Assembly (NCBI GenBank): GCA_036387335.1
Contig: DASVTZ010000153.1
Location: forward strand, 1 to 64,000
Source: Longimicrobium sp.
GTDB taxonomy: Bacteria; Gemmatimonadota; Gemmatimonadetes; Longimicrobiales; Longimicrobiaceae
Length of the DNA: 64,000 bases
Reading direction: 5' to 3'
In this document: piece by piece, positions 1 through 64,000 of the stretch
Numbering within the stretch: the first letter of the stretch is position 1
Layout of the letters: each line of letters starts with the position of its first letter
Program-made: the position numbers and the translations under genes
The notes under the pieces: generated by a model
Databases searched by the model: none
Told to the model about the DNA's origin: nothing
Seen by the model: only the letters and a program-made list of their open reading frames with translations

Positions 1-183
1 CCTTCAAGCCGCCTGAAGACATGCGCACCCACGATCCCCGACGAAGACATTGTCCCCCTGCCGCCAGACCTGCCCCTGGAGCGAACACCGCGACATTCAC
101 ACAGGAAATGCGGGCCACGGACGAATTAATTGGAACAGATGCCCCATGTGGCTGCCCGTGCCTTCACCCGCACCGGAACCGGC

Positions 184-624
184 ATGACACCACCGGCCCC
201 CGCCGCAAACAGCACGAGCCCTCCGAAGCGGGCTCGCGTCGCCATCCTAGCCGCGGCGCTCGCGCTGGCCGCCTGCCACCCGCCCCGCTCCCCGCGCGAG
301 GTGGCGCAGGGCAACGTCACCGGCACCTGGACCGCCGAGTCCGCCGCCGTCGGCGAGCCGCAGGATTCCGGACACGTGGCGTGGCGCCTCACCCTCCAGG
401 AACACGCCGCCGGCAAGGTCGACGGCCGCGGCACCGCCCGTCACGGCACCCAGTCTACCGCGTTCGTCCTCACCGGCCATCGCGGCGAGGACGAGGTGAC
501 CCTCGAGTGGGACCTGCTCGGCGCTCACGTGAAGTATCACGGCTCCATCATGGATGCGAATACGATGGTAGGCGAGATGCAGATGCCGCACGACACGCTG
601 CACGTGACGCTGACACGGGATTAA
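184..624 (+). CDS. Small hypothetical lipoprotein
   Basis: Predicted exported lipoprotein of 146 aa. The N-terminus has basic residues, a hydrophobic stretch of Ala/Leu and a lipobox ending LALAAC, with the lipidated Cys at about residue 31. The rest is a small Thr/Val/Gly-rich, probably all-beta domain without a motif I recognise. The ATG at 184 is preferred because it places the lipobox at normal distance; an upstream TTG at 130 and ATG at 139 are also in frame. It ends 22 bp before the stop of the convergent GHKL gene, leaving no room for a long terminator. Function unknown. Confidence 0.6.
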   Translation: MTPPAPAANSTSPPKRARVAILAAALALAACHPPRSPREVAQGNVTGTWTAESAAVGEPQDSGHVAWRLTLQEHAAGKVDGRGTARHGTQSTAFVLTGHRGEDEVTLEWDLLGAHVKYHGSIMDANTMVGEMQMPHDTLHVTLTRD

Positions 625-646
625 GCCAATTCGCGTGCCTAATTGT

Positions 647-2695
647 TCAGCTGTTCTCTAAATTCAGCCGCTTGAAGAAAGCACGATTCCGGCGGTTCGC
701 GTCCCGCAGCAGCTTGTCGTAGGACACAACCTCTACATACGCTTTGTGTACTTCGTTGTAGCCGAAAAAACCATCACCGTCAGGCATTGGTCGTAAGCTA
801 GCGCCCGCAGCAAATCGCTTCATCTTCGGTGTAAGGTCCGCCACTACGAAGCAGAAGAATGGCAAATCCTCGCGGACTTGGATCCTCCTTCCGTTCACCC
901 CCTTTTTGGTACCGTCCCGCACTTCTGAGACGTAATCGTAAACCTGCTGGATCGGATTATCGTCATCCTGATACTCGTTCCTCTCAGGCCTCTTAAATTC
1001 TACAACAATTGCCGAGTTGATGACATCCGCGCCCTCGGTGAACATCATCGCGCGATTGTACAGCAATATATCAGGACGTGTGTCACTATCTACATCGACT
1101 GGGCCAGTCTGTTGCTTAAATGGTAAATCGGACGCGAGAAAGAAGTGATAAGCAAGTCGTTCATCAAGAATCCACAGGTTGTGATCCTCGTCGGTAAGAT
1201 CATCAGACGTGGAGCGCTGCCGCATGATAAGTGAGTGGAGAGCGGCCTCGTGCGGGAACTTCCCATCCTGCTGCAGCGCAATTTGCTGCTTGAGGAACGA
1301 GAGGACCATAGCACGACGAACTACGTACTGCGCGAGGTCTGACTTGACGGAATCCGTCAGCTTTCCATAGAAGCTCGCGAATCTTTCCTTGTGCTTCGTA
1401 AACCCTTCAGGCCTCTCGGCGGCCTTCAGGAGGGCCGTCCCCTCCTCCTTCAGTTGTGCTCGCCATTCTGCATCAATCCGATGCAACGCAACATCGAGTT
1501 TGTCGTCCGCGACAGCAATTTCCGCGAGTTGGTCACGTGCGTGTTTAAGGAGGTGCCGGTATTCAGGGGCGTGATTCGCGATAAAACGCTCTACGCGACT
1601 CAGGGCACGTGCCCGTGCCGCCGTCGTATAGCCGCGAAGTACAGCATCAGATTGCGCTACGACCTTGTCGACGATGTCCTCCCAGCAAAGGCTGCCATTT
1701 AGTCGGAGTTCATCACGGCTATCGATGGAGAAGCTCGTGCGTTCACCGTTTACCCGCTCATCTAGAATCTTCCCTGTGACATAAACCGCATATGTGTAAT
1801 CTACATTGTCTTCGCCCTGGATTTTCCCCTCCAAATGAGGGATTCGACGAGCGAGGGCTATGGACTTCACCACTCGTTCATTGGCGCAGAAATGGATGGC
1901 GTGCTCCGTTTCTGGAGAATTTCGAAGGAAGACGTCCTGGGCGAAGAATTGATGATCCTGAATCCAGAACACCTTCGGCTGGTCCTTCGGAGAATACTCC
2001 GAAGCGTAAAGATCATTGACACAAATCTCTTCGCCTGCTTGTGGATCAACAATCCACAACGGGGGCATCGTATCGAACAGAAAGTTCTGGAAGCAATGCT
2101 CGATTATACGCCGAGCAATGGTTTCGGGTCGGTTAGGACAGTGCGGACGAAACTCCTTCTTAAATCCGATCAGCTTGACGCGAGTGTGACTTTCATTCGA
2201 GACACTCGGCTCCGTAGAGAGGCGTTCCACTCCATCGGCAGTTCGTTCGAAGCCGAAAGTTCGGAATAACGCCTTATCCCCATGCCGATATGTGCTCTCG
2301 ACTACCACACGATCGAACGCCTTCAGCCAAGTGAGGCGTCCCAGACCCTTCGCTCCCCTGCTAGCCTTGTGCGGCGAATCCACTAGCCGAAACGACTCAA
2401 GATTCTCATCTGTGAACCCAATGCCATTATCGATGACCGTGATGTTTTGCACATCCGGAAGATAACTATGGTGCGGATCAGGGGGTAGCAATGACAGATC
2501 GCGCTCAATCTCCAGGTCGATGCGACCGTCCGACCTGCCGGAGTCCTCAATTGCGTGTATTGAATTAACGATCGCCTCGAACAAGGGCAGCAAAACGCGC
2601 GAGTACTGGAGTTGCTCGCTGTCGACCCGCCGGGCAATGTGCACCTGCATGTGATCCGTTCCGATGCTAAGGATGTAGCCGAAGGGAAGATTCAT
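647..2695 (-). CDS. GHKL ATPase fused to PD-(D/E)XK-like nuclease domain
   Basis: Large ATP-binding protein of 682 aa. The N-terminal third is a GHKL (HSP90/histidine-kinase-like) ATPase: E40 and N44 in FEAIVNSIHAIE (N box), VIDNGIGF at about 87-94 (G1 box) and the glycine-rich SRGAKGLGRL near 112-121. The C-terminal part carries RPDILLYN (D542) and VVEFKRP (E566, K568), a D-x23-E-x-K arrangement as in PD-(D/E)XK nucleases. The middle is helical and unassigned. Base composition is clearly AT-richer than all flanking genes, suggesting transfer. Related ATP-binding proteins are scattered in defence islands, so an anti-phage or DNA-processing role is plausible but inferred. The ATG at 2650 is an alternative start. 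Its listed start overlaps the stop of a 76-aa ORF upstream (ATGA). Confidence 0.8.
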   Translation of the reverse strand: MNLPFGYILSIGTDHMQVHIARRVDSEQLQYSRVLLPLFEAIVNSIHAIEDSGRSDGRIDLEIERDLSLLPPDPHHSYLPDVQNITVIDNGIGFTDENLESFRLVDSPHKASRGAKGLGRLTWLKAFDRVVVESTYRHGDKALFRTFGFERTADGVERLSTEPSVSNESHTRVKLIGFKKEFRPHCPNRPETIARRIIEHCFQNFLFDTMPPLWIVDPQAGEEICVNDLYASEYSPKDQPKVFWIQDHQFFAQDVFLRNSPETEHAIHFCANERVVKSIALARRIPHLEGKIQGEDNVDYTYAVYVTGKILDERVNGERTSFSIDSRDELRLNGSLCWEDIVDKVVAQSDAVLRGYTTAARARALSRVERFIANHAPEYRHLLKHARDQLAEIAVADDKLDVALHRIDAEWRAQLKEEGTALLKAAERPEGFTKHKERFASFYGKLTDSVKSDLAQYVVRRAMVLSFLKQQIALQQDGKFPHEAALHSLIMRQRSTSDDLTDEDHNLWILDERLAYHFFLASDLPFKQQTGPVDVDSDTRPDILLYNRAMMFTEGADVINSAIVVEFKRPERNEYQDDDNPIQQVYDYVSEVRDGTKKGVNGRRIQVREDLPFFCFVVADLTPKMKRFAAGASLRPMPDGDGFFGYNEVHKAYVEVVSYDKLLRDANRRNRAFFKRLNLENS

Positions 2696-2922
2696 TCGGC
2701 GCGCGTTCGATTACCCAACTCGACACAGACAAGAGGCACAACAACATGGGTAAGCCGTTCACCCGTGAACTCCCTCAAATTGCGTCTGTAGCGTGGCTGG
2801 GTTCCGACGCTAATTATGCAATCGCATCGCGCGTTGCTCCATGCGGCAATCAACTGCTGCACGCTGTCAGGCCCCGGTGTGCGTCGGTCCGTCCCCCAAG
2901 AGGGGATCGCGTCATAGCTCAC
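2692..2922 (-). CDS. Possible small ORF coupled to GHKL gene
   Basis: A 76-aa leftward ORF starting with GTG and ending in an ATGA overlap with the start of the GHKL-nuclease gene. The overlap and the shared lower GC suggest it could be translated with that gene. The product is soluble, with two close Cys (CDC near residue 34), and matches nothing I recognise. It may equally be chance or the tail of a decayed gene, since codon use is undistinguished and no strong ribosome-binding site is seen. Confidence 0.25.
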   Translation of the reverse strand: MSYDAIPSWGTDRRTPGPDSVQQLIAAWSNARCDCIISVGTQPRYRRNLREFTGERLTHVVVPLVCVELGNRTRAE

Positions 2923-2944
2923 CGCCGCCTCTCTTCCGAAATCT

Positions 2945-3006
2945 GCCGCATGGAAAAGAGAGTCTCATCAAGCACCCGCTGGATGAGAACTCTAAGCGGC
3001 TTTTTG
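2945..3006 (+). terminator. Long bulged hairpin followed by T-tract
   Basis: Two nested inverted repeats: an outer GCCGC (2945-2949) with GCGGC (2996-3000), and an inner AGAGTCTCATC (2959-2969) with GATGAGAACTCT (2982-2993, one bulged A). TTTTTG follows at 3001. This is an intrinsic-terminator shape on the plus strand, although no convincing plus-strand gene precedes it. It could instead be the end of a small RNA or a remnant of the transferred islet. Confidence 0.45.
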
Positions 3007-3065
3007 TTGCGGATCTGCCTCCGTACCACCGCCGGCCACTTATCGCATACGCACGGCAGAAGAAA

Positions 3066-3108
3066 GGAGGCTGGTCGCTCTCCCGCCAAGAAGATACGGC
3101 CAGCCTCC
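3066..3108. repeat. Inverted repeat, 9-bp arms
   Basis: GGAGGCTGG at 3066-3074 and its exact complement CCAGCCTCC at 3100-3108 enclose a 25-base loop. It sits with the preceding hairpin in the otherwise gene-poor stretch 2923-3190. No tRNA or recombination core could be recognised around it. Confidence 0.5.
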
Positions 3109-3190
3109 TAAACGAGCGAACCCGAAGGCCGCGCGCTCCTCAAGAGTAGCCCTGCCGCGCGTCCGGGGTCAAGAGAGTTGGAGGTCTGGT

Positions 3191-3388
3191 ATGACGGACG
3201 AACAGGTGCCGGTGCACCCGCGCCGAAGGAGCAACCCGCGTACGCTATCATCAAGCAGACGAATAGCCGATGGTGGGAGGTGCGCGACCCGGGCGGGCGA
3301 GCTGGTGTGCCTGTCGGTGTACCAGCGCGGAGCGAGGGAGCGCGTGAAAAGACGAAGCGGCAATCACTATCGCGTGGCTGCCGCTAGT
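3191..3388 (+). pseudogene. Frame-disrupted small conserved ORF (tentative)
   Basis: The ATG at 3191 has a good GGAGG six bases upstream. Its own frame gives MTDEQVPV at the start and GELVCLSVYQRGARE at the end, which resembles a small uncharacterised family ending in LVCLTVYxxGAxEVVRR. The middle of that family (IIKQTNSRWWEVRDP) is read in the other frame (from 3241 to about 3291). Two compensating single-base shifts would reconcile the pieces. I read it as a decayed small gene; the family assignment rests on memory of sequence pattern only. Confidence 0.3.
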
Positions 3389-3629
3389 CGTTGAAGTCCT
3401 CGGGTGTGGCGTCGAAATCCTCGGCCATGTGGATGATCCCACGCGCGCTACCGGGCTTGCGCGCGGCGCGGGTCCGGTGGAGTGGGATGATCTTCGCAAC
3501 CGCTTCTCCGCCGCGGGTGAGGACGACCGCGCCGGTGCGCGCAGCCGCCTCCACTAGCTCGCGGAGCTCGGGTGACGCGTAGGCCAGATCGAAAGTGGTG
3601 TCTCCCATGAACAGCACCTCGTAGGTCAT
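3384..3629 (-). CDS. Orphan Phd/YefM-type antitoxin
   Basis: 81-aa protein with the Phd pattern: a short N-terminal DNA-binding region, then TGAVVLTRGGEAVAKIIPL, and an acidic C-terminus (GIIHMAEDFDATPEDFND) typical of antitoxins that wrap a PIN toxin. Such proteins repress their own operon and neutralise VapC-like RNases. No toxin follows it downstream on the minus strand, where only the broken small ORF lies antisense, so it appears orphaned. An internal ATG at 3608, with GAGG 8 bases upstream, could be the true start. Confidence 0.65.
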   Translation of the reverse strand: MTYEVLFMGDTTFDLAYASPELRELVEAAARTGAVVLTRGGEAVAKIIPLHRTRAARKPGSARGIIHMAEDFDATPEDFND

Positions 3630-3770
3630 CGGGGCCGAGCTCAGCTCGGACTAACAGTACACTGATCGGAGTCTGTCTGGTCCTGAACGCAGGATCCGGG
3701 GTATTCTAGTTGCAGCCGACCAGAATCGGCCGGCGGGTTAGAACGGGCGAGCCACTCAGAGGAGGAGGGA

Positions 3771-4034
3771 ATGACTACGAAAGAGCTTGCGATTCGAACG
3801 ATCGAGGAGCTTCCGGCGGACACGACCCTGGAGCAGATCGTGGGCACGCTCCAAGACATGCTGCTGGAGGGTAACGGCGAGCAGCCTGAGGAGGCCGATG
3901 CGGACCTCCCCAAGGGCGGCGGGCTGTGGGACTTTCTGGAGCGGACCGCCGGAACGGTTGAGATGCCGGCCGATTGGTCAAGTGAGCACGACCACTATCT
4001 GTACGGGACGCCGAAGCGGTCGTCCGTGAAGTGA
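3771..4034 (+). CDS. VapB-like antitoxin of PIN toxin
   Basis: 87-aa small acidic protein preceded by a very strong AGGAGGAGGG ribosome-binding site. The N-terminus predicts a short helix-strand (KELAIRTIEELPADTTLEQI) and the C-terminus has LWDFLERTAGTVEMPADW, a Trp-containing acidic tail of the kind antitoxins use to occupy a toxin groove. Its TGA overlaps the GTG start of the PIN-domain gene (GTGA), the usual antitoxin-toxin coupling. The antitoxin role is therefore from context; no classical AbrB, MetJ or RHH motif is obvious. Confidence 0.6.
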   Translation: MTTKELAIRTIEELPADTTLEQIVGTLQDMLLEGNGEQPEEADADLPKGGGLWDFLERTAGTVEMPADWSSEHDHYLYGTPKRSSVK

Positions 4035-4471
4035 TCTTCCGCTCACCCGCCGCGCGACTCTTCCTGGACACCTCCTATGTCCAGGCTCTCCTCAACCCAC
4101 GGGATTCACATCATCCGCGGGCTGTGTCGCTCGCCGAGCGGGTCAAGCAGTCGCCGGAAGTCGTCATCACTGAGGCCGTGCTTGCCGAAGTGGGGAACGC
4201 CCTGAGCAGAACCCCTGGCTTGCGACGGCACGCTGCAGAATTCATCCGCGGCTGCTACGGCGAGCCAAACATGAGCGTGGTTGCAGTGGACACCACGCTC
4301 CTGACGCGGGCTCTGGATCTGTTTGAGCGTCGCTCGGATAAGGAGTGGGGGCTCACCGACTGCATCTCCTTCGTGGTGATGCGGGACCGGGGCCTACACG
4401 ACGCCGCTACGGAGGACCGGCACTTTCAGCAGGCGGGCTTCCGCGCCCTAATGGCGGACGAGGAGCCCTGA
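4031..4471 (+). CDS. VapC-like PIN-domain toxin
   Basis: 146-aa PIN-domain ribonuclease. The first acidic metal ligand is in FLDTSYVQALLN (D about 14), the second in TEAVLAEVGNAL and the third in the LTDCISFVVM stretch, all typical of VapC toxins that cleave tRNA or rRNA. The GTG start overlaps the antitoxin stop by four bases, so the pair is one operon. The protein has normal VapC length and looks intact. It converges on the SDR gene, which ends 15 bp further on. Confidence 0.8.
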   Translation: MIFRSPAARLFLDTSYVQALLNPRDSHHPRAVSLAERVKQSPEVVITEAVLAEVGNALSRTPGLRRHAAEFIRGCYGEPNMSVVAVDTTLLTRALDLFERRSDKEWGLTDCISFVVMRDRGLHDAATEDRHFQQAGFRALMADEEP

Positions 4472-4485
4472 TCTGCCCGTAACCC

Positions 4486-6003
4486 CTACCAATCCGTCGG
4501 CTTGTAGTCCTTGAGGAAGGCGCCCCAGACGTGGTGGCCGGTGTTGATGCCGCTGATGATGGGGTCCACGATGCGCGCGGCGCCGTCCACGATGTCGAGC
4601 GGGGGGTGGAAGCCGTGCTCGGCGGTCTTGCGCGCGGCGAGCTCCGCCGGGTCCTCGTCGGTCACCCAGCCGGTGTCCACGCTGTTCATGTGGATGCCGC
4701 TCGCGTAGTAGTCCACGGCGGAGGTGCGCGTCATCATGTTGAGCGCCGCCTTCGCCATGTTGGTGTGCGGGTGCCGCGCCGTCTTGAAGCGGCGGTAGAA
4801 CTGCCCCTCCATCGCCGACACGTTGACGATGTGCTTGTCGCGCTCCGGCGTGCGCGTCATCAGCGCCTTGAGGCGGGCGTTGAGGATGAAGGGCGCCACC
4901 GCGTTCACGAGCTGCACCTCCAGGAGCTCCACGGCGGGGACCTCGTCCATCATCATCCGCCACGAGTTCCGGTCGCGGAGGTCGATCTGCTGAAGGTCCT
5001 GGTCGAGGCGGCCGGCCGGGAAGAGCGCCTGGTCCACCGAGAACTCCTCCGGCAGGAGCGGGAGCTGCGACAGCTCCGCGGCGCGCGCCAGGCCGGCCAC
5101 CGCGTCGTCGGTGCGCGCGGGGACGAGGGCGGCGGCGGCGAGCGCGGGGGCGTCGTACGAGCCCAGGAGGCGCCGCACGTGCTCGGGCACCTGGTCCAGG
5201 CGCGCGGTCTCGCCCTCCATCATGTGCCGGTAGAACTCGGGCGGGCGGCGCACCGTCTGGCAGGCGTTGTTGACGATGAAGTCCAGCCGCTCGTGGGTCG
5301 CCAGGAGCTCGCGGCAGAACGCTTCGACGCTGGGCGTGTGGCGCAGGTCGAGGCCGAAGATCTCCAGCCGGTGCCCCCATTCCGCGAAGTCGGGCTCCTG
5401 CGCGTAGCGTGCGGCCGAGTCGCGCGGGAAGCGGGTGGTGACGATCAGGTGCGCGCCCGCGCGCAGCAGCTTGATCCCCGCCTGATAGCCGATCTTGACG
5501 CGCCCGCCGGTGAGCAGCGCCACGCGGCCGGTAAGGTCGGCCGTCTCGCCGCGCTTGGCGAAGTTCAGCTCGGCGCAGGGCGGGCAGAGCTGGTCGTAGA
5601 AGTGGTGCAGCTCCGTGTAGTCGCGCTTGCAGATGTAGCAGTTGTGCACGTCAGGCGTGGGCACCTGCGACTTCTCAGTGAGCAGGTACGGCTGGTCGAA
5701 GCCCGCCGGCGCGAACATCGGCGTCACGAAGACCGGCTCCTGGCGCAGCTTGCGGATGCCGCGCTGCGACAGCACCTCTTCGGCGCGCTGAGCACGCTCG
5801 GCGCGGCGCTCGCGGCGCGTGGCCTTCTGCAGGCGGCGCCGGTCGTTGGCGTCGGGACGGGCGATGAGGCCGGTGGCGCGGAGGAAGCGGTTGCGCTCCT
5901 CCTCGCTCACTTCCGCAAGCAGGGCGCGGTCGGCGACCACCTCTTCCAGCAGCTCCGCCGCGGCGCGGATGCGCTCCGCGACGGGGCGCGCGTCGTTCGA
6001 CAT
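4486..6003 (-). CDS. Zinc-ribbon SDR-family oxidoreductase, atypical active site
   Basis: 505-aa protein. Residues 1-110 are charged and helical. Next is a zinc ribbon (C122-x2-C125, C140-x2-C143), then a short-chain dehydrogenase Rossmann domain with a modified cofactor loop TGGRVKIGY (165-173) and NNAC in place of NNAG. The catalytic Ser is present (VSAMEG, S396) and the Lys is at K418 (TNMAK), but the expected Tyr four residues before it is Thr414. It may use another residue or be non-catalytic. The ATG at 6003 is chosen because upstream sequence reads as noncoding. Substrate unknown. Confidence 0.75.
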   Translation of the reverse strand: MSNDARPVAERIRAAAELLEEVVADRALLAEVSEEERNRFLRATGLIARPDANDRRRLQKATRRERRAERAQRAEEVLSQRGIRKLRQEPVFVTPMFAPAGFDQPYLLTEKSQVPTPDVHNCYICKRDYTELHHFYDQLCPPCAELNFAKRGETADLTGRVALLTGGRVKIGYQAGIKLLRAGAHLIVTTRFPRDSAARYAQEPDFAEWGHRLEIFGLDLRHTPSVEAFCRELLATHERLDFIVNNACQTVRRPPEFYRHMMEGETARLDQVPEHVRRLLGSYDAPALAAAALVPARTDDAVAGLARAAELSQLPLLPEEFSVDQALFPAGRLDQDLQQIDLRDRNSWRMMMDEVPAVELLEVQLVNAVAPFILNARLKALMTRTPERDKHIVNVSAMEGQFYRRFKTARHPHTNMAKAALNMMTRTSAVDYYASGIHMNSVDTGWVTDEDPAELAARKTAEHGFHPPLDIVDGAARIVDPIISGINTGHHVWGAFLKDYKPTDW

Positions 6004-6208
6004 CGTGTTCGTCTCACTTGGGAACGCGCCTCGACTCCGGCGGGCCGGCTTCGAGGCGCGTGAAGGTGCGTGGCTCTGGTCCGCCTTCGATCGTGGCGGT
6101 GCGGTGAGTACACTGATGTGGCGTCGCGGTGCCGTGGATGCTTGCACTCGAGGAGAAAGCAGGGCAGCTTCAGCGCCGACCATCACTCCCCTTCTGCCCC
6201 CCTCCGAC

Positions 6209-6784
6209 GTGCCGATACCGGACCCGAAGACGCTGCGCCGCGCGCTCGACGACTACACCGCCGTGGTCGAGCGGCAGGGAGTCGCGCGCCTTCCCGAGCT
6301 GGACCGCTGGTATCGCGAGGAGCTGCCGGGGCTGATCGCCGCGCGCAGCCCGGCGCACGTCACGCACGCCGAGCTGGTGCGGCTGACGGAGTGGAAGATG
6401 GCGCGCGGCGTGTGGCGCGCGCCGAACCTGGTGCTGGTGCGCGGCAACGACCCCGCGGCCGTGGTGGAGACTAGCACCGCCGCGCTCGCCCGCATCCCGC
6501 ACCCCACCGCGCCCGTGTCCGAGCTGTCGAAGCTCAAGGGCGTCGGACCGGCGACCGCATCGGCGGCGGCGTCCGCGGCGGCACCGGAGATCTATCCCTT
6601 CTTCGACGAGCTGGTGGCGGCGCAGCTTCCCGGCCTCGGCCCCGTCGCGTGGACGCTGGGCTACTACGCCAGGTACGCGGACGCGCTCCGTTCATCCGCC
6701 CTGGAGCTGGGCGGCGAGTGGACACCGGTTCTGTTGGAGCGGGCGCTCTGGGCCCATGTCGGCGGCAAGGCGGGCACCGCTTAA
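6209..6784 (+). CDS. Conserved hypothetical protein with HhH-like motif
   Basis: About 191 aa, starting at GTG 6209 (no ATG lies nearer in frame). The central stretch SKLKGVGPATASAAASA resembles a helix-hairpin-helix as used for non-specific nucleic-acid binding, followed by EIYPFFDELVAAQLPGLG. The N-terminal half is helical (YREELPGLIAARS, LTEWKMARGVW). This pattern occurs in uncharacterised bacterial and fungal proteins. It diverges from the SDR gene and converges on the HerA-like gene, separated by a perfect 27-bp inverted repeat. DNA binding is inference. Confidence 0.6.
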   Translation: MPIPDPKTLRRALDDYTAVVERQGVARLPELDRWYREELPGLIAARSPAHVTHAELVRLTEWKMARGVWRAPNLVLVRGNDPAAVVETSTAALARIPHPTAPVSELSKLKGVGPATASAAASAAAPEIYPFFDELVAAQLPGLGPVAWTLGYYARYADALRSSALELGGEWTPVLLERALWAHVGGKAGTA

Positions 6785-6791
6785 CAGCAAT

Positions 6792-6895
6792 CTCACGCAG
6801 AGGCGCAGAGACGCAGGAGAGGAAAAAGAAAGAACAGAGGGTGAGATGTTTTTTCCCGTTTGTTCTCTTCCTGCGTCTCTGCGCCTCTGCGTGAG
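6792..6895. repeat. Perfect 27-bp inverted repeat, family E copy 1
   Basis: Arms 6792-6818 and 6869-6895 are exact complements over 27 bases (starting CTCACGCAGAGG). The loop of about 50 bases is purine- then T-rich (TTTTTTCCC). It lies exactly between the stops of two convergent genes (6784 and 6898), so it may act as a bidirectional terminator. Related copies occur at 10092 and 41016. Confidence 0.85.
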
Positions 6896-6897
6896 GC

Positions 6898-8442
6898 CTA
6901 CCGGCGCCGTCGGCTGCGGCTGCGCGAGCTTCCGCCGAGGAGCGCGCCCATGATGCCGCGCGTGATCGCCCCGGCTACCGTGCGCGTGAGCGGCGACTTG
7001 AGGATCTTGTCCAGGGCGCTCGGCGCCTCCTTTTCGCGGCGCGCGCGCGGCTTCTCGGGGGCGTCGTCCGGCTCCTCCTCATTCTCCTTTTCGCGAACCG
7101 GCGCGGCGCGGTCGGCGAGCATCTCGCGGGCGCTCTCGCGGTCGATGTCGGTGGCGTAGCGGCGCACCTGCTCGGAACGCTCGTTGACGTCCTCCAGCTC
7201 CGTGGCGGTGAGCGGGCCCATGCGCGAAGCCGGAGGCACCATGCGCGTGGCGAACGGCTGCGTGGGGACGCCGTTAGTGGACAGAGTGGTCACGAGCGCT
7301 TCGCCGATGCCGAGCGTCGTGAGCGTCTCCTCGATGTCGTAGAAGGTGGTCTTGGGAAAGGTGCGCGCGGCGGAGCGCAGCGCCTTCTCGTCGTCCGGGG
7401 TGAAGGCGCGCAGGGCGTGCTGGACACGGTGGCCGAGCTGGCCCAGCACCTCGGCCGGCACGTCGCGCGGGTTCTGGGTGATGAAGAAGACGCCCACGCC
7501 CTTGGAGCGGATCAGGCGCACCACCTGCTCCACCTGGTTCAGCAGCGCCTCGCTGGCGTTGTCGAAGAGGAGGTGCGCTTCGTCCAAAAAGAAGACGAGC
7601 TTCGGCCGGTCCACGTCGCCCACTTCGGGAAGCTGGTTGTAGAGGCGGGCGAGCATCCAGAGCATGAAGGTGCTGAAGAGTGCGGGGCGGTCCTGCACGT
7701 CCTGCAGCTCCAGCACGCTCACGCGGCCGCGCCCGTCCGCCTCCACCTCCATCAGGTCGTCCAGGTCGAACTCCGGCTCGCCGAAGAAGTCCTCCGCGCC
7801 CTGCTGCTCCAGCTCGATCATCTCGCGCAGCAGCACCCCGACCGTGGCCTTGGACATCCCGCCGTACTGCGCCAGCTCGTCCGCGCCGTCGCCGGTGAGG
7901 TGCTGCAGGACTGCGCGCAGGTCGGAGAAGTCGAGGAGCAGCAGGCCCTTGTCGTCGCAGTACTTGAAGACGAGGCTCAGCACGCTCGTCTGCGTGGCGT
8001 TCAGCCCCAGCACCTTGGCCAGGAGCACCGGCCCGAACGACGAGACCGTCGCACGCACCTGCGCGCCGAACTTCCCCGTGAGGCTCAGGAACTCGACGGG
8101 GGCGGCGAGCGGCTTCCACGTGTAGCCCGTGTCCGCGGCGCGCGTGTTGACGCGGTCGCTGGCCTCGCCCGGGGCGCCGATCCCGGAGAGGTCGCCCTTC
8201 ACGTCGGACAGGAAGACGGGCACGCCGGCCGCGGAGAGCTGCTCGGCGATGAGCTGCAGCGTCTTCGTCTTTCCCGTGCCCGTGGCGCCAGCGATGAGAC
8301 CGTGGCGGTTGATCATCGAGAGCGGAAGCCCCACGAGCGGCTCCGGGTGGCAGGCGCCGTCGTGCACCACCGCGCCGAGCGTCAGCGCGCCGGAGGCGGG
8401 GGGAAAACAGGAGCGCGCCGACTCCAAGATCTTGGGATCCAT
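6898..8442 (-). CDS. HerA-like helicase domain protein (DUF853/YjgR type)
   Basis: 514-aa cytoplasmic P-loop ATPase of the FtsK/HerA superfamily. Walker A GATGTGKT is at residues 52-59, Walker B in LVFFLDEAHLLF, followed by a VFFITQNPRDVP sensor segment and a conserved HRVQHALRAFTPDDEKAL. The C-terminus is a charged linker and an Arg/Ser-rich tail (SRSRSRRRR), as in E. coli YjgR. Members are thought to act on DNA, possibly in repair, but no substrate is proven. It appears to be a single gene; the HPP gene upstream is in the same direction. Confidence 0.85.
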   Translation of the reverse strand: MDPKILESARSCFPPASGALTLGAVVHDGACHPEPLVGLPLSMINRHGLIAGATGTGKTKTLQLIAEQLSAAGVPVFLSDVKGDLSGIGAPGEASDRVNTRAADTGYTWKPLAAPVEFLSLTGKFGAQVRATVSSFGPVLLAKVLGLNATQTSVLSLVFKYCDDKGLLLLDFSDLRAVLQHLTGDGADELAQYGGMSKATVGVLLREMIELEQQGAEDFFGEPEFDLDDLMEVEADGRGRVSVLELQDVQDRPALFSTFMLWMLARLYNQLPEVGDVDRPKLVFFLDEAHLLFDNASEALLNQVEQVVRLIRSKGVGVFFITQNPRDVPAEVLGQLGHRVQHALRAFTPDDEKALRSAARTFPKTTFYDIEETLTTLGIGEALVTTLSTNGVPTQPFATRMVPPASRMGPLTATELEDVNERSEQVRRYATDIDRESAREMLADRAAPVREKENEEEPDDAPEKPRARREKEAPSALDKILKSPLTRTVAGAITRGIMGALLGGSSRSRSRRRR

Positions 8443-8524
8443 GATGGTTCTGCGAGAGAATGGGAACGCGGATGCTTCGCCGGGGCACAGCTTACGTCGC
8501 CGCGGCGCCCGCTACAAGGCCGGG

Positions 8525-9088
8525 CTATGACCGGACGCCGTCCCGCGCGCGCGGCGAGTCCACCCCGCGCAGGCGAAGGTGGCGGCACAGCTCGCCGGCG
8601 ACGGCCACGATCAGCACCCCGATCACGAACGTGACAGTGTCGCGGACGGACGGGTGGAACGCGCCGAGCGACGCCAGCAGGGTAGTGGCGGCGGAGGGCG
8701 GATGCGGCGCGCGGAGGAGCGTGTCCACCAGCGCCGAAAGCCCCACCGCCAGCGACGCCGCCAACACGCGGCTCCACGAGAGCTCCCCCACCTCGAAGGC
8801 GGACCGGGCGTGCGCGATTCCGAAGATCGTCACCATCAGGAACGCGGAGCCGAGGCCGATCAGGTGCGCCACCACCACGTTGTAGAAGCGCGTGGATGGA
8901 TGGTCCGGCGTGCGGGCCTGGAGGAGCGCCGTCGGCCCGAGGCTGGGGAAGAGCGTCGGTCGGCCGATCGCCAGCCCCACGAGCCCGGGCAGCAGCACGA
9001 GGAGCGCCGTCACCAGCGGCGTCCATGCCGCTTCCGCTACGGACTGGAGCGGGGAGTCGAGCTCGGCCCCGGCTTCGCGTGTCTGCAT
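8525..9088 (-). CDS. HPP-family integral membrane protein
   Basis: 187-aa inner-membrane protein with four to five transmembrane segments. It carries the HPP-family signatures FPSLGPTALL near the first loop and APHPPSAATTLL (the His-Pro-Pro motif). Characterised plant and cyanobacterial relatives transport nitrite, so an anion transport role is possible but unproven here. The ATG at 9088 is preferred over the longer frame from 9124. It lies between the HerA-like gene and the beta-propeller gene, all leftward. Confidence 0.75.
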   Translation of the reverse strand: MQTREAGAELDSPLQSVAEAAWTPLVTALLVLLPGLVGLAIGRPTLFPSLGPTALLQARTPDHPSTRFYNVVVAHLIGLGSAFLMVTIFGIAHARSAFEVGELSWSRVLAASLAVGLSALVDTLLRAPHPPSAATTLLASLGAFHPSVRDTVTFVIGVLIVAVAGELCRHLRLRGVDSPRARDGVRS

Positions 9089-9107
9089 CGTACCCCTCCG
9101 TCCTTTT

Positions 9108-10076
9108 TCAGCGCGTGACGGCAATGCCCCACGGACGCTGCCCCACGCGGATGCTCCCCACCACGTGCAGGGTGCGGGTGTCCACCACCGACACGTCGTT
9201 GGAGAGGCCGTTGGCGGTGTAGAGCCAGCGTCCGTCCGCGCTCAGGGCGATCCCCCACGGCCGCCGCCCCACGCGGATGCGCGCCACCACCCGCCGCGCC
9301 CGCGGATCGACCACCGAAACCGTGCTGGCGCCGCCGTTGGCCACGTACACGCGCGATCCATCGGCCGACACCACCACGCCCACCGGCTTCCCCTCGCCGC
9401 GCTCCATCTCGACGCTCCCGATCACCTCGTGGCGGGCGATGTCGATGATGGAGAGGGTGCCGCTGATCTCGTTGGTGACGTACGCGCGCCGCCCGTCGCG
9501 CGAGAAGGCGACGGCGCGGGGGCGCACGTCCACCAGGAACGATGCGGCGACCCGGTTGCCGCGCGTGTCGATGACGGAGACCGTGTTGCTCGTCTCGGCG
9601 GTCACGTACACCCAGCGCCCGTCTGGGCTCATCCCCACCCCCTCCGGCTCTATGCCAACGACTAGCGTGGCGATGGTGCGGCCGGTGCGCAGGTTGGTGG
9701 CGCTGGCGGTGCCGGCGTCCTCGTTGGATACGTAGAGCCGCGATCCGTCGGGGCTCACCGCGAACTGCTCGGGGTCCGTGCCGCCCGCGTACCGCGCGAC
9801 CACCCGCCGCGTGGCGACATCGATGACGGCGATGGCGTCGCGCCCGCTCTGCGCGTTGGGGCGGTCGTCGCTGAGCGCCACGTACACGCGCCGCCCGTCT
9901 GGCGAGCTCTGGATGCCGCGCGGACGTTCGCCCACCGGGATCGTCGCCAGCACGCGTTTCGTCACGGCATCCACCATCGTGACGCTGCGCGAGCCCTCAT
10001 TGCTGACGAACAGCATCGGGCGCTGGGCTGACGCGGGGAACGCGAGGAGCGCCGCGAGCAGGGCGTAGCGTTTCAT
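9108..10076 (-). CDS. Periplasmic YVTN beta-propeller protein, PQQ-system type
   Basis: 322-aa exported protein: signal peptide of about 18 residues ending FPASAQ, then roughly seven repeats with the YVTN pattern (VYVALSDDR, LYVSNEDAG, VYVTAETSN, AYVTNEISG, VYVANGGAS, LYTANGLSN), each followed by TVSVID-like strands. These form a beta-propeller. A YVTN propeller is a known companion of PQQ-dependent alcohol dehydrogenase systems (TIGR03866 group), and here it is three genes from two such enzymes, so a periplasmic accessory role is likely. The start is the ATG at 10076, one codon inside a TTG. Confidence 0.8.
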   Translation of the reverse strand: MKRYALLAALLAFPASAQRPMLFVSNEGSRSVTMVDAVTKRVLATIPVGERPRGIQSSPDGRRVYVALSDDRPNAQSGRDAIAVIDVATRRVVARYAGGTDPEQFAVSPDGSRLYVSNEDAGTASATNLRTGRTIATLVVGIEPEGVGMSPDGRWVYVTAETSNTVSVIDTRGNRVAASFLVDVRPRAVAFSRDGRRAYVTNEISGTLSIIDIARHEVIGSVEMERGEGKPVGVVVSADGSRVYVANGGASTVSVVDPRARRVVARIRVGRRPWGIALSADGRWLYTANGLSNDVSVVDTRTLHVVGSIRVGQRPWGIAVTR

Positions 10077-10091
10077 CAAGATCGTAATGTG

Positions 10092-10163
10092 CTCACGCGG
10101 AGACGCGGAGGCGCAGAGGAGAGCACGCGAAGTTCTCTCTGCGTCTCCGCGTCTCCGCGTGAG
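10092..10163. repeat. Inverted repeat, family E copy 2
   Basis: 27-bp arms beginning CTCACGCGGAGACG and ending CGTCTCCGCGTGAG, with one mismatch, around an 18-base loop. It lies between the beta-propeller start (10076) and the stop of the upstream lipoprotein gene (10180). It would therefore separate, or attenuate between, these two co-directional genes. Confidence 0.8.
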
Positions 10164-10179
10164 CCCGTAGCAAGTCTGC

Positions 10180-10779
10180 TCACCGCGCGGAATCCGGCGG
10201 CGGGGCGCGGCGCGGGGACGGGGCCGTGTTCTCGCGCTTGGGGAGGGGCGCGGGAAGGGCGGCGGAGCGCGGTGATACGGGGCCGCACACCTCCGGCCGC
10301 CCGCCGCGCCCGTACACCACCACGTGGCGCCCCTTCGTGAGGCTGTCGATGGGGACGGGGACGTCGCTGGAGGCGCGCCCGTTCCCCAGCGAGTCCGCGC
10401 TCACGGGGAAAAGCGAGGCGATGTGGCTCCCCATCTTTGCGCAGTCGCCCTGGCGGACGGCGCCCTCGTAGGTGGCGCCCGGCGCGCCCCGAGCCAGCGC
10501 CACGGAGATGGAGGTGGACTTCCCCACCGCCGCCACCTCGCCGTTCCCCTGCACCAGCCCGCGCCCCAGCCGCGCCAGGGCGAGCGGGAGGGTGACCTGG
10601 ACGGGGGGCGCCTTCTCCGCCGTGTCCGGGATGGCGACCACGCGGGTGGGGACGAGGGTGCTGTCGTCCGCCGAGGTGGAGGTCCTGTCGTTGCTGGGCG
10701 TGTACTCCGTCTGGGCACGGTCCTCGTCGCCGCACGCGGCCAGGATGAGGAGCGCCGCCGCCCATGCCGTCTTCTTCAT
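10180..10779 (-). CDS. Hypothetical lipoprotein next to PQQ-type binding protein
   Basis: 199-aa lipoprotein: signal MKKTAWAAALLILAAC with Cys at 16, a low-complexity Thr/Ser linker, then a beta-rich domain containing two Cys (QGDCAKMG and PEVCGP) that could form a disulfide, and a Pro/Arg-rich tail. It starts within an ATGA overlap with the stop of the substrate-binding protein gene, so both are co-translated. It has no family I recognise; the operon position suggests an envelope accessory of the alcohol-oxidation system. Confidence 0.65.
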   Translation of the reverse strand: MKKTAWAAALLILAACGDEDRAQTEYTPSNDRTSTSADDSTLVPTRVVAIPDTAEKAPPVQVTLPLALARLGRGLVQGNGEVAAVGKSTSISVALARGAPGATYEGAVRQGDCAKMGSHIASLFPVSADSLGNGRASSDVPVPIDSLTKGRHVVVYGRGGRPEVCGPVSPRSAALPAPLPKRENTAPSPRRAPPPDSAR

Positions 10780-11618
10780 CGCGTTCCTCCCCGGCAGGTG
10801 GATGCGGAAGGACCTGCGCCCAAGCGGTCCAGCAGCTCGCCCGACGACGCCCCGCCCGCCGCGCCGCGGGCTGGGACCTCGCCCGCCACCTTCCCCGCCG
10901 CGTCCAGGCGGTAGAGCGGCTGGCGGAGCTGGCGGTCCCACGCGCGAAAGGAGAGCGGCCATCCCTTGTGTCCGTCGAAGCGGGTGTCGCCGCGCGCCAG
11001 GTACGCGCGCAACGCCGCCGGCTGCGTGGAGCGCGCGCGCAACGAGGCCTCCCAGAGCACCTTGACCGCCATCCACCCCGCCCACGCCGGCCCGTCCATG
11101 GCGCCGCCGAAGCGGGCGCGGAAGCGGTCGTTGAGCTGCGCGGCCCCGAAGCGCTCCAGTGACGGGTGCCACAGCACGGCGCGCGCCCCCGCCGCGGCGT
11201 ACATGGCGGCGCTCGCCTCCACGTGAAAGGTGTTCCGCCCGCACCCGCGCAGCGCGTCCGCAGGGGTGCCCGCGTTGAGGAAGAGGACGCCCGCGCGCTC
11301 CGCCACCGCGCTCGCTGCCCGCGCCGGGGCCTCGCCCGAGCCGCCCACCAGCGCCGCCAGCCCGCGCCGCCCCGCCAGGCTCTCCGCCGTCCCGGTGACG
11401 AGCTCGATGGAGCGGCCGAAGAGCGTCCCCGTGCGCGCGGCTTCCTCCACGCCCAGCGTAACACCGCGGGTGACGGAGGCGCCCGCTGCTACGAGCCCGA
11501 TGCGCAGCGGCTCGGCAGAAAGGCGCGGAACGGCGCCGCCCGCGACCAGAGCCGCGCACCCGTGCGATGCACGGCGCAAGAACTCCCTCCGGCCTATCTC
11601 CTCTCCCTGCATCGACAT
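10776..11618 (-). CDS. Tat-exported substrate-binding protein, PQQ alcohol dehydrogenase system type
   Basis: 280-aa periplasmic protein of the Leu/Ile/Val-binding fold. The N-terminus has a twin-arginine signal (RREFLRRASHGCAAL). The body shows GVLFLNAGTPADALRGCG, NTFHVEASAAMYA, a WMAVKVLWEA helix and the C-terminal signature DGHKGWPLSFRAWDRQLRQP, which fits the PQQ-dependent alcohol dehydrogenase system binding proteins (TIGR03863 group). It is shorter than many members, lacking part of lobe one. No ABC permease or ATPase lies nearby, so it may act as a sensor or chaperone rather than in import. It is divergent from the first PQQ dehydrogenase. Confidence 0.7.
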   Translation of the reverse strand: MSMQGEEIGRREFLRRASHGCAALVAGGAVPRLSAEPLRIGLVAAGASVTRGVTLGVEEAARTGTLFGRSIELVTGTAESLAGRRGLAALVGGSGEAPARAASAVAERAGVLFLNAGTPADALRGCGRNTFHVEASAAMYAAAGARAVLWHPSLERFGAAQLNDRFRARFGGAMDGPAWAGWMAVKVLWEASLRARSTQPAALRAYLARGDTRFDGHKGWPLSFRAWDRQLRQPLYRLDAAGKVAGEVPARGAAGGASSGELLDRLGAGPSASTCRGGTR

Positions 11619-11649
11619 CCGGAGGATGGGCGGAAACATGCGTAGAACC

Positions 11650-11664
11650 CCAGTGAAACACTGG
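11650..11664. promoter_or_regulatory. Perfect 6-3-6 palindrome in divergent region
   Basis: CCAGTG-AAA-CACTGG lies 32 bp upstream of the leftward binding-protein gene and about 190 bp upstream of the first PQQ dehydrogenase. Its symmetry and location in a divergent intergenic region suit a dimeric regulator operator. No regulator gene is adjacent. Confidence 0.35.
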
Positions 11665-11726
11665 CGTTTGCGGGTGCCGGACTCGCAAGAGAAAGGCCAC
11701 TTGACGGCATGAATGCTGCGAAAAAT

Positions 11727-11766
11727 GGACAGGGTGCCGCGAGCATCCGTTCCGCGGCTTTTGTCC
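11727..11766. promoter_or_regulatory. Two-part inverted repeat in divergent region
   Basis: GGACA (11727-11731) and GCCGCG (11736-11741) are matched by CGCGGC (11753-11758) and TGTCC (11762-11766). This makes an interrupted hairpin in the leader of the PQQ-dehydrogenase operon. It could be an mRNA leader structure or an operator; a run of T between the right arms gives it some terminator or attenuator character. Confidence 0.35.
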
Positions 11767-11854
11767 AGTGTTCGCATCGACTTCACGGCCCGGCTCCCGG
11801 GCTTGCAGCATCCTTTCAGGCCGGACGCTCCATGCGGCTCACTCTGTGGGAGGC

Positions 11855-13711
11855 GTGTTGAAGCGAAGGTTCCCGGCGGGCCGCCCCTGGCCACTCCGGC
11901 CACTCCGCGCGTCCGTCCTCCTCGTGGCGGCGCTCGGCTGCTCGCGCGGCGAGTCCGCGGAGGCGCCGGTCTCCACGGCGCTGGCCGCGCGGCGCGCGCT
12001 GGGGATCGCCCCGGCCGCCTACGCCGAGGACGGGCAGTGGACGATCCCGGCCAAGGACTACCAGAGCACGCGCTTCAGCGGCCTCGCGCAGATCACCGCG
12101 GCCAACGTCGCCCGGCTGCAGCCGGCGTGGACGTTCTCGACGGGGATCCGGCGCGGGCACGAGGCGGCGCCGCTGGTGGTGGGGAGCACGATGTACATCA
12201 TCACTCCCTTTCCCAACCAGCTCTTCGCGCTGGACCTGGCGCGGGGCGGCGCGCTGAAGTGGACGTACTCGCCCCCGCTGCTGCGCGCCGCGGCCGGCGT
12301 GGCGTGCTGCGACGTGGTGAACCGCGGCGCCGCGTACTCGGCCGGCAAGGTCTTCTTCAACACGCTCGACAACCAGACCGTCGCGGTGGACGCTGCGACG
12401 GGCGAGGAGGTTTGGCGCACGCGGTTGGGCGACATCAACCGCGGCGAGACCATGACCATGGCGCCGCTGGTCGTCAAGGACAAAGTGCTCGTCGGGAACA
12501 GCGGCGGCGAGATGGGCGTGCGCGGCTGGCTCACCGCGCTCGATGCGGAGAGCGGCAAGGTTGCGTGGCGGGCGTACAGTACGGGGCCGGACAGCGAGGT
12601 GCTGATCGGCCCCGGCTTCAAGCCGTTCTATGCCCAGGATCGCGGCAAGGACCTGGGCGTGAGCAGCTGGCCCTCCACCACCTGGCGCGTGGGCGGCGGG
12701 ACGGTGTGGGGGTGGATCTCGTACGATCCCGAGCTGGACCTCATCTACTACGGCACCGGCAACCCTGGCCCCTGGAACCCCGAGCAGCGCCCCGGCGACA
12801 ACAAGTGGACGGCGGGGATCTTTGCCCGCGACCCGGACACGGGCGAGGCGCGCTGGTTCTACCAGTGGAGCCCGCACGACGTGCACGACTACGACGGCGT
12901 CAACGAGAACGTCCTCCTCGACTTGCCCATCGGCGGCCGCACGCGCAAGGTGATCGTGCGCGCGGAGCGGAACGGCTACATGTACGTGCTGGACCGCGCC
13001 ACGGGGCAGGTGCTCTCCGCGGATCCCTTCGTCCACATCACCTCGTCGAAAGGGGTGGACCTGAAGACGGGGACGTACATACCGGACATGACGAAGTATC
13101 CGCACATGGCCAGGCCGGTGCGCGACATCTGCCCCAGCGCGCCGGGCGCCAAGGACTGGCAGCCCACCGCCTTCTCGCCGCGCACCGGCTTCCTCTACAT
13201 CCCGCACAACAACCTGTGCATGGACGTGGAGTCGGTGGAGGCCAACTACATCGCCGGCACGCCGTACGTGGGGATGAGCGTGGTGATGAAGGCGGGCCCC
13301 GGCGGCCACCGCGGCGAGTTCACGGCGTGGGACCCGGTGCGGAGGCGCGCCATGTGGAAGATCCGCGAGCGCTTCCCCGTGTGGAGCGGCGCCCTGGCGA
13401 CCGCGGGCGACGTGGTGTTCTACGGCACGATGGAGGGGTGGTTCAAGGCGGTGGACGCGCGCAACGGGCGCCTCCTGTGGCAGTTCAAGACGGAGTCGGG
13501 GATCATCGGCCAGCCCATCACCTACCGCGCGCCGGACGGCAAGCAGTACGTCGCCATCCTCTCCGGCGTGGGCGGCTGGCCGGGCGCCATCGTGGCGGGG
13601 ATGGCGAACCCCGAAGACACCACCGTGGCGCTCGGCTTCGCGGGCGCCATGCGCGACCTTCCCGGCGCCACCACGCGGGGCGGGACCCTTTACGTGTTCG
13701 CGCTGCCATGA
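11855..13711 (+). CDS. Lanthanide-type PQQ-dependent alcohol dehydrogenase 1 (lipoprotein)
   Basis: About 618 aa, periplasmic, oxidising primary alcohols with PQQ as cofactor. Signal with lipobox AALGC predicts outer-leaf anchoring. Hallmarks: vicinal Cys151-Cys152 (GVACCDVVNRG) forming the ring disulfide, metal ligand Glu in GGEMGVRG, ligand Asn in GTGNPGPWN, and the catalytic Asp345 with Asp347 in HDVHDYDGVN. By spacing from that Asn these align with MxaF Asp303 and position 305; an Asp there is the lanthanide-coordinating signature of XoxF/ExaF/PedH enzymes. The W-motifs and C-terminal GVGGWPGAIV are intact. GTG 11855 or adjacent TTG 11858 follows GGGAGG. Its stop overlaps the start of the second copy (ATGA). 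Confidence 0.9.
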   Translation: MLKRRFPAGRPWPLRPLRASVLLVAALGCSRGESAEAPVSTALAARRALGIAPAAYAEDGQWTIPAKDYQSTRFSGLAQITAANVARLQPAWTFSTGIRRGHEAAPLVVGSTMYIITPFPNQLFALDLARGGALKWTYSPPLLRAAAGVACCDVVNRGAAYSAGKVFFNTLDNQTVAVDAATGEEVWRTRLGDINRGETMTMAPLVVKDKVLVGNSGGEMGVRGWLTALDAESGKVAWRAYSTGPDSEVLIGPGFKPFYAQDRGKDLGVSSWPSTTWRVGGGTVWGWISYDPELDLIYYGTGNPGPWNPEQRPGDNKWTAGIFARDPDTGEARWFYQWSPHDVHDYDGVNENVLLDLPIGGRTRKVIVRAERNGYMYVLDRATGQVLSADPFVHITSSKGVDLKTGTYIPDMTKYPHMARPVRDICPSAPGAKDWQPTAFSPRTGFLYIPHNNLCMDVESVEANYIAGTPYVGMSVVMKAGPGGHRGEFTAWDPVRRRAMWKIRERFPVWSGALATAGDVVFYGTMEGWFKAVDARNGRLLWQFKTESGIIGQPITYRAPDGKQYVAILSGVGGWPGAIVAGMANPEDTTVALGFAGAMRDLPGATTRGGTLYVFALP

Positions 13712-15618
13712 AGAAAGTGCGTGAGTGCGTTAGTGCGTTAGTGCGCTGGTGCGCGGGGGTTTCCTCACGCACTTACGCACTCACGCACTTACGCACCCTT
13801 TTGCTCGTCCTGGCGGCGGGGTGCATCGAGCACGACATGTCTGGCGAGTACGGCGCCAAGGAGAAGCCGGGGCAATGGCCCGCGCTGCGGACGATGTTCG
13901 CCGCTACGGCGCGCAACGCACCCGTGGCGGAGGACGGGCAGTGGGTGATGCCGGCGCGGGACTACGCCAGCACGAGGTTCAGCGGGCTGGGCGAGATCAA
14001 CCGCGGCAACGTGAAGGGGCTGCGGCTGGCGTGGACCTTCTCCGACGGCAACTTCTTCGGGCACGAGGGGGCGCCGCTGGTGGTGGGGAGCACGCTGTAC
14101 TGGGTGAGTCCCTTTCCGAACGAGCTTTTCGCGCTGGACCTGACGAAGCCGGGCGCGCCGGTGAAGTGGCACTACAAGCCACCGGTGCAGATCGCCGCGC
14201 AGGGGGTGGCCTGCTGCGACAAGGTGAACCGCGGCGCCGCGTACGCGGACGGGCGCATCTTCTTCAACACGCTCGACAACCAGGTGGTCGCCGTCGATGC
14301 CGCCACGGGGGCCGAGGCGTGGCGCGTCCGCATCGGCGACATCAACCGCGGCGAAACCATGACCATGGCGCCGCTGGTGGTGAAGGGAAAGGTGCTGGTG
14401 GGGAACAGCGGCGGCGAGATGGGGGTGCGCGGCTGGCTCACCGCCCTCGACGCCGCCACCGGCCGCACCGCCTGGCGCGCCTACAGCACCGGCCCCGACG
14501 CCGACGTGCTGATCGGCCCCAGCTTCAAGCCGCACTACGCGCAGGACCGCGGCAAGGACCTCGGCGTCACGAGCTGGCCGCCGGGCGCGTGGGAGACGGG
14601 GGGCGGCACCGTGTGGGGGTGGATCTCCTACGATCCCGAGCTGGACCTGATCTTCTACGGCACGGGCAATCCTGGCCCCTGGAACCCCGAGCAGCGTCCG
14701 GGCGACAACAAGTGGACGGCCGGGATATTCGCCCGCGACCCGGACACGGGAGAGGCGCGCTGGTTCTACCAGTGGAGCCCGCACGACGTCCACGACTACG
14801 ACGGCGTCAACGAGAACGTCCTGCTCGACCTGCCCATCGGCGGCCGGGTGCGCAAAGTCATCGTGCGCGCGGAGCGGAACGGCTACATGTACGTGCTGGA
14901 CCGCGCCACCGGAGAGGTGCTCTCCGCCGACCCCTTCGTCCACATCACCTCCTCCAAGGGCGTGGACCTGAAGACGGGCGCCTTCCAGCCCAACCCCACC
15001 GCCACGCCGCGGCTGGGGACGGTGGTGCGCGGGATCTGCCCCAGCGCGCCGGGCGCCAAGGACTGGCAGCCGATGTCCTTCTCGCCGCGCACGGGCCTCC
15101 TCTACATCCCGCACAACAACCTGTGCATGGACTACGAGGCGCTGGAGGCCAACTACATCGCCGGCACTCCGTACGTGGGCGCCAACGTCACCATGTACGC
15201 CGGCCCCGGCGGCCACCGCGGCGAGTTCACCGCCTGGGACCCGGTGCGCAGGCGCGCCGCGTGGAAGATCCGCGAGCGCTTCCCCGTGTGGAGCGGCGCC
15301 CTGGCCACGGCCGGCGATGTCGTGTTCTACGGCACCATGGACCGCTGGTTCAGGGCCGTCGACGCCACCACGGGAAAGATCCTCTGGCAGTTCCGCACCG
15401 GCTCGGGCATCATCGGCCAGCCCGTCACCTTTCGCGGCCCTGACGGCAAGCAGTACGTGGCGATCTTTGACGGCGTGGGCGGGTGGCCCGGCGCGGTGGT
15501 CTCCGGCGACCTCTCCACCGAGGACGCGAGCGCGGCGCTCGGATTCGTCGGCGCGATGAGGGACCTGCCGCGGCACACGGAAAAGGGAGGGACGCTGTAT
15601 GTGTTCGCGCTCCCCTGA
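13708..15618 (+). CDS. Lanthanide-type PQQ-dependent alcohol dehydrogenase 2 (lipoprotein)
   Basis: 636-aa tandem paralogue of the preceding gene, highly similar throughout. It keeps Cys169-Cys170, GGEMGVRG, GTGNPGPWN and the Asp363-Tyr-Asp365 lanthanide signature. Differences cluster in the N-terminus, in a segment before ICPSAPGAKDW, and in the C-terminal 40 residues. The first 30 or so codons are made from an 8-bp tandem repeat hairpin (13717-13796), which now supplies the n-region of the signal; the hydrophobic part and lipobox VLAAGC follow. Start codon overlaps the previous stop (ATGA), so the two are co-translated. Duplication with diverged N-terminus suggests subfunctionalisation, or use with different cytochromes. 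Confidence 0.88.
   Translation: MKKVRECVSALVRWCAGVSSRTYALTHLRTLLLVLAAGCIEHDMSGEYGAKEKPGQWPALRTMFAATARNAPVAEDGQWVMPARDYASTRFSGLGEINRGNVKGLRLAWTFSDGNFFGHEGAPLVVGSTLYWVSPFPNELFALDLTKPGAPVKWHYKPPVQIAAQGVACCDKVNRGAAYADGRIFFNTLDNQVVAVDAATGAEAWRVRIGDINRGETMTMAPLVVKGKVLVGNSGGEMGVRGWLTALDAATGRTAWRAYSTGPDADVLIGPSFKPHYAQDRGKDLGVTSWPPGAWETGGGTVWGWISYDPELDLIFYGTGNPGPWNPEQRPGDNKWTAGIFARDPDTGEARWFYQWSPHDVHDYDGVNENVLLDLPIGGRVRKVIVRAERNGYMYVLDRATGEVLSADPFVHITSSKGVDLKTGAFQPNPTATPRLGTVVRGICPSAPGAKDWQPMSFSPRTGLLYIPHNNLCMDYEALEANYIAGTPYVGANVTMYAGPGGHRGEFTAWDPVRRRAAWKIRERFPVWSGALATAGDVVFYGTMDRWFRAVDATTGKILWQFRTGSGIIGQPVTFRGPDGKQYVAIFDGVGGWPGAVVSGDLSTEDASAALGFVGAMRDLPRHTEKGGTLYVFALP
13717..13796. repeat. 8-bp tandem repeat hairpin (family F) inside signal-peptide region
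   Basis: Left arm of GTGCGTGA/GTGCGTTA units and right arm of their complement form a long hairpin around GCGCGGGGG. It lies within the reading frame of the second PQQ dehydrogenase, right after its ATG. The same unit occurs as linear arrays at 18605 and 32415. Confidence 0.85.
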
Positions 15619-15835
15619 CGGGGCCCTCACCCCCCGACCCCCTCTCCCGATAACAGGAGAGGGTGCCCCTCTCGTTATCGGGAGAGGGGGAGAACAGCGT
15701 GCCCAATCCGCACCTGCCCGTAAAAACCGCCCCCTCTCTCGAGAACAGGAGGGCGGAGCCCTCTCCTGTTATCGGGAGAGGGGGCAGCGAGGAACGAGCG
15801 GGGGTGAGGGCCCCCCGCGGCGCCTATTTCTCTTC
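15619..15835. repeat. Family C hairpin repeats, two copies
   Basis: The gap between dehydrogenase 2 and the XoxJ-like gene holds two copies of a GC-rich element built around CCCTCTCCCGATAACAGG and its complement, bordered by CCCTCACCCCC and GGGGGTGAGGGCCCC. Each can fold into a long hairpin. No other gene is seen. Despite the hairpins the flanking genes look like one transcription unit. Confidence 0.8.
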
Positions 15836-16618
15836 ATGATAGCGCTCCTCGCCGCCTGCGCCGAGACGCAGGCGAAGCCCGCCCGCGAGCTGCGGGTGTG
15901 CGCCGACCCGAACAACCTCCCCTTCTCCAACGAAAGGGGGGAGGGGTTCGAGAACCGGCTGGCGGAGATGGTGGCGCGGGAAATGGGGGCGCGGGTGAAG
16001 TACACCTGGTGGGCGCAGCGGCGCGGCTTCATCCGCAACACCCTGCGCGCCGGGGAGTGCGACCTGGTGATGGGGGTGCCCAGCTCCTTCGAGCTCGCCC
16101 TCCCCACGAGGCCGTACTACCGCTCCACCTACGTCTTCGTGTACCGCAAGGATGCGGGGTTCAGGGTGCGCTCGTTCGATGACCCCGTGCTGAAGCGGGT
16201 CAAGATCGGCGTGCACCTGGTGGGCGACGACTACGCCAACACGCCGCCCGCCCACGCGCTCGGCACGCGCGGCATCATCCGCAACGTGCGGGGTTACACG
16301 CTGTACGGCGACTACTCCAAGCCCAACCCGCCGGCCGACATCCTGACGGCGCTGGCGCGCAAGGAGATCGACGTGGCGGTGGTGTGGGGGCCGCTGGCCG
16401 GCTACTTCGCGCCGCGGGCGGGGGTGCCGATGGAGGTCGTCCCCGTCTCGCCGCAGGTCGACCTGCCCTTCCTCCCCTTCGTCTTCGACATCTCGATGGG
16501 AGTGCGGCGCGAGGACGTGAAGCTCAAGGAAGAGGTGGAGGCGATCCTCGTCCGCCGGCGCGCGGAGGTGAACGCCATCCTGGACGAGTACGGAGTGCCG
16601 CGGGCAGGCCGTCCATGA
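15836..16618 (+). CDS. XoxJ/MoxJ-like quinoprotein-associated binding protein
   Basis: 260-aa periplasmic binding-protein fold (SBP_bac_3 type). RVCADPNNLPFSNERGEGF at the start of the mature protein is characteristic of the quinoprotein dehydrogenase-associated binding proteins (TIGR03871, XoxJ/MoxJ). VVWGPLAGYFAP and LPFVFDISMGVR follow in the C-terminal lobe. XoxJ is thought to help mature or activate the dehydrogenase rather than import a solute. The only ATG leaves a very short signal ending LLAAC; upstream is repeat sequence, so the N-terminus may be truncated or start at a non-ATG codon. It follows both dehydrogenases, as in methylotroph xox clusters. Confidence 0.85.
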   Translation: MIALLAACAETQAKPARELRVCADPNNLPFSNERGEGFENRLAEMVAREMGARVKYTWWAQRRGFIRNTLRAGECDLVMGVPSSFELALPTRPYYRSTYVFVYRKDAGFRVRSFDDPVLKRVKIGVHLVGDDYANTPPAHALGTRGIIRNVRGYTLYGDYSKPNPPADILTALARKEIDVAVVWGPLAGYFAPRAGVPMEVVPVSPQVDLPFLPFVFDISMGVRREDVKLKEEVEAILVRRRAEVNAILDEYGVPRAGRP

Positions 16619-16632
16619 CCGGAGGGAGAACG

Positions 16633-17151
16633 ATGCGATCGATGGCGCTGGTTCTGGTCTGCCTGGCGGGGGTGCTCGCGGCGTGCGAGCGCGAGGAGCG
16701 TCCGTCGCGCGACACGCCGCCGGGTGCATCGCCCTTTCCCGCGGTGCAGACGACGGAGCTGCAGGCCGGTCCCAAGACGCCGGACCCGTCGATGGGTGCG
16801 TACCAGGAGAACCGGTTCGCGGTCGGTCAGGGGCAGACCTTCTACGAGCAGTACAACTGCGCCGGGTGCCACTCCGCGGGCGGCGGCGGGGGGATGGGGC
16901 CGCCGCTGAACGACGACGAGTGGATCTACGGGAGCGATCCGGAGAACGTCTTCGCCACCATCGTGGAGGGTCGGCCCAACGGGATGCCCTCCTTCCGCGG
17001 GCGCATCGACCAGGGGCAGATCTGGCAGCTCGTGTCGTACGTGCGCACGCTGAGCGGCCTCACCCCGCCGGACACCTGGCCGGCCCGCGCGGACCACATG
17101 CAGGAGGTCCGCCCCGTGACCGACGCCGCACCCCAGCGCCAGCTCCCGTGA
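16633..17151 (+). CDS. c-type cytochrome lipoprotein, XoxG-like electron acceptor
   Basis: 172-aa lipoprotein cytochrome c: signal with lipobox VLAAC, a linker, then one haem site CAGCH in EQYNCAGCHSAGGGGGM and a distal Met probably in NGMPSFRG. The fold resembles small class I cytochromes. In xox operons the gene at this position (XoxG) takes electrons from PQQ, so this is the likely acceptor from the two dehydrogenases and donor to the oxidase encoded next. GGAGGGAG lies 7 bases before ATG 16633. Its TGA overlaps the GTG of coxB (GTGA). Confidence 0.85.
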   Translation: MRSMALVLVCLAGVLAACEREERPSRDTPPGASPFPAVQTTELQAGPKTPDPSMGAYQENRFAVGQGQTFYEQYNCAGCHSAGGGGGMGPPLNDDEWIYGSDPENVFATIVEGRPNGMPSFRGRIDQGQIWQLVSYVRTLSGLTPPDTWPARADHMQEVRPVTDAAPQRQLP

Positions 17152-18152
17152 GCACGCGCCTTCGTCCCCACGCGTGCGCGGCGGCCGTGCTCCTGGCGGG
17201 GTGCGAGCGCCAGTTCTCGGCCACGCACCCCGTGGGCCCGCAGGCGGAGCGGATCAGCGACCTGATCTGGTTCCTCACCTGGCTGGGCACGGCCGTTTTC
17301 GTGGCGGTGGTGGGCTTCCTCTTCTACGCGCTATGGCGCGGCAGGCGGCGGGCGGAGAGCGCCGCCGGGCCGGAGGCGGAGCGGCGGATGGCGCGGTGGG
17401 TGGGCGGGTCGGTGGCGGCCACGGTGACCATCCTGCTGGTGCTGCTGGTCTACAACTTCTACACGGGGCGGGCGCTGGCGGCCTTCGCCGATTCCAGTGC
17501 GATGACGATCCGCGTCACCGGGCACCAGTGGTGGTGGTCGGTGGAGTACCAGGACCCGCTGTACAGCCGCCGTGTGTCGACGGCCAACGAGATCCACATC
17601 CCCGTCGGACGCAAGGTGCGGCTGGAGGTGCAGTCGCGCGACGTGATCCACTCGTTCTGGGCGCCGAACCTCCACGGCAAGATCGACCTGATCCCCGGGT
17701 ACGGCGGCACCACTTACTTCCGCGCGGACGAGCCGGGCGTCTTCAGCGGGCGGTGCGCGGAGTTCTGCGGCCTTCAGCACGCCAAGATGAACTTCCTGGT
17801 GATCGCGGAGCCGCCGGACCGTTTCGCCGCGTGGTACGAGGCGCAGCTGCGGAGCTCGACCCCTCCCGCCGACTCGATGCAGCAGAAGGGGCAGCAGGTG
17901 TTCCTGTCGAAGCAGTGCGCGATGTGCCACACCATCCGGGGCACGCCGGCCAACAGCCGCATCGGCCCGGACCTGACGCACCTGGCGAGCCGCCGCACGC
18001 TGGCCTCGGGCGCCATTCCCAACACGCGCGGCCATCTGGGCGGGTGGGTGCTGGACCCGCAGAGCATCAAGCCCGGCACCCGCATGCCGCCCAACCAGCT
18101 CGCGAGCGATGAGCTGCAGGCGCTGCTGGATTATCTGGAGAGCCTGAAGTAG
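17148..18152 (+). CDS. ctaC: Cytochrome c oxidase subunit II with fused cytochrome c (caa3 type)
   Basis: 334-aa lipoprotein (lipobox VLLAGC) with two transmembrane helices, then the periplasmic CuA domain. GHQWWWSVEY is the aromatic electron-entry patch; HSFWAP and CAEFCGLQHAKM give the CuA ligands (His, two Cys, Glu carbonyl, His, Met). A C-terminal cytochrome c domain has CAMCH and MPPN near the axial Met. The fusion defines a caa3-type haem-copper oxidase. The GTG start overlaps the cytochrome stop, linking oxidase translation to the alcohol-oxidation genes. Confidence 0.93.
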   Translation: MSTRLRPHACAAAVLLAGCERQFSATHPVGPQAERISDLIWFLTWLGTAVFVAVVGFLFYALWRGRRRAESAAGPEAERRMARWVGGSVAATVTILLVLLVYNFYTGRALAAFADSSAMTIRVTGHQWWWSVEYQDPLYSRRVSTANEIHIPVGRKVRLEVQSRDVIHSFWAPNLHGKIDLIPGYGGTTYFRADEPGVFSGRCAEFCGLQHAKMNFLVIAEPPDRFAAWYEAQLRSSTPPADSMQQKGQQVFLSKQCAMCHTIRGTPANSRIGPDLTHLASRRTLASGAIPNTRGHLGGWVLDPQSIKPGTRMPPNQLASDELQALLDYLESLK

Positions 18153-18158
18153 GGGTGT

Positions 18159-18200
18159 GGGGAATGGGGAATGGGGAATGGGGAATGGGGAATGGGGAAT
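18159..18200. repeat. GGGGAAT tandem repeat, 6 units (family G)
   Basis: Six exact 7-bp GGGGAAT units start just after the coxB stop. The same microsatellite occurs at 37731 and, reversed, at 62758. Confidence 0.95.
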
Positions 18201-18203
18201 CGA

Positions 18204-18399
18204 TGTCATCCTGAGGGAGCCGCCTGACGGGGGTCGGCGGCGCAGGCCGGACTTTCGGCGGCGACTGAAGGATCTAGCCGGCGAGGCGGGAGGACAGGCG
18301 TCACGGGCCGGTCTCCAAGCACGCGCAGTAGATCCTTCGCTCCGCGCCAAAGGGGTGGAGCCGGGGCGAGGACGGTGAGGCGCTTCGCTCAGGATGACA
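18204..18399. repeat. 196-bp palindromic repeat (family A copy 1)
   Basis: Bounded by TGTCATCCTGAG and its complement CTCAGGATGACA, with internal GGATCTAGCCGGCGAGGC and GTAGATCCTTC segments in opposition. Other copies are at 37788, 37991 and 42082. It occupies the coxB-coxA gap and could form a very large hairpin in the operon mRNA. Confidence 0.9.
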
Positions 18400-18509
18400 A
18401 AAGGGGGGTGCCCGCCTCTCCGCGCGAGTCCGCGGAGGCGGACTTCGTGGGGGGCCAGCGGCGAATTCATGCGCTCCTGGGCCGGGGGGATCGGGGTATC
18501 GCCGGCGAC

Positions 18510-18603
18510 GGGCAGACACGCGGGTCTGCCCCTACGGGGTTTGGTGTGCGTCAACGGGCGGTGGAGCGGGGCCGGGCACGGGCGCGATGAATCGCGCCCC
18601 TAC
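18510..18603. repeat. Family B hairpin array, 2 hairpins
   Basis: Hairpins 18510-18535 and 18574-18603 share the CCCCTAC border but have different complementary stems (GGCAGAC/GTCTGCC and GGGCGCGAT/ATCGCGCCC), 64 bp apart. Together with the adjacent repeats they fill the 537-bp coxB-coxA gap; no gene is seen there. Confidence 0.85.
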
Positions 18604-18604
18604 G

Positions 18605-18668
18605 AACGCACTAACGCACCAACGCACCAACGCACCAACGCACCAACGCACTAACGCACTAACGCACT
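18605..18668. repeat. 8-bp tandem array (family F copy 2)
   Basis: Eight units of AACGCACC or AACGCACT end 21 bases before the TTG start of coxA. It is the complement of the unit seen at 13717 and 32415. Confidence 0.9.
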
Positions 18669-18689
18669 TTCTTCGCGCGGAGACCTTCC

Positions 18690-20615
18690 TTGGCCCACAC
18701 CGAAGCCCACGCCACGGCCAGCCTCCTCGACGCCGGCGGGCGGGCGGAGATGGAGCGGAGCTGGCGACCCAAGCCCGGCTTCTGGGGGTGGCTCGTCGCC
18801 GTGGACCACAAGTCCGTGGCGAAGCGCTACATCGCCACAGCCTTCATCTTCTTCCTGCTCGGCGGGCTGGAGGCGATGGTCATGCGCATCCAGCTCGCCC
18901 GGCCGGAGAACGGGCTGCTCTCGCCAGACCAGTACAACCAGCTCTTCACCATGCACGGCACCACGATGATGTTCCTGTTCGGGGTGCCGGTGCAGCTCGC
19001 GGTCGCGCTCTACTTCGTGCCGCTGATGGTGGGGACCCGCAACGTAGCCTTCCCCCGCCTCAACGCGTTCGGCTACTGGACGTACCTCATCGGCGGGGTG
19101 CTGCTGTACTCCGGCTTCATCCTCAACACGGGGCCGGACGCGGGGTGGTTCAACTACGTCCCGCTCTCCGGTCCGCAGTACTCGCCGGGGAAGCGCATCG
19201 ACGTGTGGGCGCAGACCGTGACCTTCACCGAGATCGCGTCGCTGGTGGCGGCGGTCACGCTCATCGTCACCATCCTCAAGCAGCGCGCGCCGGGGATGTC
19301 GCTCAACCGGCTGCCGCTGTACGTGTGGTCGGTCCTGGTGACGGCGGTGGTGGTCACCTTCGCCATGCCCTCGGTGGCGCTGGCCAGCATGATGCTCGCC
19401 ATGGACCGGCTGATCGGCACGCACTTCTTCAACCCGGCGGAAGGGGGCGATCCGCTCCTCTGGCAGCATCTGTTCTGGTTCTTTGGGCACCCCGAAGTCT
19501 ACATCATGTTCATCCCCGCCACGGGGTTCGTGTCCGAGATCATCCCCGTGTTCGCGCGGCGCAAGATGTTCGGGCACACGCCGCTGGTGCTCTCGCTGGT
19601 GGCGACGGGGTTCCTGGCGTTCGGGCTGTGGGTGCACCACATGTTCACCACGGGGCTCCCGCAGCTGGGGCAGAGCTTCTTCACGGCGGCGTCGCTGATG
19701 ATCGCCATCCCCAACGGCGTGCAGATCTTCTGCTGGATCGCGACGCTGTGGGCGGGGCGGCCACGGTTCGCCACACCGCTGCTCTTCGTGATCGGCTTCA
19801 TCGTCCTCTTCGTGTGCGGAGGGATCACGGGGGTGATGGTGGCCTCGGTGCCCTTCGACCAGCAGGCGCACGACACCTACTTCGTGGTGGCGCACCTGCA
19901 CTACGTGCAGATCGGCGCCTTCGTCTTCCCGCTCTTCGGGGCCTTCTACTACTGGTTCCCCAAGGTGATGGGGAGGATGCTCTCCGAAACGCTGGGGAAG
20001 GTGCACTTCTGGCTCTTCTTCGTAGGGATGAACGTCACCTTCTTCCCGATGCACTTCCTGGGGTTCATGGGGATGACGCGCCGCGTGTACACCTATCCGG
20101 TGGAGGCGGGGTGGGCGCCGCTCAACCTGATGGCCACCGTGGGCGCGGCGCTGATGGCGGCGGGGATCCTCACCTTTCTGGCGAACGTCTTCACCAGCGC
20201 GCGACGCGGCGCGCCGGCCGGCGACGATCCGTGGGGCTCGCACACGCTGGAGTGGGGCACCGCGTCACCGCCGCCCGCGTACAACTTCCTCCACATCCCG
20301 GTAGTGCAGGGGCTGTACGCGCTGTGGGAGCGCACCCCCGACCGCCCCGTCGTCACGGGGATGGGGACGCGCCGCCGCGAGATCCTCCTGACCACCGTGC
20401 TCGACGCGGAGCCCGACGCACGCTACGAGCACCCCGGCCCCAGCATCGCGCCGCTGCTCTGCGCGCTGGCGGTGGCGGTGACGTTCATCGGCGGCATCTT
20501 CACCACGTGGGCCTACGTGGTGGGCCCGTCGCTCCTCTTCCCCGCCCTGCTGGTGTGGATGGCGACGCAGGATGAGCCCGAGCGTCCCCTGACCGAGGGG
20601 GAGGAGCCCGCATGA
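18690..20615 (+). CDS. ctaD: Cytochrome c oxidase subunit I
   Basis: 641-aa haem-copper oxidase core subunit with about 12 transmembrane helices. Visible: TMHGTTMMF (low-spin haem ligand His), WFFGHPEVYIMFIPATGF with the CuB His cross-linked to Tyr, HHMFTTGLP (the CuB His pair) and HLHYVQIGAFVFPLFGAFYYW (both haem ligands). This is an A-type enzyme pumping protons with O2 reduction. A C-terminal extension of about 90 residues holds a further pair of transmembrane helices. The start is TTG with GGAG 8 bases upstream. Its stop overlaps coxC (ATGA). Confidence 0.95.
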   Translation: MAHTEAHATASLLDAGGRAEMERSWRPKPGFWGWLVAVDHKSVAKRYIATAFIFFLLGGLEAMVMRIQLARPENGLLSPDQYNQLFTMHGTTMMFLFGVPVQLAVALYFVPLMVGTRNVAFPRLNAFGYWTYLIGGVLLYSGFILNTGPDAGWFNYVPLSGPQYSPGKRIDVWAQTVTFTEIASLVAAVTLIVTILKQRAPGMSLNRLPLYVWSVLVTAVVVTFAMPSVALASMMLAMDRLIGTHFFNPAEGGDPLLWQHLFWFFGHPEVYIMFIPATGFVSEIIPVFARRKMFGHTPLVLSLVATGFLAFGLWVHHMFTTGLPQLGQSFFTAASLMIAIPNGVQIFCWIATLWAGRPRFATPLLFVIGFIVLFVCGGITGVMVASVPFDQQAHDTYFVVAHLHYVQIGAFVFPLFGAFYYWFPKVMGRMLSETLGKVHFWLFFVGMNVTFFPMHFLGFMGMTRRVYTYPVEAGWAPLNLMATVGAALMAAGILTFLANVFTSARRGAPAGDDPWGSHTLEWGTASPPPAYNFLHIPVVQGLYALWERTPDRPVVTGMGTRRREILLTTVLDAEPDARYEHPGPSIAPLLCALAVAVTFIGGIFTTWAYVVGPSLLFPALLVWMATQDEPERPLTEGEEPA

Positions 20616-21220
20616 ACGCCGAGCGCAGCGTGCTGGACGTCTCCGGCCTCCCCAAAGTCGTCTTCGGCCACCGGTCGCTCCTGTGGTGGGGCACGATCGG
20701 CTTCATGGTGATCGAGGGGTTTACGCTGGTGCTGATGGTGGGCGCGTACTTCTACCTGCGCACCGGCGAGATGGGGTGGCCGCCGGGGCGCACCCCCAAC
20801 CCGGATCTGCTGATCTCCACCATCAACACGGTTCTCCTTCTGCTGGTGATGGCGCCCATGCACGCGGCGGGGAAGGCGGCGAAGCGCTTCGACCGGCGCG
20901 GGGTGGGGCGCTGGCTCCTGGTCGCGTGCGCGCTGACGCTGGTGGTGAACGTGCTGCGCTGGTGGGAGCTGCTGGCGCTCAACGTGCGCTGGGACGCGCA
21001 CGCCTACGCATCGGCCGCGTGGGGCGTGGTGGTGCTGCACACGACGCTCATCGTGGTTGATTTCTTTGAGACGGGGACGCTGGCGGCGCTTTTCCTCACG
21101 GGGCATGCGCTGCGCAAGCACTACCCCGACGCGGCCGACGCGGCGTTCTACCAGTACTTCATGTCGCTGGTGTGGGTGCCGATCTATCTGATCATCTACT
21201 GGGGGCCGCGGGTGCTGTGA
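20612..21220 (+). CDS. ctaE: Cytochrome c oxidase subunit III
   Basis: 202-aa membrane protein with five predicted helices. It contains the subunit III core (WWGTIGFMVIEGFTLVLM, HTTLIVVDFFETG with the conserved Asp/Glu, and YFMSLVWVPIYLIIYWGPR at the end). It is shorter than mitochondrial COX3, as in other caa3 operons. Translationally coupled to coxA by ATGA. Subunit III stabilises proton uptake by subunit I. A family D repeat follows. Confidence 0.88.
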   Translation: MNAERSVLDVSGLPKVVFGHRSLLWWGTIGFMVIEGFTLVLMVGAYFYLRTGEMGWPPGRTPNPDLLISTINTVLLLLVMAPMHAAGKAAKRFDRRGVGRWLLVACALTLVVNVLRWWELLALNVRWDAHAYASAAWGVVVLHTTLIVVDFFETGTLAALFLTGHALRKHYPDAADAAFYQYFMSLVWVPIYLIIYWGPRVL

Positions 21221-21278
21221 GGGCCCCCTCCCCCCGGCCCCCTCGCCTGCGGGGGCGCAGGGCGGGTGAGGGGGAGAA
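21221..21278. repeat. Family D GC-rich hairpin
   Basis: Starts at the first base after the coxC stop: a hairpin of CCCCCTCCCC-type and GGGTGAGGGGG-type strands with GCGGGGGCGCAGG between. Similar elements lie at 21840-21900, 29353-29408 and inside the MscS gene end. Confidence 0.75.
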
Positions 21279-21343
21279 TATGGAGCGCGAGGGGCGGGGG
21301 CGGTGTGGCGCTGGGGACGGCAGGAAACAGAACGGGGGCGAGG

Positions 21344-21730
21344 ATGGTGGATACGACGGAGGAGGCGGGACGGGTGCGGGGGGGCCGCGCGATCGCGACG
21401 CTCTGGTTCGCCGTGCTCGCGGGGCCGGTGGCGTGGATGCTGGGGCTGAACGTCCAGTACTCGCTGGTGCGGCTGGAGTGCGAGAACGGTGGGGTCGTTC
21501 CCCTGCACCTGGTGAGCCTCGTCACTTTCTCCATCGCGGCGGCGGGGGGCGTGGTGGCGTGGCGGGAGTGGAAGCGCTCCGGGGGCGTCTGGCCTGGGGA
21601 GGAGCCCGGGGCGATTCCGCGCAGCCGCTTCCTGGCCGCCATGGGGCTCCTGTCCAGCCCGCTGTTCGCACTGGCGATCGCGGCGCAGTGGGTGGCGAGC
21701 TGGTTTTTGAACCCGTGCATGGGGATCTGA
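21344..21730 (+). CDS. Small oxidase-linked membrane protein
   Basis: 128-aa protein with about three transmembrane segments (TLWFAVLAGPVAWMLGL; LVSLVTFSIAAAGGVVAW; LLSSPLFALAIAAQWVASWF). Two Cys (RLECENGG and NPCMGI) face the same side. Its position between coxC and ctaG, and its size, suggest an oxidase assembly or accessory factor, but I do not recognise the family. The ATG at 21344 follows GGGGGCGAGG. Confidence 0.6.
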   Translation: MVDTTEEAGRVRGGRAIATLWFAVLAGPVAWMLGLNVQYSLVRLECENGGVVPLHLVSLVTFSIAAAGGVVAWREWKRSGGVWPGEEPGAIPRSRFLAAMGLLSSPLFALAIAAQWVASWFLNPCMGI

Positions 21731-21900
21731 TGGGGGGCCCTCACCCCCGCTCGTTCCTCGCTGCCCCCTCTCCCGATAACAGGAGAGGGCTGCGCCCTCA
21801 CGTTATCGAGAAAGGGGGCGGGTCCCGTCGCTTGCACGGTGTTCTCCCCCTCCCCCGCCCTGCGCCCCCGCAGGCGGGGGAGGGGGCCGGGGGGTGGGGG
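21731..21900. repeat. Family C and D hairpins before ctaG-like gene
   Basis: One family C element (around CCCTCTCCCGATAACAGG) followed by a family D element. The second overlaps the likely 5' end of the next gene, making its start uncertain. Confidence 0.75.
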
Positions 21901-22818
21901 CCCGCCCTGCTCCTCCTCCTGCTCCTCGCGCCTTCGGCGGCGTGGGCGCACACGGGGAAGCCGCTGGCGCCGCACGACCTGTGGACGGCGTGGGCGTTCG
22001 ATCCGGGGGTGGTGGTGGCGCTCTTTGTGAGCGCGTGGCTTTACTCGCGGGGGACGGAGCGGCTCTGGCGGCGGTCGGGCGTGGGGCGCGGCGTGCGGAG
22101 GTGGGAGGCGGGGTGCTTCGCGGCGGGGTGGGTCACGCTGGCGGTCGCGATGGTGTCGCCGCTGCACCGTCTGGGTGGGGTGCTCTTTTCCGCGCACATG
22201 GTACAGCACGAATTGCTGATGGCCCTCGCCGCGCCACTGCTGGTGCTGGGGAGGCCAATGCTGCCGTTTCTGTGGGCGCTCCCCATGAGGTGGCGGCGGG
22301 TGGCGGGGGCGGCGGCGCGGCGGCAGGGGGTGCGCGCGGGGTGGCGCTTGGTGACCGCGCCGTTCGCGGCGTTCGCGCTGCACGCGGCGGCGCTCTGGCT
22401 GTGGCACATCCCTGGCCCGTACCAGGCGACGCTCACCAGCGAGTGGATGCACACGCTGCAGCACGCGAGCTTCCTAGGCACGGGGCTCCTCTTCTGGTGG
22501 GCGCTGGTGCACGGGCGCGAGGGGCGGATGGGGTACGGCGCGGCCGTCTTCTACCTCTTCGCGACCGCAATGCACAGCGGCGGGCTGGGGGCGCTGCTGA
22601 CGTTCGCGCGCGCGCCCTGGTATCCAGAATACGGCGCGGGCGGGGCGGCGTGGGGGCTCACGCCGCTGGAGGACCAGCAGCTCGCGGGGCTGATCATGTG
22701 GATTCCCGCCGGCGCCAGCTACCTGGTGGCGGGGCTGGCGCTGGTGGCGGCGTGGATGCGCGAGTCGGAGCGGAAGGCGGCGCGTTGGCAGGACCGCGCC
22801 CTGCTGCGGCCCACCTGA
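21832..22818 (+). CDS. CtaG-like cytochrome c oxidase assembly protein
   Basis: Roughly 300-330 aa membrane protein of the caa3_CtaG family, needed for caa3 oxidase assembly, probably CuB insertion. About seven transmembrane helices. Conserved His-rich elements HMVQHELLMALAAPLLVLGRP, WLWHIPGPYQ, HTLQHASFLGTGLLFWW and FATAMHSGGLGALLTF are visible. A hydrophobic signal (LLLLLLLAPSAAWA) precedes AHTGK. The start is uncertain: TTG 21832 is the only plausible in-frame start, and the codons after it read through a repeat. Confidence 0.8.
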   Translation: MHGVLPLPRPAPPQAGEGAGGWGPALLLLLLLAPSAAWAHTGKPLAPHDLWTAWAFDPGVVVALFVSAWLYSRGTERLWRRSGVGRGVRRWEAGCFAAGWVTLAVAMVSPLHRLGGVLFSAHMVQHELLMALAAPLLVLGRPMLPFLWALPMRWRRVAGAAARRQGVRAGWRLVTAPFAAFALHAAALWLWHIPGPYQATLTSEWMHTLQHASFLGTGLLFWWALVHGREGRMGYGAAVFYLFATAMHSGGLGALLTFARAPWYPEYGAGGAAWGLTPLEDQQLAGLIMWIPAGASYLVAGLALVAAWMRESERKAARWQDRALLRPT

Positions 22819-22831
22819 GAGGAGGCGGCGA

Positions 22832-23212
22832 ATGCGGAGTCCCTGGATGCTCCTGACGGCGGCGCTCGTGCTCTCCGCGTGCGGCGGCGGGCCGGACACG
22901 AAGGCGATGGAGACGGGCGCCGCCCTCACCCGCGGCGACCCGCACGCCGGCCGTGAGCAGATTCGGCACTACGGCTGCAACGCCTGCCACACCATCCCCG
23001 GCATCCAGGGGGCGCACGGCGCCGCGGGCCCACCGCTCGGCGGCATGGTGGGCCGCATGTATATCGCCGGCGTGCTTACCAACACGCCGGAGCACATGGT
23101 GACGTGGATCCAGGACCCGCCCGCCATCGACCCAAAGACGGCCATGCCCAACCTGGGCGTCACCGAAGAAGAAGCCCGCGACATCGCCGCCTACCTCTAC
23201 GCCCTGAAGTAG
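22832..23212 (+). CDS. Cytochrome c lipoprotein at end of oxidase operon
   Basis: 126-aa single-haem cytochrome c: lipobox VLSAC at about residue 17, haem site CNACH (HYGCNACHTIPG), axial Met in KTAMPNLGV. The layout resembles the C-terminal domain of caa3 subunit II. It follows the ctaG-like gene by 13 bp with GGAGGCGGCG upstream. It probably carries electrons between the PQQ dehydrogenases or a complex III equivalent and the oxidase. Confidence 0.85.
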   Translation: MRSPWMLLTAALVLSACGGGPDTKAMETGAALTRGDPHAGREQIRHYGCNACHTIPGIQGAHGAAGPPLGGMVGRMYIAGVLTNTPEHMVTWIQDPPAIDPKTAMPNLGVTEEEARDIAAYLYALK

Positions 23213-23222
23213 CCGGCGCCCG

Positions 23223-24260
23223 CTAACCGACCCCATCTCCCCCCTCTCCCAGCGGTTTGGGAGAGGGGGGCCGGGGGGGTGAGGGCTGGGCCACCACCCG
23301 CAGTGGGGGCACTCCCACGATCTCGTACGTCGCGGACGCCAACCCCATCCCCGCGGCGTCGAAGCCATCCAGGATGTCGCGGGCGATGGCGTCCTTGAGG
23401 GCGCGCACGCCGTGGTCGGGCGCCAGGAAGCGCACCGTGATCTCCAGCCAGTTGTCCGTCAGGCGCAGCGTCGTGCGGGGCTCGGGGTCCGCGGCCTCGA
23501 TGCGGTAGTGGCGCTGGAGCCGGGCGAGCGCCGCGCTCCCGCGCTCGGTGACCTCCACCGTGTGGCGCTGGGCGGCTTCCAGGATGATCGCCTCCGCGCG
23601 CGCCCGGTCGTCCTGGTAGCGCACGGGGATGCGCATCTCCTCCCAGATGAAGGGAAACTCGCGCGTGTAGTTGTAGACGGGCTCGTCGAAGATCTTGTCG
23701 TTCGTGACCGTGACGATGCGCCCCGTGTACTGCCGCGCGCCCACCCACACCGCCGGCTCCTCGTTCTGCACCGGGGGCGGCTGCCCCATCTCGATGATCT
23801 TGGTGCGGGTGAAGCCCAGCGCGATCACGTCGCCGCGCACGCCGCCCATCACCACGCGGTCGCCCACGTTGAAGATGCGCCCGCTCAGGATCACGAAGTA
23901 CCCCGCCACCGCCGTGATCACCCGCTGCAGCGCCACCGCCAGCCCCGCCGTCAGCAGCCCCGCCGGCATCGCGAGCCCCTTGGGATCGTCGAACCAGATG
24001 GACATCAGGACGAGGACGACGACGATGGTGGTGCCGATGCTGACCGCGTGGTCGGACCAGAACCGGGCACGCACGTCACGGCGCCTGCGCTGCGACGCCC
24101 GGATGAGGGCCTTCAACCCCCGCCCCAGCGCCCACGCCAGCACGAGCACCGCGAGCGTCATCAGCAGCTTGCGGCCCGTCTCCGCGTTCATCCCGATGAG
24201 CCGCACCCCGAACAGCTCGACGGTACGATCGGGCCCCGCCAGGTGGACGATGGACTGCAT
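23223..24260 (-). CDS. MscS-family mechanosensitive channel
   Basis: 345-aa inner-membrane protein: three transmembrane helices, the third being the pore-like VALQRVITAVAGYFVILSGR, then the MscS beta domain (FNVGDRVVMGGVRGDVIALG) and a C-terminal alpha/beta domain. Such channels release solutes on hypo-osmotic shock. The last 15 or so residues (PPSPKPLGEGGDG) are encoded by a family D-type repeat, so the native C-terminus was probably replaced by repeat insertion. Start is ATG 24260. Divergent from the glycosyltransferase gene, convergent with the cytochrome gene (10 bp gap). Confidence 0.82.
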   Translation of the reverse strand: MQSIVHLAGPDRTVELFGVRLIGMNAETGRKLLMTLAVLVLAWALGRGLKALIRASQRRRRDVRARFWSDHAVSIGTTIVVVLVLMSIWFDDPKGLAMPAGLLTAGLAVALQRVITAVAGYFVILSGRIFNVGDRVVMGGVRGDVIALGFTRTKIIEMGQPPPVQNEEPAVWVGARQYTGRIVTVTNDKIFDEPVYNYTREFPFIWEEMRIPVRYQDDRARAEAIILEAAQRHTVEVTERGSAALARLQRHYRIEAADPEPRTTLRLTDNWLEITVRFLAPDHGVRALKDAIARDILDGFDAAGMGLASATYEIVGVPPLRVVAQPSPPRPPSPKPLGEGGDGVG

Positions 24261-24376
24261 GGGCGCTTCCGGTTGAGGGCTCGCGAGGCCGGACCGCAAC
24301 ATGCGCTCCAGCGGCTGGCCGCGCTCTTGCGACCGGGGCGCACGTCCCGCCCATTACCACGCCGCGAGAGAGCGCC

Positions 24377-26023
24377 ATGATCTGCATCCTGCACGGGTAC
24401 CTGCTGGAAGGCTCCGGAAGCAACCTGTGGACGCGCTCCGTAGTGGAGTCGCTCTGCCGCCAGGGGGAGACGGTCCACCTGATGGCGCAGGAGAATCATC
24501 CCGAGCGCTACCCCTTCATCGCCGAGGCGCGCCACTACCACCCGGACGGCAGCGTCGAGACCTTTTACCGGCGAGAAGACGGCGACCACCCGGGCTGCTG
24601 CATCCTCCACAAGCCGGTACTGGGCGACACGCTTCCCGTGTACGTGTGGGACAAGTACGAGGAGTTCACGAACGTCGTCCCCATGGTGGACCTGGACGAC
24701 GCGGCGATCGAGTCGTACATGGAGCGCAACGTCCGAGCGCTCACCCGCGTCGTGCGCGAGAACGGCATCACGGCTATGCACGCCAACCACGCGGTGCTCA
24801 TGTCGGTGGTGGCGCAGCGCGTGGGGGCCTCGGAAGGGATTCCGTTCTCAATCATGCCGCACGGCAGCGCGCTGGAGTACGCCGTCAAGCGCGACGAGCG
24901 CTTCCTGCGCCTGGCGACGGAGGCGTTCACGGCCGCCGGGCGCATCTTCGTGATCGGCTCCGAGATGCGGGGCCGGGTGACGACCGTCTTCACCCGCGTC
25001 CCCGGTCTGGACGAGAAGATGGTGGACCTGCACCTGGGCGTGGACACCAGCCAGTTCGAGCCCGTCGCGCGCGCGGACCGTCCCCGCAAGGCCACGCAGC
25101 TCCGCGAGTCGCTCGCCGGCCTCGACCGCGGCCGCACCCCCGCGCAGACGGACGCCATGCTCGCCGCCCTGCGCGACGACCTGACCGGCGCGGCGCTGGA
25201 CGAGGCGCTGGCGGCGGGCCGCGGCTACGTCGCCAAGCTCCCCGACGCGGAGCTGGAGGCGAAGCTGGACGGTGTGGACTGGGAGCGCGAGCCCACGCTG
25301 CTCTACGTCGGACGCCTGATCTCGGCCAAGGGGGTGCAGGAAGTGGTCGCGGCCCTCCCCCTGCTCCTGGAGCGCAACCCGCAGATTCGGCTGGTGGTGG
25401 TGGGCCACGGCCCCCTTCGCGAGCCGCTGGAGGCGATGCTCTGGGCACTGGAGCACGGCGCCCGCGACGTCTTCGCCGACATCGTCGCGCGCGGCCGCGA
25501 GATGGAGGGCGACCCCGAGGGCGAGGGCGGCTCCACCGAGCTCACCAAGGTGGCGCGCTTCCTCGACAGCCTGCGCGAGCGCGGCGAGCTGGACGCCTAC
25601 TTCGACGCCGGCCGGCGGCACGTGCGGCGCGACCGCGTGATCTTCACCGGCTACCTGACGCACGCCGAGCTGCGCTACCTCTTCCCCTGCTGCGACGCCG
25701 CCGTATTCCCATCGGTGGTCAAGGAGGCGGGCCCGCTCGTCTTCCTGGAGGCGCTGGCGAGCGGCGCCTTCCCGCTGGGCACCTACTTCGGCGGGATGAA
25801 GGCCAGCATCGACTCGGTCGCCACCGTGCTCCCCCCCGAGGCCGCCGAGGCGATGAAGCTGGACCCCTCCCCCGAGCGCACCGTCGCCGACATCGTCCGC
25901 CACGTCCCCATCGCCCTGGAGATGGGCGAGCGCCACAAGGAAGCGCTCTTCCGCGTGGCCCGCGACCGCTACGACTGGTCGAGCGTGTCGAGGACGCTGT
26001 CGGAGGAGCTGGGGGGGTTGTGA
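24377..26023 (+). CDS. GT4-type glycosyltransferase
   Basis: 548-aa GT-B fold enzyme. The N-terminal domain begins ICILHGYLLEGSGSNLWTRS, with the glycine-rich acceptor loop. The C-terminal donor domain starts at LLYVGRLISAKGVQEVV and ends with the E-x7-E-like motif (KEAGPLVFLEALASGAFP). Three helical insertions (about 230-300, 370-420) make it longer than usual GT4 enzymes. Donor and acceptor unknown; it may act on a glycolipid or exopolysaccharide. Monocistronic by spacing. Confidence 0.8.
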   Translation: MICILHGYLLEGSGSNLWTRSVVESLCRQGETVHLMAQENHPERYPFIAEARHYHPDGSVETFYRREDGDHPGCCILHKPVLGDTLPVYVWDKYEEFTNVVPMVDLDDAAIESYMERNVRALTRVVRENGITAMHANHAVLMSVVAQRVGASEGIPFSIMPHGSALEYAVKRDERFLRLATEAFTAAGRIFVIGSEMRGRVTTVFTRVPGLDEKMVDLHLGVDTSQFEPVARADRPRKATQLRESLAGLDRGRTPAQTDAMLAALRDDLTGAALDEALAAGRGYVAKLPDAELEAKLDGVDWEREPTLLYVGRLISAKGVQEVVAALPLLLERNPQIRLVVVGHGPLREPLEAMLWALEHGARDVFADIVARGREMEGDPEGEGGSTELTKVARFLDSLRERGELDAYFDAGRRHVRRDRVIFTGYLTHAELRYLFPCCDAAVFPSVVKEAGPLVFLEALASGAFPLGTYFGGMKASIDSVATVLPPEAAEAMKLDPSPERTVADIVRHVPIALEMGERHKEALFRVARDRYDWSSVSRTLSEELGGL

Positions 26024-26025
26024 GG

Positions 26026-26309
26026 GGGCCCCACCCCCAGCGTCGCTCCGCGACGCATCCCCCTCCCCCAACTGCCTGGGGGAGGGGGAGTTCGCGTGCA
26101 TCCGCGTGAGATTCCGTAGGGGCGCGATTCATCGCGCCCGTGCCTGCATCCACGCCGACCTGCGCCTTTCGGACCCAATCCGGTAGGGGCGGACCTGCGT
26201 GTCCGCCCTCCTCTACGTTGCCTCGGCCTCCGCTCTCGGCATCGGAACCTCGTAGGGCCGCCTCACGTGGCTGCCCGTGGCCGCCCCCGCACCGGCTGAC
26301 GGCGGCTCC
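26026..26309. repeat. Family D element plus three-hairpin family B array
   Basis: A GC-rich element (26027-26090, containing GTCGCTCCGCGACGCATCC and CTGCCTGGGGGAGGGGG) is followed by family B hairpins at 26116-26144, 26183-26208 and 26252-26280, all starting GTAGGG, 67 and 69 bp apart. The element at 26027-26090 is the uninterrupted relative of the repeat that hosts the IS at 46901. No gene. Confidence 0.85.
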
Positions 26310-27905
26310 CTACTCCGGCGATCCCATCCCGAACATCGGGAACTGGGTTTCGGTGGGCAGAGCGCTTTCGGGGTCCACCTCGCCCATCGCGTACGAGATT
26401 CCCATCCCCTCCATCATGTCGAACATCGGGGAGCGCGTGGGGCGGCGTTCGCGGGCGCGGGCTTCGGCCTCGGCGTAGCGCTCCTTGTTGGCGCGCACCG
26501 TCTCGATGGCGCGCAGGAAGTACGCGGTGGGCTCGTCCTCCGCCTCGCCGCGCGAGCGGTCGTACGCCAGCAAGATCTTTCCGTCCTCCACCAGCCGCGC
26601 GAGGTCGGCGCCGGTCAGGCCTTCGGTGGAGGCGGCCAGGAGCTGCACGTCGACGGCACCGACCGCCGCGGGGAGGCCGGCACAGCGGTCGGTCAGGATG
26701 GCGGCGCGCGCTTCCTCGTCTGGCAGCCGCGTCTCCAGCCAGAGCTCGATGCGGCCGGAGCGCACCAGGGCCGGGGGAAGGCTGCCGACGTCCATCGCCG
26801 TCATCATCAGGCAGACGCGGCCCGCGCTTTCGCTCTCCAGCCCGTCCAGCATGGTGAGGAGATAGCGGTACAGCCCCAGCTCCCCGCCGCCCTCGAAGAT
26901 GACGTCGCTGTCGTCGATGAAGATCACCGCGGGGGCGTTCTGCTTCGCCGCCTCGAAGATCGCCGCCAGGCGCGAGTAGAAGCCGCTGGTCCCCGAGATC
27001 AGCGTTCCATCCACGAGAAAGAACTTGCTGCGCAGGCGATGGGCGAGCGCGCGTCCCACCGTCGTCTTTCCCGTTCCCGGAGGGCCGGCCAGGAGCACGC
27101 CGCGCTTGGGCCTGAGCCCGAACTCGGCCGCCAGCTCGGCGTTTTCCAGCGGGAGGATGACGTTGGCTTCCAGGGCGCGGATGATGTCGTCGACGCCCTT
27201 GAGGTCGTGCAGATCCACCGCCTGCACCTCGCCCAGGTCCACGTTGCTGACCAGGTGGCGCGTGCGCAGGTGCTCCACGAAGGCGTCCGTGTCCACCGCG
27301 GCGCCCTGGGGGAGCGACTCGCAGGCGCGACGCAGCGCCCGGGCGCTGATCCGCCGCGCGAATCGGAAGATGCGCTCGAAGTCGAGCCGCGCCACGTCCG
27401 CGGGATCGAGGTAGGCGGCGGAGAGCGCGCGGTAGTCCTCTGCCCTGGGCGCGTCGAGCATCACCTGGTGCGCGACGCGCCATCCCTGCGTCACGGGGTT
27501 GTGATCGGCGGCGACGACCAGCCGCTTCCCCATCTCCTCCACCCGGTTCCCCAGCGCCACCAGCGAGGCGTAGATCCAGTTCATGCGGGGATACATGTGC
27601 GACATCCCCACCACCATCCCCAGCAGGTGGAAATCGTCCACGAACACCGTGTCGTGCCGCGCGAGGGCGTCCACCACGAGCCGGTGGAACGCCTCCTCCA
27701 GCGCCAGCGGATGGCGGCCGTCCGCGGCCTCCGCCAGGTCCCCGGCGCTCAGCCACGCGCCACCCAGCGCCGCGTGCGCCGCGCGGAGCACCGTCGTCTT
27801 TCCCGCGCCCTCGCCGCCTGAGAACGCGACCACGCGTCCGGGACGCAGCGCGTGCAGCAGTTGGTCGAGCGCGCGCTGCTGGACGGGGGTGAGCGTGCCG
27901 GCCAT
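26310..27905 (-). CDS. Tandem AAA-type ATPase
   Basis: 531-aa cytoplasmic protein with two P-loop domains. The first (FSGGEGAGKTT near 25-36, Walker B TVFVDDFHLLG) is a compact ATPase followed by a winged or helical lid. The second is a classical AAA module: GPPGTGKTTVG near 285, Walker B AVIFIDDSD, sensor and Arg finger RSGRIELWLE, and a C-terminal lid. The tail is Met-rich (PMFDMMEGMG). Such proteins remodel other proteins; no substrate is indicated. Longer upstream reading exists but ATG 27905 matches domain start. Confidence 0.75.
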   Translation of the reverse strand: MAGTLTPVQQRALDQLLHALRPGRVVAFSGGEGAGKTTVLRAAHAALGGAWLSAGDLAEAADGRHPLALEEAFHRLVVDALARHDTVFVDDFHLLGMVVGMSHMYPRMNWIYASLVALGNRVEEMGKRLVVAADHNPVTQGWRVAHQVMLDAPRAEDYRALSAAYLDPADVARLDFERIFRFARRISARALRRACESLPQGAAVDTDAFVEHLRTRHLVSNVDLGEVQAVDLHDLKGVDDIIRALEANVILPLENAELAAEFGLRPKRGVLLAGPPGTGKTTVGRALAHRLRSKFFLVDGTLISGTSGFYSRLAAIFEAAKQNAPAVIFIDDSDVIFEGGGELGLYRYLLTMLDGLESESAGRVCLMMTAMDVGSLPPALVRSGRIELWLETRLPDEEARAAILTDRCAGLPAAVGAVDVQLLAASTEGLTGADLARLVEDGKILLAYDRSRGEAEDEPTAYFLRAIETVRANKERYAEAEARARERRPTRSPMFDMMEGMGISYAMGEVDPESALPTETQFPMFGMGSPE

Positions 27906-28076
27906 GTTCTGCCTCCAGAGTTGTGGGTGCGCGACGGGTGCACGATAGGCGAGCCGCGGGCGGTTCGCAAACGCCGCGTGCTGCCTCCGGCGCGGCGATT
28001 GCCTGCGCATGGAGACGCGGAAGAGAACGCGCGTCTTCTGGGTGTCAGTTCGTCCAATCGCCCACCATTGCCCACG

Positions 28077-28814
28077 ATGCCGAAAGAACCGGGCGTGCTC
28101 CCCGGCCGCTTCCTGACGGCGCAGTGGCGCGACCTCGTGATGCTCAACTTCGAGGTCGATCCGGCCGCCCTGCGCCCGCTCGTCCCTGCCGGAACGGAGC
28201 TGGATTCGTGGGGCGGCACCACGTACGCCAGCATGGTGGGGTTCCTCTTCCTGGACACGCGGGTGCTGGGGGTGCCGATCCCCTTCCACCGCGACTTCGA
28301 GGAGGTAAACCTGCGCTTCTACGTGCGGCGCCGCGGGCCGGAGGGGTGGCGGCGCGGCGTGGTGTTCGTGCGCGAGATCGTGCCGCGCTGGGCCATCGCG
28401 ACGGCGGCGCGCGTGATCTACAACGAGCAGTACGCCGCCATGCCCATGCGCCACCGCATCGCGCCGCTGGACGGCGGCGGGCGGCACGTGGAGTACGGAT
28501 GGAAGCACCGCGGCCGCTGGTCCGCCCTGCGCGCCACCACGCACGGCGAGCCCCGGCCGCTCGTCCCGGGTTCCGAGGCGGAGTTCATCACCGAGCACTA
28601 CTGGGGATACGCGGCGCAGCGCGGCGGCGGCACTGTGGAGTACCGCGTGGAGCACCCGTCGTGGCGCGTGTGGGATGCGCGCACGCACCAGCTAGACGCC
28701 GACGTGGCCGCGCTCTACGGCCCCGCCTTCGCCGAAGCGCTCGCCGCCCCGCCCCGCTCCGCTTTCGTCGCCGAGGGGTCGCCGGTCGTGGTGCGGCGCG
28801 GCGTACGCGTGTAA
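28077..28814 (+). CDS. DUF2071 family protein (YqjF-like)
   Basis: 245-aa soluble protein of the DUF2071/YqjF family. FLTAQWRDLVMLNFEVDPA near the start, the VNLRFYVRRRG strand and EHYWGYAAQRGGGTVEYRVEHP in the second half are the family signatures. The fold is acetoacetate-decarboxylase-like, but enzymatic function is not established. Start is ATG 28077. The idi gene follows 9 bp after its stop, suggesting a two-gene unit. Confidence 0.82.
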   Translation: MPKEPGVLPGRFLTAQWRDLVMLNFEVDPAALRPLVPAGTELDSWGGTTYASMVGFLFLDTRVLGVPIPFHRDFEEVNLRFYVRRRGPEGWRRGVVFVREIVPRWAIATAARVIYNEQYAAMPMRHRIAPLDGGGRHVEYGWKHRGRWSALRATTHGEPRPLVPGSEAEFITEHYWGYAAQRGGGTVEYRVEHPSWRVWDARTHQLDADVAALYGPAFAEALAAPPRSAFVAEGSPVVVRRGVRV

Positions 28815-28823
28815 ATTTCCGCC

Positions 28824-29399
28824 ATGAACCCGCCACGACCTGAAGAGCGCGTCGTCCTGGTGGACGAGAGCGACGCCGAAGTCGCCACGCTGGAGAAGCA
28901 GCGCGCGCACGTGGAGGGGCGGCTGCACCGCGCGCTCTCCGTGTTCGTCTTCAACCGCGACGGCGACGTCCTGCTCCAGCGCCGCGCCGCCGCCAAGTAC
29001 CACTCCGGCGGGCAGTGGACGAACACCTGCTGCAGCCATCCGCGCCCTGGCGAGCCCGTCGGCGCCGCCGCGCGCCGCCGCCTGCGCGAGGAGATGGGCT
29101 TCGAGTGCGACCTCCACCCCGCCTTCGCCTTCACCTACCGCGCGGATGTGGGCGGCGGGCTGGTGGAGCACGAGCTCGACCACGTCTACGTGGGCCGCTG
29201 GGACGGCGCTCCCGCCCCCGACCCCGCCGAGGTGGAAGGCTGGCGCTGGGCCCCGCTAGACGACCTCGCCCGCGACGCCCAAGCCCATCCGGAGGCATAT
29301 ACGCCCTGGATCCGCATGATCATCTCCGACCCTCGCTGGCGCGAAAGGCTCCAGGCCCCCTCCCCCCGGCCCCCTCCCGCTGGGGCGCAGGGCGGGTGA
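28824..29399 (+). CDS. idi: Isopentenyl-diphosphate delta-isomerase, type I
   Basis: About 191-aa Nudix-fold isomerase converting IPP to DMAPP for isoprenoid synthesis. It has VFVFNRDGDVLLQRR, the active-site Cys region WTNTCCSHPRPGE, the modified Nudix box AARRRLREEMGFE and HELDHVYVGRWDG with the second-site Glu/His. The last 15 residues (SPRPPPAGAQGG) come from a family D repeat, so the original stop has been replaced. The enzyme core is complete. Confidence 0.9.
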   Translation: MNPPRPEERVVLVDESDAEVATLEKQRAHVEGRLHRALSVFVFNRDGDVLLQRRAAAKYHSGGQWTNTCCSHPRPGEPVGAAARRRLREEMGFECDLHPAFAFTYRADVGGGLVEHELDHVYVGRWDGAPAPDPAEVEGWRWAPLDDLARDAQAHPEAYTPWIRMIISDPRWRERLQAPSPRPPPAGAQGG

Positions 29400-29408
29400 G
29401 GGGGAGAA
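29353..29408. repeat. Family D repeat overlapping idi 3' end
   Basis: GC-rich hairpin with CCCCCTCCCCCC and GGGTGAGGGGGAGAA sides, supplying the stop codon and final codons of idi. Confidence 0.75.
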
Positions 29409-29477
29409 CTTCCCCGCGCTGCGCCAGCCTCTTTGGCCACATCCGTACTCTCCCGCTCCCTTCTTCCCGCGTCGCAC

Positions 29478-30167
29478 ATGACGAGTCCGTACGACGACCT
29501 GCTCAACCGCCTGCGGACCGCCAAGTCCGATGACTTCTCGGCAGGCGAGCCGGCGAGCGCCGACGAGATCGCCGAAGCGGAGCACCGCCTACAGGTGGGC
29601 TTCCCGCGCAGCTACCGGCGCTTTCTCGAGGTGCTGGGCGCGCTCGACGTGCCGCCGGTCGAGGTATTCGGAGCCGGCGGCGCGGGGGTGATTCCCGTCG
29701 TCGAGGAGTCGCTGCGGTGGCGCGACGAGGGAGTGGTCCCCGCGACGGCCGTGGTGATCGAGATCGACGGAGTGGAAGGAGACCCGGTCGGGTTCGTGCC
29801 GTCCGCGGCCGGCGCCGAGCCCGAAATCGTGCGCTGGGAGGCGGGTGGCGCGACGCGAATCGCCACGGATTTCGGTGACTACCTGTCGAATCTGCTGGGC
29901 GAGCTGCTGCCGCCGGCGAGCGATGCTTCCGCCACACGAATCTTCGATCCGCCCTGGGGCCAGCGCCGTGCCGGCGGCTCCGTGGAGGCGGATCGCAAGG
30001 AGGTGAAGGTGGCCTACACCCTGGTCCAGCGGATCAAGTACGACGGCGTCTCGTTCGCCCAGCTCGTCCGGGAGCTGAACTCCCGGCGCGTCCCGGCCCG
30101 TGGCCTACCCGAATGGACGGTCGAGGCGGCCCGGGAAGCTTACGAGGCGTGGAAGGATCGCTACTGA
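29478..30167 (+). CDS. SMI1/KNR4 (SUKH) domain protein with extra C-terminal domain
   Basis: 229 aa. Residues 1-150 are a SUKH domain: ADEIAEAEHRLQVGFPRSYRRFLEVLG is the conserved helix-turn before the beta sheet, followed by VFGAGGAGVIPV and a FVPSAAGAEPEIVRWEAG strand region. SUKH proteins commonly serve as immunity proteins to polymorphic toxins. After about residue 175 is a further helical domain (AYTLVQRIKYDGVSFAQLV) whose spacing loosely recalls the post-resolvase Recombinase domain. No toxin gene is adjacent, so its partner is unknown. Confidence 0.65.
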   Translation: MTSPYDDLLNRLRTAKSDDFSAGEPASADEIAEAEHRLQVGFPRSYRRFLEVLGALDVPPVEVFGAGGAGVIPVVEESLRWRDEGVVPATAVVIEIDGVEGDPVGFVPSAAGAEPEIVRWEAGGATRIATDFGDYLSNLLGELLPPASDASATRIFDPPWGQRRAGGSVEADRKEVKVAYTLVQRIKYDGVSFAQLVRELNSRRVPARGLPEWTVEAAREAYEAWKDRY

Positions 30168-30257
30168 GCATACGCATCCAGAGCGGCTACACTCTTGAAC
30201 TCGGGCGGACTACGGCCTCGCCCGGCGCGACCCAGCGTGCTTGCCGCTTCGCTCCCG

Positions 30258-30611
30258 CTATGGCTTCCGCAGGATCTTCTCCATCGCTTTGCCCTTTGCC
30301 AGCTCATCGATCAGCTTGTCCAGGTAGCGGATTTCTCTCATGACGGGTTCTTGGACCTCCTCCACGCGGACGCCGCAGACCACGCCCTTGATCAGGGCGC
30401 GCGACGGATTCATTCCGGACGCTTCCGCGAAGAAGGTTTCGAAGTCCGTTCGCTGGTCGAGGTGCGCTTCGAGCTCTTCCTGGCTATATCCCGTCAGCCA
30501 GCGGATGATCTCGTCGACTTCCGCCTTCGTGCGCCCTTTTTTCTCCGCCTTGGCGACGTAATGCGGATAAACGCTCGCGACGCTCGTCCTGTAGATCCGA
30601 TGCGTGGTCAT
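30258..30611 (-). CDS. DUF2200 family protein
   Basis: 117-aa soluble protein matching the DUF2200 pattern along its full length: [42 protein letters not shown] and [19 protein letters not shown] at the end. Function unknown; relatives are small cytoplasmic proteins often transferred between soil bacteria. Start ATG 30611 fits the usual N-terminus (MTTHRIY). Confidence 0.85.
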
Positions 30612-30750
30612 GGTGCACCTGAAGATGAGAGTGCAACTTCTCCTGCACGGAGGATGTAGCGAGTCCAACGATTGCCAACGGGGGGGCGTTTGTCCGCTCG
30701 TGCCCGAGCTTTTTCACTCTTGGCCGTTGTCCACGCAACCAACTCGTCCC

Positions 30751-31140
30751 ATGGCTCAGTACCGATACGATCCCGAACGGGCCCCAGACCCGGAGTGGTG
30801 GCTCGCGCTAGACGAGCACGAGCGCATGCACCTGGTGGAAGAGTACCATCGCAAGACGCGTGTTCGCCTGCCGAACGCGACCGCCCATGCGGTTTTCCAC
30901 GTCATCATTGAGAACCAGATCGCGCTCGGGTCCGAGATTCCGGTGGCGGCTACTCTCACCCGGCTCATGAAACAGGGACTCGATCGGCATGAGGCGCTCC
31001 ACGCGATCGCTTCGGTGCTTGCGGGGCATATGCATGCGCTCTTCCAGGAAAACTCTACTCTGCCAGAGGATCCGAACGTCGCCTACTACGCGGCGCTCGC
31101 CAAGTTGACTCCCAGGTCCTGGAGGGCGCAGTTCCGCTGA
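30751..31140 (+). CDS. DUF1841-like protein
   Basis: 129-aa soluble, mostly helical protein: RAPDPEWWLALDEHERMHL at the N-terminus, HAVFHVIIENQIALG in the middle and LDRHEALHAIASVLAGHM, a His/Glu-rich helix pattern shared with DUF1841 proteins. Function unknown. A hairpin terminator lies about 50 bp after its stop. Confidence 0.75.
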   Translation: MAQYRYDPERAPDPEWWLALDEHERMHLVEEYHRKTRVRLPNATAHAVFHVIIENQIALGSEIPVAATLTRLMKQGLDRHEALHAIASVLAGHMHALFQENSTLPEDPNVAYYAALAKLTPRSWRAQFR

Positions 31141-31189
31141 GTGGCAAAATCCCGGGGAGGGCGCCTGCCGACGAAGGGCAACGAAGTGA

Positions 31190-31220
31190 AACGGCGGCCC
31201 GAGTGATCCGGTCCGCCGTT
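31190..31220. terminator. Bidirectional hairpin between convergent genes
   Basis: AACGGCGG (31190-31197) and CCGCCGTT (31213-31220) with a 15-base loop, placed between the stops at 31140 and 31258. No clear T-tract on either strand. Confidence 0.5.
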
Positions 31221-31257
31221 CTGCATCGCGTGATGCTAGCTTGAAGCTCGCGCGAGG

Positions 31258-32406
31258 CTACGGCAGTGGTTCGAACACGGGAGCAACCTCTTCGCGGAAC
31301 ACGACCACCCCGTCGAAGTGGGTGGACCAGTCCGCCGACGTGTACCTGCCAAAGAGCCGCGACGGTGCGCTTCCGATCCTGCGCAGTGCGCGGCGATCCA
31401 GATAGGCCGAGGCAGCGCGCGTGCCGAGTGCCTGGGCTTCCAGCGAGCCCGGGGGCGCCTCCGAAAGCGCCTCGCTGGGCCTTCCCGCCCTGGACGACCG
31501 CCCCGCGAGGGCGCTGAAGCCGATGACGCCAACCCGGTCGCCCCACCGCTCGGCCAGCCGCGCCCCGAGCGGCTTTTCGGTCAGAGTGCCCTGCCGCCGT
31601 GCCGCATGGACCGTCGCCGTCCAGATGATCCACTTGCTGCCGCGCGGCATGCGCCCGCTCTGCCAGACGAAGTTGCGGTACATCGCCTCGTCGCGAGTGC
31701 GCGCTTCGGTTGGGGCGAGCTGGCGATGGAAGTAGCCGGCCAGGTTCTCGGCCATCACCTGTTCGGGCGTGCCGGAGCCGCGCGAGGCCAGGGCGTCCGC
31801 CGCGGCGCGCGCGCAGCGGTGGAGGCGCACGCGCTCCGGCTCGTCGAAGGCGTGCGCCTCGTCGTAGCGCCAGTTCAGGTTCCTGGCGACCGCCTGCTCA
31901 CACTCGGCGCCCGACGATGCGCCCACCAGGCCCGGCAGCGTGGCGCGTGCGTACTCCGAGGTCGCGCTCACCTGGTCGTCCAGACCGCCCAGCACCAGCG
32001 TGCCCGACGCCGCGCGCCGGTACAGCCACCCGCGCCACTCCGCCAGCTCGCGCGTCCACCAGAAGCGGCCGATCCCCCGGTCGAGCTGCAGCGGCGTGGC
32101 CTGGCGCTGCGCCGCCGCCTGCTGGAAGCCGATGAAATCGTAGATGGGTGCTTCAAAGAGCACCGCGTCGAAGCCGCACCGCTCGATCAGGCGCTGGGCG
32201 ATGCGCGCCTTTGCCTGAAATCCGCGCGCTTCGCCGTGGCTGGGCAGCTCCCCCAGCACGACGATCTGCTTGTTGCAGACCGCCTCCACCACGCGCGCTT
32301 CGGGCGTGGACTGCGCCGATGCCGGGACGGCGAATAGGCAGCGCAGTGCCAGCAGCGCGAGGACTCGCCTCGCGTGCCAGGTGCGGATCGGGTCGGTGGG
32401 TGGCAT
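31258..32406 (-). CDS. Exported erythromycin-esterase-like protein
   Basis: 382 aa with a signal peptide (LLALRCLFAVPASAQ). VVLGELPSHGEARGFQAK and the following LIERCGFDAVLFEAPIYDF give the conserved Glu/His metal-like triad region of the erythromycin esterase/ChaN-like superfamily, and WTATVHAARR carries another His. Related enzymes hydrolyse macrolides, but most exported members have unknown targets; haem binding (ChaN) is an alternative. Upstream is an 8-bp tandem repeat. Confidence 0.65.
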   Translation of the reverse strand: MPPTDPIRTWHARRVLALLALRCLFAVPASAQSTPEARVVEAVCNKQIVVLGELPSHGEARGFQAKARIAQRLIERCGFDAVLFEAPIYDFIGFQQAAAQRQATPLQLDRGIGRFWWTRELAEWRGWLYRRAASGTLVLGGLDDQVSATSEYARATLPGLVGASSGAECEQAVARNLNWRYDEAHAFDEPERVRLHRCARAAADALASRGSGTPEQVMAENLAGYFHRQLAPTEARTRDEAMYRNFVWQSGRMPRGSKWIIWTATVHAARRQGTLTEKPLGARLAERWGDRVGVIGFSALAGRSSRAGRPSEALSEAPPGSLEAQALGTRAASAYLDRRALRRIGSAPSRLFGRYTSADWSTHFDGVVVFREEVAPVFEPLP

Positions 32407-32414
32407 CGAGATCT

Positions 32415-32518
32415 GTGCGTGAGTGCGTGAGTGCGTTAGTGCGTGAGTGCGTTAGTGCGTGAGTGCGTGAGTGCGTGAGTGCGTGAGTGCGTTAGTGCGT
32501 TAGTGCGTTAGTGCGTGA
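32415..32518. repeat. 8-bp tandem array, 13 units (family F copy 3)
   Basis: Exactly 13 consecutive units of GTGCGTGA or GTGCGTTA. It begins 9 bp upstream of the start codon of the esterase-like gene, so array-length changes would alter its promoter or leader. Confidence 0.95.
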
Positions 32519-32692
32519 CGTTCATCATCCAGGTCCCAAGCACGACGGCTCGCATCGGATATGCCGCGCGCGGAGACATGACGAATGTGAGGTGCAGCGT
32601 CTGACGTCTTGCGGTTGCGAGCGCTTGCAGGCCGGTTATCATGGAGGTGCCATAGCTCGCCCTATCCGGCCGTCCCCCTTTCCCGCTGAGCC

Positions 32693-33115
32693 GTGCACCA
32701 TCGATTCCCGGTTTCCGTTAAAGGGGTGGTCCTGACCCCGGACCGCAGGGTCGTGCTCCTGAAGAACGAGCGCGACGAGTGGGAGCTGCCCGGCGGCAAG
32801 CTGGAGCGCGGGGAGGCTCCGGAGCGGTGCGTCGCGCGGGAGCTGGAGGAAGAGCTCGCGATCTTGGTGCGCGTCGGCCCGCTGATCGACTCCTGGCTCT
32901 ACGAAGTGCTTCCTGGCGAGGAGGTCCTGATCGTCACCTACGGATGCTACCCCGCCCCGTTCGCCGCGCTGACGCACAGCGCCGAGCACAAGGAAGTGGG
33001 TGCCTTCGCCCCTGAAGCCGTGAGGAATCTGCCGATGCCGGACGGGTACAAGCGATCCATCGAGCGCTGGATCGCATGGGAGGAGGCCCCAGGCTTCCCC
33101 GGTTTCGTCACGTGA
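32693..33115 (+). CDS. Nudix hydrolase
   Basis: 140-aa Nudix hydrolase cleaving nucleoside-diphosphate-linked compounds. The Nudix box reads GGKLERGEAPERCVARELEEEL, close to GX5EX7REUXEE but with Ala instead of the second conserved Gly. VKGVVLTPDRRVVLLKNERDEWELPG precedes it. Start is GTG 32693. Its TGA overlaps the ATG of the next gene (TGATG), so the two are coupled. Substrate unknown. Confidence 0.82.
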   Translation: MHHRFPVSVKGVVLTPDRRVVLLKNERDEWELPGGKLERGEAPERCVARELEEELAILVRVGPLIDSWLYEVLPGEEVLIVTYGCYPAPFAALTHSAEHKEVGAFAPEAVRNLPMPDGYKRSIERWIAWEEAPGFPGFVT

Positions 33116-33630
33116 TGGGAATGCGACCGATGCCGTCGCCGTTCATGCTCGCCACCCTCGCGCTTCTGCTGGTGGCGGCCGCCTGCGATCAGCCGCCCAG
33201 GGGCCCCGCAAAGGTCGAAGCACCGGCGGCGGCCGCACCCCGCCCCGCATCGTACGTAGCGGTGTTGAACCGGCCCGACGAGCGGACGCTGCGCATCCGG
33301 CTGAGTGCGCCCGCCGGCCATCCGCTCTACCTGGACAACTGCAACGGCGCGTTCCCGTGGGGCCTGGAGCATCGCCCTGACGGTGCCTGGACCAGCGCCT
33401 GGATCGTGGCCACCGACGCTTGCCACTCCGCGCCTATCGTGATCGCGCCGGGCGAGACCCGCACCTTCCAGGTCGAGATCGGCGTGGGCGAGCGCATCGA
33501 AAAGGGCACCTACCGCCTCATCGTCTACGGCCTGCACACCGGCCCGGAGGGGGCGGTGGAGACGGAGGTTCCACACGCGATGCGCGTGTCCGAGCCGTTC
33601 CCACTTGGTCCGCTCGCCGCACCCCTCTGA
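33115..33630 (+). CDS. Hypothetical lipoprotein
   Basis: 171-aa lipoprotein with lipobox VAAAC at about residue 24, an Ala/Pro linker and an immunoglobulin-like beta domain with a Cys pair (DNCNGA and TDACHSA). FQVEIGVGERIEKGTYRLIVYG resembles a beta-sandwich end seen in secreted small domains. Coupled by overlap to the Nudix gene. Function unknown. Confidence 0.6.
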   Translation: MGMRPMPSPFMLATLALLLVAAACDQPPRGPAKVEAPAAAAPRPASYVAVLNRPDERTLRIRLSAPAGHPLYLDNCNGAFPWGLEHRPDGAWTSAWIVATDACHSAPIVIAPGETRTFQVEIGVGERIEKGTYRLIVYGLHTGPEGAVETEVPHAMRVSEPFPLGPLAAPL

Positions 33631-33665
33631 CGCACGCGATCTCAGCCCCCTCCCGCCGCCGCGCC

Positions 33666-34469
33666 ATGCTCATTGCACAGATAAGCGATCCGCACATCAT
33701 CGCCGACGCGCAGAGCGAGGCGGCCACCCGGCTCCAGGCAGCGGTCGGGCACCTGATGCGCCTCCCCGCCGCGCCGGCCGCCGTCGTGGTCAGCGGCGAC
33801 TGCACGGACGGCGGCACGGCGGAGGAGTACCGGCTCTTCCAGGACCTGATCCGGCCGCTCCCCATGCCGGTGTACGTGCTCCCCGGCAACCACGACCGGC
33901 GGGAGCGGATGCTGTCCGTGTTCGGCGCGCAGGGGCGGTCCGCGCTGCCGGGCTTCGTCCAGTACGTGGTGGATGCGGGCCCGCTCCTCCTCGTGGCGCT
34001 GGACACCCACATCCCTGGCAGCGACGAAGGCGAGCTCTGCGACGAGCGCCTCGACTGGCTGGAGCAGCGCCTGGCGGAGGCACCCGGCCGGCCCACGCTC
34101 CTTTTCATGCACCATCCCCCGGTCCCGTGCGGAATGGACGTGCTGGACGCGATGGGTCTGCGCCACCCGGAGAGGCTGGGCGAGGTCGTCGCACGGCACC
34201 CGCAGGTCGAAGCGGTCGCCGCGGGACACATCCACTGCACCCTCACGCGCCGCTTCCACGGCACCGTCGCCGTGACCTGCGCCTCGACCATGCACCAGCT
34301 GATGCCGGATGTGAGCGACCGGACACGGCTGCGCGTGCTGATGGAGCCGCCCTCCTGCCTCCTGCACTCGTGGGACGCCCGCACCGGGCTCGTCACCCGC
34401 GCCTCCGCCATCGGCGACCACGGCCCTCCCCGCCTCCTCCACGACGGCGACGGCTGGGTCACGGCCTAA
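33666..34469 (+). CDS. Metallophosphoesterase, CpdA/GpdQ type
   Basis: 267-aa calcineurin-like phosphodiesterase. Metal ligands are all visible: IAQISDPHI (D, H), VVSGDCTDGG (D), LPGNHDRRE (N, H, D), FMHHPPVP (H) and AGHIHCTL (H-x-H). This arrangement fits the class III cyclic-nucleotide or glycerophosphodiester phosphodiesterases. A strong hairpin follows its stop. Confidence 0.88.
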   Translation: MLIAQISDPHIIADAQSEAATRLQAAVGHLMRLPAAPAAVVVSGDCTDGGTAEEYRLFQDLIRPLPMPVYVLPGNHDRRERMLSVFGAQGRSALPGFVQYVVDAGPLLLVALDTHIPGSDEGELCDERLDWLEQRLAEAPGRPTLLFMHHPPVPCGMDVLDAMGLRHPERLGEVVARHPQVEAVAAGHIHCTLTRRFHGTVAVTCASTMHQLMPDVSDRTRLRVLMEPPSCLLHSWDARTGLVTRASAIGDHGPPRLLHDGDGWVTA

Positions 34470-34492
34470 GCATCCACGGACGCATCCGCACA

Positions 34493-34523
34493 GAAGCCCC
34501 CGCGAAGTTCACGCGGGGGCTTC
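34493..34523. terminator. Strong hairpin between convergent genes
   Basis: GAAGCCCCCGCG (34493-34504) and CGCGGGGGCTTC (34512-34523), a perfect 12-bp stem. It lies between the phosphodiesterase stop and the RES toxin stop and probably terminates both directions, although U-tracts are weak. Confidence 0.7.
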
Positions 34524-34549
34524 GTCCGATCGCCAACACTCAACCCGTC

Positions 34550-35035
34550 TCAGTTGTCGCCCAGACTCACGCCACCGAGCGCCAGGAGCCGCGGATCAAA
34601 CTCGAACGGCTGCCGGTGCACGACCCGGATATGCGCCGCGTCAGGGTGGTTCGGGTTGAGGATCGCGTTGTACTCGTCTGGCACGACGGCGGACGGCACC
34701 CAGAGCACTGCCCCACGTGCACCGCGCAGCCACTCGTCACCGGCGTCCAGGCAGAACGACGATCCGATCGCCCTCCAATCCGCCGGGAAGCCGCCGACGG
34801 CGAGCGTCTCGCTCGGCACGTCGTCCGGCATCTCGACCGTGAAGAGCTGGAGATCGCGGGGCAGGCGCCGCGGCTGAAGGTGAACCAGCATCTCCAGGAC
34901 GGAGAGGGCGCGGCTGCTGGCCGTGTACACCGCGGGAAGTCCCGGACGATTCCACCGTCCGCCGTAGAGCCGCGCGCCCTCGCCGCTCAGGTCGGCGTAC
35001 GGGGCGCGCGCGATCCGATACGAACGAGCGGGCAT
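34550..35035 (-). CDS. RES-domain toxin (NAD+ phosphorylase type)
   Basis: 161-aa RES-domain toxin. ARLYGGRWNRPGLPAVYTAS provides the conserved Arg and GGRWN of the family; SVLEMLVHL carries the Glu. Characterised RES toxins (MbcT, Res) degrade NAD+ and stop growth until neutralised. The gene starts within the stop of the Xre antitoxin gene (TGATG), in the usual antitoxin-first order. Intact. Confidence 0.88.
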   Translation of the reverse strand: MPARSYRIARAPYADLSGEGARLYGGRWNRPGLPAVYTASSRALSVLEMLVHLQPRRLPRDLQLFTVEMPDDVPSETLAVGGFPADWRAIGSSFCLDAGDEWLRGARGAVLWVPSAVVPDEYNAILNPNHPDAAHIRVVHRQPFEFDPRLLALGGVSLGDN

Positions 35036-35466
35036 CAGGTAAAGATGCCGTGATCGATCCGTCCGAGGATCTGCTCGACGAGCACGGCCCCCTCGCCCGT
35101 CCGCAGCAGCGAGAGCGGCGTGGCGCCGCCCAGTGCCCCGTTCGGGTCGCGCAGCCACCCCCGGGCGCCGTCCTCATCCCCAAAAGTCTCGAACGCGCGC
35201 GCGCTGACCCGGACGATCCGCGCCAGACGGTCCGATTCCTCCAGCGTCAGGTGCTGCTCCCGCTGCTTCCTGTGCGACAGGGTGCGGCGCGGGATGACGA
35301 GGTCCTCCGCCTCCTCGCGGCTGAGGACACCCGCATCGATCACCGCATCGACACTCCGCGTCGGGAAACCGCCCTCGAGAACCCCAACCCACTCGAGCGG
35401 CGTCTCGACCCTGGTGCCGAGCACGGCGGAGCCGCCGAGCATTTCCGTGTACGTCATCACCGCCAT
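35035..35466 (-). CDS. Xre/MbcA/ParS-type antitoxin (DUF2384)
   Basis: 143-aa antitoxin: an N-terminal HTH region including VIDAGVLSREEAEDLVIPRRTLSHR, then the MbcA/ParS toxin-binding segment (ARAFETFGDEDGARGWLRDPN, TPLSLLRTGEGAVLVEQILGRI). It neutralises the RES toxin and probably autorepresses. Start ATG 35466 has GGAGG 4 bases upstream. No operator palindrome was obvious in the short 5' region. Confidence 0.88.
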   Translation of the reverse strand: MAVMTYTEMLGGSAVLGTRVETPLEWVGVLEGGFPTRSVDAVIDAGVLSREEAEDLVIPRRTLSHRKQREQHLTLEESDRLARIVRVSARAFETFGDEDGARGWLRDPNGALGGATPLSLLRTGEGAVLVEQILGRIDHGIFT

Positions 35467-35547
35467 CGTCCCTCCTGGTTTGGCAAGCCTGCTCAATTAT
35501 CGCGGCACCTTGCCCGCCTCGCAAGCTGGAGATGGAGTGAGGGGCCC

Positions 35548-36576
35548 CTAGATTGCCAGCCCATCCGCGATGGCGGCGATCTCCTCGGCCTCGCGCCAGG
35601 CGGCTTCGAGGGCGTGCAGCTCGCCCTCCAGCGCGCGGCGCTCCTGCTCTTCGTGGAGGGCCATTTCGAGGGCCAGGGCGCCGGGGGCGTCCAGCTTCTT
35701 CGCCTTGAAGGGCCGGTCGCGCCGCTCGCCGCGCAGCCAGCCGGCGACCTCTCGCCAGCCGCGCGGGTGGAAGCCGAGGTCGGGGACGTCCAGGCGCACC
35801 AGCTGGGCCGCGGTGGAGCGCAGGTACTCCTCGGACGATCCGCGCTCCGCCAGCTTCCCGAGTGCGCGCTCAAGCTTGTGCGCCGACGCGCCCCCCGCGT
35901 TCGCGTCCAGCACGGCGCGGGAGAGCACCCGGCGCGCGTTCTCGCCGCGCAGGAGGAGCGAGGGGACGTGCCACCGCTTGCCGTCGCGCTCGGCGGGGAG
36001 GATGCCCGGGATGTGGAGCGCGAGGTCGCCGTCGTCGTCCGGCTGGCGCCAGGAGCGAGTCAGGTGGCCGCGGCGAATGACGATGGGCTGTCCGGCCGGG
36101 GAGCGCTCGGCCGGGATCTGGTGGACCACGCGGAGCCCCCGCGCCACGCGCGTCCCCATCATCCCCAGGTACACCCAGGGGCTGGCGATGGCGCCCACCC
36201 GCAGCGCCAGCGAGACCGCCTGTGCCGGCGCGTTCTTCCAGCGCCGGCGCTGGAGCTCGCGGCCGTACCGCCACGCCGCCACCTCGCCCTCGAGCGCCCT
36301 GCCCACGCGGACCAGCTGCGTGCCGTCCGGAAGGCGCGCCAGCCCCACGTTCTCAGACTGCACGCGCAGCCGCGCATCCACGAAGCACCGCTCCGCCGCC
36401 TCCACCGGCTCCCAGCGCTCCTCCAGCGGCGCCAGGTTCCAGCGCGCACACTTCGGGCAGACGGCCCACAGCCGCCCGCGCGCCGCATCGAAGGCGAGGG
36501 TGCGCCCGACAGGGAACCCCTCGACGGCCTCGTTCTGGCCCAGATCGGCCGTGCAGTAGATGCAGGTGCGGTACAC
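35548..36576 (-). CDS. Zinc-ribbon conserved hypothetical, downstream of recF
   Basis: 342-aa protein. N-terminal zinc ribbon of two knuckles (CIYC at 5-8, CPKC near 40). The middle is mixed alpha/beta with a GAIASPWVYLGMMG segment, and the C-terminal 100 residues are a charged helix with coiled-coil character (LEMALHEEQERRALEGELHALEAAW). It starts 21 bp after recF stop, so it is probably co-transcribed with it. Not a known family to me. Confidence 0.65.
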   Translation of the reverse strand: MYRTCIYCTADLGQNEAVEGFPVGRTLAFDAARGRLWAVCPKCARWNLAPLEERWEPVEAAERCFVDARLRVQSENVGLARLPDGTQLVRVGRALEGEVAAWRYGRELQRRRWKNAPAQAVSLALRVGAIASPWVYLGMMGTRVARGLRVVHQIPAERSPAGQPIVIRRGHLTRSWRQPDDDGDLALHIPGILPAERDGKRWHVPSLLLRGENARRVLSRAVLDANAGGASAHKLERALGKLAERGSSEEYLRSTAAQLVRLDVPDLGFHPRGWREVAGWLRGERRDRPFKAKKLDAPGALALEMALHEEQERRALEGELHALEAAWREAEEIAAIADGLAI

Positions 36577-36597
36577 GGGCGTGCGGCGGGTGGCGGG

Positions 36598-37725
36598 TCA
36601 GAGCGGCGAGACCACTCCGTTGCGGATCGTCCAGCGCGGCAGGGTGTCGCCGTGGACGTGGAAGTCCGTCGGTTTGGGGGAGGTGAGGATCACCTGGCCG
36701 CCCTCCTCGCCCTCGATCCAGTCCACGATGCGTTGCGAGCGGCCAGGGTCGAGCTCGGCGAAGACGTCGTCCAGCAGGATGACGGACTCGCGGCCGCGCG
36801 TCTCGCGGATCGTCTCCGCCTCCACCATGCGCAGCGCGATGGCGGCGGTGCGCTGCTGGCCGCCCGAGCCGTATGTGCGCAGTTCCAGGAGCGTGCCATC
36901 CGCCGCGTGCGTGGCGAAGCGCAGGTCGTCTCGATGCGGGCCGGCCAGCGTCATCCCGCGGCGCTGCTCGCGCTCGGCGACGCGCTCCAGCTTTTCGCGG
37001 AACGCCGCGGCGATGGTGGCGACGGTGGGCGTATCCTCCCCCAGCTCGACGGATGGGACGAGAGCGAGCGTGCCGGGCTGCCCGCCGGCGACGCGGGCGT
37101 AGTGCGCGGCGAAGCTGGCGGCGCGGTCCGCCACCCAGCGCGCGCGCGCCTCCAGCACGCGGCTCCCGGCGGCGACCAGGGGATCGTTCCACGCCTCCAC
37201 CAGCGCGGGGGGGCTCGCCTGGCGAAGCAGGGTGTTGCGCTGGAAGAGAGCTTGACGGTACCGCTGCAGCGCGCCCAGGTACCCGGGCTCCGCCAGCGAG
37301 AGCACGATGTCCAGGAAGCGCCGCCGCTCCCCCGGCCCGCCCGCGACGATCTCCACGTCGGACGGCGAAAAGATCACGGCGCCTACCTTCCCCAGCGCAT
37401 CCCCCAGCCGCTCGGGCTCCGCGCCGCCGACGGTCACCTTCTTCTTCCTGCGGCGGCGCTCGAAGGCGGCGGCGAGGGTGCGCTCGCCGCCGTCCTCGCC
37501 GCGCAGAGTGCCCTCCACGCGGAAGACCTCTTCGCCGAAGCGCACGAGCTGCTCGTCCGGCGCGCCGCGAAAGGAGCGAAAGATCTCCAGATAGTAGACG
37601 GCCTCCAGCAGGTTCGTCTTCCCCTGCCCGTTGTCGCCCACGATGGCAACTCCCTGCGGCGGGATTTCGAGCACCTGCTCCGCGAAGTTGCGGTAGTTGC
37701 GGAGGTGGAGGCGGGCGAGGTGCAA
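36598..37725 (-). CDS. recF: DNA replication and repair protein RecF
   Basis: 375-aa SMC-like ATPase that loads RecA at gaps with RecO/RecR. Walker A GDNGQGKT is at residues 30-37, the ABC signature SGGQQRTAAIALR follows near 275, then Walker B VILLDDVFAELD. Also LHLRNYRNF at the N-terminus. Normal length. It is not next to dnaA or dnaN as in many genomes. Upstream are tandem GGGGAAT and family A repeats. Confidence 0.93.
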   Translation of the reverse strand: MHLARLHLRNYRNFAEQVLEIPPQGVAIVGDNGQGKTNLLEAVYYLEIFRSFRGAPDEQLVRFGEEVFRVEGTLRGEDGGERTLAAAFERRRRKKKVTVGGAEPERLGDALGKVGAVIFSPSDVEIVAGGPGERRRFLDIVLSLAEPGYLGALQRYRQALFQRNTLLRQASPPALVEAWNDPLVAAGSRVLEARARWVADRAASFAAHYARVAGGQPGTLALVPSVELGEDTPTVATIAAAFREKLERVAEREQRRGMTLAGPHRDDLRFATHAADGTLLELRTYGSGGQQRTAAIALRMVEAETIRETRGRESVILLDDVFAELDPGRSQRIVDWIEGEEGGQVILTSPKPTDFHVHGDTLPRWTIRNGVVSPL

Positions 37726-37730
37726 GGAGG

Positions 37731-37760
37731 GGGGAATGGGGAATGGGGAAATGGGGAATG
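37731..37760. repeat. GGGGAAT-type tandem repeat (family G copy 2)
   Basis: Four imperfect 7-8 bp units of GGGGAAT immediately upstream of the recF start codon. They lie in its 5' region and would be in the leader if transcription starts further up. Confidence 0.85.
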
Positions 37761-37787
37761 GGACTGACGACGGACCAGCCGTCTTTT

Positions 37788-38182
37788 TGTCATCCTGAGC
37801 GACGCGCCGCTCCGTCCTCGCCCGTGCTCTGGACTCTGGCGCGGAGTGAAGGATCTACTGCGCGTGGCGAGGGGCCCGTGGTCGCGCGCCGTCCTCTTGC
37901 CTCGCCGGCTAGATCCTTCAGTCGCCGCGGGAGCTTGGAAAGCACAGCAGATATCGGCCGGGCGGCTCCCTCAGGATGACAAAAATTCCGTGTCATCCTG
38001 AGCGACGCGCCTCTCCAGCGTTTACCGGTCCGCGAACTCTGGCGCGGAGTGAAGGATCTACTGCGCGTGGCGAGAGGCCCGTGCTCGCGCGCCGTCCTCC
38101 TGCCTCGCGGGCTAGATCCTTCGGTCGCCGCAGGAGTACGGCGCATCGGAAGCATCTGTCGGGCGGCTCCCTCAGGATGACA
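37788..38182. repeat. Two tandem family A palindromes
   Basis: Copies at 37788-37981 and 37991-38182, in direct orientation and separated by 9 bp, each bounded by TGTCATCCTGAGCG and CTCAGGATGACA. They fill most of the 473-bp gap between recF and ogt. No gene is seen. Confidence 0.9.
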
Positions 38183-38198
38183 AGAGAAAAGGAACGGC

Positions 38199-38768
38199 TC
38201 AGGGCGTGTCGAACAGGTCGGGCGCGGCGGCTTCCTCAGGGGGACAGAGGGAGCGTTCGTGGGCGAGGAGCCAGCGCTTGATGGCGCTTCCGGGGCCGTC
38301 CGGGCCGGCGCCCATGAAGCCGCCGATGCCGCCTTTCGCGTCGAGTACGCGGTGGCAGGGGACAACGATGGGGATCGGGTTGTGGCGGTTGGCCTGGCCG
38401 ACCGCCTGCGAGCCGCGCGGCACCCCGATCGCCACCGCCACGTCGCGGTACGAGCAGGTGCGGCCAAACGGAATCGCGCGCAGGGCCTGCCACACGCGCT
38501 GCTGGAAGTCCGTGCCCTCCGCCGCGAGCGGGAGGTCGAAGTCGCGACGCGCGCCGGCGAAGTACTCGCGCAACTGCTTCGCGATCTCCCAGCCGAGCGC
38601 ATCGTCGCGGGTGGGCTCCACGCGGGTGCCGGCCGGCGGATGCTTCCCCTGCTCCCAGAAGTGCACCGCGTGCACCGCCGCCCCATCGTGCTCCACCAGC
38701 AACGGCCCCACCGGCGAAGCCAGCAGCAGCCGGTGAAGCGTGGATGACGGCGCCAGTCGCTTCGTCAT
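38199..38768 (-). CDS. ogt: Methylated-DNA-protein-cysteine methyltransferase
   Basis: 189-aa suicide DNA repair enzyme removing alkyl groups from O6-alkylguanine. Active site IVVPCHRVL (C138), with the DNA-binding helix FQQRVWQALRAIPFGRTCSY and the Asn hinge GQANRHNPIP. The C-terminus has an acidic tail. It lies 2 bp after the enoyl-CoA hydratase gene on the same strand, so both are probably one transcript. Confidence 0.92.
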   Translation of the reverse strand: MTKRLAPSSTLHRLLLASPVGPLLVEHDGAAVHAVHFWEQGKHPPAGTRVEPTRDDALGWEIAKQLREYFAGARRDFDLPLAAEGTDFQQRVWQALRAIPFGRTCSYRDVAVAIGVPRGSQAVGQANRHNPIPIVVPCHRVLDAKGGIGGFMGAGPDGPGSAIKRWLLAHERSLCPPEEAAAPDLFDTP

Positions 38769-38770
38769 TC

Positions 38771-39556
38771 CTACCGTCCGGTAAACTCCGCCCGCCGCTT
38801 CTCCAGAAACGCCGTCATCCCCTCGCGCATGTCCGTGGTGGAGGCGAGGAGGCCGAAGAGGTTCGACTCCAGCGCCAGCCCGTCATCCACCGACATCTCC
38901 AGCCCGCGCGTGGTGCACTCGATGGCGAGGCCCAGCGCGACGGGGCCGTTCTTGAGGATGCCCTTCATCATGGCGCGCGCGGCGTCCATCAGCTCGGCAA
39001 GCGGGACGACCTTGTTGGCGAGGCCGATGCGGTAGGCCTCCTGCGCGTCCACCATCTCGGCGGTCAGCATCAGCTCCAGCGCGCGGCCCTTCCCCACGAT
39101 GCGCGGCAGCCGCAGCGTGCCGCCGTAGCCGGGGATGATCCCCAGCTTCACCTCGGGAAGGCCGAACTTCGCGTTCTCGGACGCGACGCGGAGGTGGCAG
39201 GCCAGCGCCAGCTCGCACCCGCCGCCCAGCGCGAAGCCGTTGACCGCCGCGATCACCGGCTTGCGCGACAGCTCGATCGAGCGGAAGACCCGCTGCCCAA
39301 GCCGGCTCACCTCGATTCCGTCAACCGGGCCCATCTTCGCCAGCTCGGCGATGTCGGCGCCGGCCACGAACGCCTTCTCCCCCACGCCGGTCAGGATCAC
39401 GCCGCCCACGTCCTCGCGCCCGGCGATCTCCTCCATCGCCTGCCCCAGCTCGCGGATGGTCTGCTCGTTGAGGGCGTTCAGCTTGTCCGGCCGGTTGACC
39501 GAGAGGGTGGCGATGCGGTCCTGGACTTCGAGCTTGACGTTGCTGTATTCGGCCAT
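38771..39556 (-). CDS. Enoyl-CoA hydratase/isomerase family protein
   Basis: 261-aa crotonase-fold enzyme, probably short-chain enoyl-CoA hydratase in fatty acid beta-oxidation. FVAGADIAELA is the oxyanion region, GGGCELALAC and FGLPEVKLGIIPGYGG carry the two catalytic Glu. Full length with the usual C-terminal helix (FLEKRRAEFTGR). Context with ogt gives no further substrate hint. Confidence 0.9.
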   Translation of the reverse strand: MAEYSNVKLEVQDRIATLSVNRPDKLNALNEQTIRELGQAMEEIAGREDVGGVILTGVGEKAFVAGADIAELAKMGPVDGIEVSRLGQRVFRSIELSRKPVIAAVNGFALGGGCELALACHLRVASENAKFGLPEVKLGIIPGYGGTLRLPRIVGKGRALELMLTAEMVDAQEAYRIGLANKVVPLAELMDAARAMMKGILKNGPVALGLAIECTTRGLEMSVDDGLALESNLFGLLASTTDMREGMTAFLEKRRAEFTGR

Positions 39557-39640
39557 GGGACGGATGCGGGTGCGTGGGGTCGATAGGCGCGTGCGGGCGA
39601 CAAGCTAGCGGCCCCGGCAGCGGCGAACAACGGCCCGCCC

Positions 39641-40945
39641 TCAGCTTTTCGTGCGCCGGCCGTAGAGCGCCATCAGCGGCGTCACCGAGATGCCGTGCGC
39701 CACCGTGGAGACGGCGACGGTGGCGAGGACCAGCTCGGCGAGCGGGCGGCTCAGCTCCTCGGGAAGGCCGTGCTGCATGGCGAAGGTGAGGTAGTACACG
39801 GAGCCGATCCCCCGGATGCCGAACCACCCGATCATCCCACGCTGCAGCCCGGTGCTGCGCGACCCCACCAGCCCCGCGTACACCGAGAGCGGGCGGATGA
39901 CGAGGAAGAGGAGGGGGATGAACCAGAGCGCGACGGCCGGAAGGAAGTGCCAGGAGATCATCCCTCCCAGCAGGAGGACGACGGTGAACTCGCCGATGCG
40001 CTCGAGCTGCTCGGTGAAGCCGAGTGCGGCCTGCGCCATGTAGGCGGGCGCCGTGTCCTTGTCGGTCGCCATCTCCTCCACGTCGATGGAGTGCGCGGCG
40101 GCCGCGACGTCCTCCGGGGGAGCGTCGCCGCCCGACTCGCGGCGCTCGATGCGGCGCAGAGCGAGCCCCGCCGCGAACACGGCCAGGAAGCCGTAGCCGC
40201 TCACCAGGAGCGCCATCCCGTAGGCGAGCGCGATGAGGCCGAGCGCCAGGAAGTCGTCCAGCCCCACCGCCTCGCGGTGCACCCTGCGCAGGTGCAGGAC
40301 GAGCCGTCCGACGAGCGTCCCCAGCACGGCGCCCACCGCGAGCCCGGCGACGACCGCCCACACCAGGTCCACCGCGAACCAGCGCCAGCCCATCTCCCCC
40401 ATCTCGTGCAGCCCCAGGAGCCCCAATCCGAGCATCACGAACGGAAAGGCGCTGCCGTCGTTGAGGCCGGCCTCGCCGGTGAGGCCGAAGCGCAGCCGGT
40501 CGCGGTCGGCGGCGTGCGTAACCTGCACGTCGGAGGCGAGCACGGGGTCGGTGGGGGCGAGGATGGCGCCCAGCAGGACCGCCGCGCCCACGGGCAGCCC
40601 CATGGCGAACACCCCCAGCAGCGTCACCAGCCCCACCGTGATGGTCATGGAGAGGGTGGCGAGCCGCACGGGAAGGATCCAGCGGCCGTCGAGCAGCGGC
40701 GCACGCAGCTTGAGCCCGGCCGCGAAGAGCGACACGAGCACCGCGATCTCGGTGACGCGCTCCCACACGGCCGACTGCTCGTATACGTCGAGGCTCAGGA
40801 GCCCCGCGCCGTACGGGCCGAGCGCGAATCCGGCCGCCAGGTAGAGCATCGCGGTGGAGAGCGGCAGCCGGGCCACGATCGACCGCGAGAGCGCCATGGC
40901 GACCAGGAGGACGCCCACCACCAGGAACCAGATCGCCCCTTTCAT
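39641..40945 (-). CDS. CPA1-type Na+(K+)/H+ antiporter
   Basis: 434-aa inner-membrane antiporter with about 12 helices. APTDPVLASD and GEAGLNDGSAFPFV are the CPA1 transport-site motifs with the conserved Asp/Asn-Asp. Short cytoplasmic C-terminus, so no regulatory domain. The ATG at 40945 has AAGGGGATG context and starts with a hydrophobic helix. It likely exchanges Na+ or K+ for protons for pH homeostasis. Confidence 0.88.
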   Translation of the reverse strand: MKGAIWFLVVGVLLVAMALSRSIVARLPLSTAMLYLAAGFALGPYGAGLLSLDVYEQSAVWERVTEIAVLVSLFAAGLKLRAPLLDGRWILPVRLATLSMTITVGLVTLLGVFAMGLPVGAAVLLGAILAPTDPVLASDVQVTHAADRDRLRFGLTGEAGLNDGSAFPFVMLGLGLLGLHEMGEMGWRWFAVDLVWAVVAGLAVGAVLGTLVGRLVLHLRRVHREAVGLDDFLALGLIALAYGMALLVSGYGFLAVFAAGLALRRIERRESGGDAPPEDVAAAAHSIDVEEMATDKDTAPAYMAQAALGFTEQLERIGEFTVVLLLGGMISWHFLPAVALWFIPLLFLVIRPLSVYAGLVGSRSTGLQRGMIGWFGIRGIGSVYYLTFAMQHGLPEELSRPLAELVLATVAVSTVAHGISVTPLMALYGRRTKS

Positions 40946-41015
40946 CCCCTTCGCGGCTCGGGTATCAGAACACGAGCCGGGCGGCGGAGGCACGAAACAG
41001 GCCGACCGAATTTGT

Positions 41016-41085
41016 CTCACGCGGAGGCGCGGAGACACGGAGGAGCTGGCGGAGTTCTCTCTGCGTCTCCGCGTCTCCGCGTGAG
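41016..41085. repeat. Inverted repeat, family E copy 3
   Basis: Arms beginning CTCACGCGGAGGCG and ending GTCTCCGCGTGAG, with a few mismatches. It lies between the start of the antiporter gene and the stop of the aldolase gene upstream. Confidence 0.8.
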
Positions 41086-41104
41086 CCCCGTTGTTTTTTG
41101 TCGG

Positions 41105-42016
41105 TCAGGAGAGAGCGGCCGCGCCCAGCCCCGCCGCCTGGAGCGCTTCGCGGACTCGCTCGCGGTCCTTGCTCCGGAGCGGCTTGAGCGGCGCGCGGAG
41201 GGGGCCGCCGTGCATTCCGAGCAGCTCCAGCGCGGCCTTCATCCCGGGCACGCCCAGCTCGGCCACCACGGCGCGATGGAGCGGAGCGAGGCGCTCCTGC
41301 AGGCGGCCCGCGTCGCCCAAGCGGCCTTCGGTGAAGGCGCGCGCGAGCTCGGCGCACTCGGCGGGGGCGAGGAGGGAGACGGCCAGGATGCCGCCCACCG
41401 CGCCCATCTCCAGCGCGGCGTAGAGGATGGCGCCGCTGCCGGCGAGCACCTGGCACCGCTTGCCGCACGCCTCCACCAGCGCGCCCAGCGTGCGCAGGTC
41501 GCCGTGCGAGTCCTTGATCCCCACGATGTTGGGATGTTTGGCCAGCTCGCCCACCAGCCCGGCGGGGAGCTCGGCGCCGCTGAAGCGGGGCGGCACCTGG
41601 TACAGGATCACCGGCACCGGCGAGCCCTCCGCCACCGCGAGGTAGTGGTCGCGCAGCGCCTCTGGGGTCAGGAGCGGGCGGTAGTAGCCGGGCGGCTGCA
41701 CGAGCACCGCGTCGGCGCCCTCCGCGGCGACGGCGCGGGTCATCCGCAGGGTGGCACGGGTGGATTCGGCGCCGGTGCCGGCCAGGAGGAGGCGCCCCGC
41801 ATCCAGCACCCCGCGCACGCCGGCGGTGAGGCGCGCGCGCTCGTCCTCGTCCAGCAGCGGCCCCTCGCCCGTGGAGCCAAAGAGCACCACGCCGGAGAGC
41901 GGCGCCTCCATCCACGCGCGCACGTTGGCGCGCAGCGACACCAGGTCGGCATCGCCCGTCACCGGGTCGAAGGGAGTCGTGGCGGGCGCGAACACGCCGC
42001 TGAGGTCCAGTTTCAT
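41105..42016 (-). CDS. DapA-family (dihydrodipicolinate synthase-like) aldolase
   Basis: 303-aa TIM-barrel class I aldolase. GVVLFGSTGEGPLL is the substrate-binding GTTGE-like motif, LYQVPPRF has the catalytic Tyr, and VGIKDSHGDL the Schiff-base Lys. The IKDSHGD context is nearer to 4-hydroxy-2-oxoglutarate aldolase-type members than to true DapA, so its role in lysine synthesis is doubtful. No neighbouring lysine genes. Confidence 0.82.
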   Translation of the reverse strand: MKLDLSGVFAPATTPFDPVTGDADLVSLRANVRAWMEAPLSGVVLFGSTGEGPLLDEDERARLTAGVRGVLDAGRLLLAGTGAESTRATLRMTRAVAAEGADAVLVQPPGYYRPLLTPEALRDHYLAVAEGSPVPVILYQVPPRFSGAELPAGLVGELAKHPNIVGIKDSHGDLRTLGALVEACGKRCQVLAGSGAILYAALEMGAVGGILAVSLLAPAECAELARAFTEGRLGDAGRLQERLAPLHRAVVAELGVPGMKAALELLGMHGGPLRAPLKPLRSKDRERVREALQAAGLGAAALS

Positions 42017-42081
42017 CGGTCACATCCCTCGTTCGAAAACAGTAGCGTGGGGCTGCAAACATAGCCCCCCAGGCCCCCTAT

Positions 42082-42277
42082 TGTCATCCTGAGGGAGCCG
42101 CCCACCCAGATGTCGGCGGCGCGCTCCGGACTCCCTGCGGCGACCGAAGGATCTAGCCGGCGAGGCAGGAGAATGGCGCGCGATGGCGGGCCTCTCGCTA
42201 CGCGCAGTAGATCCTTCGCTACGCGCCAGAGTACGGAGACGTGGAGAGGACGGTGAGGCGCGTCGCTCAGGATGACA
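42082..42277. repeat. 196-bp palindromic repeat (family A copy 4)
   Basis: Same borders (TGTCATCCTGAGGGAG and its complement) and internal segments as at 18204. It occupies most of the 376-bp divergent gap between the aldolase and the M1 peptidase gene. No gene is seen in the gap; the last 110 bp before 42393 are unremarkable. Confidence 0.9.
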
Positions 42278-42392
42278 GGGTACGGCCCCACGCCGGTTCC
42301 TCGCCCTCAACCTTCGCGTACGCTGCCTGCGGTTCCCCGTTCCCCGTCTCCGCCGTACATTCCCCGGCGCACCACAACCCGGAGAACCGTAC

Positions 42393-44366
42393 GTGCACAA
42401 GACAGCCGCAATCGTTCTGCTCCTCGCATCGGCGTGCGCGCCGGGCGGGCGCCGCGCCGCGGAGCCAGCGCCGCGCGACACCATCACGCGCCCCATCCTG
42501 CGCGCCGTGCCGACGACGCAGGGGTACCGGCAGGCGCTGCACGCGGGGACGCGCACCGCCACGGGGCAGCCCGGCCCGCGCTACTGGCAGCAGGCGGTGT
42601 CGTACCGCATCGAGGCCGAGCTGAACCCGTCGAGCGCCGAGCTGCGCGGCCGCGAGCGCATCGTGTACCGCAACCGCTCGCCCGAGGCGCTCACCTCGGT
42701 CGTCCTGAACCTGTACCAGAACATCTTCACCGAGACGGCGCGCCGGAACCGCGTCATCGTCGCGCCCACGGGCGGGGTGACGCTGGGACGCGTGGCGGTG
42801 GAAGGGCGCGAGCTGCGCCCCGTCGCGACCGGGCAGATCGGCGTGGTGACGCCCGTGCGCACCCCGGCGACCGGGTACGAGGTGGCGGGCACGCTCGCGC
42901 GGCTGACCCTTCCCCGCCCGGTCGCGACCGGCGACAGCACGGTGCTGGAGATCGAGTGGAGCTACCGCGTTCCCCCGGCCGGGACGTTCCGCACGGCGTA
43001 CGAGGACGCGCTGGGAGGGCGGGCGTTCAACGTGGCGCAGTGGTATCCGCAGGTCGCGACGTTCGACGACGTGATCGGATGGGACGCCACGCCGTACCTG
43101 GGAGACGGCGAGTTCTACCTGGAGTACGGCGACTTCGACGTCGCCATCACCCTCCCCGCCGGGCACCTGGTGGGCGCCACCGGCATCCTGCAGAACCCCG
43201 GCGAGGTGCTGACCCCCGAGGCCGCCGCCCGCCTGGCCCGCGCCGCCACCACGGACAGCATCGTGCGCGTGGTGACCGAGGCGGAGCGCGCCGCCGGACG
43301 CGCCACGCGCACCGGCAGCCGCCTCACCTGGCGCTTTCGCGCGGAGAACGTGCGCGACTTCGCCTTCGCCGCCTCCGACCGCTACCTGTGGGACGCCGCG
43401 CGCACGTCGGCGGCGGGGCGGACGGTGCTCGTCCATGCGCTCTACCGCGCCGGCGCGCCGCACTGGGACGAAGCGGCGCGCTTCGCGCAGCACTCGATCG
43501 GCTTCTTCAGCGACCGCCTGGTGCCGTACGCGTACCCACAGGCCACCGTCGCGGAGGGGCCGATCGGCGGGATGGAGTACCCGATGCTGGTGTTCATCCC
43601 ACGCGCCCGCGAGCGCGCGGACCTGCACAGCGTCATCGCGCACGAGCTGGCGCACGAGTGGTTCCCCATGATGGTGGGCTCGGACGAGGCGTCGTTCGCG
43701 TGGATGGACGAGGGGCTGACGACGTTCCACGAAGACGAGGGGCGCGAGGCGTTCTTCCCCGGCACGCGCGCGCACGACGAGACCCGCGACGCGTACCTGC
43801 GCGTGGCCGGCCGCGACAACGAGGTGCCACTCATGCGCCACACCGACCTCGTTTCTCCGTACGGGGCGCGCACGGTGGCGGCGTACAGCAAGCCGGGGAC
43901 GATGCTGGTGGCGCTGCGCGGCGTCGTGGGCGCGGAGACCTTCGACCGCGCCATGCGCACCTACGCCACCGAGTGGATGTTCAAGCACCCGTACCCGTGG
44001 GACTTCTTCAACACGTTCGAGCGCGTGGCCGGGCGCGATCTGGACTGGTTCTTCTATCCCTGGTGGTTCGAGACGGGGACGCTGGACTTCGCCGTGGGCG
44101 CGGTGCGTGCCGTGGACGGCGGCGTGGAGGTGACGATCACGGACCTGGGCGACATCCCCGCGCCGATCCGCGTGACCGCCACGGGCGAGGGCGGCGCATC
44201 GGCTAGCGTGGACATCCCGCTGGAAAGCTGGACCGGCGCGCGCACCCGCACGGCGACCTTTACCCTGCCGCTCGGCGCCGCGCCGGTACGGGTCGAAGTG
44301 GACCCCGCGGGCACCTTGCCGGACGTGAACCGCGCCAACAACGTGTGGCCCGCTGCGGCACCCTGA
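42393..44366 (+). CDS. M1-family metallopeptidase (lipoprotein)
   Basis: 657-aa exported zinc peptidase. Lipobox ASAC near residue 15. The gluzincin site is complete: GGMEYPM, H417-E-L-A-H421 and the third ligand E440 in WMDEGLTTF, matching HEXXH-x18-E. The last 100 residues are a beta domain (VDGGVEVTITDLGDIPAPI). Probably an outer-membrane-attached aminopeptidase for peptide use. Start is GTG 42393 with GGAGA 7 bases upstream. A DUF4015 gene follows 26 bp later. Confidence 0.88.
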   Translation: MHKTAAIVLLLASACAPGGRRAAEPAPRDTITRPILRAVPTTQGYRQALHAGTRTATGQPGPRYWQQAVSYRIEAELNPSSAELRGRERIVYRNRSPEALTSVVLNLYQNIFTETARRNRVIVAPTGGVTLGRVAVEGRELRPVATGQIGVVTPVRTPATGYEVAGTLARLTLPRPVATGDSTVLEIEWSYRVPPAGTFRTAYEDALGGRAFNVAQWYPQVATFDDVIGWDATPYLGDGEFYLEYGDFDVAITLPAGHLVGATGILQNPGEVLTPEAAARLARAATTDSIVRVVTEAERAAGRATRTGSRLTWRFRAENVRDFAFAASDRYLWDAARTSAAGRTVLVHALYRAGAPHWDEAARFAQHSIGFFSDRLVPYAYPQATVAEGPIGGMEYPMLVFIPRARERADLHSVIAHELAHEWFPMMVGSDEASFAWMDEGLTTFHEDEGREAFFPGTRAHDETRDAYLRVAGRDNEVPLMRHTDLVSPYGARTVAAYSKPGTMLVALRGVVGAETFDRAMRTYATEWMFKHPYPWDFFNTFERVAGRDLDWFFYPWWFETGTLDFAVGAVRAVDGGVEVTITDLGDIPAPIRVTATGEGGASASVDIPLESWTGARTRTATFTLPLGAAPVRVEVDPAGTLPDVNRANNVWPAAAP

Positions 44367-44392
44367 ACATCAACGGACGGAACCCTCAAACG

Positions 44393-45802
44393 ATGCACAC
44401 TTCGATGAAGACCAGGCTTCCGCTCGCCCTCCTCTGCGCCCTTCCGCTGTGGGCCGCATGCGGCGACAAGGCGGGCGGCGCGGCGGAAAAGGGGAAAACC
44501 GCGGGGGGCGAGGCAAAGGCGACCGCAGACACCGGCCGCGCCGCCGCCGCGCCCGGCGACGACCGGAGCACGGTGGGCAACGAGGCGGTGCGGGGCAAAG
44601 CGCCGCCCATCATCCGCGGCCTGTACATCAACGCCTACGCGGCGGGGTCGCGCGCGCGCCTTCCCAAGCTCCTCAAGATGGCGGACGAGACGGAGATCAA
44701 CGCCTTCGTAATCGACGTCAAGGACGAAAAGGGGATCCGCTACCAGACGGCGCTGGAGCTTCCCAGGCAGCTCGCGCAGCCGGGCGAAGTGGCGATCCGC
44801 AACCTCCCCGCCCTGATGGACTCGATGCGGGCGCACAAGATCTGGACGATCGCGCGCATCGTCGTCTTCAAGGACCCGATCCTCAGCAAGGCGCGGCCGG
44901 ACTGGTCCGTGAAGCGGGCGGGCGGGGCGCTCTGGGTGGACAAGGCGGGGAACACCTGGGTGAGCCCCTGGGACGAGAACGTGTGGGACTACAACCTTGA
45001 CATCGCGGAGGAGGTGGCGCGCGCCGGCTTCAACGAGATCCAGTTCGACTACGTGCGCTTCGCCGAGCCGTACCGCAGCCTGCCGCCGCAGGTGCATCCC
45101 AAGGCGCGCGGCGCCCGCGCGGACGCCATCGCGGCCTTCCTCAACGAGGCCAAGCGGCGCCTGCACCCGCTGGGCGTCACCGTCACGGCGGACGTCTTCG
45201 GCCTGGTGCCCAACGAGGCGGGCGACGTGAACATCGGCCAGCAGTGGGAGACGGTGGCCGCGACGGCGGACCACATCCTTCCCATGATGTACCCGTCGCA
45301 CTACTTCCCCACGCACCTGCCGGGGGTGCGCCGGCCGGACCTGATGCCGTACGACGTGCTCTTCAAGTCCGCGGGGATGGCGCGCCTCCGCAACGACCGG
45401 CTGCAGGAGGCGGGGGTTCGCCCGGCGCGGGTGATGCCGTGGCTGCAGGCTTTCTCGGCCACCTGGCTCGGCCGCAACCACCAGACGTACGGCCCCGACC
45501 AGATCCGCCAGCAGAAGCAGGGCGTGTACGACGTGGGCTTCGACGACTGGGTGCTCTGGCATCCCGGCTCCAAGTACGAGCCGTTCCTGGCCGGCCTGGA
45601 GCGCGGTGAGCCCCAATCGCGCAGGAAGCCCCAGTACACCCCGCCCGCCGATGTCCTCCAGTGGGTGAACCGCTTCGAGCGCGAGGGTGTGCGCGCGGCC
45701 CGCGACAAGGCCGTGCAGCAGGCTCACGGCGACGTGACGGACCCCGCCGCCGCCCAGGCCGCCCGCACCGGCCGCACTGAGCCGGCGAAGCCGAAGCCGT
45801 AG
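44393..45802 (+). CDS. Putative glycoside hydrolase (DUF4015) lipoprotein
   Basis: 469 aa. Signal with lipobox LWAAC, a Lys/Gly/Ala linker, then a TIM-barrel of the DUF4015 putative glycosidase family: GLYINAYAAGSRARLPKLLKM, INAFVIDVKDEKG, FNEIQFDYVRF with acidic barrel residues, and VTADVFGLVPN. Substrate unknown. The tail is Ala/Lys-rich. Probably co-transcribed with the M1 peptidase. Confidence 0.85.
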   Translation: MHTSMKTRLPLALLCALPLWAACGDKAGGAAEKGKTAGGEAKATADTGRAAAAPGDDRSTVGNEAVRGKAPPIIRGLYINAYAAGSRARLPKLLKMADETEINAFVIDVKDEKGIRYQTALELPRQLAQPGEVAIRNLPALMDSMRAHKIWTIARIVVFKDPILSKARPDWSVKRAGGALWVDKAGNTWVSPWDENVWDYNLDIAEEVARAGFNEIQFDYVRFAEPYRSLPPQVHPKARGARADAIAAFLNEAKRRLHPLGVTVTADVFGLVPNEAGDVNIGQQWETVAATADHILPMMYPSHYFPTHLPGVRRPDLMPYDVLFKSAGMARLRNDRLQEAGVRPARVMPWLQAFSATWLGRNHQTYGPDQIRQQKQGVYDVGFDDWVLWHPGSKYEPFLAGLERGEPQSRRKPQYTPPADVLQWVNRFEREGVRAARDKAVQQAHGDVTDPAAAQAARTGRTEPAKPKP

Positions 45803-46150
45803 AGGGCCCCTCCCCCGGGCGTCGAACCGCGCGGGTTCCCCCTCTCCCCGGCCCTCTCCCCCGCAAGCGGGGGAAAGGGTGCACTCCGCCCCTGCCACGG
45901 CATCCGTGGCACGGAAACCAATGCTCGGTAGGGGCAGACCTGCGTGTCTGCCCGCCCTTGCCGCGACGCGACCTCCGCCCTCCGCACCGATCCACGTAGG
46001 GGCCGCCCCGCGTGGCTGCCCGTCCCCTCCTCCGCACCGCCCTCCGCAGCGCACATCGGACCTCCGCCCCCTCGCCCGATGACAGGAGGGCGCAGCCCTC
46101 TCCTGTTATCGGGAGAGGGGGCAGTCGAGTGTAACGAGACGGGGGTGAGG
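45803..46150. repeat. Family C/D and B repeat cluster
   Basis: GC-rich hairpin remnants at 45803-45885, family B hairpins at 45928-45953 and 45996-46023 (68 bp apart, both GTAGGGGC orientation), and a family C element at 46066-46125. No gene in this gap up to DoxX. Confidence 0.8.
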
Positions 46151-46242
46151 GCCTCATGTCGATCCGCGCACCCTTCCTTCGTCGCACAGGTAGACCCGGG
46201 GCTGACACCCGGCCAACCAAGACCCTGCGCGGAGATAGAACG

Positions 46243-46662
46243 ATGACGTCCACGACACTGGCGAGCGAGCAGACCCTGGCGGTGGGCACGCAAACCCACA
46301 AGGCTTCGGAAGTTCTGCTGTGGGGCGTGCAGGTGGTGCTCGCGCTGGTCTTCCTGTTCGCCGGCGTGATGAAGCTCATAACGCCGTTCGAGGTGCTCCA
46401 GGCGCAGTCGACCGTCTCCGTCTCGCTGCTACGCTTCATCGGCGTGTGCGAGGTGCTGGGGGCGCTGGGCCTGGTGCTCCCCGGCCTCTTCCGCATCCAC
46501 CAGTTCCTGACCCCGCTCGCCGCCGCCGGCCTGACGATCATCATGACGGGCGCGGTGGTCCTCACCGCCCTCGGCGACGTGTCGATGGCGGCGATTCCGC
46601 TGGTGGTGGGGATGCTCACGTCGTTCGTCGCCCACGCGCGCTGGCAGCGGCTGCCGCGCTGA
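46243..46662 (+). CDS. DoxX-like membrane protein
   Basis: 139-aa protein with four transmembrane helices (LLWGVQVVLALVFLFAGVMK, FIGVCEVLGALGLVLPGLF, LTPLAAAGLTIIMTGAVVL, IPLVVGMLTSFVAH), typical of DoxX/DoxD-like proteins. Members are linked to redox or sulfur stress but biochemical roles vary. GGAGATAG precedes ATG 46243. Confidence 0.82.
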   Translation: MTSTTLASEQTLAVGTQTHKASEVLLWGVQVVLALVFLFAGVMKLITPFEVLQAQSTVSVSLLRFIGVCEVLGALGLVLPGLFRIHQFLTPLAAAGLTIIMTGAVVLTALGDVSMAAIPLVVGMLTSFVAHARWQRLPR

Positions 46663-46690
46663 ACCGCCGAGGAACGTGCGGGACGAGGGA

Positions 46691-46854
46691 GGGCGGACAC
46701 GCAGGTCCGCCCCTACAGGATTCGTGGTCAGCGGCAGGGTGGCGGAGCGGCGGCGGGCACGGGCGGCCACACGGGGCCGCCCCTACGGGATTGGTGGTGA
46801 GACACCGAATGGCGGCGCAGAGGCGGGCACGGGCGCGATGAATCGCGCCCCTAC
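46691..46854. repeat. Family B hairpin array, 3 hairpins
   Basis: Hairpins at 46691-46715, 46755-46786 and 46825-46854, periods 64 and 70 bp, all ending CCCCTAC. The spacers between them are also similar (GGATTNGTGGT, GGCGG). No gene between DoxX and the IS. Confidence 0.85.
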
Positions 46855-46892
46855 GGGACCTGTGCAGCCCGGACGGATACATGCAAAACCCC

Positions 46893-46900
46893 CTCCCCCA
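46893..46900. repeat. IS target-site duplication, left copy
   Basis: CTCCCCCA immediately left of the IS terminal repeat, duplicated at 48227-48234. Confidence 0.85.
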
Positions 46901-48226
46901 GCACTGCTGTCCGGTTATAAGTCCAGTAGTAGCAACTGGTTAGCGGAGGGGTTTTTGAGATCGGCGAAATTGGGTGAGCCGAGTGCTTGTTCTAGCGGGA
47001 TTCGCTCGAAAAGAGAGAGGCTCAGGATCTGTAGCAAAGTGTAGAGATCCCGCTCGATGCCAAGCCGCTTCCGGACGATGGCGATGATCAGGTACACGGA
47101 GATGGCGATCCAGATCTGGGTGCTGACGGCGTTGGGGCTTCTCCCGTAGAACGCCTTGATCCGGAGGTGCTGCTTGATCCACTTGAAGAAGAGTTCGATG
47201 CGCCAGCGTGACTTGTAGAGCTTGGTGATCGTGAGCGCCGGCAGATCGAAGTCGTTGGTGATGAAGACATATCCCCTGCCCGTCTCCGGGTCTTTGTAGC
47301 GGACGCGGCGCAGGTGCTCAGGGTACTTCCTGGCTGTAGCGGCAATCGCGAGCACCACGGTCTGGTCGCAGATGAGGCCAGTGCTCCGGTCTACAGGACG
47401 CGAGTAGATCCTGCGAAGCTTCTGGTTCTTCTTCGCACGGGTGACGAAGATCGCTTTTGCCTGGTTCAGCCGATGCAGCCGCACGAAGTCGAGGTAGGCG
47501 CGGTCGAAGACGTAGATGGAGCCGGGCTCGGGCGTCAACGCGTCGAGGATGTGCGAATCCGCAAGGTTGCCGGCTGTGATCCGGGCGAACGCGGGGATGG
47601 GGCCGCGCAGGTCCAGCAGCGTGTGGAGCTTCACGCCGGAGACGTGCTTCTGGAAGCGAGCCCATGGGAAGAGCTCGATGCAGAACTCGATGATCGTCGC
47701 GTCCAGCGCGTAGACGGTGTGTTCGAGATCGAGATCCAGAGGCTCGCCCGCGTACAGGCGGCGTGCTTCGGCGATGAGCCCCTGAGCAAAGTCGGCGTAG
47801 ATCCTCCAGTCCCGCTGCTCGTTCGCGTCGGCGAGGGTGCTGCGCGACACGTTCCCACGAATGCCCATGTGGTACAGGCGATCGGGCAGGGCGCTCAGGC
47901 AGGCTTCGATGTCGCGCAGGCTTTCACGATAGGTGAGCTGGGCGAAGGCCATGACCAGGAACTGGTCTCGGCAGCTAAAGGTGCGGACGCGGTGATTGCC
48001 CTGATACCGCCGGATGCAACGGTCCAGCGCATCGCGGGAAGCATGGGCGATCAACTGCGAGAAGATGGTGCTGCCCTCGTTCATTCGGCGCTCCTGTCTA
48101 GGGTTCCAGACAGAATGACGAAGGGGCGGCACCGACTTCAAATCGGCGCGGGCTGATTTTCTTTGTAACTAGCTACCATGCTGTCAGTTACAGAAGCATC
48201 TACTTACGTTAGCCGGACAGCAGTGC
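46901..48226. mobile_element. Intact IS4-family insertion sequence, 1326 bp
   Basis: Bounded by perfect 14-bp terminal inverted repeats (GCACTGCTGTCCGG at 46901-46914; its complement at 48213-48226) and an 8-bp target duplication CTCCCCCA on each side. It contains one full transposase gene. The 8-bp duplication and YREK motif fit IS4-family subgroups. It sits inside a host repeat of the type seen intact at 26027-26090, so insertion is recent relative to that repeat's decay. Confidence 0.93.
46915..48084 (-). CDS. IS4-family transposase
   Basis: 389-aa DDE transposase. The catalytic Asp are in VYALDATIIEF and IYVFDRAYLDF; the Glu is in the YREK signature YKSRWRIELFFKWIK (Y-x2-R-x3-E-x6-K) near the C-terminus. 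The N-terminal part is a helical DNA-binding domain. Start ATG 48084 follows AGGAGCGCC. The stop lies one base inside the left terminal repeat. No frameshift, so probably active. Confidence 0.93.
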   Translation of the reverse strand: MNEGSTIFSQLIAHASRDALDRCIRRYQGNHRVRTFSCRDQFLVMAFAQLTYRESLRDIEACLSALPDRLYHMGIRGNVSRSTLADANEQRDWRIYADFAQGLIAEARRLYAGEPLDLDLEHTVYALDATIIEFCIELFPWARFQKHVSGVKLHTLLDLRGPIPAFARITAGNLADSHILDALTPEPGSIYVFDRAYLDFVRLHRLNQAKAIFVTRAKKNQKLRRIYSRPVDRSTGLICDQTVVLAIAATARKYPEHLRRVRYKDPETGRGYVFITNDFDLPALTITKLYKSRWRIELFFKWIKQHLRIKAFYGRSPNAVSTQIWIAISVYLIIAIVRKRLGIERDLYTLLQILSLSLFERIPLEQALGSPNFADLKNPSANQLLLLDL

Positions 48227-48287
48227 CTCCCCCAGGCAGTTATGGGGGAGGGGGATGCGTCGCGGAGCGACGCTGGGGGTGGGGGCC
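48227..48287. repeat. Right half of the IS-interrupted host repeat
   Basis: Begins with the right target duplication (48227-48234) and continues as CAGGCAGTTATGGGGGAGG and the GTCGCGGAGCGACGC hairpin. Joined to the left half at 46884-46892 it recreates the complement of the repeat at 26027-26090. Confidence 0.85.
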
Positions 48288-49511
48288 TCAGTTCCCGCTG
48301 TTCGCCAGGTACCCGCCGCGGTCGGTGGCCTCGGCGACGCGGTCGTGGACGGCGCGGCGGAGGGCCTGCATGCGGTTGTTGTCCTCGCCGTCGTAGGTGC
48401 GGTTGGTGAGGAGAACGACCCAGGTGCCGCGCTCGGGGTCGATCCAGAGCGAGGTGCCCGTGTAGCCGGTGTGGCCGAAGGCGATGGTGGAGATGCGCGT
48501 CCCCGCCGAGCCGCCGCCGCCCGGGGGAGGCGTGTCCCACCCCAGCGCCCGCGTGCCCGCGCCCGGCTGCCGCATGGCGAACTGCCGCACCGTGGAGGCG
48601 CGAAAGATCCGCACGCCGTCGAGCTCGCCGCCATTGGCCAGCATCCCGGCGAAGCGCGCCAGGTCGTGCGCGGTCGAGAAGAGCCCCGCGTTCCCCGCGA
48701 TCCCGCCCAGGCGCCGCGCGATGGGGTCGTGCACGCGCCCCTTGAAGCCCGCGCCCAGCGCGCCCGAGGTGCCGGCGCAGCGCTGGCACCCGTCGGGGCC
48801 GAAGACATACGAGGTGGAGGTCATCCCCAGCGGCTGGAAGACGCGCCGGTCGAGCAGGTGGTAGAGCGGCTCCCCCGCGGCGCGCTCGGCGGCGGCGAAG
48901 AGCACGATGGGGCTCAGGTCGGAGTACTCCATCCGCCCGCCGGGGTAGGTCACCAGCGGGGTCCGCAGCACGTGCGCCAGCGCCTCCGCGCGCGACAGGC
49001 CGGCGGGCACGTCGGTGCCGGCGGGGAGCCCGGCCGTGTGCGTGAGGAGGTGGCGCACCGTCACGTACTCCTTCCCCCCGCCCGTGAACTCCGGCAGGTA
49101 CGACGAGACGCGCTCGTCCAACCCCATCTTCCCGTCCTCCACCAGCAGCATCACCGCGGTCGTCGTCCCCACCACCTTGGTGAGGGAGGCGAGGTCGAAC
49201 ACCGTCTCGTCCGGGTCCACGGGGGCCGAGTCCCAGCCTCGCCCCGTGTTGCCGAACCCTTCTTCCAGCACGATGGTGCCGCGGCGCCCGATGGCCAGCG
49301 CCGCGCCGGGGAAGGACCCGCGCTGCAGCTCGGAGTAGACGGCGTCCTCGGCGCGGATCAGGCCGATGGCGCTCATCCCCACCGACGACGGCGCGGCGAG
49401 CTCGTGGCGAGCGAGGCCGGGATCGCGGAAGGGGAGCGAATCCGGCTCGGATGCGAGCGGCCCCGGCACGAGGATGCCGAGCGACGCCGCCAGCGACAGG
49501 GCGGTAAGCAT
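48288..49511 (-). CDS. Beta-lactamase-fold serine hydrolase
   Basis: 407-aa exported protein of the class C beta-lactamase/DD-peptidase/esterase group. The nucleophile Ser is in FDLASLTKVV (SxxK), the second element is YSDLSP (Y-x-D rather than Y-x-N), and HTGYTG lies in the third element region. Signal peptide at the N-terminus. Broad family (esterases, D-aminopeptidases), so substrate is open. A near-consensus promoter lies upstream at 49566-49594. Confidence 0.82.
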   Translation of the reverse strand: MLTALSLAASLGILVPGPLASEPDSLPFRDPGLARHELAAPSSVGMSAIGLIRAEDAVYSELQRGSFPGAALAIGRRGTIVLEEGFGNTGRGWDSAPVDPDETVFDLASLTKVVGTTTAVMLLVEDGKMGLDERVSSYLPEFTGGGKEYVTVRHLLTHTAGLPAGTDVPAGLSRAEALAHVLRTPLVTYPGGRMEYSDLSPIVLFAAAERAAGEPLYHLLDRRVFQPLGMTSTSYVFGPDGCQRCAGTSGALGAGFKGRVHDPIARRLGGIAGNAGLFSTAHDLARFAGMLANGGELDGVRIFRASTVRQFAMRQPGAGTRALGWDTPPPGGGGSAGTRISTIAFGHTGYTGTSLWIDPERGTWVVLLTNRTYDGEDNNRMQALRRAVHDRVAEATDRGGYLANSGN

Positions 49512-49565
49512 GGGGATGCTTGTGGCTGGGGGGTGAGACTGGCTGGGTTTGGGAGTGGGATATGC

Positions 49566-49594
49566 ACTCTACAGCTCCCGTCCAGCGTTGTCAA
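49566..49594 (-). promoter_or_regulatory. Sigma-70-type promoter of serine hydrolase gene
   Basis: On the minus strand: TTGACA (49589-49594), a 17-base spacer and TAGAGT (49566-49571), ending 55 bp before the start codon at 49511. Just upstream lies an imperfect dyad TTAC-N4-GTAA (49604-49615) that could bind a regulator. The whole gap 49512-49891 holds no gene. Confidence 0.6.
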
Positions 49595-49891
49595 CAATCG
49601 CGTGTTACGTGTGTAATGTTCGGAGTTGATTCGGTCGCCGATCCCCGCAACCACGCCGAAATCCAACCCCTACAACACCTTGCAATCCGCGCCGCATCAA
49701 TGTGGCGCCATTGCATTGCTTTCCCCTAACTCGCTGTGCCTGCACGCGTTGCCCGATCCCGCCGCGCCGCGGTCCGCCTGTATTAAGATTCTGCCCACAA
49801 GATGCAACCCGCGCAGGTGCGGCAGAGTTCCAGATGCCCTTCCTTCCGTTCTCCTCTCCGTACCTCTGTGGCTCTGTGTGAGAACCCGCCG

Positions 49892-51259
49892 TCAGTCGCG
49901 TTCAAGCCCAATCTGGCGAAGGCGCTTCTGCAGGCTCTGCCGGTGGATGCCGAGCGCCTGCGCCGTGCGCGAGACGTTGCCGCCGTGCCTCTCCAGCGCC
50001 GCCGCCAGGAAGCCGCGCTCCCACGCATCCATGGCTCGCGCGCGGGCGTCGGCCCAGGAGAGGTCCGCGAGGGCGGCATCGACGGGCCCCAGCGGCGCGC
50101 GCGTGTCCAGGCCGGGAGGGAGGTCGGCGGGCTCGATCGTCTCCCCCTCGGCCAGCACGACGGCGCGCTCCACGGCGTTGCGCAGCTCGCGGACGTTGCC
50201 CGGCCAGTCGTGTGCCAGCAGGATGCGCCGGGCCGCCTCGGAAAGGGCGCGGGTGGGGCGGGCGTGACGCTCGGCGAAGTACGCGAGGAAGTGCGCCGCG
50301 ATGGCAGGGATGTCCTCCCGCCGCTCGCGCAGGGGCGGAAGGTGCAGGCCGATCACGCTCAGCCGGTACAGGAGGTCCTCGCGAAAGGTGCCCTCCGCCG
50401 CCATCTGCTGAAGCGGCCGGTTGGTAGCGGCCACCACGCGCACGTCCACGGCCACCGGCTTCGTGCCGCCCACGGGAGTCACCTGCCGCTCCTCCAGCGC
50501 CCGGAGGAGCTTGGCCTGCGCGGGAGCGGCCAGGTCGCCCACCTCGTCCAGGAAGAGCGTCCCGCCGCCCGCCGCCTCGAACAGCCCCACGCGGTCGCGG
50601 TCGGCGCCGGTGAAGGCGCCGCGCATGTGTCCAAAGAGCTCGCTCTCGATCAGCTCGCCGGGAAGGGCCGAGCAGTTGATGGCCACGAACGCCGCGCCGC
50701 TCCGCCGGCTCTCCGCGTGCAGGGCGCGGGCGACGACCTCCTTTCCCGTGCCGCTCTCGCCGGTGATGAGGACGGTGGCGTCGGTGGGGGCGGCGCGGCG
50801 CACCACGCTCTGCACCTGGCGCAGCGCGGGCGAGTCGCCGATCAGCCCGTGGAAGGCGCCGCCCAGCTCCTCGCGCAGCCGCACGTTCTCCGCGCGCAGG
50901 GCCAGGAGCTCGCGGGCGCGGCGGGCGATGGCGCGGATCTCCTCGTTGTCGAAGGGCTTGGGGACGTAGCCATACGCCCCCTCGCGCAGCGCGCGCACCG
51001 CCAGCCGCTCGTCGCCGTGCGCCGTCATCAGCACGAAGAGGGTTCCGGGGTGCCGCGAGCGCACCTCCTCCAGCAATTCGAGCCCGCTCATGGCGGGCAT
51101 CGAGAGGTCTGAGATCACCAGGTCCGCCGGCGTATCCTCCAGCGCGGCCAGGGCGGCGGGGGCGTGCTCGGCCTCTCGCACGTCGTGCCCCTCCTCCTCC
51201 AGCAGCTCCGAAAGCGAGAAGCGGATCGAGCGCTCGTCGTCCACCACCAGGATCTTCAT
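49892..51259 (-). CDS. NtrC-family sigma-54-dependent response regulator
   Basis: 455 aa in three domains. Receiver 1-120 with phospho-acceptor Asp in LVISDLSMPAMSG and VVDDERS acidic pocket; AAA+ 140-370 with Walker A GESGTGKE, the sigma-54 contact GAFTGAD, and Walker B GGGTLFLDEVGD; a C-terminal Fis-type helix-turn-helix (NVSRTAQALGIHRQSLQKRL). It activates sigma-54 promoters when phosphorylated, almost certainly by the kinase encoded just upstream (ATGA overlap). Confidence 0.93.
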   Translation of the reverse strand: MKILVVDDERSIRFSLSELLEEEGHDVREAEHAPAALAALEDTPADLVISDLSMPAMSGLELLEEVRSRHPGTLFVLMTAHGDERLAVRALREGAYGYVPKPFDNEEIRAIARRARELLALRAENVRLREELGGAFHGLIGDSPALRQVQSVVRRAAPTDATVLITGESGTGKEVVARALHAESRRSGAAFVAINCSALPGELIESELFGHMRGAFTGADRDRVGLFEAAGGGTLFLDEVGDLAAPAQAKLLRALEERQVTPVGGTKPVAVDVRVVAATNRPLQQMAAEGTFREDLLYRLSVIGLHLPPLRERREDIPAIAAHFLAYFAERHARPTRALSEAARRILLAHDWPGNVRELRNAVERAVVLAEGETIEPADLPPGLDTRAPLGPVDAALADLSWADARARAMDAWERGFLAAALERHGGNVSRTAQALGIHRQSLQKRLRQIGLERD

Positions 51260-52578
51260 CGCGCCGCCTGTGGAGCTGGAATGCGGATGGAGAACTCCGC
51301 GCCGCCGCCGGGTGCGCCGCCCACCCGCGCCTCCCACCCCAGCTCGCGCGCCAGCCGGCGGACGACGGCGAGCCCCAACCCCGTCCCACCGCCCTCGCTG
51401 CGAAAGGGCTCCCAGATCCGCTCGCGCTCGGCGGGGGGAACGCCGGGGCCGGTGTCGCTCACCACCACCTCCAGGTCGCCCTGCGCGGGGCGGGCAGCGA
51501 GGCGGACCGTGCCTCCGGCTGGGGTGTGGCGGATGGCGTTGAGGAGGAGGTTGAGGATGGCCTGCGCGAGCGCCTCCCGCGGCGCCGCGGCCACGCTGCC
51601 GCCCGCGTCCGCATCGACGGTGACGCCGCCCCTGCGCGCGTGCGCCTCCACCAGCAGGAGGAGGTCGTCGAAGAGGGGCGCGAGCGCCGTGCGGGCGCCG
51701 GGCTCGGGTCGCACCGTGGCGCGCCGCGCGAAGCCCAGCAGGTTGGCCACGATCCGCTCCACGCGCTCCGCCTCCTCCAGGATCACGGCGGCGTAGCGCC
51801 GGCGCTTGGCGTCGTCCACATCGTCCTCGGCGAGGCGCTGGGCCAGCGAGCGCATGCCGGTGAGGGGGTTCCGCACCTCGTGCGCCACCGACGCGGAGAG
51901 CTCTCCCAGCACCGCGAGGCGCTCCTGCTCGGTGGCGGCGGCGGCAAGCTCGCCGGTCCTGGACGCGCGCACCTCGATGTCGTAGAAGCGCAGCCGCGAC
52001 ACCCCCACGAAGATCAGGAGCTGCATCCACACCATCGCCAGCGGCAGGGCGTAGACGGAGTGCGAGCCCTCGGTGAGATAGCCGCCGATCAACCCCAGCG
52101 GGAGCACGGCCACCATCCCGCCCACGACGCCCAGGCTCAGCCGGCGCTCCCCCGGGCCCTTCACCCGTCTCGACACCGTCGCGAAGCGCACCATCGGGAC
52201 CGTGCCACCCACCCAGGCGGCGAGCTGCCACAGGTCCAGGATCGTCCCCCTCTCCCCGTGCAGGGCGAACGGGAGGAGGACGAGGCCGGCACACACCGGC
52301 AGGAGCGCCTGCCAGTCCGGCCGCTCCATCCCCTCCGCCAGCGCGAAGGCGAGAAAGAACGCGGGGAGCATGTGGATGATGCCGAAGAAGAGCGGTCCGC
52401 GCGTGCCGCCGGTGGCGAAGATCCACCCCTGCACGGCCAGCCACGACATCAGCCCCGCCTGAAAGAGGGCGTACCAGCGCACCCCGCGGCTGCGGGGGTT
52501 GAAGAGGAGCAGCGTCGCGGTGCTGAAGAAGACCACTCCGCAGGCAAAGAACGCGACCGCGACGGCAAGGGAGCTCAT
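51256..52578 (-). CDS. Membrane sensor histidine kinase
   Basis: 440 aa. Seven or so N-terminal transmembrane helices (a 7TM sensor-like input) replace a periplasmic domain. HisKA with the phospho-His in ASVAHEVRNPLTGMRSL, then HATPase with N box NLLLNAIRHTPAGG and G boxes DTGPGVP and GGGTGLGLAVV. Partner of the sigma-54 regulator. Its start lies 16 bp after the TonB-receptor stop, so receptor, kinase and regulator appear co-transcribed. Confidence 0.9.
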   Translation of the reverse strand: MSSLAVAVAFFACGVVFFSTATLLLFNPRSRGVRWYALFQAGLMSWLAVQGWIFATGGTRGPLFFGIIHMLPAFFLAFALAEGMERPDWQALLPVCAGLVLLPFALHGERGTILDLWQLAAWVGGTVPMVRFATVSRRVKGPGERRLSLGVVGGMVAVLPLGLIGGYLTEGSHSVYALPLAMVWMQLLIFVGVSRLRFYDIEVRASRTGELAAAATEQERLAVLGELSASVAHEVRNPLTGMRSLAQRLAEDDVDDAKRRRYAAVILEEAERVERIVANLLGFARRATVRPEPGARTALAPLFDDLLLLVEAHARRGGVTVDADAGGSVAAAPREALAQAILNLLLNAIRHTPAGGTVRLAARPAQGDLEVVVSDTGPGVPPAERERIWEPFRSEGGGTGLGLAVVRRLARELGWEARVGGAPGGGAEFSIRIPAPQAAR

Positions 52579-52594
52579 TCGGCTGGAATCCCGC

Positions 52595-55135
52595 TCAGAA
52601 GTTGACGCTGCCGCCGAAGACGGCCGTGCGCTGCCCAAAGAAGTTGGGGACCGTGGTGCGCGTGCCCGCCGCGTCGTCGTAGCTGTAGCCGGCGATGTTC
52701 TCGCGGCCCGCGGTGTTCAGCATCTCCAGGTACGTCACCACCATCCGCCCGCGCACCGTCCAGAAGCGGGTGAGACGGGTGTCGAGGCGCAGGTAGTACG
52801 GCAGCCGGTCGCCGTTCGGCTCGCCCGGTGCGCCGACCGTGCGCGGGGTGAAGGGGCGCCCGGTGGCGTAGCGCAGGGTGTTGCCGAGCTGCAGCTCGGC
52901 GGGAAGCCGCACGGTGGCCACGCCGGTGAAGGAGTGCGTCACGTCCACCGACGAGGGCACCACCCGCCCGTCCTCCAGCTCCAGCCGCCCGCGGAGCAGC
53001 CCGTACGTGATCCACCCGTTCACTCGCGCCTGCCGGCTCCAGCGCACGATCGCGTCCAGTCCCGTGGCGCGGCCCGAGGCCGCCTGCGGCCCGTCGCCGG
53101 CTTCGGCGTAACGGCCGTATGACTTCGTGTACGCCTCCACCTTGAGCGAGGGCTCGCCGGATCGCTCCGCGCCCACCACCAGGTGCCGCGCCCGCGTGGG
53201 GACGCCGGCCGGGGAGCCCGCATCGGGAAGGGCGAAGCGCGTCCGCCAGCGCCCCTGGTGGAACTCGCCGCCGGCAGCGCGCAGCGTCCAGTCGCCCGCG
53301 CGGAAGGCGAGGGCCAGCCGCGGGTCCGCGGTCCACTCCGTCTCGCCGGGAAGGCGGTCGGCGCGGATGCCGGCCACCACGCCCACCCGCCCCGACGCCG
53401 CCCACTCGTACTCCGCGTAGCCGCCCACGTGCGATGCATCGTCCGTGACCGCCTGCAGCACCCGCGAGGGCGAGCCGGGGGCGAGCTGGTCGGTGGTGGG
53501 GGTGACGCCGGTCTGGCGGGCCTCCATCCCAGCGGCCTCGGCGCCGGCGCGGAGTCGGCCGCCGCCCAGCATCCACTCCGTGTCCACCCGCGCGGCGACC
53601 CCGCGGTCGGTGCGCTCGCGGTCCATCACCCCGAAGTCGAAGCCAGTGGTGCGCTCCGTGGCGCTGAGGTTGGCCCGCACCGCCACCCGCCCGTCGCGCG
53701 ACACCCCGCGCCCCGAGAGCGTCGCCAGCGTCGTGCCGCCGCGCGAGCCGAACGCTCCGCTGTACCCGTAGGCGCTCACGTTCCGCGCCGACGCGTCGGT
53801 GTCGATCAGCCCGGTGGCCTTGAGCTGCCACCCCGGGCGCGGCGCCCACACCGCGCCACCGATCCCTTCCAGCGCGCGCGGCGCCGTGTCAAACTCGCCG
53901 CCGCGGCCGTGCATCGCCAGCATCATCGACGCCTCGGTCACGCGTGCCGCTCCCCACATCCCCGCCCGCCTGCCGGCGGGAAGCTGGAGCATTGCCCCCG
54001 CCCCGACCGTGTTGGCGGAGAGGACGCCCGCCGCGGAGGAGGGGCGGCCGAGCGTCTCGACGTCCAGCACGCCGGAGAGGGCGTTGCCGTAGCGCGCGCC
54101 GAAGCCGCCGCTGGAAAAGGTGGCGGAGCCCAGCACCGCCGGGTCGAGCACGCCGAACGCGCCGCCGTGCAGCGACTCGTAGCGCCCCGCGTACACCAGC
54201 CGCGCCCCGTCCACCCAGACGGGCGCCTCGGCGGGGTCGCCGCCGCGCACGTACAGGTCGGCCCCCTCGGCGGCGCGGGTGGTGCCCGGTCCCGTCTGGA
54301 TGGCCTGCATCAGGTCCGCGGTGCCGCCGGGGGTCATCAGCACGTCGATCCGCTTCAGCGAGGTGCCGCTGCGCGTGTCGTCCATCCGGTTGGCACTGGC
54401 CTGCACCGTGAGCCCGTCCAGCAGCACCGCCTGCTTGGGCGCGGCGGGAGCAGGCGCCGGTGCGGCCGGCGCGATCGCGACTGCCGGAGCCGCGGTGGGC
54501 GAATCGGTGGTGTCCGCGCGGCGCTCGTGTTGCTGGATCAGCTCGGCGAAGCGCGCCTCCCCCGGAAAGAGCGCCGCGCCGCGCCGCCAGATCGCCAGCG
54601 CATCCGCCGTGCGGTTCTGGCGGACGTACAGCTCACCGAGGCGCAGGTAGGGCTGCGCGAAGATGCCGGGCGTGTTGCGCGTCCCCTGCTGCGCCACGAG
54701 CAGCTCGAACTCGCGGATGGCGTCGTCCGTGCGGCCCAGGAAGGCGGGGAGGTGGAAGTAGTTCAGGGCGAGCACGTAGCGCGCCGTCCAGTGGGTGCTG
54801 TCGATCGCGAGCGCCGCCTTCAGCAGCTCGATCGACTGCCCGGAGAGCCTCCCCTTGCTCATGAAGTCCGCGAACCCGATGCGGCACTCGCCGATCACCC
54901 GCGCGAGCCCGACACGCGGCTCCGCGCTCTGAGGCTCGGCGGCGAGACGGGCGCGGAACAGGCGCTCGGCCCGGTCCGCGGCGGTCGATGCGGCGGCCTC
55001 GTCCTTAGCCGCCGCGGCGCGCGAGCACTCGGTGAGGGCGCTGTCCGCCGCGGTGGGGATGGGGGCCTGCGCGGCGGCCGCTCCGCCCGTCGCCAGTATG
55101 GCCGCTCCGGCCAGAAGCACGATCTTGTTTCGCAT
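52595..55135 (-). CDS. TPR-containing TonB-dependent outer-membrane receptor
   Basis: 846 aa. Signal peptide ending AAAAQAP; residues about 25-210 hold TPR-like helical repeats (DDAIREFELLVAQQG, YLRLGELYVRQNRTADALAIWRRG); a Pro/Ala linker follows; then a plug domain (GLTVQASANR, TADLMQAIQTGPGT, YVRGGDPAEAPVWVDGARLVY) and a beta-barrel ending FFGQRTAVFGGSVNF with a terminal Phe. Standard TonB receptors lack a periplasmic TPR. This one probably imports or senses a ligand and is followed by a two-component system. Start ATG 55135. Confidence 0.85.
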   Translation of the reverse strand: MRNKIVLLAGAAILATGGAAAAQAPIPTAADSALTECSRAAAAKDEAAASTAADRAERLFRARLAAEPQSAEPRVGLARVIGECRIGFADFMSKGRLSGQSIELLKAALAIDSTHWTARYVLALNYFHLPAFLGRTDDAIREFELLVAQQGTRNTPGIFAQPYLRLGELYVRQNRTADALAIWRRGAALFPGEARFAELIQQHERRADTTDSPTAAPAVAIAPAAPAPAPAAPKQAVLLDGLTVQASANRMDDTRSGTSLKRIDVLMTPGGTADLMQAIQTGPGTTRAAEGADLYVRGGDPAEAPVWVDGARLVYAGRYESLHGGAFGVLDPAVLGSATFSSGGFGARYGNALSGVLDVETLGRPSSAAGVLSANTVGAGAMLQLPAGRRAGMWGAARVTEASMMLAMHGRGGEFDTAPRALEGIGGAVWAPRPGWQLKATGLIDTDASARNVSAYGYSGAFGSRGGTTLATLSGRGVSRDGRVAVRANLSATERTTGFDFGVMDRERTDRGVAARVDTEWMLGGGRLRAGAEAAGMEARQTGVTPTTDQLAPGSPSRVLQAVTDDASHVGGYAEYEWAASGRVGVVAGIRADRLPGETEWTADPRLALAFRAGDWTLRAAGGEFHQGRWRTRFALPDAGSPAGVPTRARHLVVGAERSGEPSLKVEAYTKSYGRYAEAGDGPQAASGRATGLDAIVRWSRQARVNGWITYGLLRGRLELEDGRVVPSSVDVTHSFTGVATVRLPAELQLGNTLRYATGRPFTPRTVGAPGEPNGDRLPYYLRLDTRLTRFWTVRGRMVVTYLEMLNTAGRENIAGYSYDDAAGTRTTVPNFFGQRTAVFGGSVNF

Positions 55136-55380
55136 GGTCGCCTCGATGTTGTTCGGTTGCACTTCGTCCTGCTCGTGCCTACCGACAACGCAACCCACGG
55201 TCCGGCGTGGCCAAATTCGCAAACCGCCTTACACCAACGGCTTACGCGACCTGGGTCACCGCACCAGGTGCCGCATCCGGGCTGCGGTGCAGCCGCGCGG
55301 CTGCACCCGGGCCGTGCCCGGCTGGCTCGGAACGTGAAGCAGAGGGGGGATCACCTTCGTCCACCCGCACGCGCGCGCCG

Positions 55381-56211
55381 ATGCCACGCACCCGCACCCT
55401 CGCACACGTAGCCGTGCTCCTCGCGCCGCTGAGCCTGGCCGCGTGCGCGGGGAGCATCGGGCTCGACGAGGAGGCGCAGCTCGGCGCGCAGTACGCGGCG
55501 GAGATCCGCGGGCAGGTGCGGCTCATCCAGGACCCCGTCGCGGTGGAGGCGCTCAACGGTATGGGGAAGGGGCTGGCATCCCGCGCGGACTCATCCGGGC
55601 GCCGCTACACCTTTTACCTGGTCGATTCGCCCGAGGTGAACGCGTTCGCCATCCCCGGCGGCCACATCTTCGTGAACCGCGGCCTCATCGAGCACGCGGA
55701 CCTGGTGTCGGAGATGGCGGGGGTGCTGGGGCACGAGATCGCGCACGTCACCGAGCGGCACGGGCTGGAGCAGATGGAGAAGCAGCAGCGCGCCAACGTC
55801 CTGGTGCGGCTGGTCTACTGGGCGCTGGACCGCGAGCCGGGAGTGGTGGAGCAGGTGGTGATCCAGGGGGGCGGCGCGGCCGTCTTCGCCAAGTACGGCC
55901 GCGACGCCGAGCGCGAGGCGGACGAGCGCGCCGTGGTGACGGTGGCCAACGCCGGCTACGATCCGGACGGCATCGCCACCTTTTTCGAGGAGCTTCTTCG
56001 CGAGCAGAGGGAGGAGCCCACCTCGTTCGACCAGTGGTTCGCGTCGCATCCCACCAGCACGGAGCGCGTGCGCAACACCCGCGCGCTGATCGGGACGCTG
56101 GGCCCGCTGAACCGCGAGCGCATGATCCGCGACACGCCCGAGTACCAGCGCTTCCGCGCCCGCGTGCAGGCCCTGCCGATCCGTGCCACGACCGTGCGAA
56201 TCAGGCGATAA
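55381..56211 (+). CDS. M48-family metalloprotease (BepA-like lipoprotein)
   Basis: 276 aa. Signal with lipobox LAAC, zinc site HEIAH (118-122), third ligand Glu in EREADERAV. FAIPGGHIFVNRGLIEHA is typical of periplasmic M48 proteases such as BepA/LoiP. No TPR domain, so it is the short form. It likely degrades misfolded envelope proteins. It diverges from the TonB receptor gene across a 245-bp region in which I saw no clear promoter. Confidence 0.88.
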   Translation: MPRTRTLAHVAVLLAPLSLAACAGSIGLDEEAQLGAQYAAEIRGQVRLIQDPVAVEALNGMGKGLASRADSSGRRYTFYLVDSPEVNAFAIPGGHIFVNRGLIEHADLVSEMAGVLGHEIAHVTERHGLEQMEKQQRANVLVRLVYWALDREPGVVEQVVIQGGGAAVFAKYGRDAEREADERAVVTVANAGYDPDGIATFFEELLREQREEPTSFDQWFASHPTSTERVRNTRALIGTLGPLNRERMIRDTPEYQRFRARVQALPIRATTVRIRR

Positions 56212-56248
56212 ACGGCGGGCGATAAAACGCCGGCATCTGGGCATGGCG

Positions 56249-56541
56249 AGGCACGGGCAGCCACGTGGGGCGGCCCCTACGAAATCTGTGCGGCGGGGCG
56301 CGGGCCGGTGTGGCGGCGGGGGTGGGCAGACACGCAGGTCTGCCCCTACGGGTATTGGTGTGTGTGTCGGGAGAACGCGGTGCGGCACGGGGCACGGGCG
56401 CGATGAATCGCGCCCCTACCGGATCTGTGCAGGCGGCCATCCGCGACCGCAGCCCCCTCTCTCGATAACGTTAGGGCGCAGCCCTCTCCTGTTATCGGGA
56501 AGGGGGCAGGCGAGTGTAACGAGCCGGGGGTGAGGGCCCCC
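56249..56541. repeat. Family B hairpin array plus family C element
   Basis: Three hairpins (56249-56280, 56324-56349, 56390-56419; periods 75 and 66 bp) followed by a family C repeat (56450-56541) reaching to 18 bp before the next start codon. They fill the 347-bp gap between the two peptidase genes. Confidence 0.85.
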
Positions 56542-56558
56542 GCCACCAACCGAAATCC

Positions 56559-59156
56559 ATGCCACGCATCCGTCCCGCGTCCGTCCTGGCGATCGCCGCC
56601 GCGGCCGCCGCGCACCCCGTCAGAGCGCAGATGAGCTCCAATCCGATGCAACCCGGCGTCTCGCTGGAGCTGGCGCGGGAGCGCGCGGCCACGCTCTCCG
56701 GCGTGCGCTACTCGCTGGCGCTGAACATCACCCGGCGCGACTCGGCGCGCGGACGCGTGGAGGCGGAGTTCGACCGCAGCGGCACGGGCGACCTGGTGCT
56801 CGACTTCCGCGGACCGTCGCTCCACTCGGTGCGCGCGAACGGGGCCGCGGTCACGGACTACCAGTGGGCGCAGGGGCACATCCGCATCCCCGCGCGCCAC
56901 CTGCGCGATGGGTCCAACCGGGTGTCCGCGGAGTTCACCACGCGCATCGCGGCGGCGGGGGCGCCCATCATCCGCGCCGACGATCCCAAGGACGCCACGA
57001 CGTACCTCTACACCCTCCTGGTGCCGGCGGACGCCAACGCGCTCTTCCCCTGCTTCGACCAGCCGGACCTCAAGGCCCGCGTGCGCATGCGGATCACGGC
57101 GCCGGCGTCCTGGAAGGTGCTCACCAACAGCGCGCTGGAGGGGCTCGACTCCGTGCGCACGGCGGTGGTCTGGCGCTTCGGCGAGACGAAGCCGATCTCC
57201 ACCTACCTCATCGCCTTCGCCGCCGGGCCGTGGGCGACGTGGGAGTCGGACGGGCTCACGCTGTACGCGCGCGCATCGCGCCGCGCGGAGGTGGAGGCGG
57301 ACTCGCTGATCGGCGCCAACCGGCGCGCGGCGGCGTGGCTGGCCGATTACTTCCAGGTCCCCTTCCCCTTCGACAAGATGGACGCGCTCCTGGCCCCCGC
57401 CTTCCCCTTCGGCGGGATGGAGCACGTGGGGGCCATCTTCTACAACGAGACGCAGTTCGTCTTTCGCGAGCCGCCCACCCTTTCGCAGCGGCTGGGGCGC
57501 GAGCAGACCATCTACCACGAAGTCGCACACCAGTGGTTCGGCGACCTGGTGACGATGCGCTGGTTCGACGACCTTTGGCTCAAGGAGGGGTTCGCCACTT
57601 ACATGGCGGCGCGCATGCAGGCGGAGCTGGCGCCCGAGAGCGGCGCGTGGAAGACCTTCTACCTGCGCAACAAGCCCACTGCCTACGCCACCGACGCCAC
57701 TTCGGGCACCACGCCTGTGTGGCAGGAGCTGGCGAACCTTGACCTGGCGAAGAGCAACTACGGCCCCATCGTCTACAACAAGGCGCCGTCGATCCTGAAG
57801 CAGCTCAACTTCCTGGTGGGCGACACGGCGTTCCGCAGGGGGGTGCGCACCTTTCTCATCCGCCACGCCTACCAGAACGCCACCTGGCGCGACCTGCTGA
57901 CCGCCGTCGAGGAAGAATCGGGCACGCCCCTCAAGCAGTTCGGCGAGCAGTACATCCTGCGCGCCGGAATGCCGGTCGTGGAGACACGGCTTGAGGTGGA
58001 TGGGAACAAGATCCGCGCGCTGCGGCTGGTGCAGCGCCCGGCGCGCGCTCTCCCGGGCGATCCGGGCGGATGGTGGCCGGGGCGGGTGCGCGTGCGACTG
58101 GCGTACCACGACCGCGACGACGTCGTCCTCCCCGTCACCTTCGCCGGGACGACGACGGTCGTGGAGGGCGCCGCCGGGCTGCCACTGCCGGACTACGTGT
58201 GGAGCAACGACGGCGACTACGGCTACGGCCTCTTCCTGCTGGACGACCGCAGCGCCGGGCGCGTGGCGGCGAGCCTGGGCACCACCCGCGACGATCTCCT
58301 GCGCGCGCAGCTCTGGGGCGCGCTGTGGGACCGCGTGCGCGAGGGCCGCATGCCCGCCGCGCGCTTCGTGGAGACCGCCATCCGCGAGCTCCCCCGCGAA
58401 CGCGACGAGCAGATCGCCGACGCCGTGCTCGGCCGCGCCTCCACCGCGCTCACCCTCTACCTGCGCCCGAACGACGCCGCCCGCGTGGCGCCGGCGTGGG
58501 AGCGCCTCCTCGCCGCCCGCGCGGACGACGCGAGCCTGCCGTACGGTATGCGGAAGGCGTCGCTGGACGCGCTGGTCGGCACCGTGCGCACCGAGGCCGG
58601 GCGCGCGCTGCTCCGCGACTACCTGGCGGGGCGCAAGCAGTTCGATGGAAAGCCAGTGCAGCAGCCCACGCGCTGGTCCATCGTGGGCGCCCTCGCCGCG
58701 CTGGGCGAGCCGAATCCGGCCGCGCTGATCGCCGCCGAGGCCGCGCGGGACACCGGCGCCGAGGGTCCTCGCCGCGCATTCGTGGCCGGCGCCGCCATCC
58801 CCACCGCCGCCGCGCGCACGGAGTACTTCCGGCGCTACCTGGACGATCCGCAGCTCAACGAGGAGTGGGCCACGGCTTCGCTGGGCGCCTTCAACGACCC
58901 CGCCCGCGCGGATCTGTCCCTCCCGCACCTGCGCGCCTCGCTCGACCGGCTGGAGTGGATCCGCGACAACCGACGGATCTTCTTCCTCCCGCGCTGGGTG
59001 AACGCCTTCATCGGCGGGCAGACGACGCCGGAAGCGCTGGCCGTGGTGGACCGCTTCCTGGCCGAGAACCCGCGGCTCCCCATGGACATCCGCCGCAAGG
59101 TCCTTCAGGCGCGCGACGAGCTGGAGCGGACCGTCCGCATCCGCGCCGCGCCCTGA
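56559..59156 (+). CDS. M1-family aminopeptidase (PepN-like, exported)
   Basis: 865-aa zinc aminopeptidase. Signal peptide (LAIAAAAAAHPVRAQ), N-terminal beta domain, FPCFDQPDLKAR (substrate-binding), GGMEHVGAIFYNE (exopeptidase motif), H320-E-V-A-H324 with E343 in LKEGFATY, and an ERAP1-like C-terminal helical domain. Unlike E. coli PepN it is exported. Intact. Not adjacent to the first M1 gene; its relation is by family only. Confidence 0.92.
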   Translation: MPRIRPASVLAIAAAAAAHPVRAQMSSNPMQPGVSLELARERAATLSGVRYSLALNITRRDSARGRVEAEFDRSGTGDLVLDFRGPSLHSVRANGAAVTDYQWAQGHIRIPARHLRDGSNRVSAEFTTRIAAAGAPIIRADDPKDATTYLYTLLVPADANALFPCFDQPDLKARVRMRITAPASWKVLTNSALEGLDSVRTAVVWRFGETKPISTYLIAFAAGPWATWESDGLTLYARASRRAEVEADSLIGANRRAAAWLADYFQVPFPFDKMDALLAPAFPFGGMEHVGAIFYNETQFVFREPPTLSQRLGREQTIYHEVAHQWFGDLVTMRWFDDLWLKEGFATYMAARMQAELAPESGAWKTFYLRNKPTAYATDATSGTTPVWQELANLDLAKSNYGPIVYNKAPSILKQLNFLVGDTAFRRGVRTFLIRHAYQNATWRDLLTAVEEESGTPLKQFGEQYILRAGMPVVETRLEVDGNKIRALRLVQRPARALPGDPGGWWPGRVRVRLAYHDRDDVVLPVTFAGTTTVVEGAAGLPLPDYVWSNDGDYGYGLFLLDDRSAGRVAASLGTTRDDLLRAQLWGALWDRVREGRMPAARFVETAIRELPRERDEQIADAVLGRASTALTLYLRPNDAARVAPAWERLLAARADDASLPYGMRKASLDALVGTVRTEAGRALLRDYLAGRKQFDGKPVQQPTRWSIVGALAALGEPNPAALIAAEAARDTGAEGPRRAFVAGAAIPTAAARTEYFRRYLDDPQLNEEWATASLGAFNDPARADLSLPHLRASLDRLEWIRDNRRIFFLPRWVNAFIGGQTTPEALAVVDRFLAENPRLPMDIRRKVLQARDELERTVRIRAAP

Positions 59157-59159
59157 ACG

Positions 59160-59267
59160 TCACCATTGCGTGGAGCAGGCCCGCAGCAGCACGTTGAGCA
59201 CGATGGTGAGCACCACCGAGAGCAGGATGCTCGTCATGCATCCCTTGGTTCGGTACTGGACCGGCAT
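59160..59267 (-). CDS. 35-residue single-pass membrane peptide
   Basis: ATG 59267 with GAGGAGG just upstream opens a 36-codon frame. Product: a short basic start (MPVQYRTKG), one hydrophobic helix SILLSVVLTIVLNVLLRA and CSTQW at the end. The helix pattern recalls short conserved membrane peptides in other soil bacteria. It lies antisense to nothing, between the peptidase stop and the small lipoprotein gene. A second in-frame ATG at 59237 would give 25 aa. Confidence 0.5.
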   Translation of the reverse strand: MPVQYRTKGCMTSILLSVVLTIVLNVLLRACSTQW

Positions 59268-59356
59268 GCGCCTCCTCGCTGTTGAGTGAAGCGGGAGCGC
59301 ATGGCACCCTCCGTGCCGCCCTCGCGTCCGCCGAACACGTCATCGAAGGAACTCGC

Positions 59357-59611
59357 ATGCTCCGCTTTGCCGCCCTCGCCACGCTCGCGCTCCTCTCGGC
59401 CTGCGCGCCCGACACTCCCCAGCGCACGTTCGGTCCGCAGCCCACCCTGCGCCCTGGCCTGGGCGTGCTGGTGAACTCCACGCGCGGCCGCTGCACCTGG
59501 GTGCTCAGCCGCGGTGAGAGAAAGCGCGTCTGCTTCCCGCGCAAGCGCCCCGAGCCACGCGACAGCACCGGCACCGACACCACCAGCACGCCCGTTCCGG
59601 CGACCTGGTAA
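59357..59611 (+). CDS. Small lipoprotein
   Basis: 84 aa: signal with lipobox LLSAC at about 16, then a Pro/Thr-rich chain with two Cys (RCTW and RVCFP) likely to pair. No family recognised. Start ATG 59357 has GAAGGAAC upstream. Confidence 0.5.
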   Translation: MLRFAALATLALLSACAPDTPQRTFGPQPTLRPGLGVLVNSTRGRCTWVLSRGERKRVCFPRKRPEPRDSTGTDTTSTPVPATW

Positions 59612-59637
59612 GGAACAACAACAGCCTCTCCCGACCG

Positions 59638-60252
59638 TCAGTTCCGCCCCAGCATCCCCTGCACGAAGCTCAGCCCCTGATCGAACGCCGGGAGAAACTT
59701 GCACCCGAGCGCCTGCAGGTCGCCGACGAGCGGGGGCGTGTTGAAGTCCTCGAAGTTCCGGTTGATGAAGCAGCTTCGCGACGGGCGGGTCTGGCTCAAG
59801 TGGCTCCGGACCGATGCATAGATCAGCGCATCAGGCGGGGTCAGCCGGAACTGGTCCTCCACCGCCACCGCGACCGGCAGGACGCGCTCGTCGAAGGGGA
59901 TCAGCTCGGCCACCGCGGCGATGCGGCTCCTCGCATCCTTCCAGCGCTGGAACTCGTCCTCGCCGTTGACGACGAGCAGCTGGTGCAGCACAACTTTCGC
60001 CGCGCTCACCGGGGCCGCGAGCGACGCTGTCCGCCCGAGCTCCCGAAGCGCCGCATCCACCGGGATCTTGACCGACCTATGCTCGGCCTTCCGGCGGAAG
60101 AGCGCGCCGAAGGGTTCGATCATCGAGAACGTGGGAAGGAGGAGACGGATTCGTCCTTCCGTGCATAGCTCCAGCAGCGCCTCGCACGCGGCGTGCTGCT
60201 CCTGGAGCAACGCCAGCTCGAGTACGAAGTTCGACTCGACGTAGACGTTCAC
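59638..60252 (-). CDS. PIN-domain-like protein
   Basis: 204-aa protein with a PIN-like layout: first acidic residue in VYVESNFVLELAL (Glu instead of Asp), LLLPTFSMIEPFG, and LTPPDALIYASV followed by FINRNFEDF. It is longer than VapC and resembles PIN proteins of the DUF4935-type group. It starts at GTG 60252, overlapping the stop of the upstream gene (GTGA), with GGAGG 6 bases before. The pair may be a toxin-antitoxin or other RNA-targeting module. Confidence 0.6.
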   Translation of the reverse strand: MNVYVESNFVLELALLQEQHAACEALLELCTEGRIRLLLPTFSMIEPFGALFRRKAEHRSVKIPVDAALRELGRTASLAAPVSAAKVVLHQLLVVNGEDEFQRWKDARSRIAAVAELIPFDERVLPVAVAVEDQFRLTPPDALIYASVRSHLSQTRPSRSCFINRNFEDFNTPPLVGDLQALGCKFLPAFDQGLSFVQGMLGRN

Positions 60253-60701
60253 GCCGCCTCCTTGCACTCCATCTTCCCCCCACGGACGGCTTCTATCAAG
60301 CCGATCCCGTCGAAGCCGTTCGCCAGGGCGATCTCGGCGGCCTCGCTCACCGAATAGCCGAGGTCCGACAGCCAGAACTCGACGATCATCTTGAAGGTCA
60401 ACGGGTTCACGGTCTCGAGCCGCACCCGTTCACCGTCTACGTACGGGGTCAGGTGGGGCCGGGCGGGGATCACCGCGTCCGGGAGGCGAACGACAGGCTC
60501 CACGTCCGAGTCCTTCCACAGGTACATGGTATCGGGCGTGACGATAAGGAAGTACTCCAGCGGCGGAATTCCCCCGCGCACGAGCAGGTTGCGGCGGAAC
60601 TCGGCTGCCCATTGCGCCGAGGTGTTCAACTGGCCGTTCGCCTGCACCGCCGCCACGAGCCTGCGGTCGGGCCGGAACAGGATGAAGTCGGTGTAGAGCA
60701 T
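60249..60701 (-). CDS. Unknown protein coupled to PIN-domain gene
   Basis: 150 aa. The N-terminal half (TDFILFRPDRRLVAAVQAN, EYFLIVTPDTMYLWKD) has the strand order of a restriction-endonuclease-like fold in which the usual E-x-K is replaced by A-V-Q, suggesting a degenerate nuclease core. The C-terminal half is a helix bundle (MIVEFWLSDLGYSVSEAA). Overlap with the PIN gene shows they work together. Function unknown. Confidence 0.55.
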   Translation of the reverse strand: MLYTDFILFRPDRRLVAAVQANGQLNTSAQWAAEFRRNLLVRGGIPPLEYFLIVTPDTMYLWKDSDVEPVVRLPDAVIPARPHLTPYVDGERVRLETVNPLTFKMIVEFWLSDLGYSVSEAAEIALANGFDGIGLIEAVRGGKMECKEAA

Positions 60702-60818
60702 GGTCGCGTCTCCGGGTGGAAGTCGGCTACGCGGGCCGCTGACTGCATTCCGCACTCCACCGCGCCGGTTCTGAGCGTATCCGGCCGGTTGTGAGCGGAA
60801 GCGCCACGCCATGGGACA

Positions 60819-62054
60819 TCAGCTCGTATCTGGGGCGTTTGATGGCGCGGCGAGCTGCATCAAACGCGCGGCCAGCTCGGGCGGGTCGGACTGGCGGATG
60901 GCGACCGCGGGGGTGCCGTGCCAGGCGGCGCACTCCCGCAGCGCGCCGCCGACGTCGGCCACGAAGCGGTCGGTGGGGCGCACACCGGGCTCCAGGTAGA
61001 GCGCACGGACTTCGAAGACGCCGTCGCGGCGGTGGGCCTTTGCGTCCAGGCGGCCCACGAGCGCGCCGCGGCGCAGGATGGGAAGCACGAAGTACCCCCA
61101 GCGGCGCTTGGGCTCGGGGGTGTAGCACTCCAGGCGATAGTCGAAGCCGAACAGCTCCGCGGCGCGCGCGCGGTCCCACACCAGCGGGTCGAAGGGGGAG
61201 AGAAGGGTGGTGAGGGTGGGGCGGATCTCCCCCGCCGCCGCGCGCAGGGCCAGGTCGTGATGGTCCGGGTGGACGTAGCCGGGCTCCTTCCACCCCTCCA
61301 CCCGCACGGGCAGCAGGGCCCCCTCGTCGGCCAGCCGCGCGGGGATGGGCGGGGTGGCGCGCTTGGAGGTGCGGAAGTAGTCGGCGACCCACTTCGCCTT
61401 CGCCACGCCCAGCGCGCGCACGGCCTTGAGCGCCAGCTCGCGCGCGACCGCCTCGCGCGGGGGGAGCTGGTCGTCGCTCCACGAGGGGAGGACGCGCTCG
61501 CGCACGTCGTACACGCGGTGGAAGTTGTCGCGCCGGGCGATCATCAGCTCGCCGGCGGTGAAGAGGCTTTCCAGCATCCGCTTCTCGGGCTTCCACTCCC
61601 ACCACCCGCCGCCCTTGCCGTCGCGCCGCTCGAAGTCGGCCGAGCGGACGGGGCCGCGCTCGCGCACGGTGGCCAGAAGGCGGTCGACCGTCTCGCGGTT
61701 CTTGCGGATGAACTCGGCGCGGTACTTCCACCCCATCGCCGCGGGATCGAGCATGCGGTGGCGAAAGAGCGCGAAGTCCTCCACGGGGATGAAGCACGCC
61801 TCGTGGGCCCAGTACTCGAACAGCGCCCCCTCGGCCAGCAGCTCGTCCAGCCAGCGCGGCTCGTACGCGCCCAGCCGGCTCCACAGCACCAGGTACGGGC
61901 TGCGCGCCACCACCGAGATGGTGTCGATCTGCAGCACCCCCATGCGCCGGATCGCCGCCAGCACGTCCGCCTTGCCGGCCCTGCGCCGCGCCCGCCGGTC
62001 CAGCCCCTGCGCGGCCACCATCAGCGCCCGTGCCGCGTTCTGCGTCAGCTCCAC
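60819..62054 (-). CDS. YcaQ/AlkX-like winged-helix DNA glycosylase
   Basis: 411-aa HTH_42 protein. The N-terminal winged helices contain the QxD catalytic motif (MGVLQIDTISV, Q42 and D44) used by AlkZ/YcaQ to unhook interstrand crosslinks or remove alkylated bases. HEACFIPVEDFALFRHR and LLSPFDPLVWDR are family hallmarks. GTG 62054 is taken as start because conserved similarity begins with ELTQNAARAL; a longer frame runs to 62162. Confidence 0.85.
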   Translation of the reverse strand: MELTQNAARALMVAAQGLDRRARRRAGKADVLAAIRRMGVLQIDTISVVARSPYLVLWSRLGAYEPRWLDELLAEGALFEYWAHEACFIPVEDFALFRHRMLDPAAMGWKYRAEFIRKNRETVDRLLATVRERGPVRSADFERRDGKGGGWWEWKPEKRMLESLFTAGELMIARRDNFHRVYDVRERVLPSWSDDQLPPREAVARELALKAVRALGVAKAKWVADYFRTSKRATPPIPARLADEGALLPVRVEGWKEPGYVHPDHHDLALRAAAGEIRPTLTTLLSPFDPLVWDRARAAELFGFDYRLECYTPEPKRRWGYFVLPILRRGALVGRLDAKAHRRDGVFEVRALYLEPGVRPTDRFVADVGGALRECAAWHGTPAVAIRQSDPPELAARLMQLAAPSNAPDTS

Positions 62055-62207
62055 GAAATCTCCCGATGCGCCCTGTGTGGAAGTCCCGGCGCAGAGCCAT
62101 CCGCAAGACGCAGGCTGGTAATCTCCGAGCCCGAGGCCGACCAATGCTGTCGAGCTTTCCATCCGCGGCGCACCCGCCGTCTTCGACTTCCGACCCTACG
62201 TGCGCCG

Positions 62208-62726
62208 ATGTCGATTCAGCCGACCCATGAGATTCCCGCGACGGTCCAGGAGCGGCTCACGAGCTGGAAGCGGGGTCGCCAGATCATGGGGACGACGGCG
62301 CACAACCTCCTGGGGCTGCTCGGCATCCTCGGCTCGCTGGTGGCGCTCGCGGGGCTGCCGGGCATCTGGACGAAAGGCGCCACCGTCGTCACCGGCTTCG
62401 CCATCGCCGCCATGACGCTGTGGAACCCCCGCCGCGAGTACATGAAGTTCGCGAAGGCCTGGCGGGTCCTGGACGACGCGGCCCGGCGGTACAGCTTTGG
62501 CCTCATCCCTCTGAGCGACCTTTTCGACGCCATCGTGCTGGGCGAATCGCTCATCGAGGAAGCGGATGCCCTGTCAGGCGACTCCTCGGTGGACATGCTG
62601 AGGAGCAGCCTCGATCACAGCAGAGCCGCGATCACCTCGGGGAATCCCGTCCCCCGCTCGCGCCGGGGCCGGTCCAAAAAAACGCCCGCCAAGCCTGCAC
62701 CCCCTCCGCGCGATCCCTCGGAATAG
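62208..62726 (+). CDS. Two-TM membrane protein, SLATT-like
   Basis: 172 aa: a short cytoplasmic N-terminus, two hydrophobic helices (GLLGILGSLVALAGLPGIW and VVTGFAIAAMTLW) close together, then a cytoplasmic helical tail (EYMKFAKAWRVLDDAARRY) and a basic Pro/Lys-rich end. This layout resembles SLATT effectors found in nucleotide-activated defence systems, but without a partner gene the assignment is weak. Confidence 0.45.
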   Translation: MSIQPTHEIPATVQERLTSWKRGRQIMGTTAHNLLGLLGILGSLVALAGLPGIWTKGATVVTGFAIAAMTLWNPRREYMKFAKAWRVLDDAARRYSFGLIPLSDLFDAIVLGESLIEEADALSGDSSVDMLRSSLDHSRAAITSGNPVPRSRRGRSKKTPAKPAPPPRDPSE

Positions 62727-62757
62727 CGAGTCGTGATGGCCAAGCGTGCGCCGAAGG

Positions 62758-62785
62758 ATTCCCCATTCCCCATTCCCCATTCCCC
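62758..62785. repeat. ATTCCCC tandem repeat (family G copy 3)
   Basis: Four exact 7-bp units just downstream of the coaA stop, complement of GGGGAAT at 18159. Confidence 0.95.
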
Positions 62786-62790
62786 GCCGG

Positions 62791-63750
62791 TCACAGCTTC
62801 CGCAGCCGCACCCGCTCCACCCGATGATCCTTCCCCTTTTGCAGGATCAGCCGCGCGCGGTCACGCGTGGGGAGCACGTTCTCGCGCAGGTTCACGGCAT
62901 TGATGGTGGCCCACACCTCGCGCGCGAAGGCGATCGACTCCTCGTCGGACATCCCGATGGCGTAGCGGTGGAAAAAGGAGGTGGGGTCGCGGAACGCGGT
63001 CTCGCGCAGCCGCTGGAAGCGCTGGATGTACCACGTCTCCAGGTGGCGCTCGCTGGCGTCGATGTAGATGGAGAAATCCAGGAAGTCGGACACGAAGAGC
63101 CGCGCCGGCCGCTCCGGCTGCGGCGCGCCCGTCTGCAGGATGTTTAGGCCCTCCACGATCAGGATGTCCGGCCGCCGCACCACCAGCTCCTGGCCGGGGA
63201 CGATGTCGTAGATCAGGTGCGAGTACACCGGCGCGCGCGCCTCCTCTGCCCCGCCCTTGATCTCGGCCAGGAAGCGAATCAGCCTGCGCACGTCGTAGCT
63301 CTCGGGGAAGCCCTTGCGGTGCATGATCCGCCGCGCCTCCAGCACCCCGTTGGGATACAGGAAGCCGTCCGTCGTCACCAGGTCCACCTTGGGATGGTCC
63401 GGCCAACGCGCCAGCAGCGCCTGCAGGATGCGCGAGGTGGTGCTCTTTCCCCCCGCCACGCTCCCCGCCACCCCGATGACGTACGGCACGCGCGCCGCCG
63501 GGCTCCCCAGAAAGGTGTCGGTGACGCGGTAGAGCTGCTGCGCCGCCGCCACGTACAGGTTCAGCAGGCGCGACAGGGGGAGGTAGATGTCCGACACCTC
63601 CTCCAGCGACACGTGGCCGTCCACGCCGCGCAGGGCATCCAGCTCGGCTTCGGAGAGGGTGAGCGGGGTGGCGCCGCGCAGCCGCGCCCACTCGCCGCGG
63701 CGGAACTCGGCGTACGGCGAAAGCTCGCTGCCGGGGGAAGGTCTTGCCAT
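62791..63750 (-). CDS. coaA: Type I pantothenate kinase
   Basis: 319-aa kinase catalysing the first step of coenzyme A synthesis. Walker [14 protein letters not shown] near 93, [12 protein letters not shown] with the catalytic Asp, [12 protein letters not shown], and a YIQRF substrate-binding region. Length matches E. coli CoaA. The ATG 63750 is chosen; upstream is the terminator of the next gene, so coaA has its own promoter. Confidence 0.95.
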
Positions 63751-63775
63751 CCGGATCGCTGGTGTGCGGTGGTAT

Positions 63776-63809
63776 AAAACGCCGGCCCGCCGTGATCGGG
63801 CGGGCCGGC
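63776..63809 (-). terminator. Intrinsic terminator upstream of coaA
   Basis: Perfect 11-bp stem GCCGGCCCGCC/GGCGGGCCGGC with a 7-base loop, followed on the minus strand by TTTT (63776-63779). It ends the transcript of the gene at 63846. Confidence 0.85.
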
Positions 63810-63845
63810 ATCAGCTTACCGCGCGCGGCGCCCGCGGAACAGTGG

Positions 63846-64000
63846 CTACAGGGCGTAGAACGTCGCCAGGAAGAGGACGAAGCGATAGACGGTGAGCACG
63901 GCCAGCGTCCCCACGGCGAGCACGGCCGCCTTGCCGATCGCCAGCGTGCGGCTCTGGCCGTACGCGGTGCGCAGCGCCATCGCCAGGTAAGTCCCCCAGA
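63846..64000 (-). CDS. C-terminal part of DUF3667-like membrane protein (partial)
   Basis: The last 50 codons of a gene entering from the right edge: WGTYLAMALRTAYGQSRTLA followed by a hydrophobic helix (VLAVGTLAVLTVYRFVLFLA) ending AL-stop. The Y-L-x-x-A-L-R-x-x-Y-G-Q-S pattern before a final membrane helix is typical of DUF3667 proteins. The rest lies outside the window. Confidence 0.55.
   Translation of the reverse strand, partial: WGTYLAMALRTAYGQSRTLAIGKAAVLAVGTLAVLTVYRFVLFLATFYAL

What the first reader, a model, noticed from the sequence alone, without database searches (positions are those of the whole stretch)
9108..23212. Complete lanthanide-type alcohol oxidation chain wired to a caa3 oxidase in one locus
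The rightward genes from 11855 to 23212 encode two PQQ dehydrogenases, a XoxJ-like protein, a XoxG-like cytochrome, CoxB-cytochrome c, CoxA, CoxC, a CtaG-like factor and another cytochrome, many joined by 4-base overlaps. Leftward companions belong to the PQQ-alcohol-system beta-propeller and binding-protein groups. The cytochrome gene overlaps coxB (GTGA), coupling dehydrogenase and oxidase translation. Clusters joining xox-type genes to an entire caa3 oxidase are not standard in methylotroph models.
Basis: partly seen in the sequence, partly recalled or inferred. Interest (0 to 1): 0.65.

Follow-up and report, generated by a model that had tools for sequence, protein, structure and literature searches.

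The report
XoxF3 alcohol-oxidation cluster with own oxidase
This is a real but already described gene cluster in which a soil bacterium puts lanthanide-type methanol dehydrogenases next to their own oxygen-consuming enzyme; what may be new is that this enzyme belongs to a separate oxidase lineage that has lost a key residue of a standard proton channel.

Summary
YncE-like and PQQ-ABC-binding partners lie leftward. All lanthanide ligands are present and all genes are under purifying selection. The claim that this is non-standard does not hold. It is the xoxF3 cluster already published for Acidobacteria and Gemmatimonadetes (PMC10875860, citing a 2014 review), down to the small protein between CoxIII and CtaG. 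I found XoxG-CoxB-CoxA downstream of xoxF in 31 of 47 loci from named genomes, including cultured Methylobacter. Follow-up gave three things I did not find published. (1) XoxF3-linked CoxA falls in one clade (49 sequences: 42 linked or presumed linked, 7 unlinked) in which the K-channel lysine is replaced in all; the window also has the D-channel aspartate replaced by asparagine. (2) The eight genomes of this family that I checked lack PqqC and PqqE but all encode a PqqU-like importer, so the chain probably depends on scavenged PQQ. (3) The XoxF proteins and their electron partners are predicted lipoproteins here. Function is inferred, not measured.

The parts
9108..10076 (-). YncE-like beta-propeller, TIGR03866 PQQ-dependent catabolism-associated
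   Evidence: 301.8 bits, over cut-off
10180..10779 (-). small predicted lipoprotein of unknown family; ATGA overlap with the upstream binding-protein gene
   Evidence: no family match; dN/dS 0.27 against G006
10776..11612 (-). shortened PQQ_ABC_bind (TIGR03863) periplasmic binding protein that lacks a middle segment present in relatives
   Evidence: two-piece matches in L105, L107, L109, L110
11855..13711 (+). xoxFa: XoxF3-type PQQ dehydrogenase, predicted lipoprotein (start GTG 11855 or TTG 11858)
13708..15618 (+). xoxFb: second XoxF3-type PQQ dehydrogenase, 78% identical to xoxFa, ATGA overlap
15599..16618 (+). xoxJ (TIGR03871); true start uncertain, possibly near 15836
16615..17151 (+). XoxG-like c-type cytochrome lipoprotein (CAGCH)
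17148..18152 (+). coxB with CuA ligands and C-terminal cytochrome c (CAMCH), predicted lipoprotein; GTGA overlap
18750..20615 (+). coxA; Cu/heme ligands and Tyr288 kept, K362 replaced by Q, D132 replaced by N
20612..21220 (+). coxC, divergent subunit III; ATGA overlap
21344..21730 (+). three-helix membrane protein with two near-invariant Cys, found between coxC and ctaG
21841..22818 (+). ctaG (Caa3_CtaG) assembly factor; start uncertain
   Evidence: 211 bits
22832..23212 (+). c-type cytochrome lipoprotein (CNACH)

Best explanation
It is a xoxF3 cluster: a short, self-contained periplasmic respiratory chain. Methanol or another small alcohol is oxidised by two tandem lanthanide/PQQ dehydrogenases (XoxFa, XoxFb). 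Electrons pass to the XoxG-like cytochrome, then to the cytochrome c domain and CuA of CoxB, then to heme a and the heme a3/CuB site of CoxA, which reduces O2. Several of these proteins are predicted to be lipid-anchored, which would keep the chain at one membrane. CtaG and the small three-helix protein probably serve oxidase assembly or form a fourth subunit; XoxJ assists XoxF maturation. Shown here: gene content, intact catalytic and metal ligands, purifying selection, conserved order, and a separate K-channel-less oxidase lineage that travels with XoxF3. Inferred: substrate, metal, electron path, O2 as acceptor, scavenged PQQ. Not known: how the oxidase takes up protons without the K-channel lysine and, here, without Asp132, and whether it pumps.
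For: Families. XoxF Ln ligands E172/N256/D299/D301 and the CC disulfide are in both copies; the MxaF control has Ala at 301. The tree puts both XoxF copies in a 78-row clade (99) apart from XoxF2, XoxF5, MxaF and 7O6Z references. Order XoxG-CoxB-CoxA downstream of xoxF in 31 of 47 named loci. dN/dS 0.08-0.27. Linked CoxA is clustered (3 label changes, shuffled mean 22.3, 0/500), and distances of XoxF and CoxA correlate (r 0.71, 0/2000 permutations). In G000 the unlinked CoxA on contig C248 is a separate lineage. Published parallels: PMC10875860; XoxF3 of M. trichosporium raised by cerium (PMC12482762).
Against: [quoted passage not shown] PqqC, PqqE and Fae were not found in the genome, so methylotrophic growth is not supported. 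The Mantel-type correlation does not remove shared organism ancestry. No sigma-70 promoter was found by a simple scan, and repeat-rich spacers could hold separate transcription units. The XoxF3 label rests on separation from other clades plus matching published gene content, not on a labelled XoxF3 reference sequence in the tree.
Confidence: 0.75

Rival explanations
1. The same dedicated chain serves mainly another substrate (formaldehyde, ethanol or other volatile alcohols) as an energy supplement rather than methanol-based growth.
For: No Fae was found in G000; PMC10875860 found a formaldehyde oxidation pathway in only three of 38 xoxF genomes.
Against: Both XoxF proteins fall with methanol dehydrogenases in the tree, and the closest solved structures are methanol dehydrogenases, well ahead of ethanol-type enzymes.
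Confidence: 0.3
2. The oxidase is not mainly an energy-conserving O2 reductase: with altered proton channels it is a weakly pumping or non-pumping electron sink, or reduces NO.
For: K362 replaced in all 42 linked (or presumed linked) CoxA; D132 replaced in 16 of 42; E286 replaced by Trp in 11 and Asp in 1 of 42. Loss of activity after mutation of the channel-end residues in model oxidases is summarised in PMC8239185.
Against: All six His ligands and Tyr288 are kept in 42 of 42. Nitrosomonas sNOR is B-type, not this lineage (PMC6967387). K-channel loss in other family A oxidases is on record (PMC8239418), and from memory some oxidases with altered channels still pump.
Confidence: 0.15
3. The cox genes are a general housekeeping caa3 oxidase that merely neighbours xoxF3.
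For: Spacers interrupt the run, and related K-less cox genes also occur without xoxF3.
Against: G000 has a separate canonical CoxA with K362 on C248, the linked CoxA is its own lineage, and the order recurs in several phyla.
Confidence: 0.07
4. One of the two xoxF copies is a decaying duplicate.
For: Some relatives have a single copy at this locus (G016, G001).
Against: Both copies have dN/dS of about 0.1 against the sister genome and all ligands; the pair is kept in G006.
Confidence: 0.03

Closest known systems
xoxF3 clusters of Acidobacteria and Gemmatimonadetes (Voutsinos 2024, PMC10875860)
   Same: XoxF3 with XoxG, XoxJ, CoxI-III, CtaG, CytC, a 110-130 aa hypothetical between CoxIII and CtaG, and YncE nearby
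   Different: Here the xoxF gene is tandem-duplicated with a 4-base overlap; no NRAMP gene was identified beside it (only nearby genes were checked); the binding-protein gene is shortened; MscS lies next door, which that paper reports for Verrucomicrobia
xoxF3-cox clusters of Methylobacter marinus/luteus (L046, L097) and Rokubacteria (L042, L043)
   Same: Order F-J-G-B-A-C-small protein-CtaG; K-less CoxA
   Different: XoxF has no lipobox in those by my rule; single xoxF; D132 kept in Methylobacter but Asn in Rokubacteria
XoxFGJ of Methylorubrum extorquens AM1 (XoxF5, 6OC5)
   Same: Dehydrogenase, cytochrome and binding protein; same Ln ligands
   Different: 48-49% identical; different clade; an oxidase next to it is not part of the textbook XoxF5 system (from memory, not tested)
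caa3-type (A1-like) cytochrome c oxidase, CoxB-cytochrome c / CoxA / CoxC / CtaG
   Same: CuA, cytochrome c fusion, GHPEVY motif, heme and Cu ligands, CtaG
   Different: K-channel lysine replaced by Gln; D-channel Asp132 replaced by Asn

Membership tests
XoxF-type methanol dehydrogenase | Full TIGR03075 PQQ dehydrogenase domain without heme domain | tested here: met
   654.9 and 636.2 bits against cut-off 480
XoxF-type methanol dehydrogenase | Extra Asp (D301) that marks lanthanide enzymes, with E172, N256, D299 | tested here: met
   Both copies; the MxaF control has Ala
XoxF3 clade | Phylogenetic placement with XoxF3 and apart from XoxF1, 2, 4, 5 | tested here: inconclusive
   Separate 99-supported clade from XoxF2, XoxF5, MxaF, 7O6Z; no labelled XoxF3 or XoxF4 reference was in the tree
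XoxF3 cluster | XoxG, XoxJ, CoxI-III, CtaG, CytC and a small protein co-located | tested here: met
   compared with PMC10875860
Lanthanide-dependent activity | Activity needs Ln3+ and PQQ | not testable with these tools
   Needs enzyme assays
A-type caa3 cytochrome c oxidase | CoxA over the CtaD_CoxA cut-off; CoxB with CuA site and fused cytochrome c | tested here: met
   715 bits against 670.75; CoxB 178.8 bits against 147.7 plus Cytochrom_C
A-type caa3 cytochrome c oxidase | Canonical K channel (K362) and D channel (D132, E286) | tested here: not met
   K362 is Q, D132 is N, E286 kept
sNOR (NorSY) nitric oxide reductase | B-type oxidase affiliation | tested here: not met
   Window CoxA is a TIGR02891 A-type; sNOR is B-type per PMC6967387
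Methylotroph with own PQQ synthesis | PqqC and PqqE over cut-off | tested here: not met
   0 of 8 family genomes; positive controls found

The most novel reading that the evidence does not exclude
XoxF3 clusters across several phyla carry their own lineage of A-type oxidase that lost the K-channel lysine once; in this family the D-channel aspartate is also lost in most members, so O2 is reduced with non-canonical proton uptake and lowered or absent pumping: a dedicated alcohol-to-oxygen chain that trades energy yield for electron disposal or for working with a high-potential donor.
Probability: 0.3. Interest if true: 0.68.

Novelty: new member of a known kind. Interest (0 to 1): 0.45.

Why it matters
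The PQQ methanol dehydrogenase of a Gemmatimonadetes bacterium was the most abundant protein in one soil proteome (PMC5103831), yet by the 2024 paper XoxF3 had no biochemistry and where its electrons go is not established. The co-inherited oxidase gives a direct, testable answer. Its missing K-channel lysine (and here missing Asp132) makes it a natural experiment on which proton-channel residues an A-type oxidase needs. The apparent need for imported PQQ would make this soil methanol sink dependent on neighbours.

Tried and rejected
Novel cluster type: rejected, published and widespread. NO reductase of the sNOR kind: rejected as a class, sNOR is B-type. Relic or pseudogene: rejected by dN/dS. 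PDB fold search for the small protein: no match with E at or below 0.001, so the vesicle-transport similarity stated in PMC10875860 was not reproduced against PDB. Promoter scan: no sigma-70 hit, uninformative at this GC. The 2014 review (Keltjens) is not held, so it is cited second-hand. Searches for prior reports of a K-less XoxF3-linked oxidase found none in the open library, which does not prove absence; K-channel loss elsewhere in family A is reported. My lipobox rule is a simple pattern, not SignalP; it missed at least one clear case (L102).

Full report
What is there. The window is contig C153 of a 5.8 Mb draft genome (95.7% complete, 265 contigs). Gene calls from codon-position GC and family searches give rightward xoxFa, xoxFb, xoxJ, a XoxG-like cytochrome, coxB-cytochrome c, coxA, coxC, a 128-aa membrane protein, ctaG and a cytochrome; leftward a shortened PQQ-ABC binding protein, a small lipoprotein and a YncE-like beta-propeller. 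Four rightward junctions are exact 4-base overlaps, and one leftward junction is too (10776-10779, read from the gene coordinates).

Dehydrogenases. Both XoxF proteins carry the lanthanide ligands and the vicinal disulfide; the Ca enzyme used as control has Ala at position 301. They are 78% identical to each other, about 54% to XoxF2 and 48-50% to XoxF5, and sit in a 78-row clade separated (99) from XoxF2, XoxF5, MxaF and 7O6Z. The label XoxF3 follows from that separation plus the published XoxF3 gene content; no labelled XoxF3 or XoxF4 sequence was in my tree. The pair is also in G006, and each copy is under purifying selection (dN/dS 0.11 and 0.08). A third XoxF of the same clade with its own cox genes lies on contig C53.

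Is the arrangement known? Yes. [quoted passage not shown] Among 59 loci from named genomes, 47 have at least 6 kb downstream of xoxF; 31 of these have XoxG, CoxB and CoxA there on the same strand. They include Methylobacter marinus and luteus, Methylobacillus, Novimethylophilus, Pseudoduganella, Rokubacteria and Acidobacteria. Five Acidobacteria loci whose XoxF groups with XoxF2 have XoxJ and XoxG but no cox genes, which works as a control.

The oxidase. I compared 42 CoxA from xoxF3 loci with 28 CoxA found elsewhere in genomes that carry such loci or are close relatives. One of the 42 (G003) is only presumed linked: its xoxF and coxA lie at contig ends. The label needs 3 changes on the tree against 22.3 when shuffled (0 of 500). 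Distances of XoxF correlate with those of CoxA (r 0.71), CoxB (0.67), XoxG (0.67) and XoxJ (0.69), 0 of 2000 permutations each; shared ancestry of the organisms is not removed. At the K-channel lysine (K362, Rhodobacter numbering; used from knowledge and PMC8239185) none of the 42 has Lys (31 Gln, 7 Ala, 4 Ser), while 21 of 28 unlinked ones do. On a tree built without the channel columns the 49 K-less sequences are one side of a branch (99.9; one change against 18.9 shuffled). The unlinked K-less ones are mostly long genes consistent with a CoxA-CoxC fusion, one of them beside a PQQ quinohemoprotein. Asp132 is replaced in 16 of 42 linked and none of 28 unlinked; Glu286 is Trp in 11 and Asp in 1 of the 42 linked. 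The window has Gln at 362, Asn at 132 and keeps Glu286, all His ligands and Tyr288. I found no report of this in the open library, although K-channel loss in other family A oxidases is described. The sample was gathered by similarity to the window CoxA, so frequencies are not a survey.

Small protein. Eighteen homologues share a near-invariant Trp, Tyr, Phe and two Cys. The AlphaFold model is a confident three-helix bundle (pLDDT 89.8) with no PDB match at E 0.001. Its place between coxC and ctaG suggests an oxidase subunit or assembly protein; this is inference.

Membrane anchoring. A simple lipobox rule marks XoxF in most loci of this family examined (one, L102, has a lipobox-like motif that the rule missed), and XoxG in many clusters; XoxF of Methylobacter, Rokubacteria and nearly all the alphaproteobacteria lacks it. 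In the window CoxB and the last cytochrome also carry lipobox-like motifs; XoxJ's start is uncertain.

Cofactor. PqqC and PqqE pass their cut-offs in none of 8 genomes of this family (93-98% complete) but do so in Methylobacter, Novimethylophilus, a Rokubacterium and one genome of another family of the order. All 8 have a full-length match to E. coli PqqU (31-35% identity; E. coli PqqU). In G000 it lies near a PQQ alcohol dehydrogenase gene on C203. PqqU in Gemmatimonadetes is already reported (PMC12124388), and PMC10875860 notes that not all xoxF genomes make PQQ. By contrast the Gemmatimonadetes of PMC5103831 were said to encode PQQ synthesis and the methanopterin pathway; Fae was not found here.

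Verdict. Observation confirmed; the cluster is a new member of a known kind. The part worth a specialist's time is the co-inherited, K-channel-less oxidase, whose function has not been measured.

Noticed in passing
18750-20615 and 41 other xoxF3-linked (one presumed linked) CoxA: K-channel lysine replaced in every one; a single loss on the tree; Asp132 also lost in 16.
   Followed up: yes
G000:C203:60264-65145 (locus L236): PqqU-like TonB receptor near a PQQ alcohol dehydrogenase gene in a genome without PqqC or PqqE.
   Followed up: partly
G000:C53:1600-8354 (locus L100): Second xoxF3-cox cluster in the same genome, order xoxF, cytochrome, cytochrome, coxB, coxA, coxC, small protein.
   Followed up: partly
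18153-18749: Long coxB-coxA spacer with tandem 8-bp units and paired CATCCTGAG repeats; present in G006 but only 74 bp in G016. The CATCCTGAG pair recurs at 37791-38179 and 42085-42274 (9 matches, about 1 expected).
   Followed up: partly
10776-11612: PQQ-ABC binding protein lacks a middle segment that relatives G014, G015, G021 and G027 have; the short form is shared in genus g1.
   Followed up: partly
23223-24302: MscS-type channel gene 10 bp beyond the cluster, convergent; MscS was reported with xoxF3 in Verrucomicrobia.
   Followed up: no
1-4000: GC 0.585 against about 0.70 elsewhere in the window; possibly foreign DNA.
   Followed up: no
L230:7763-13611: Fusion-length K-less CoxA beside coxB, a cytochrome and a PQQ quinohemoprotein dehydrogenase: another dehydrogenase-oxidase pairing.
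   Followed up: partly
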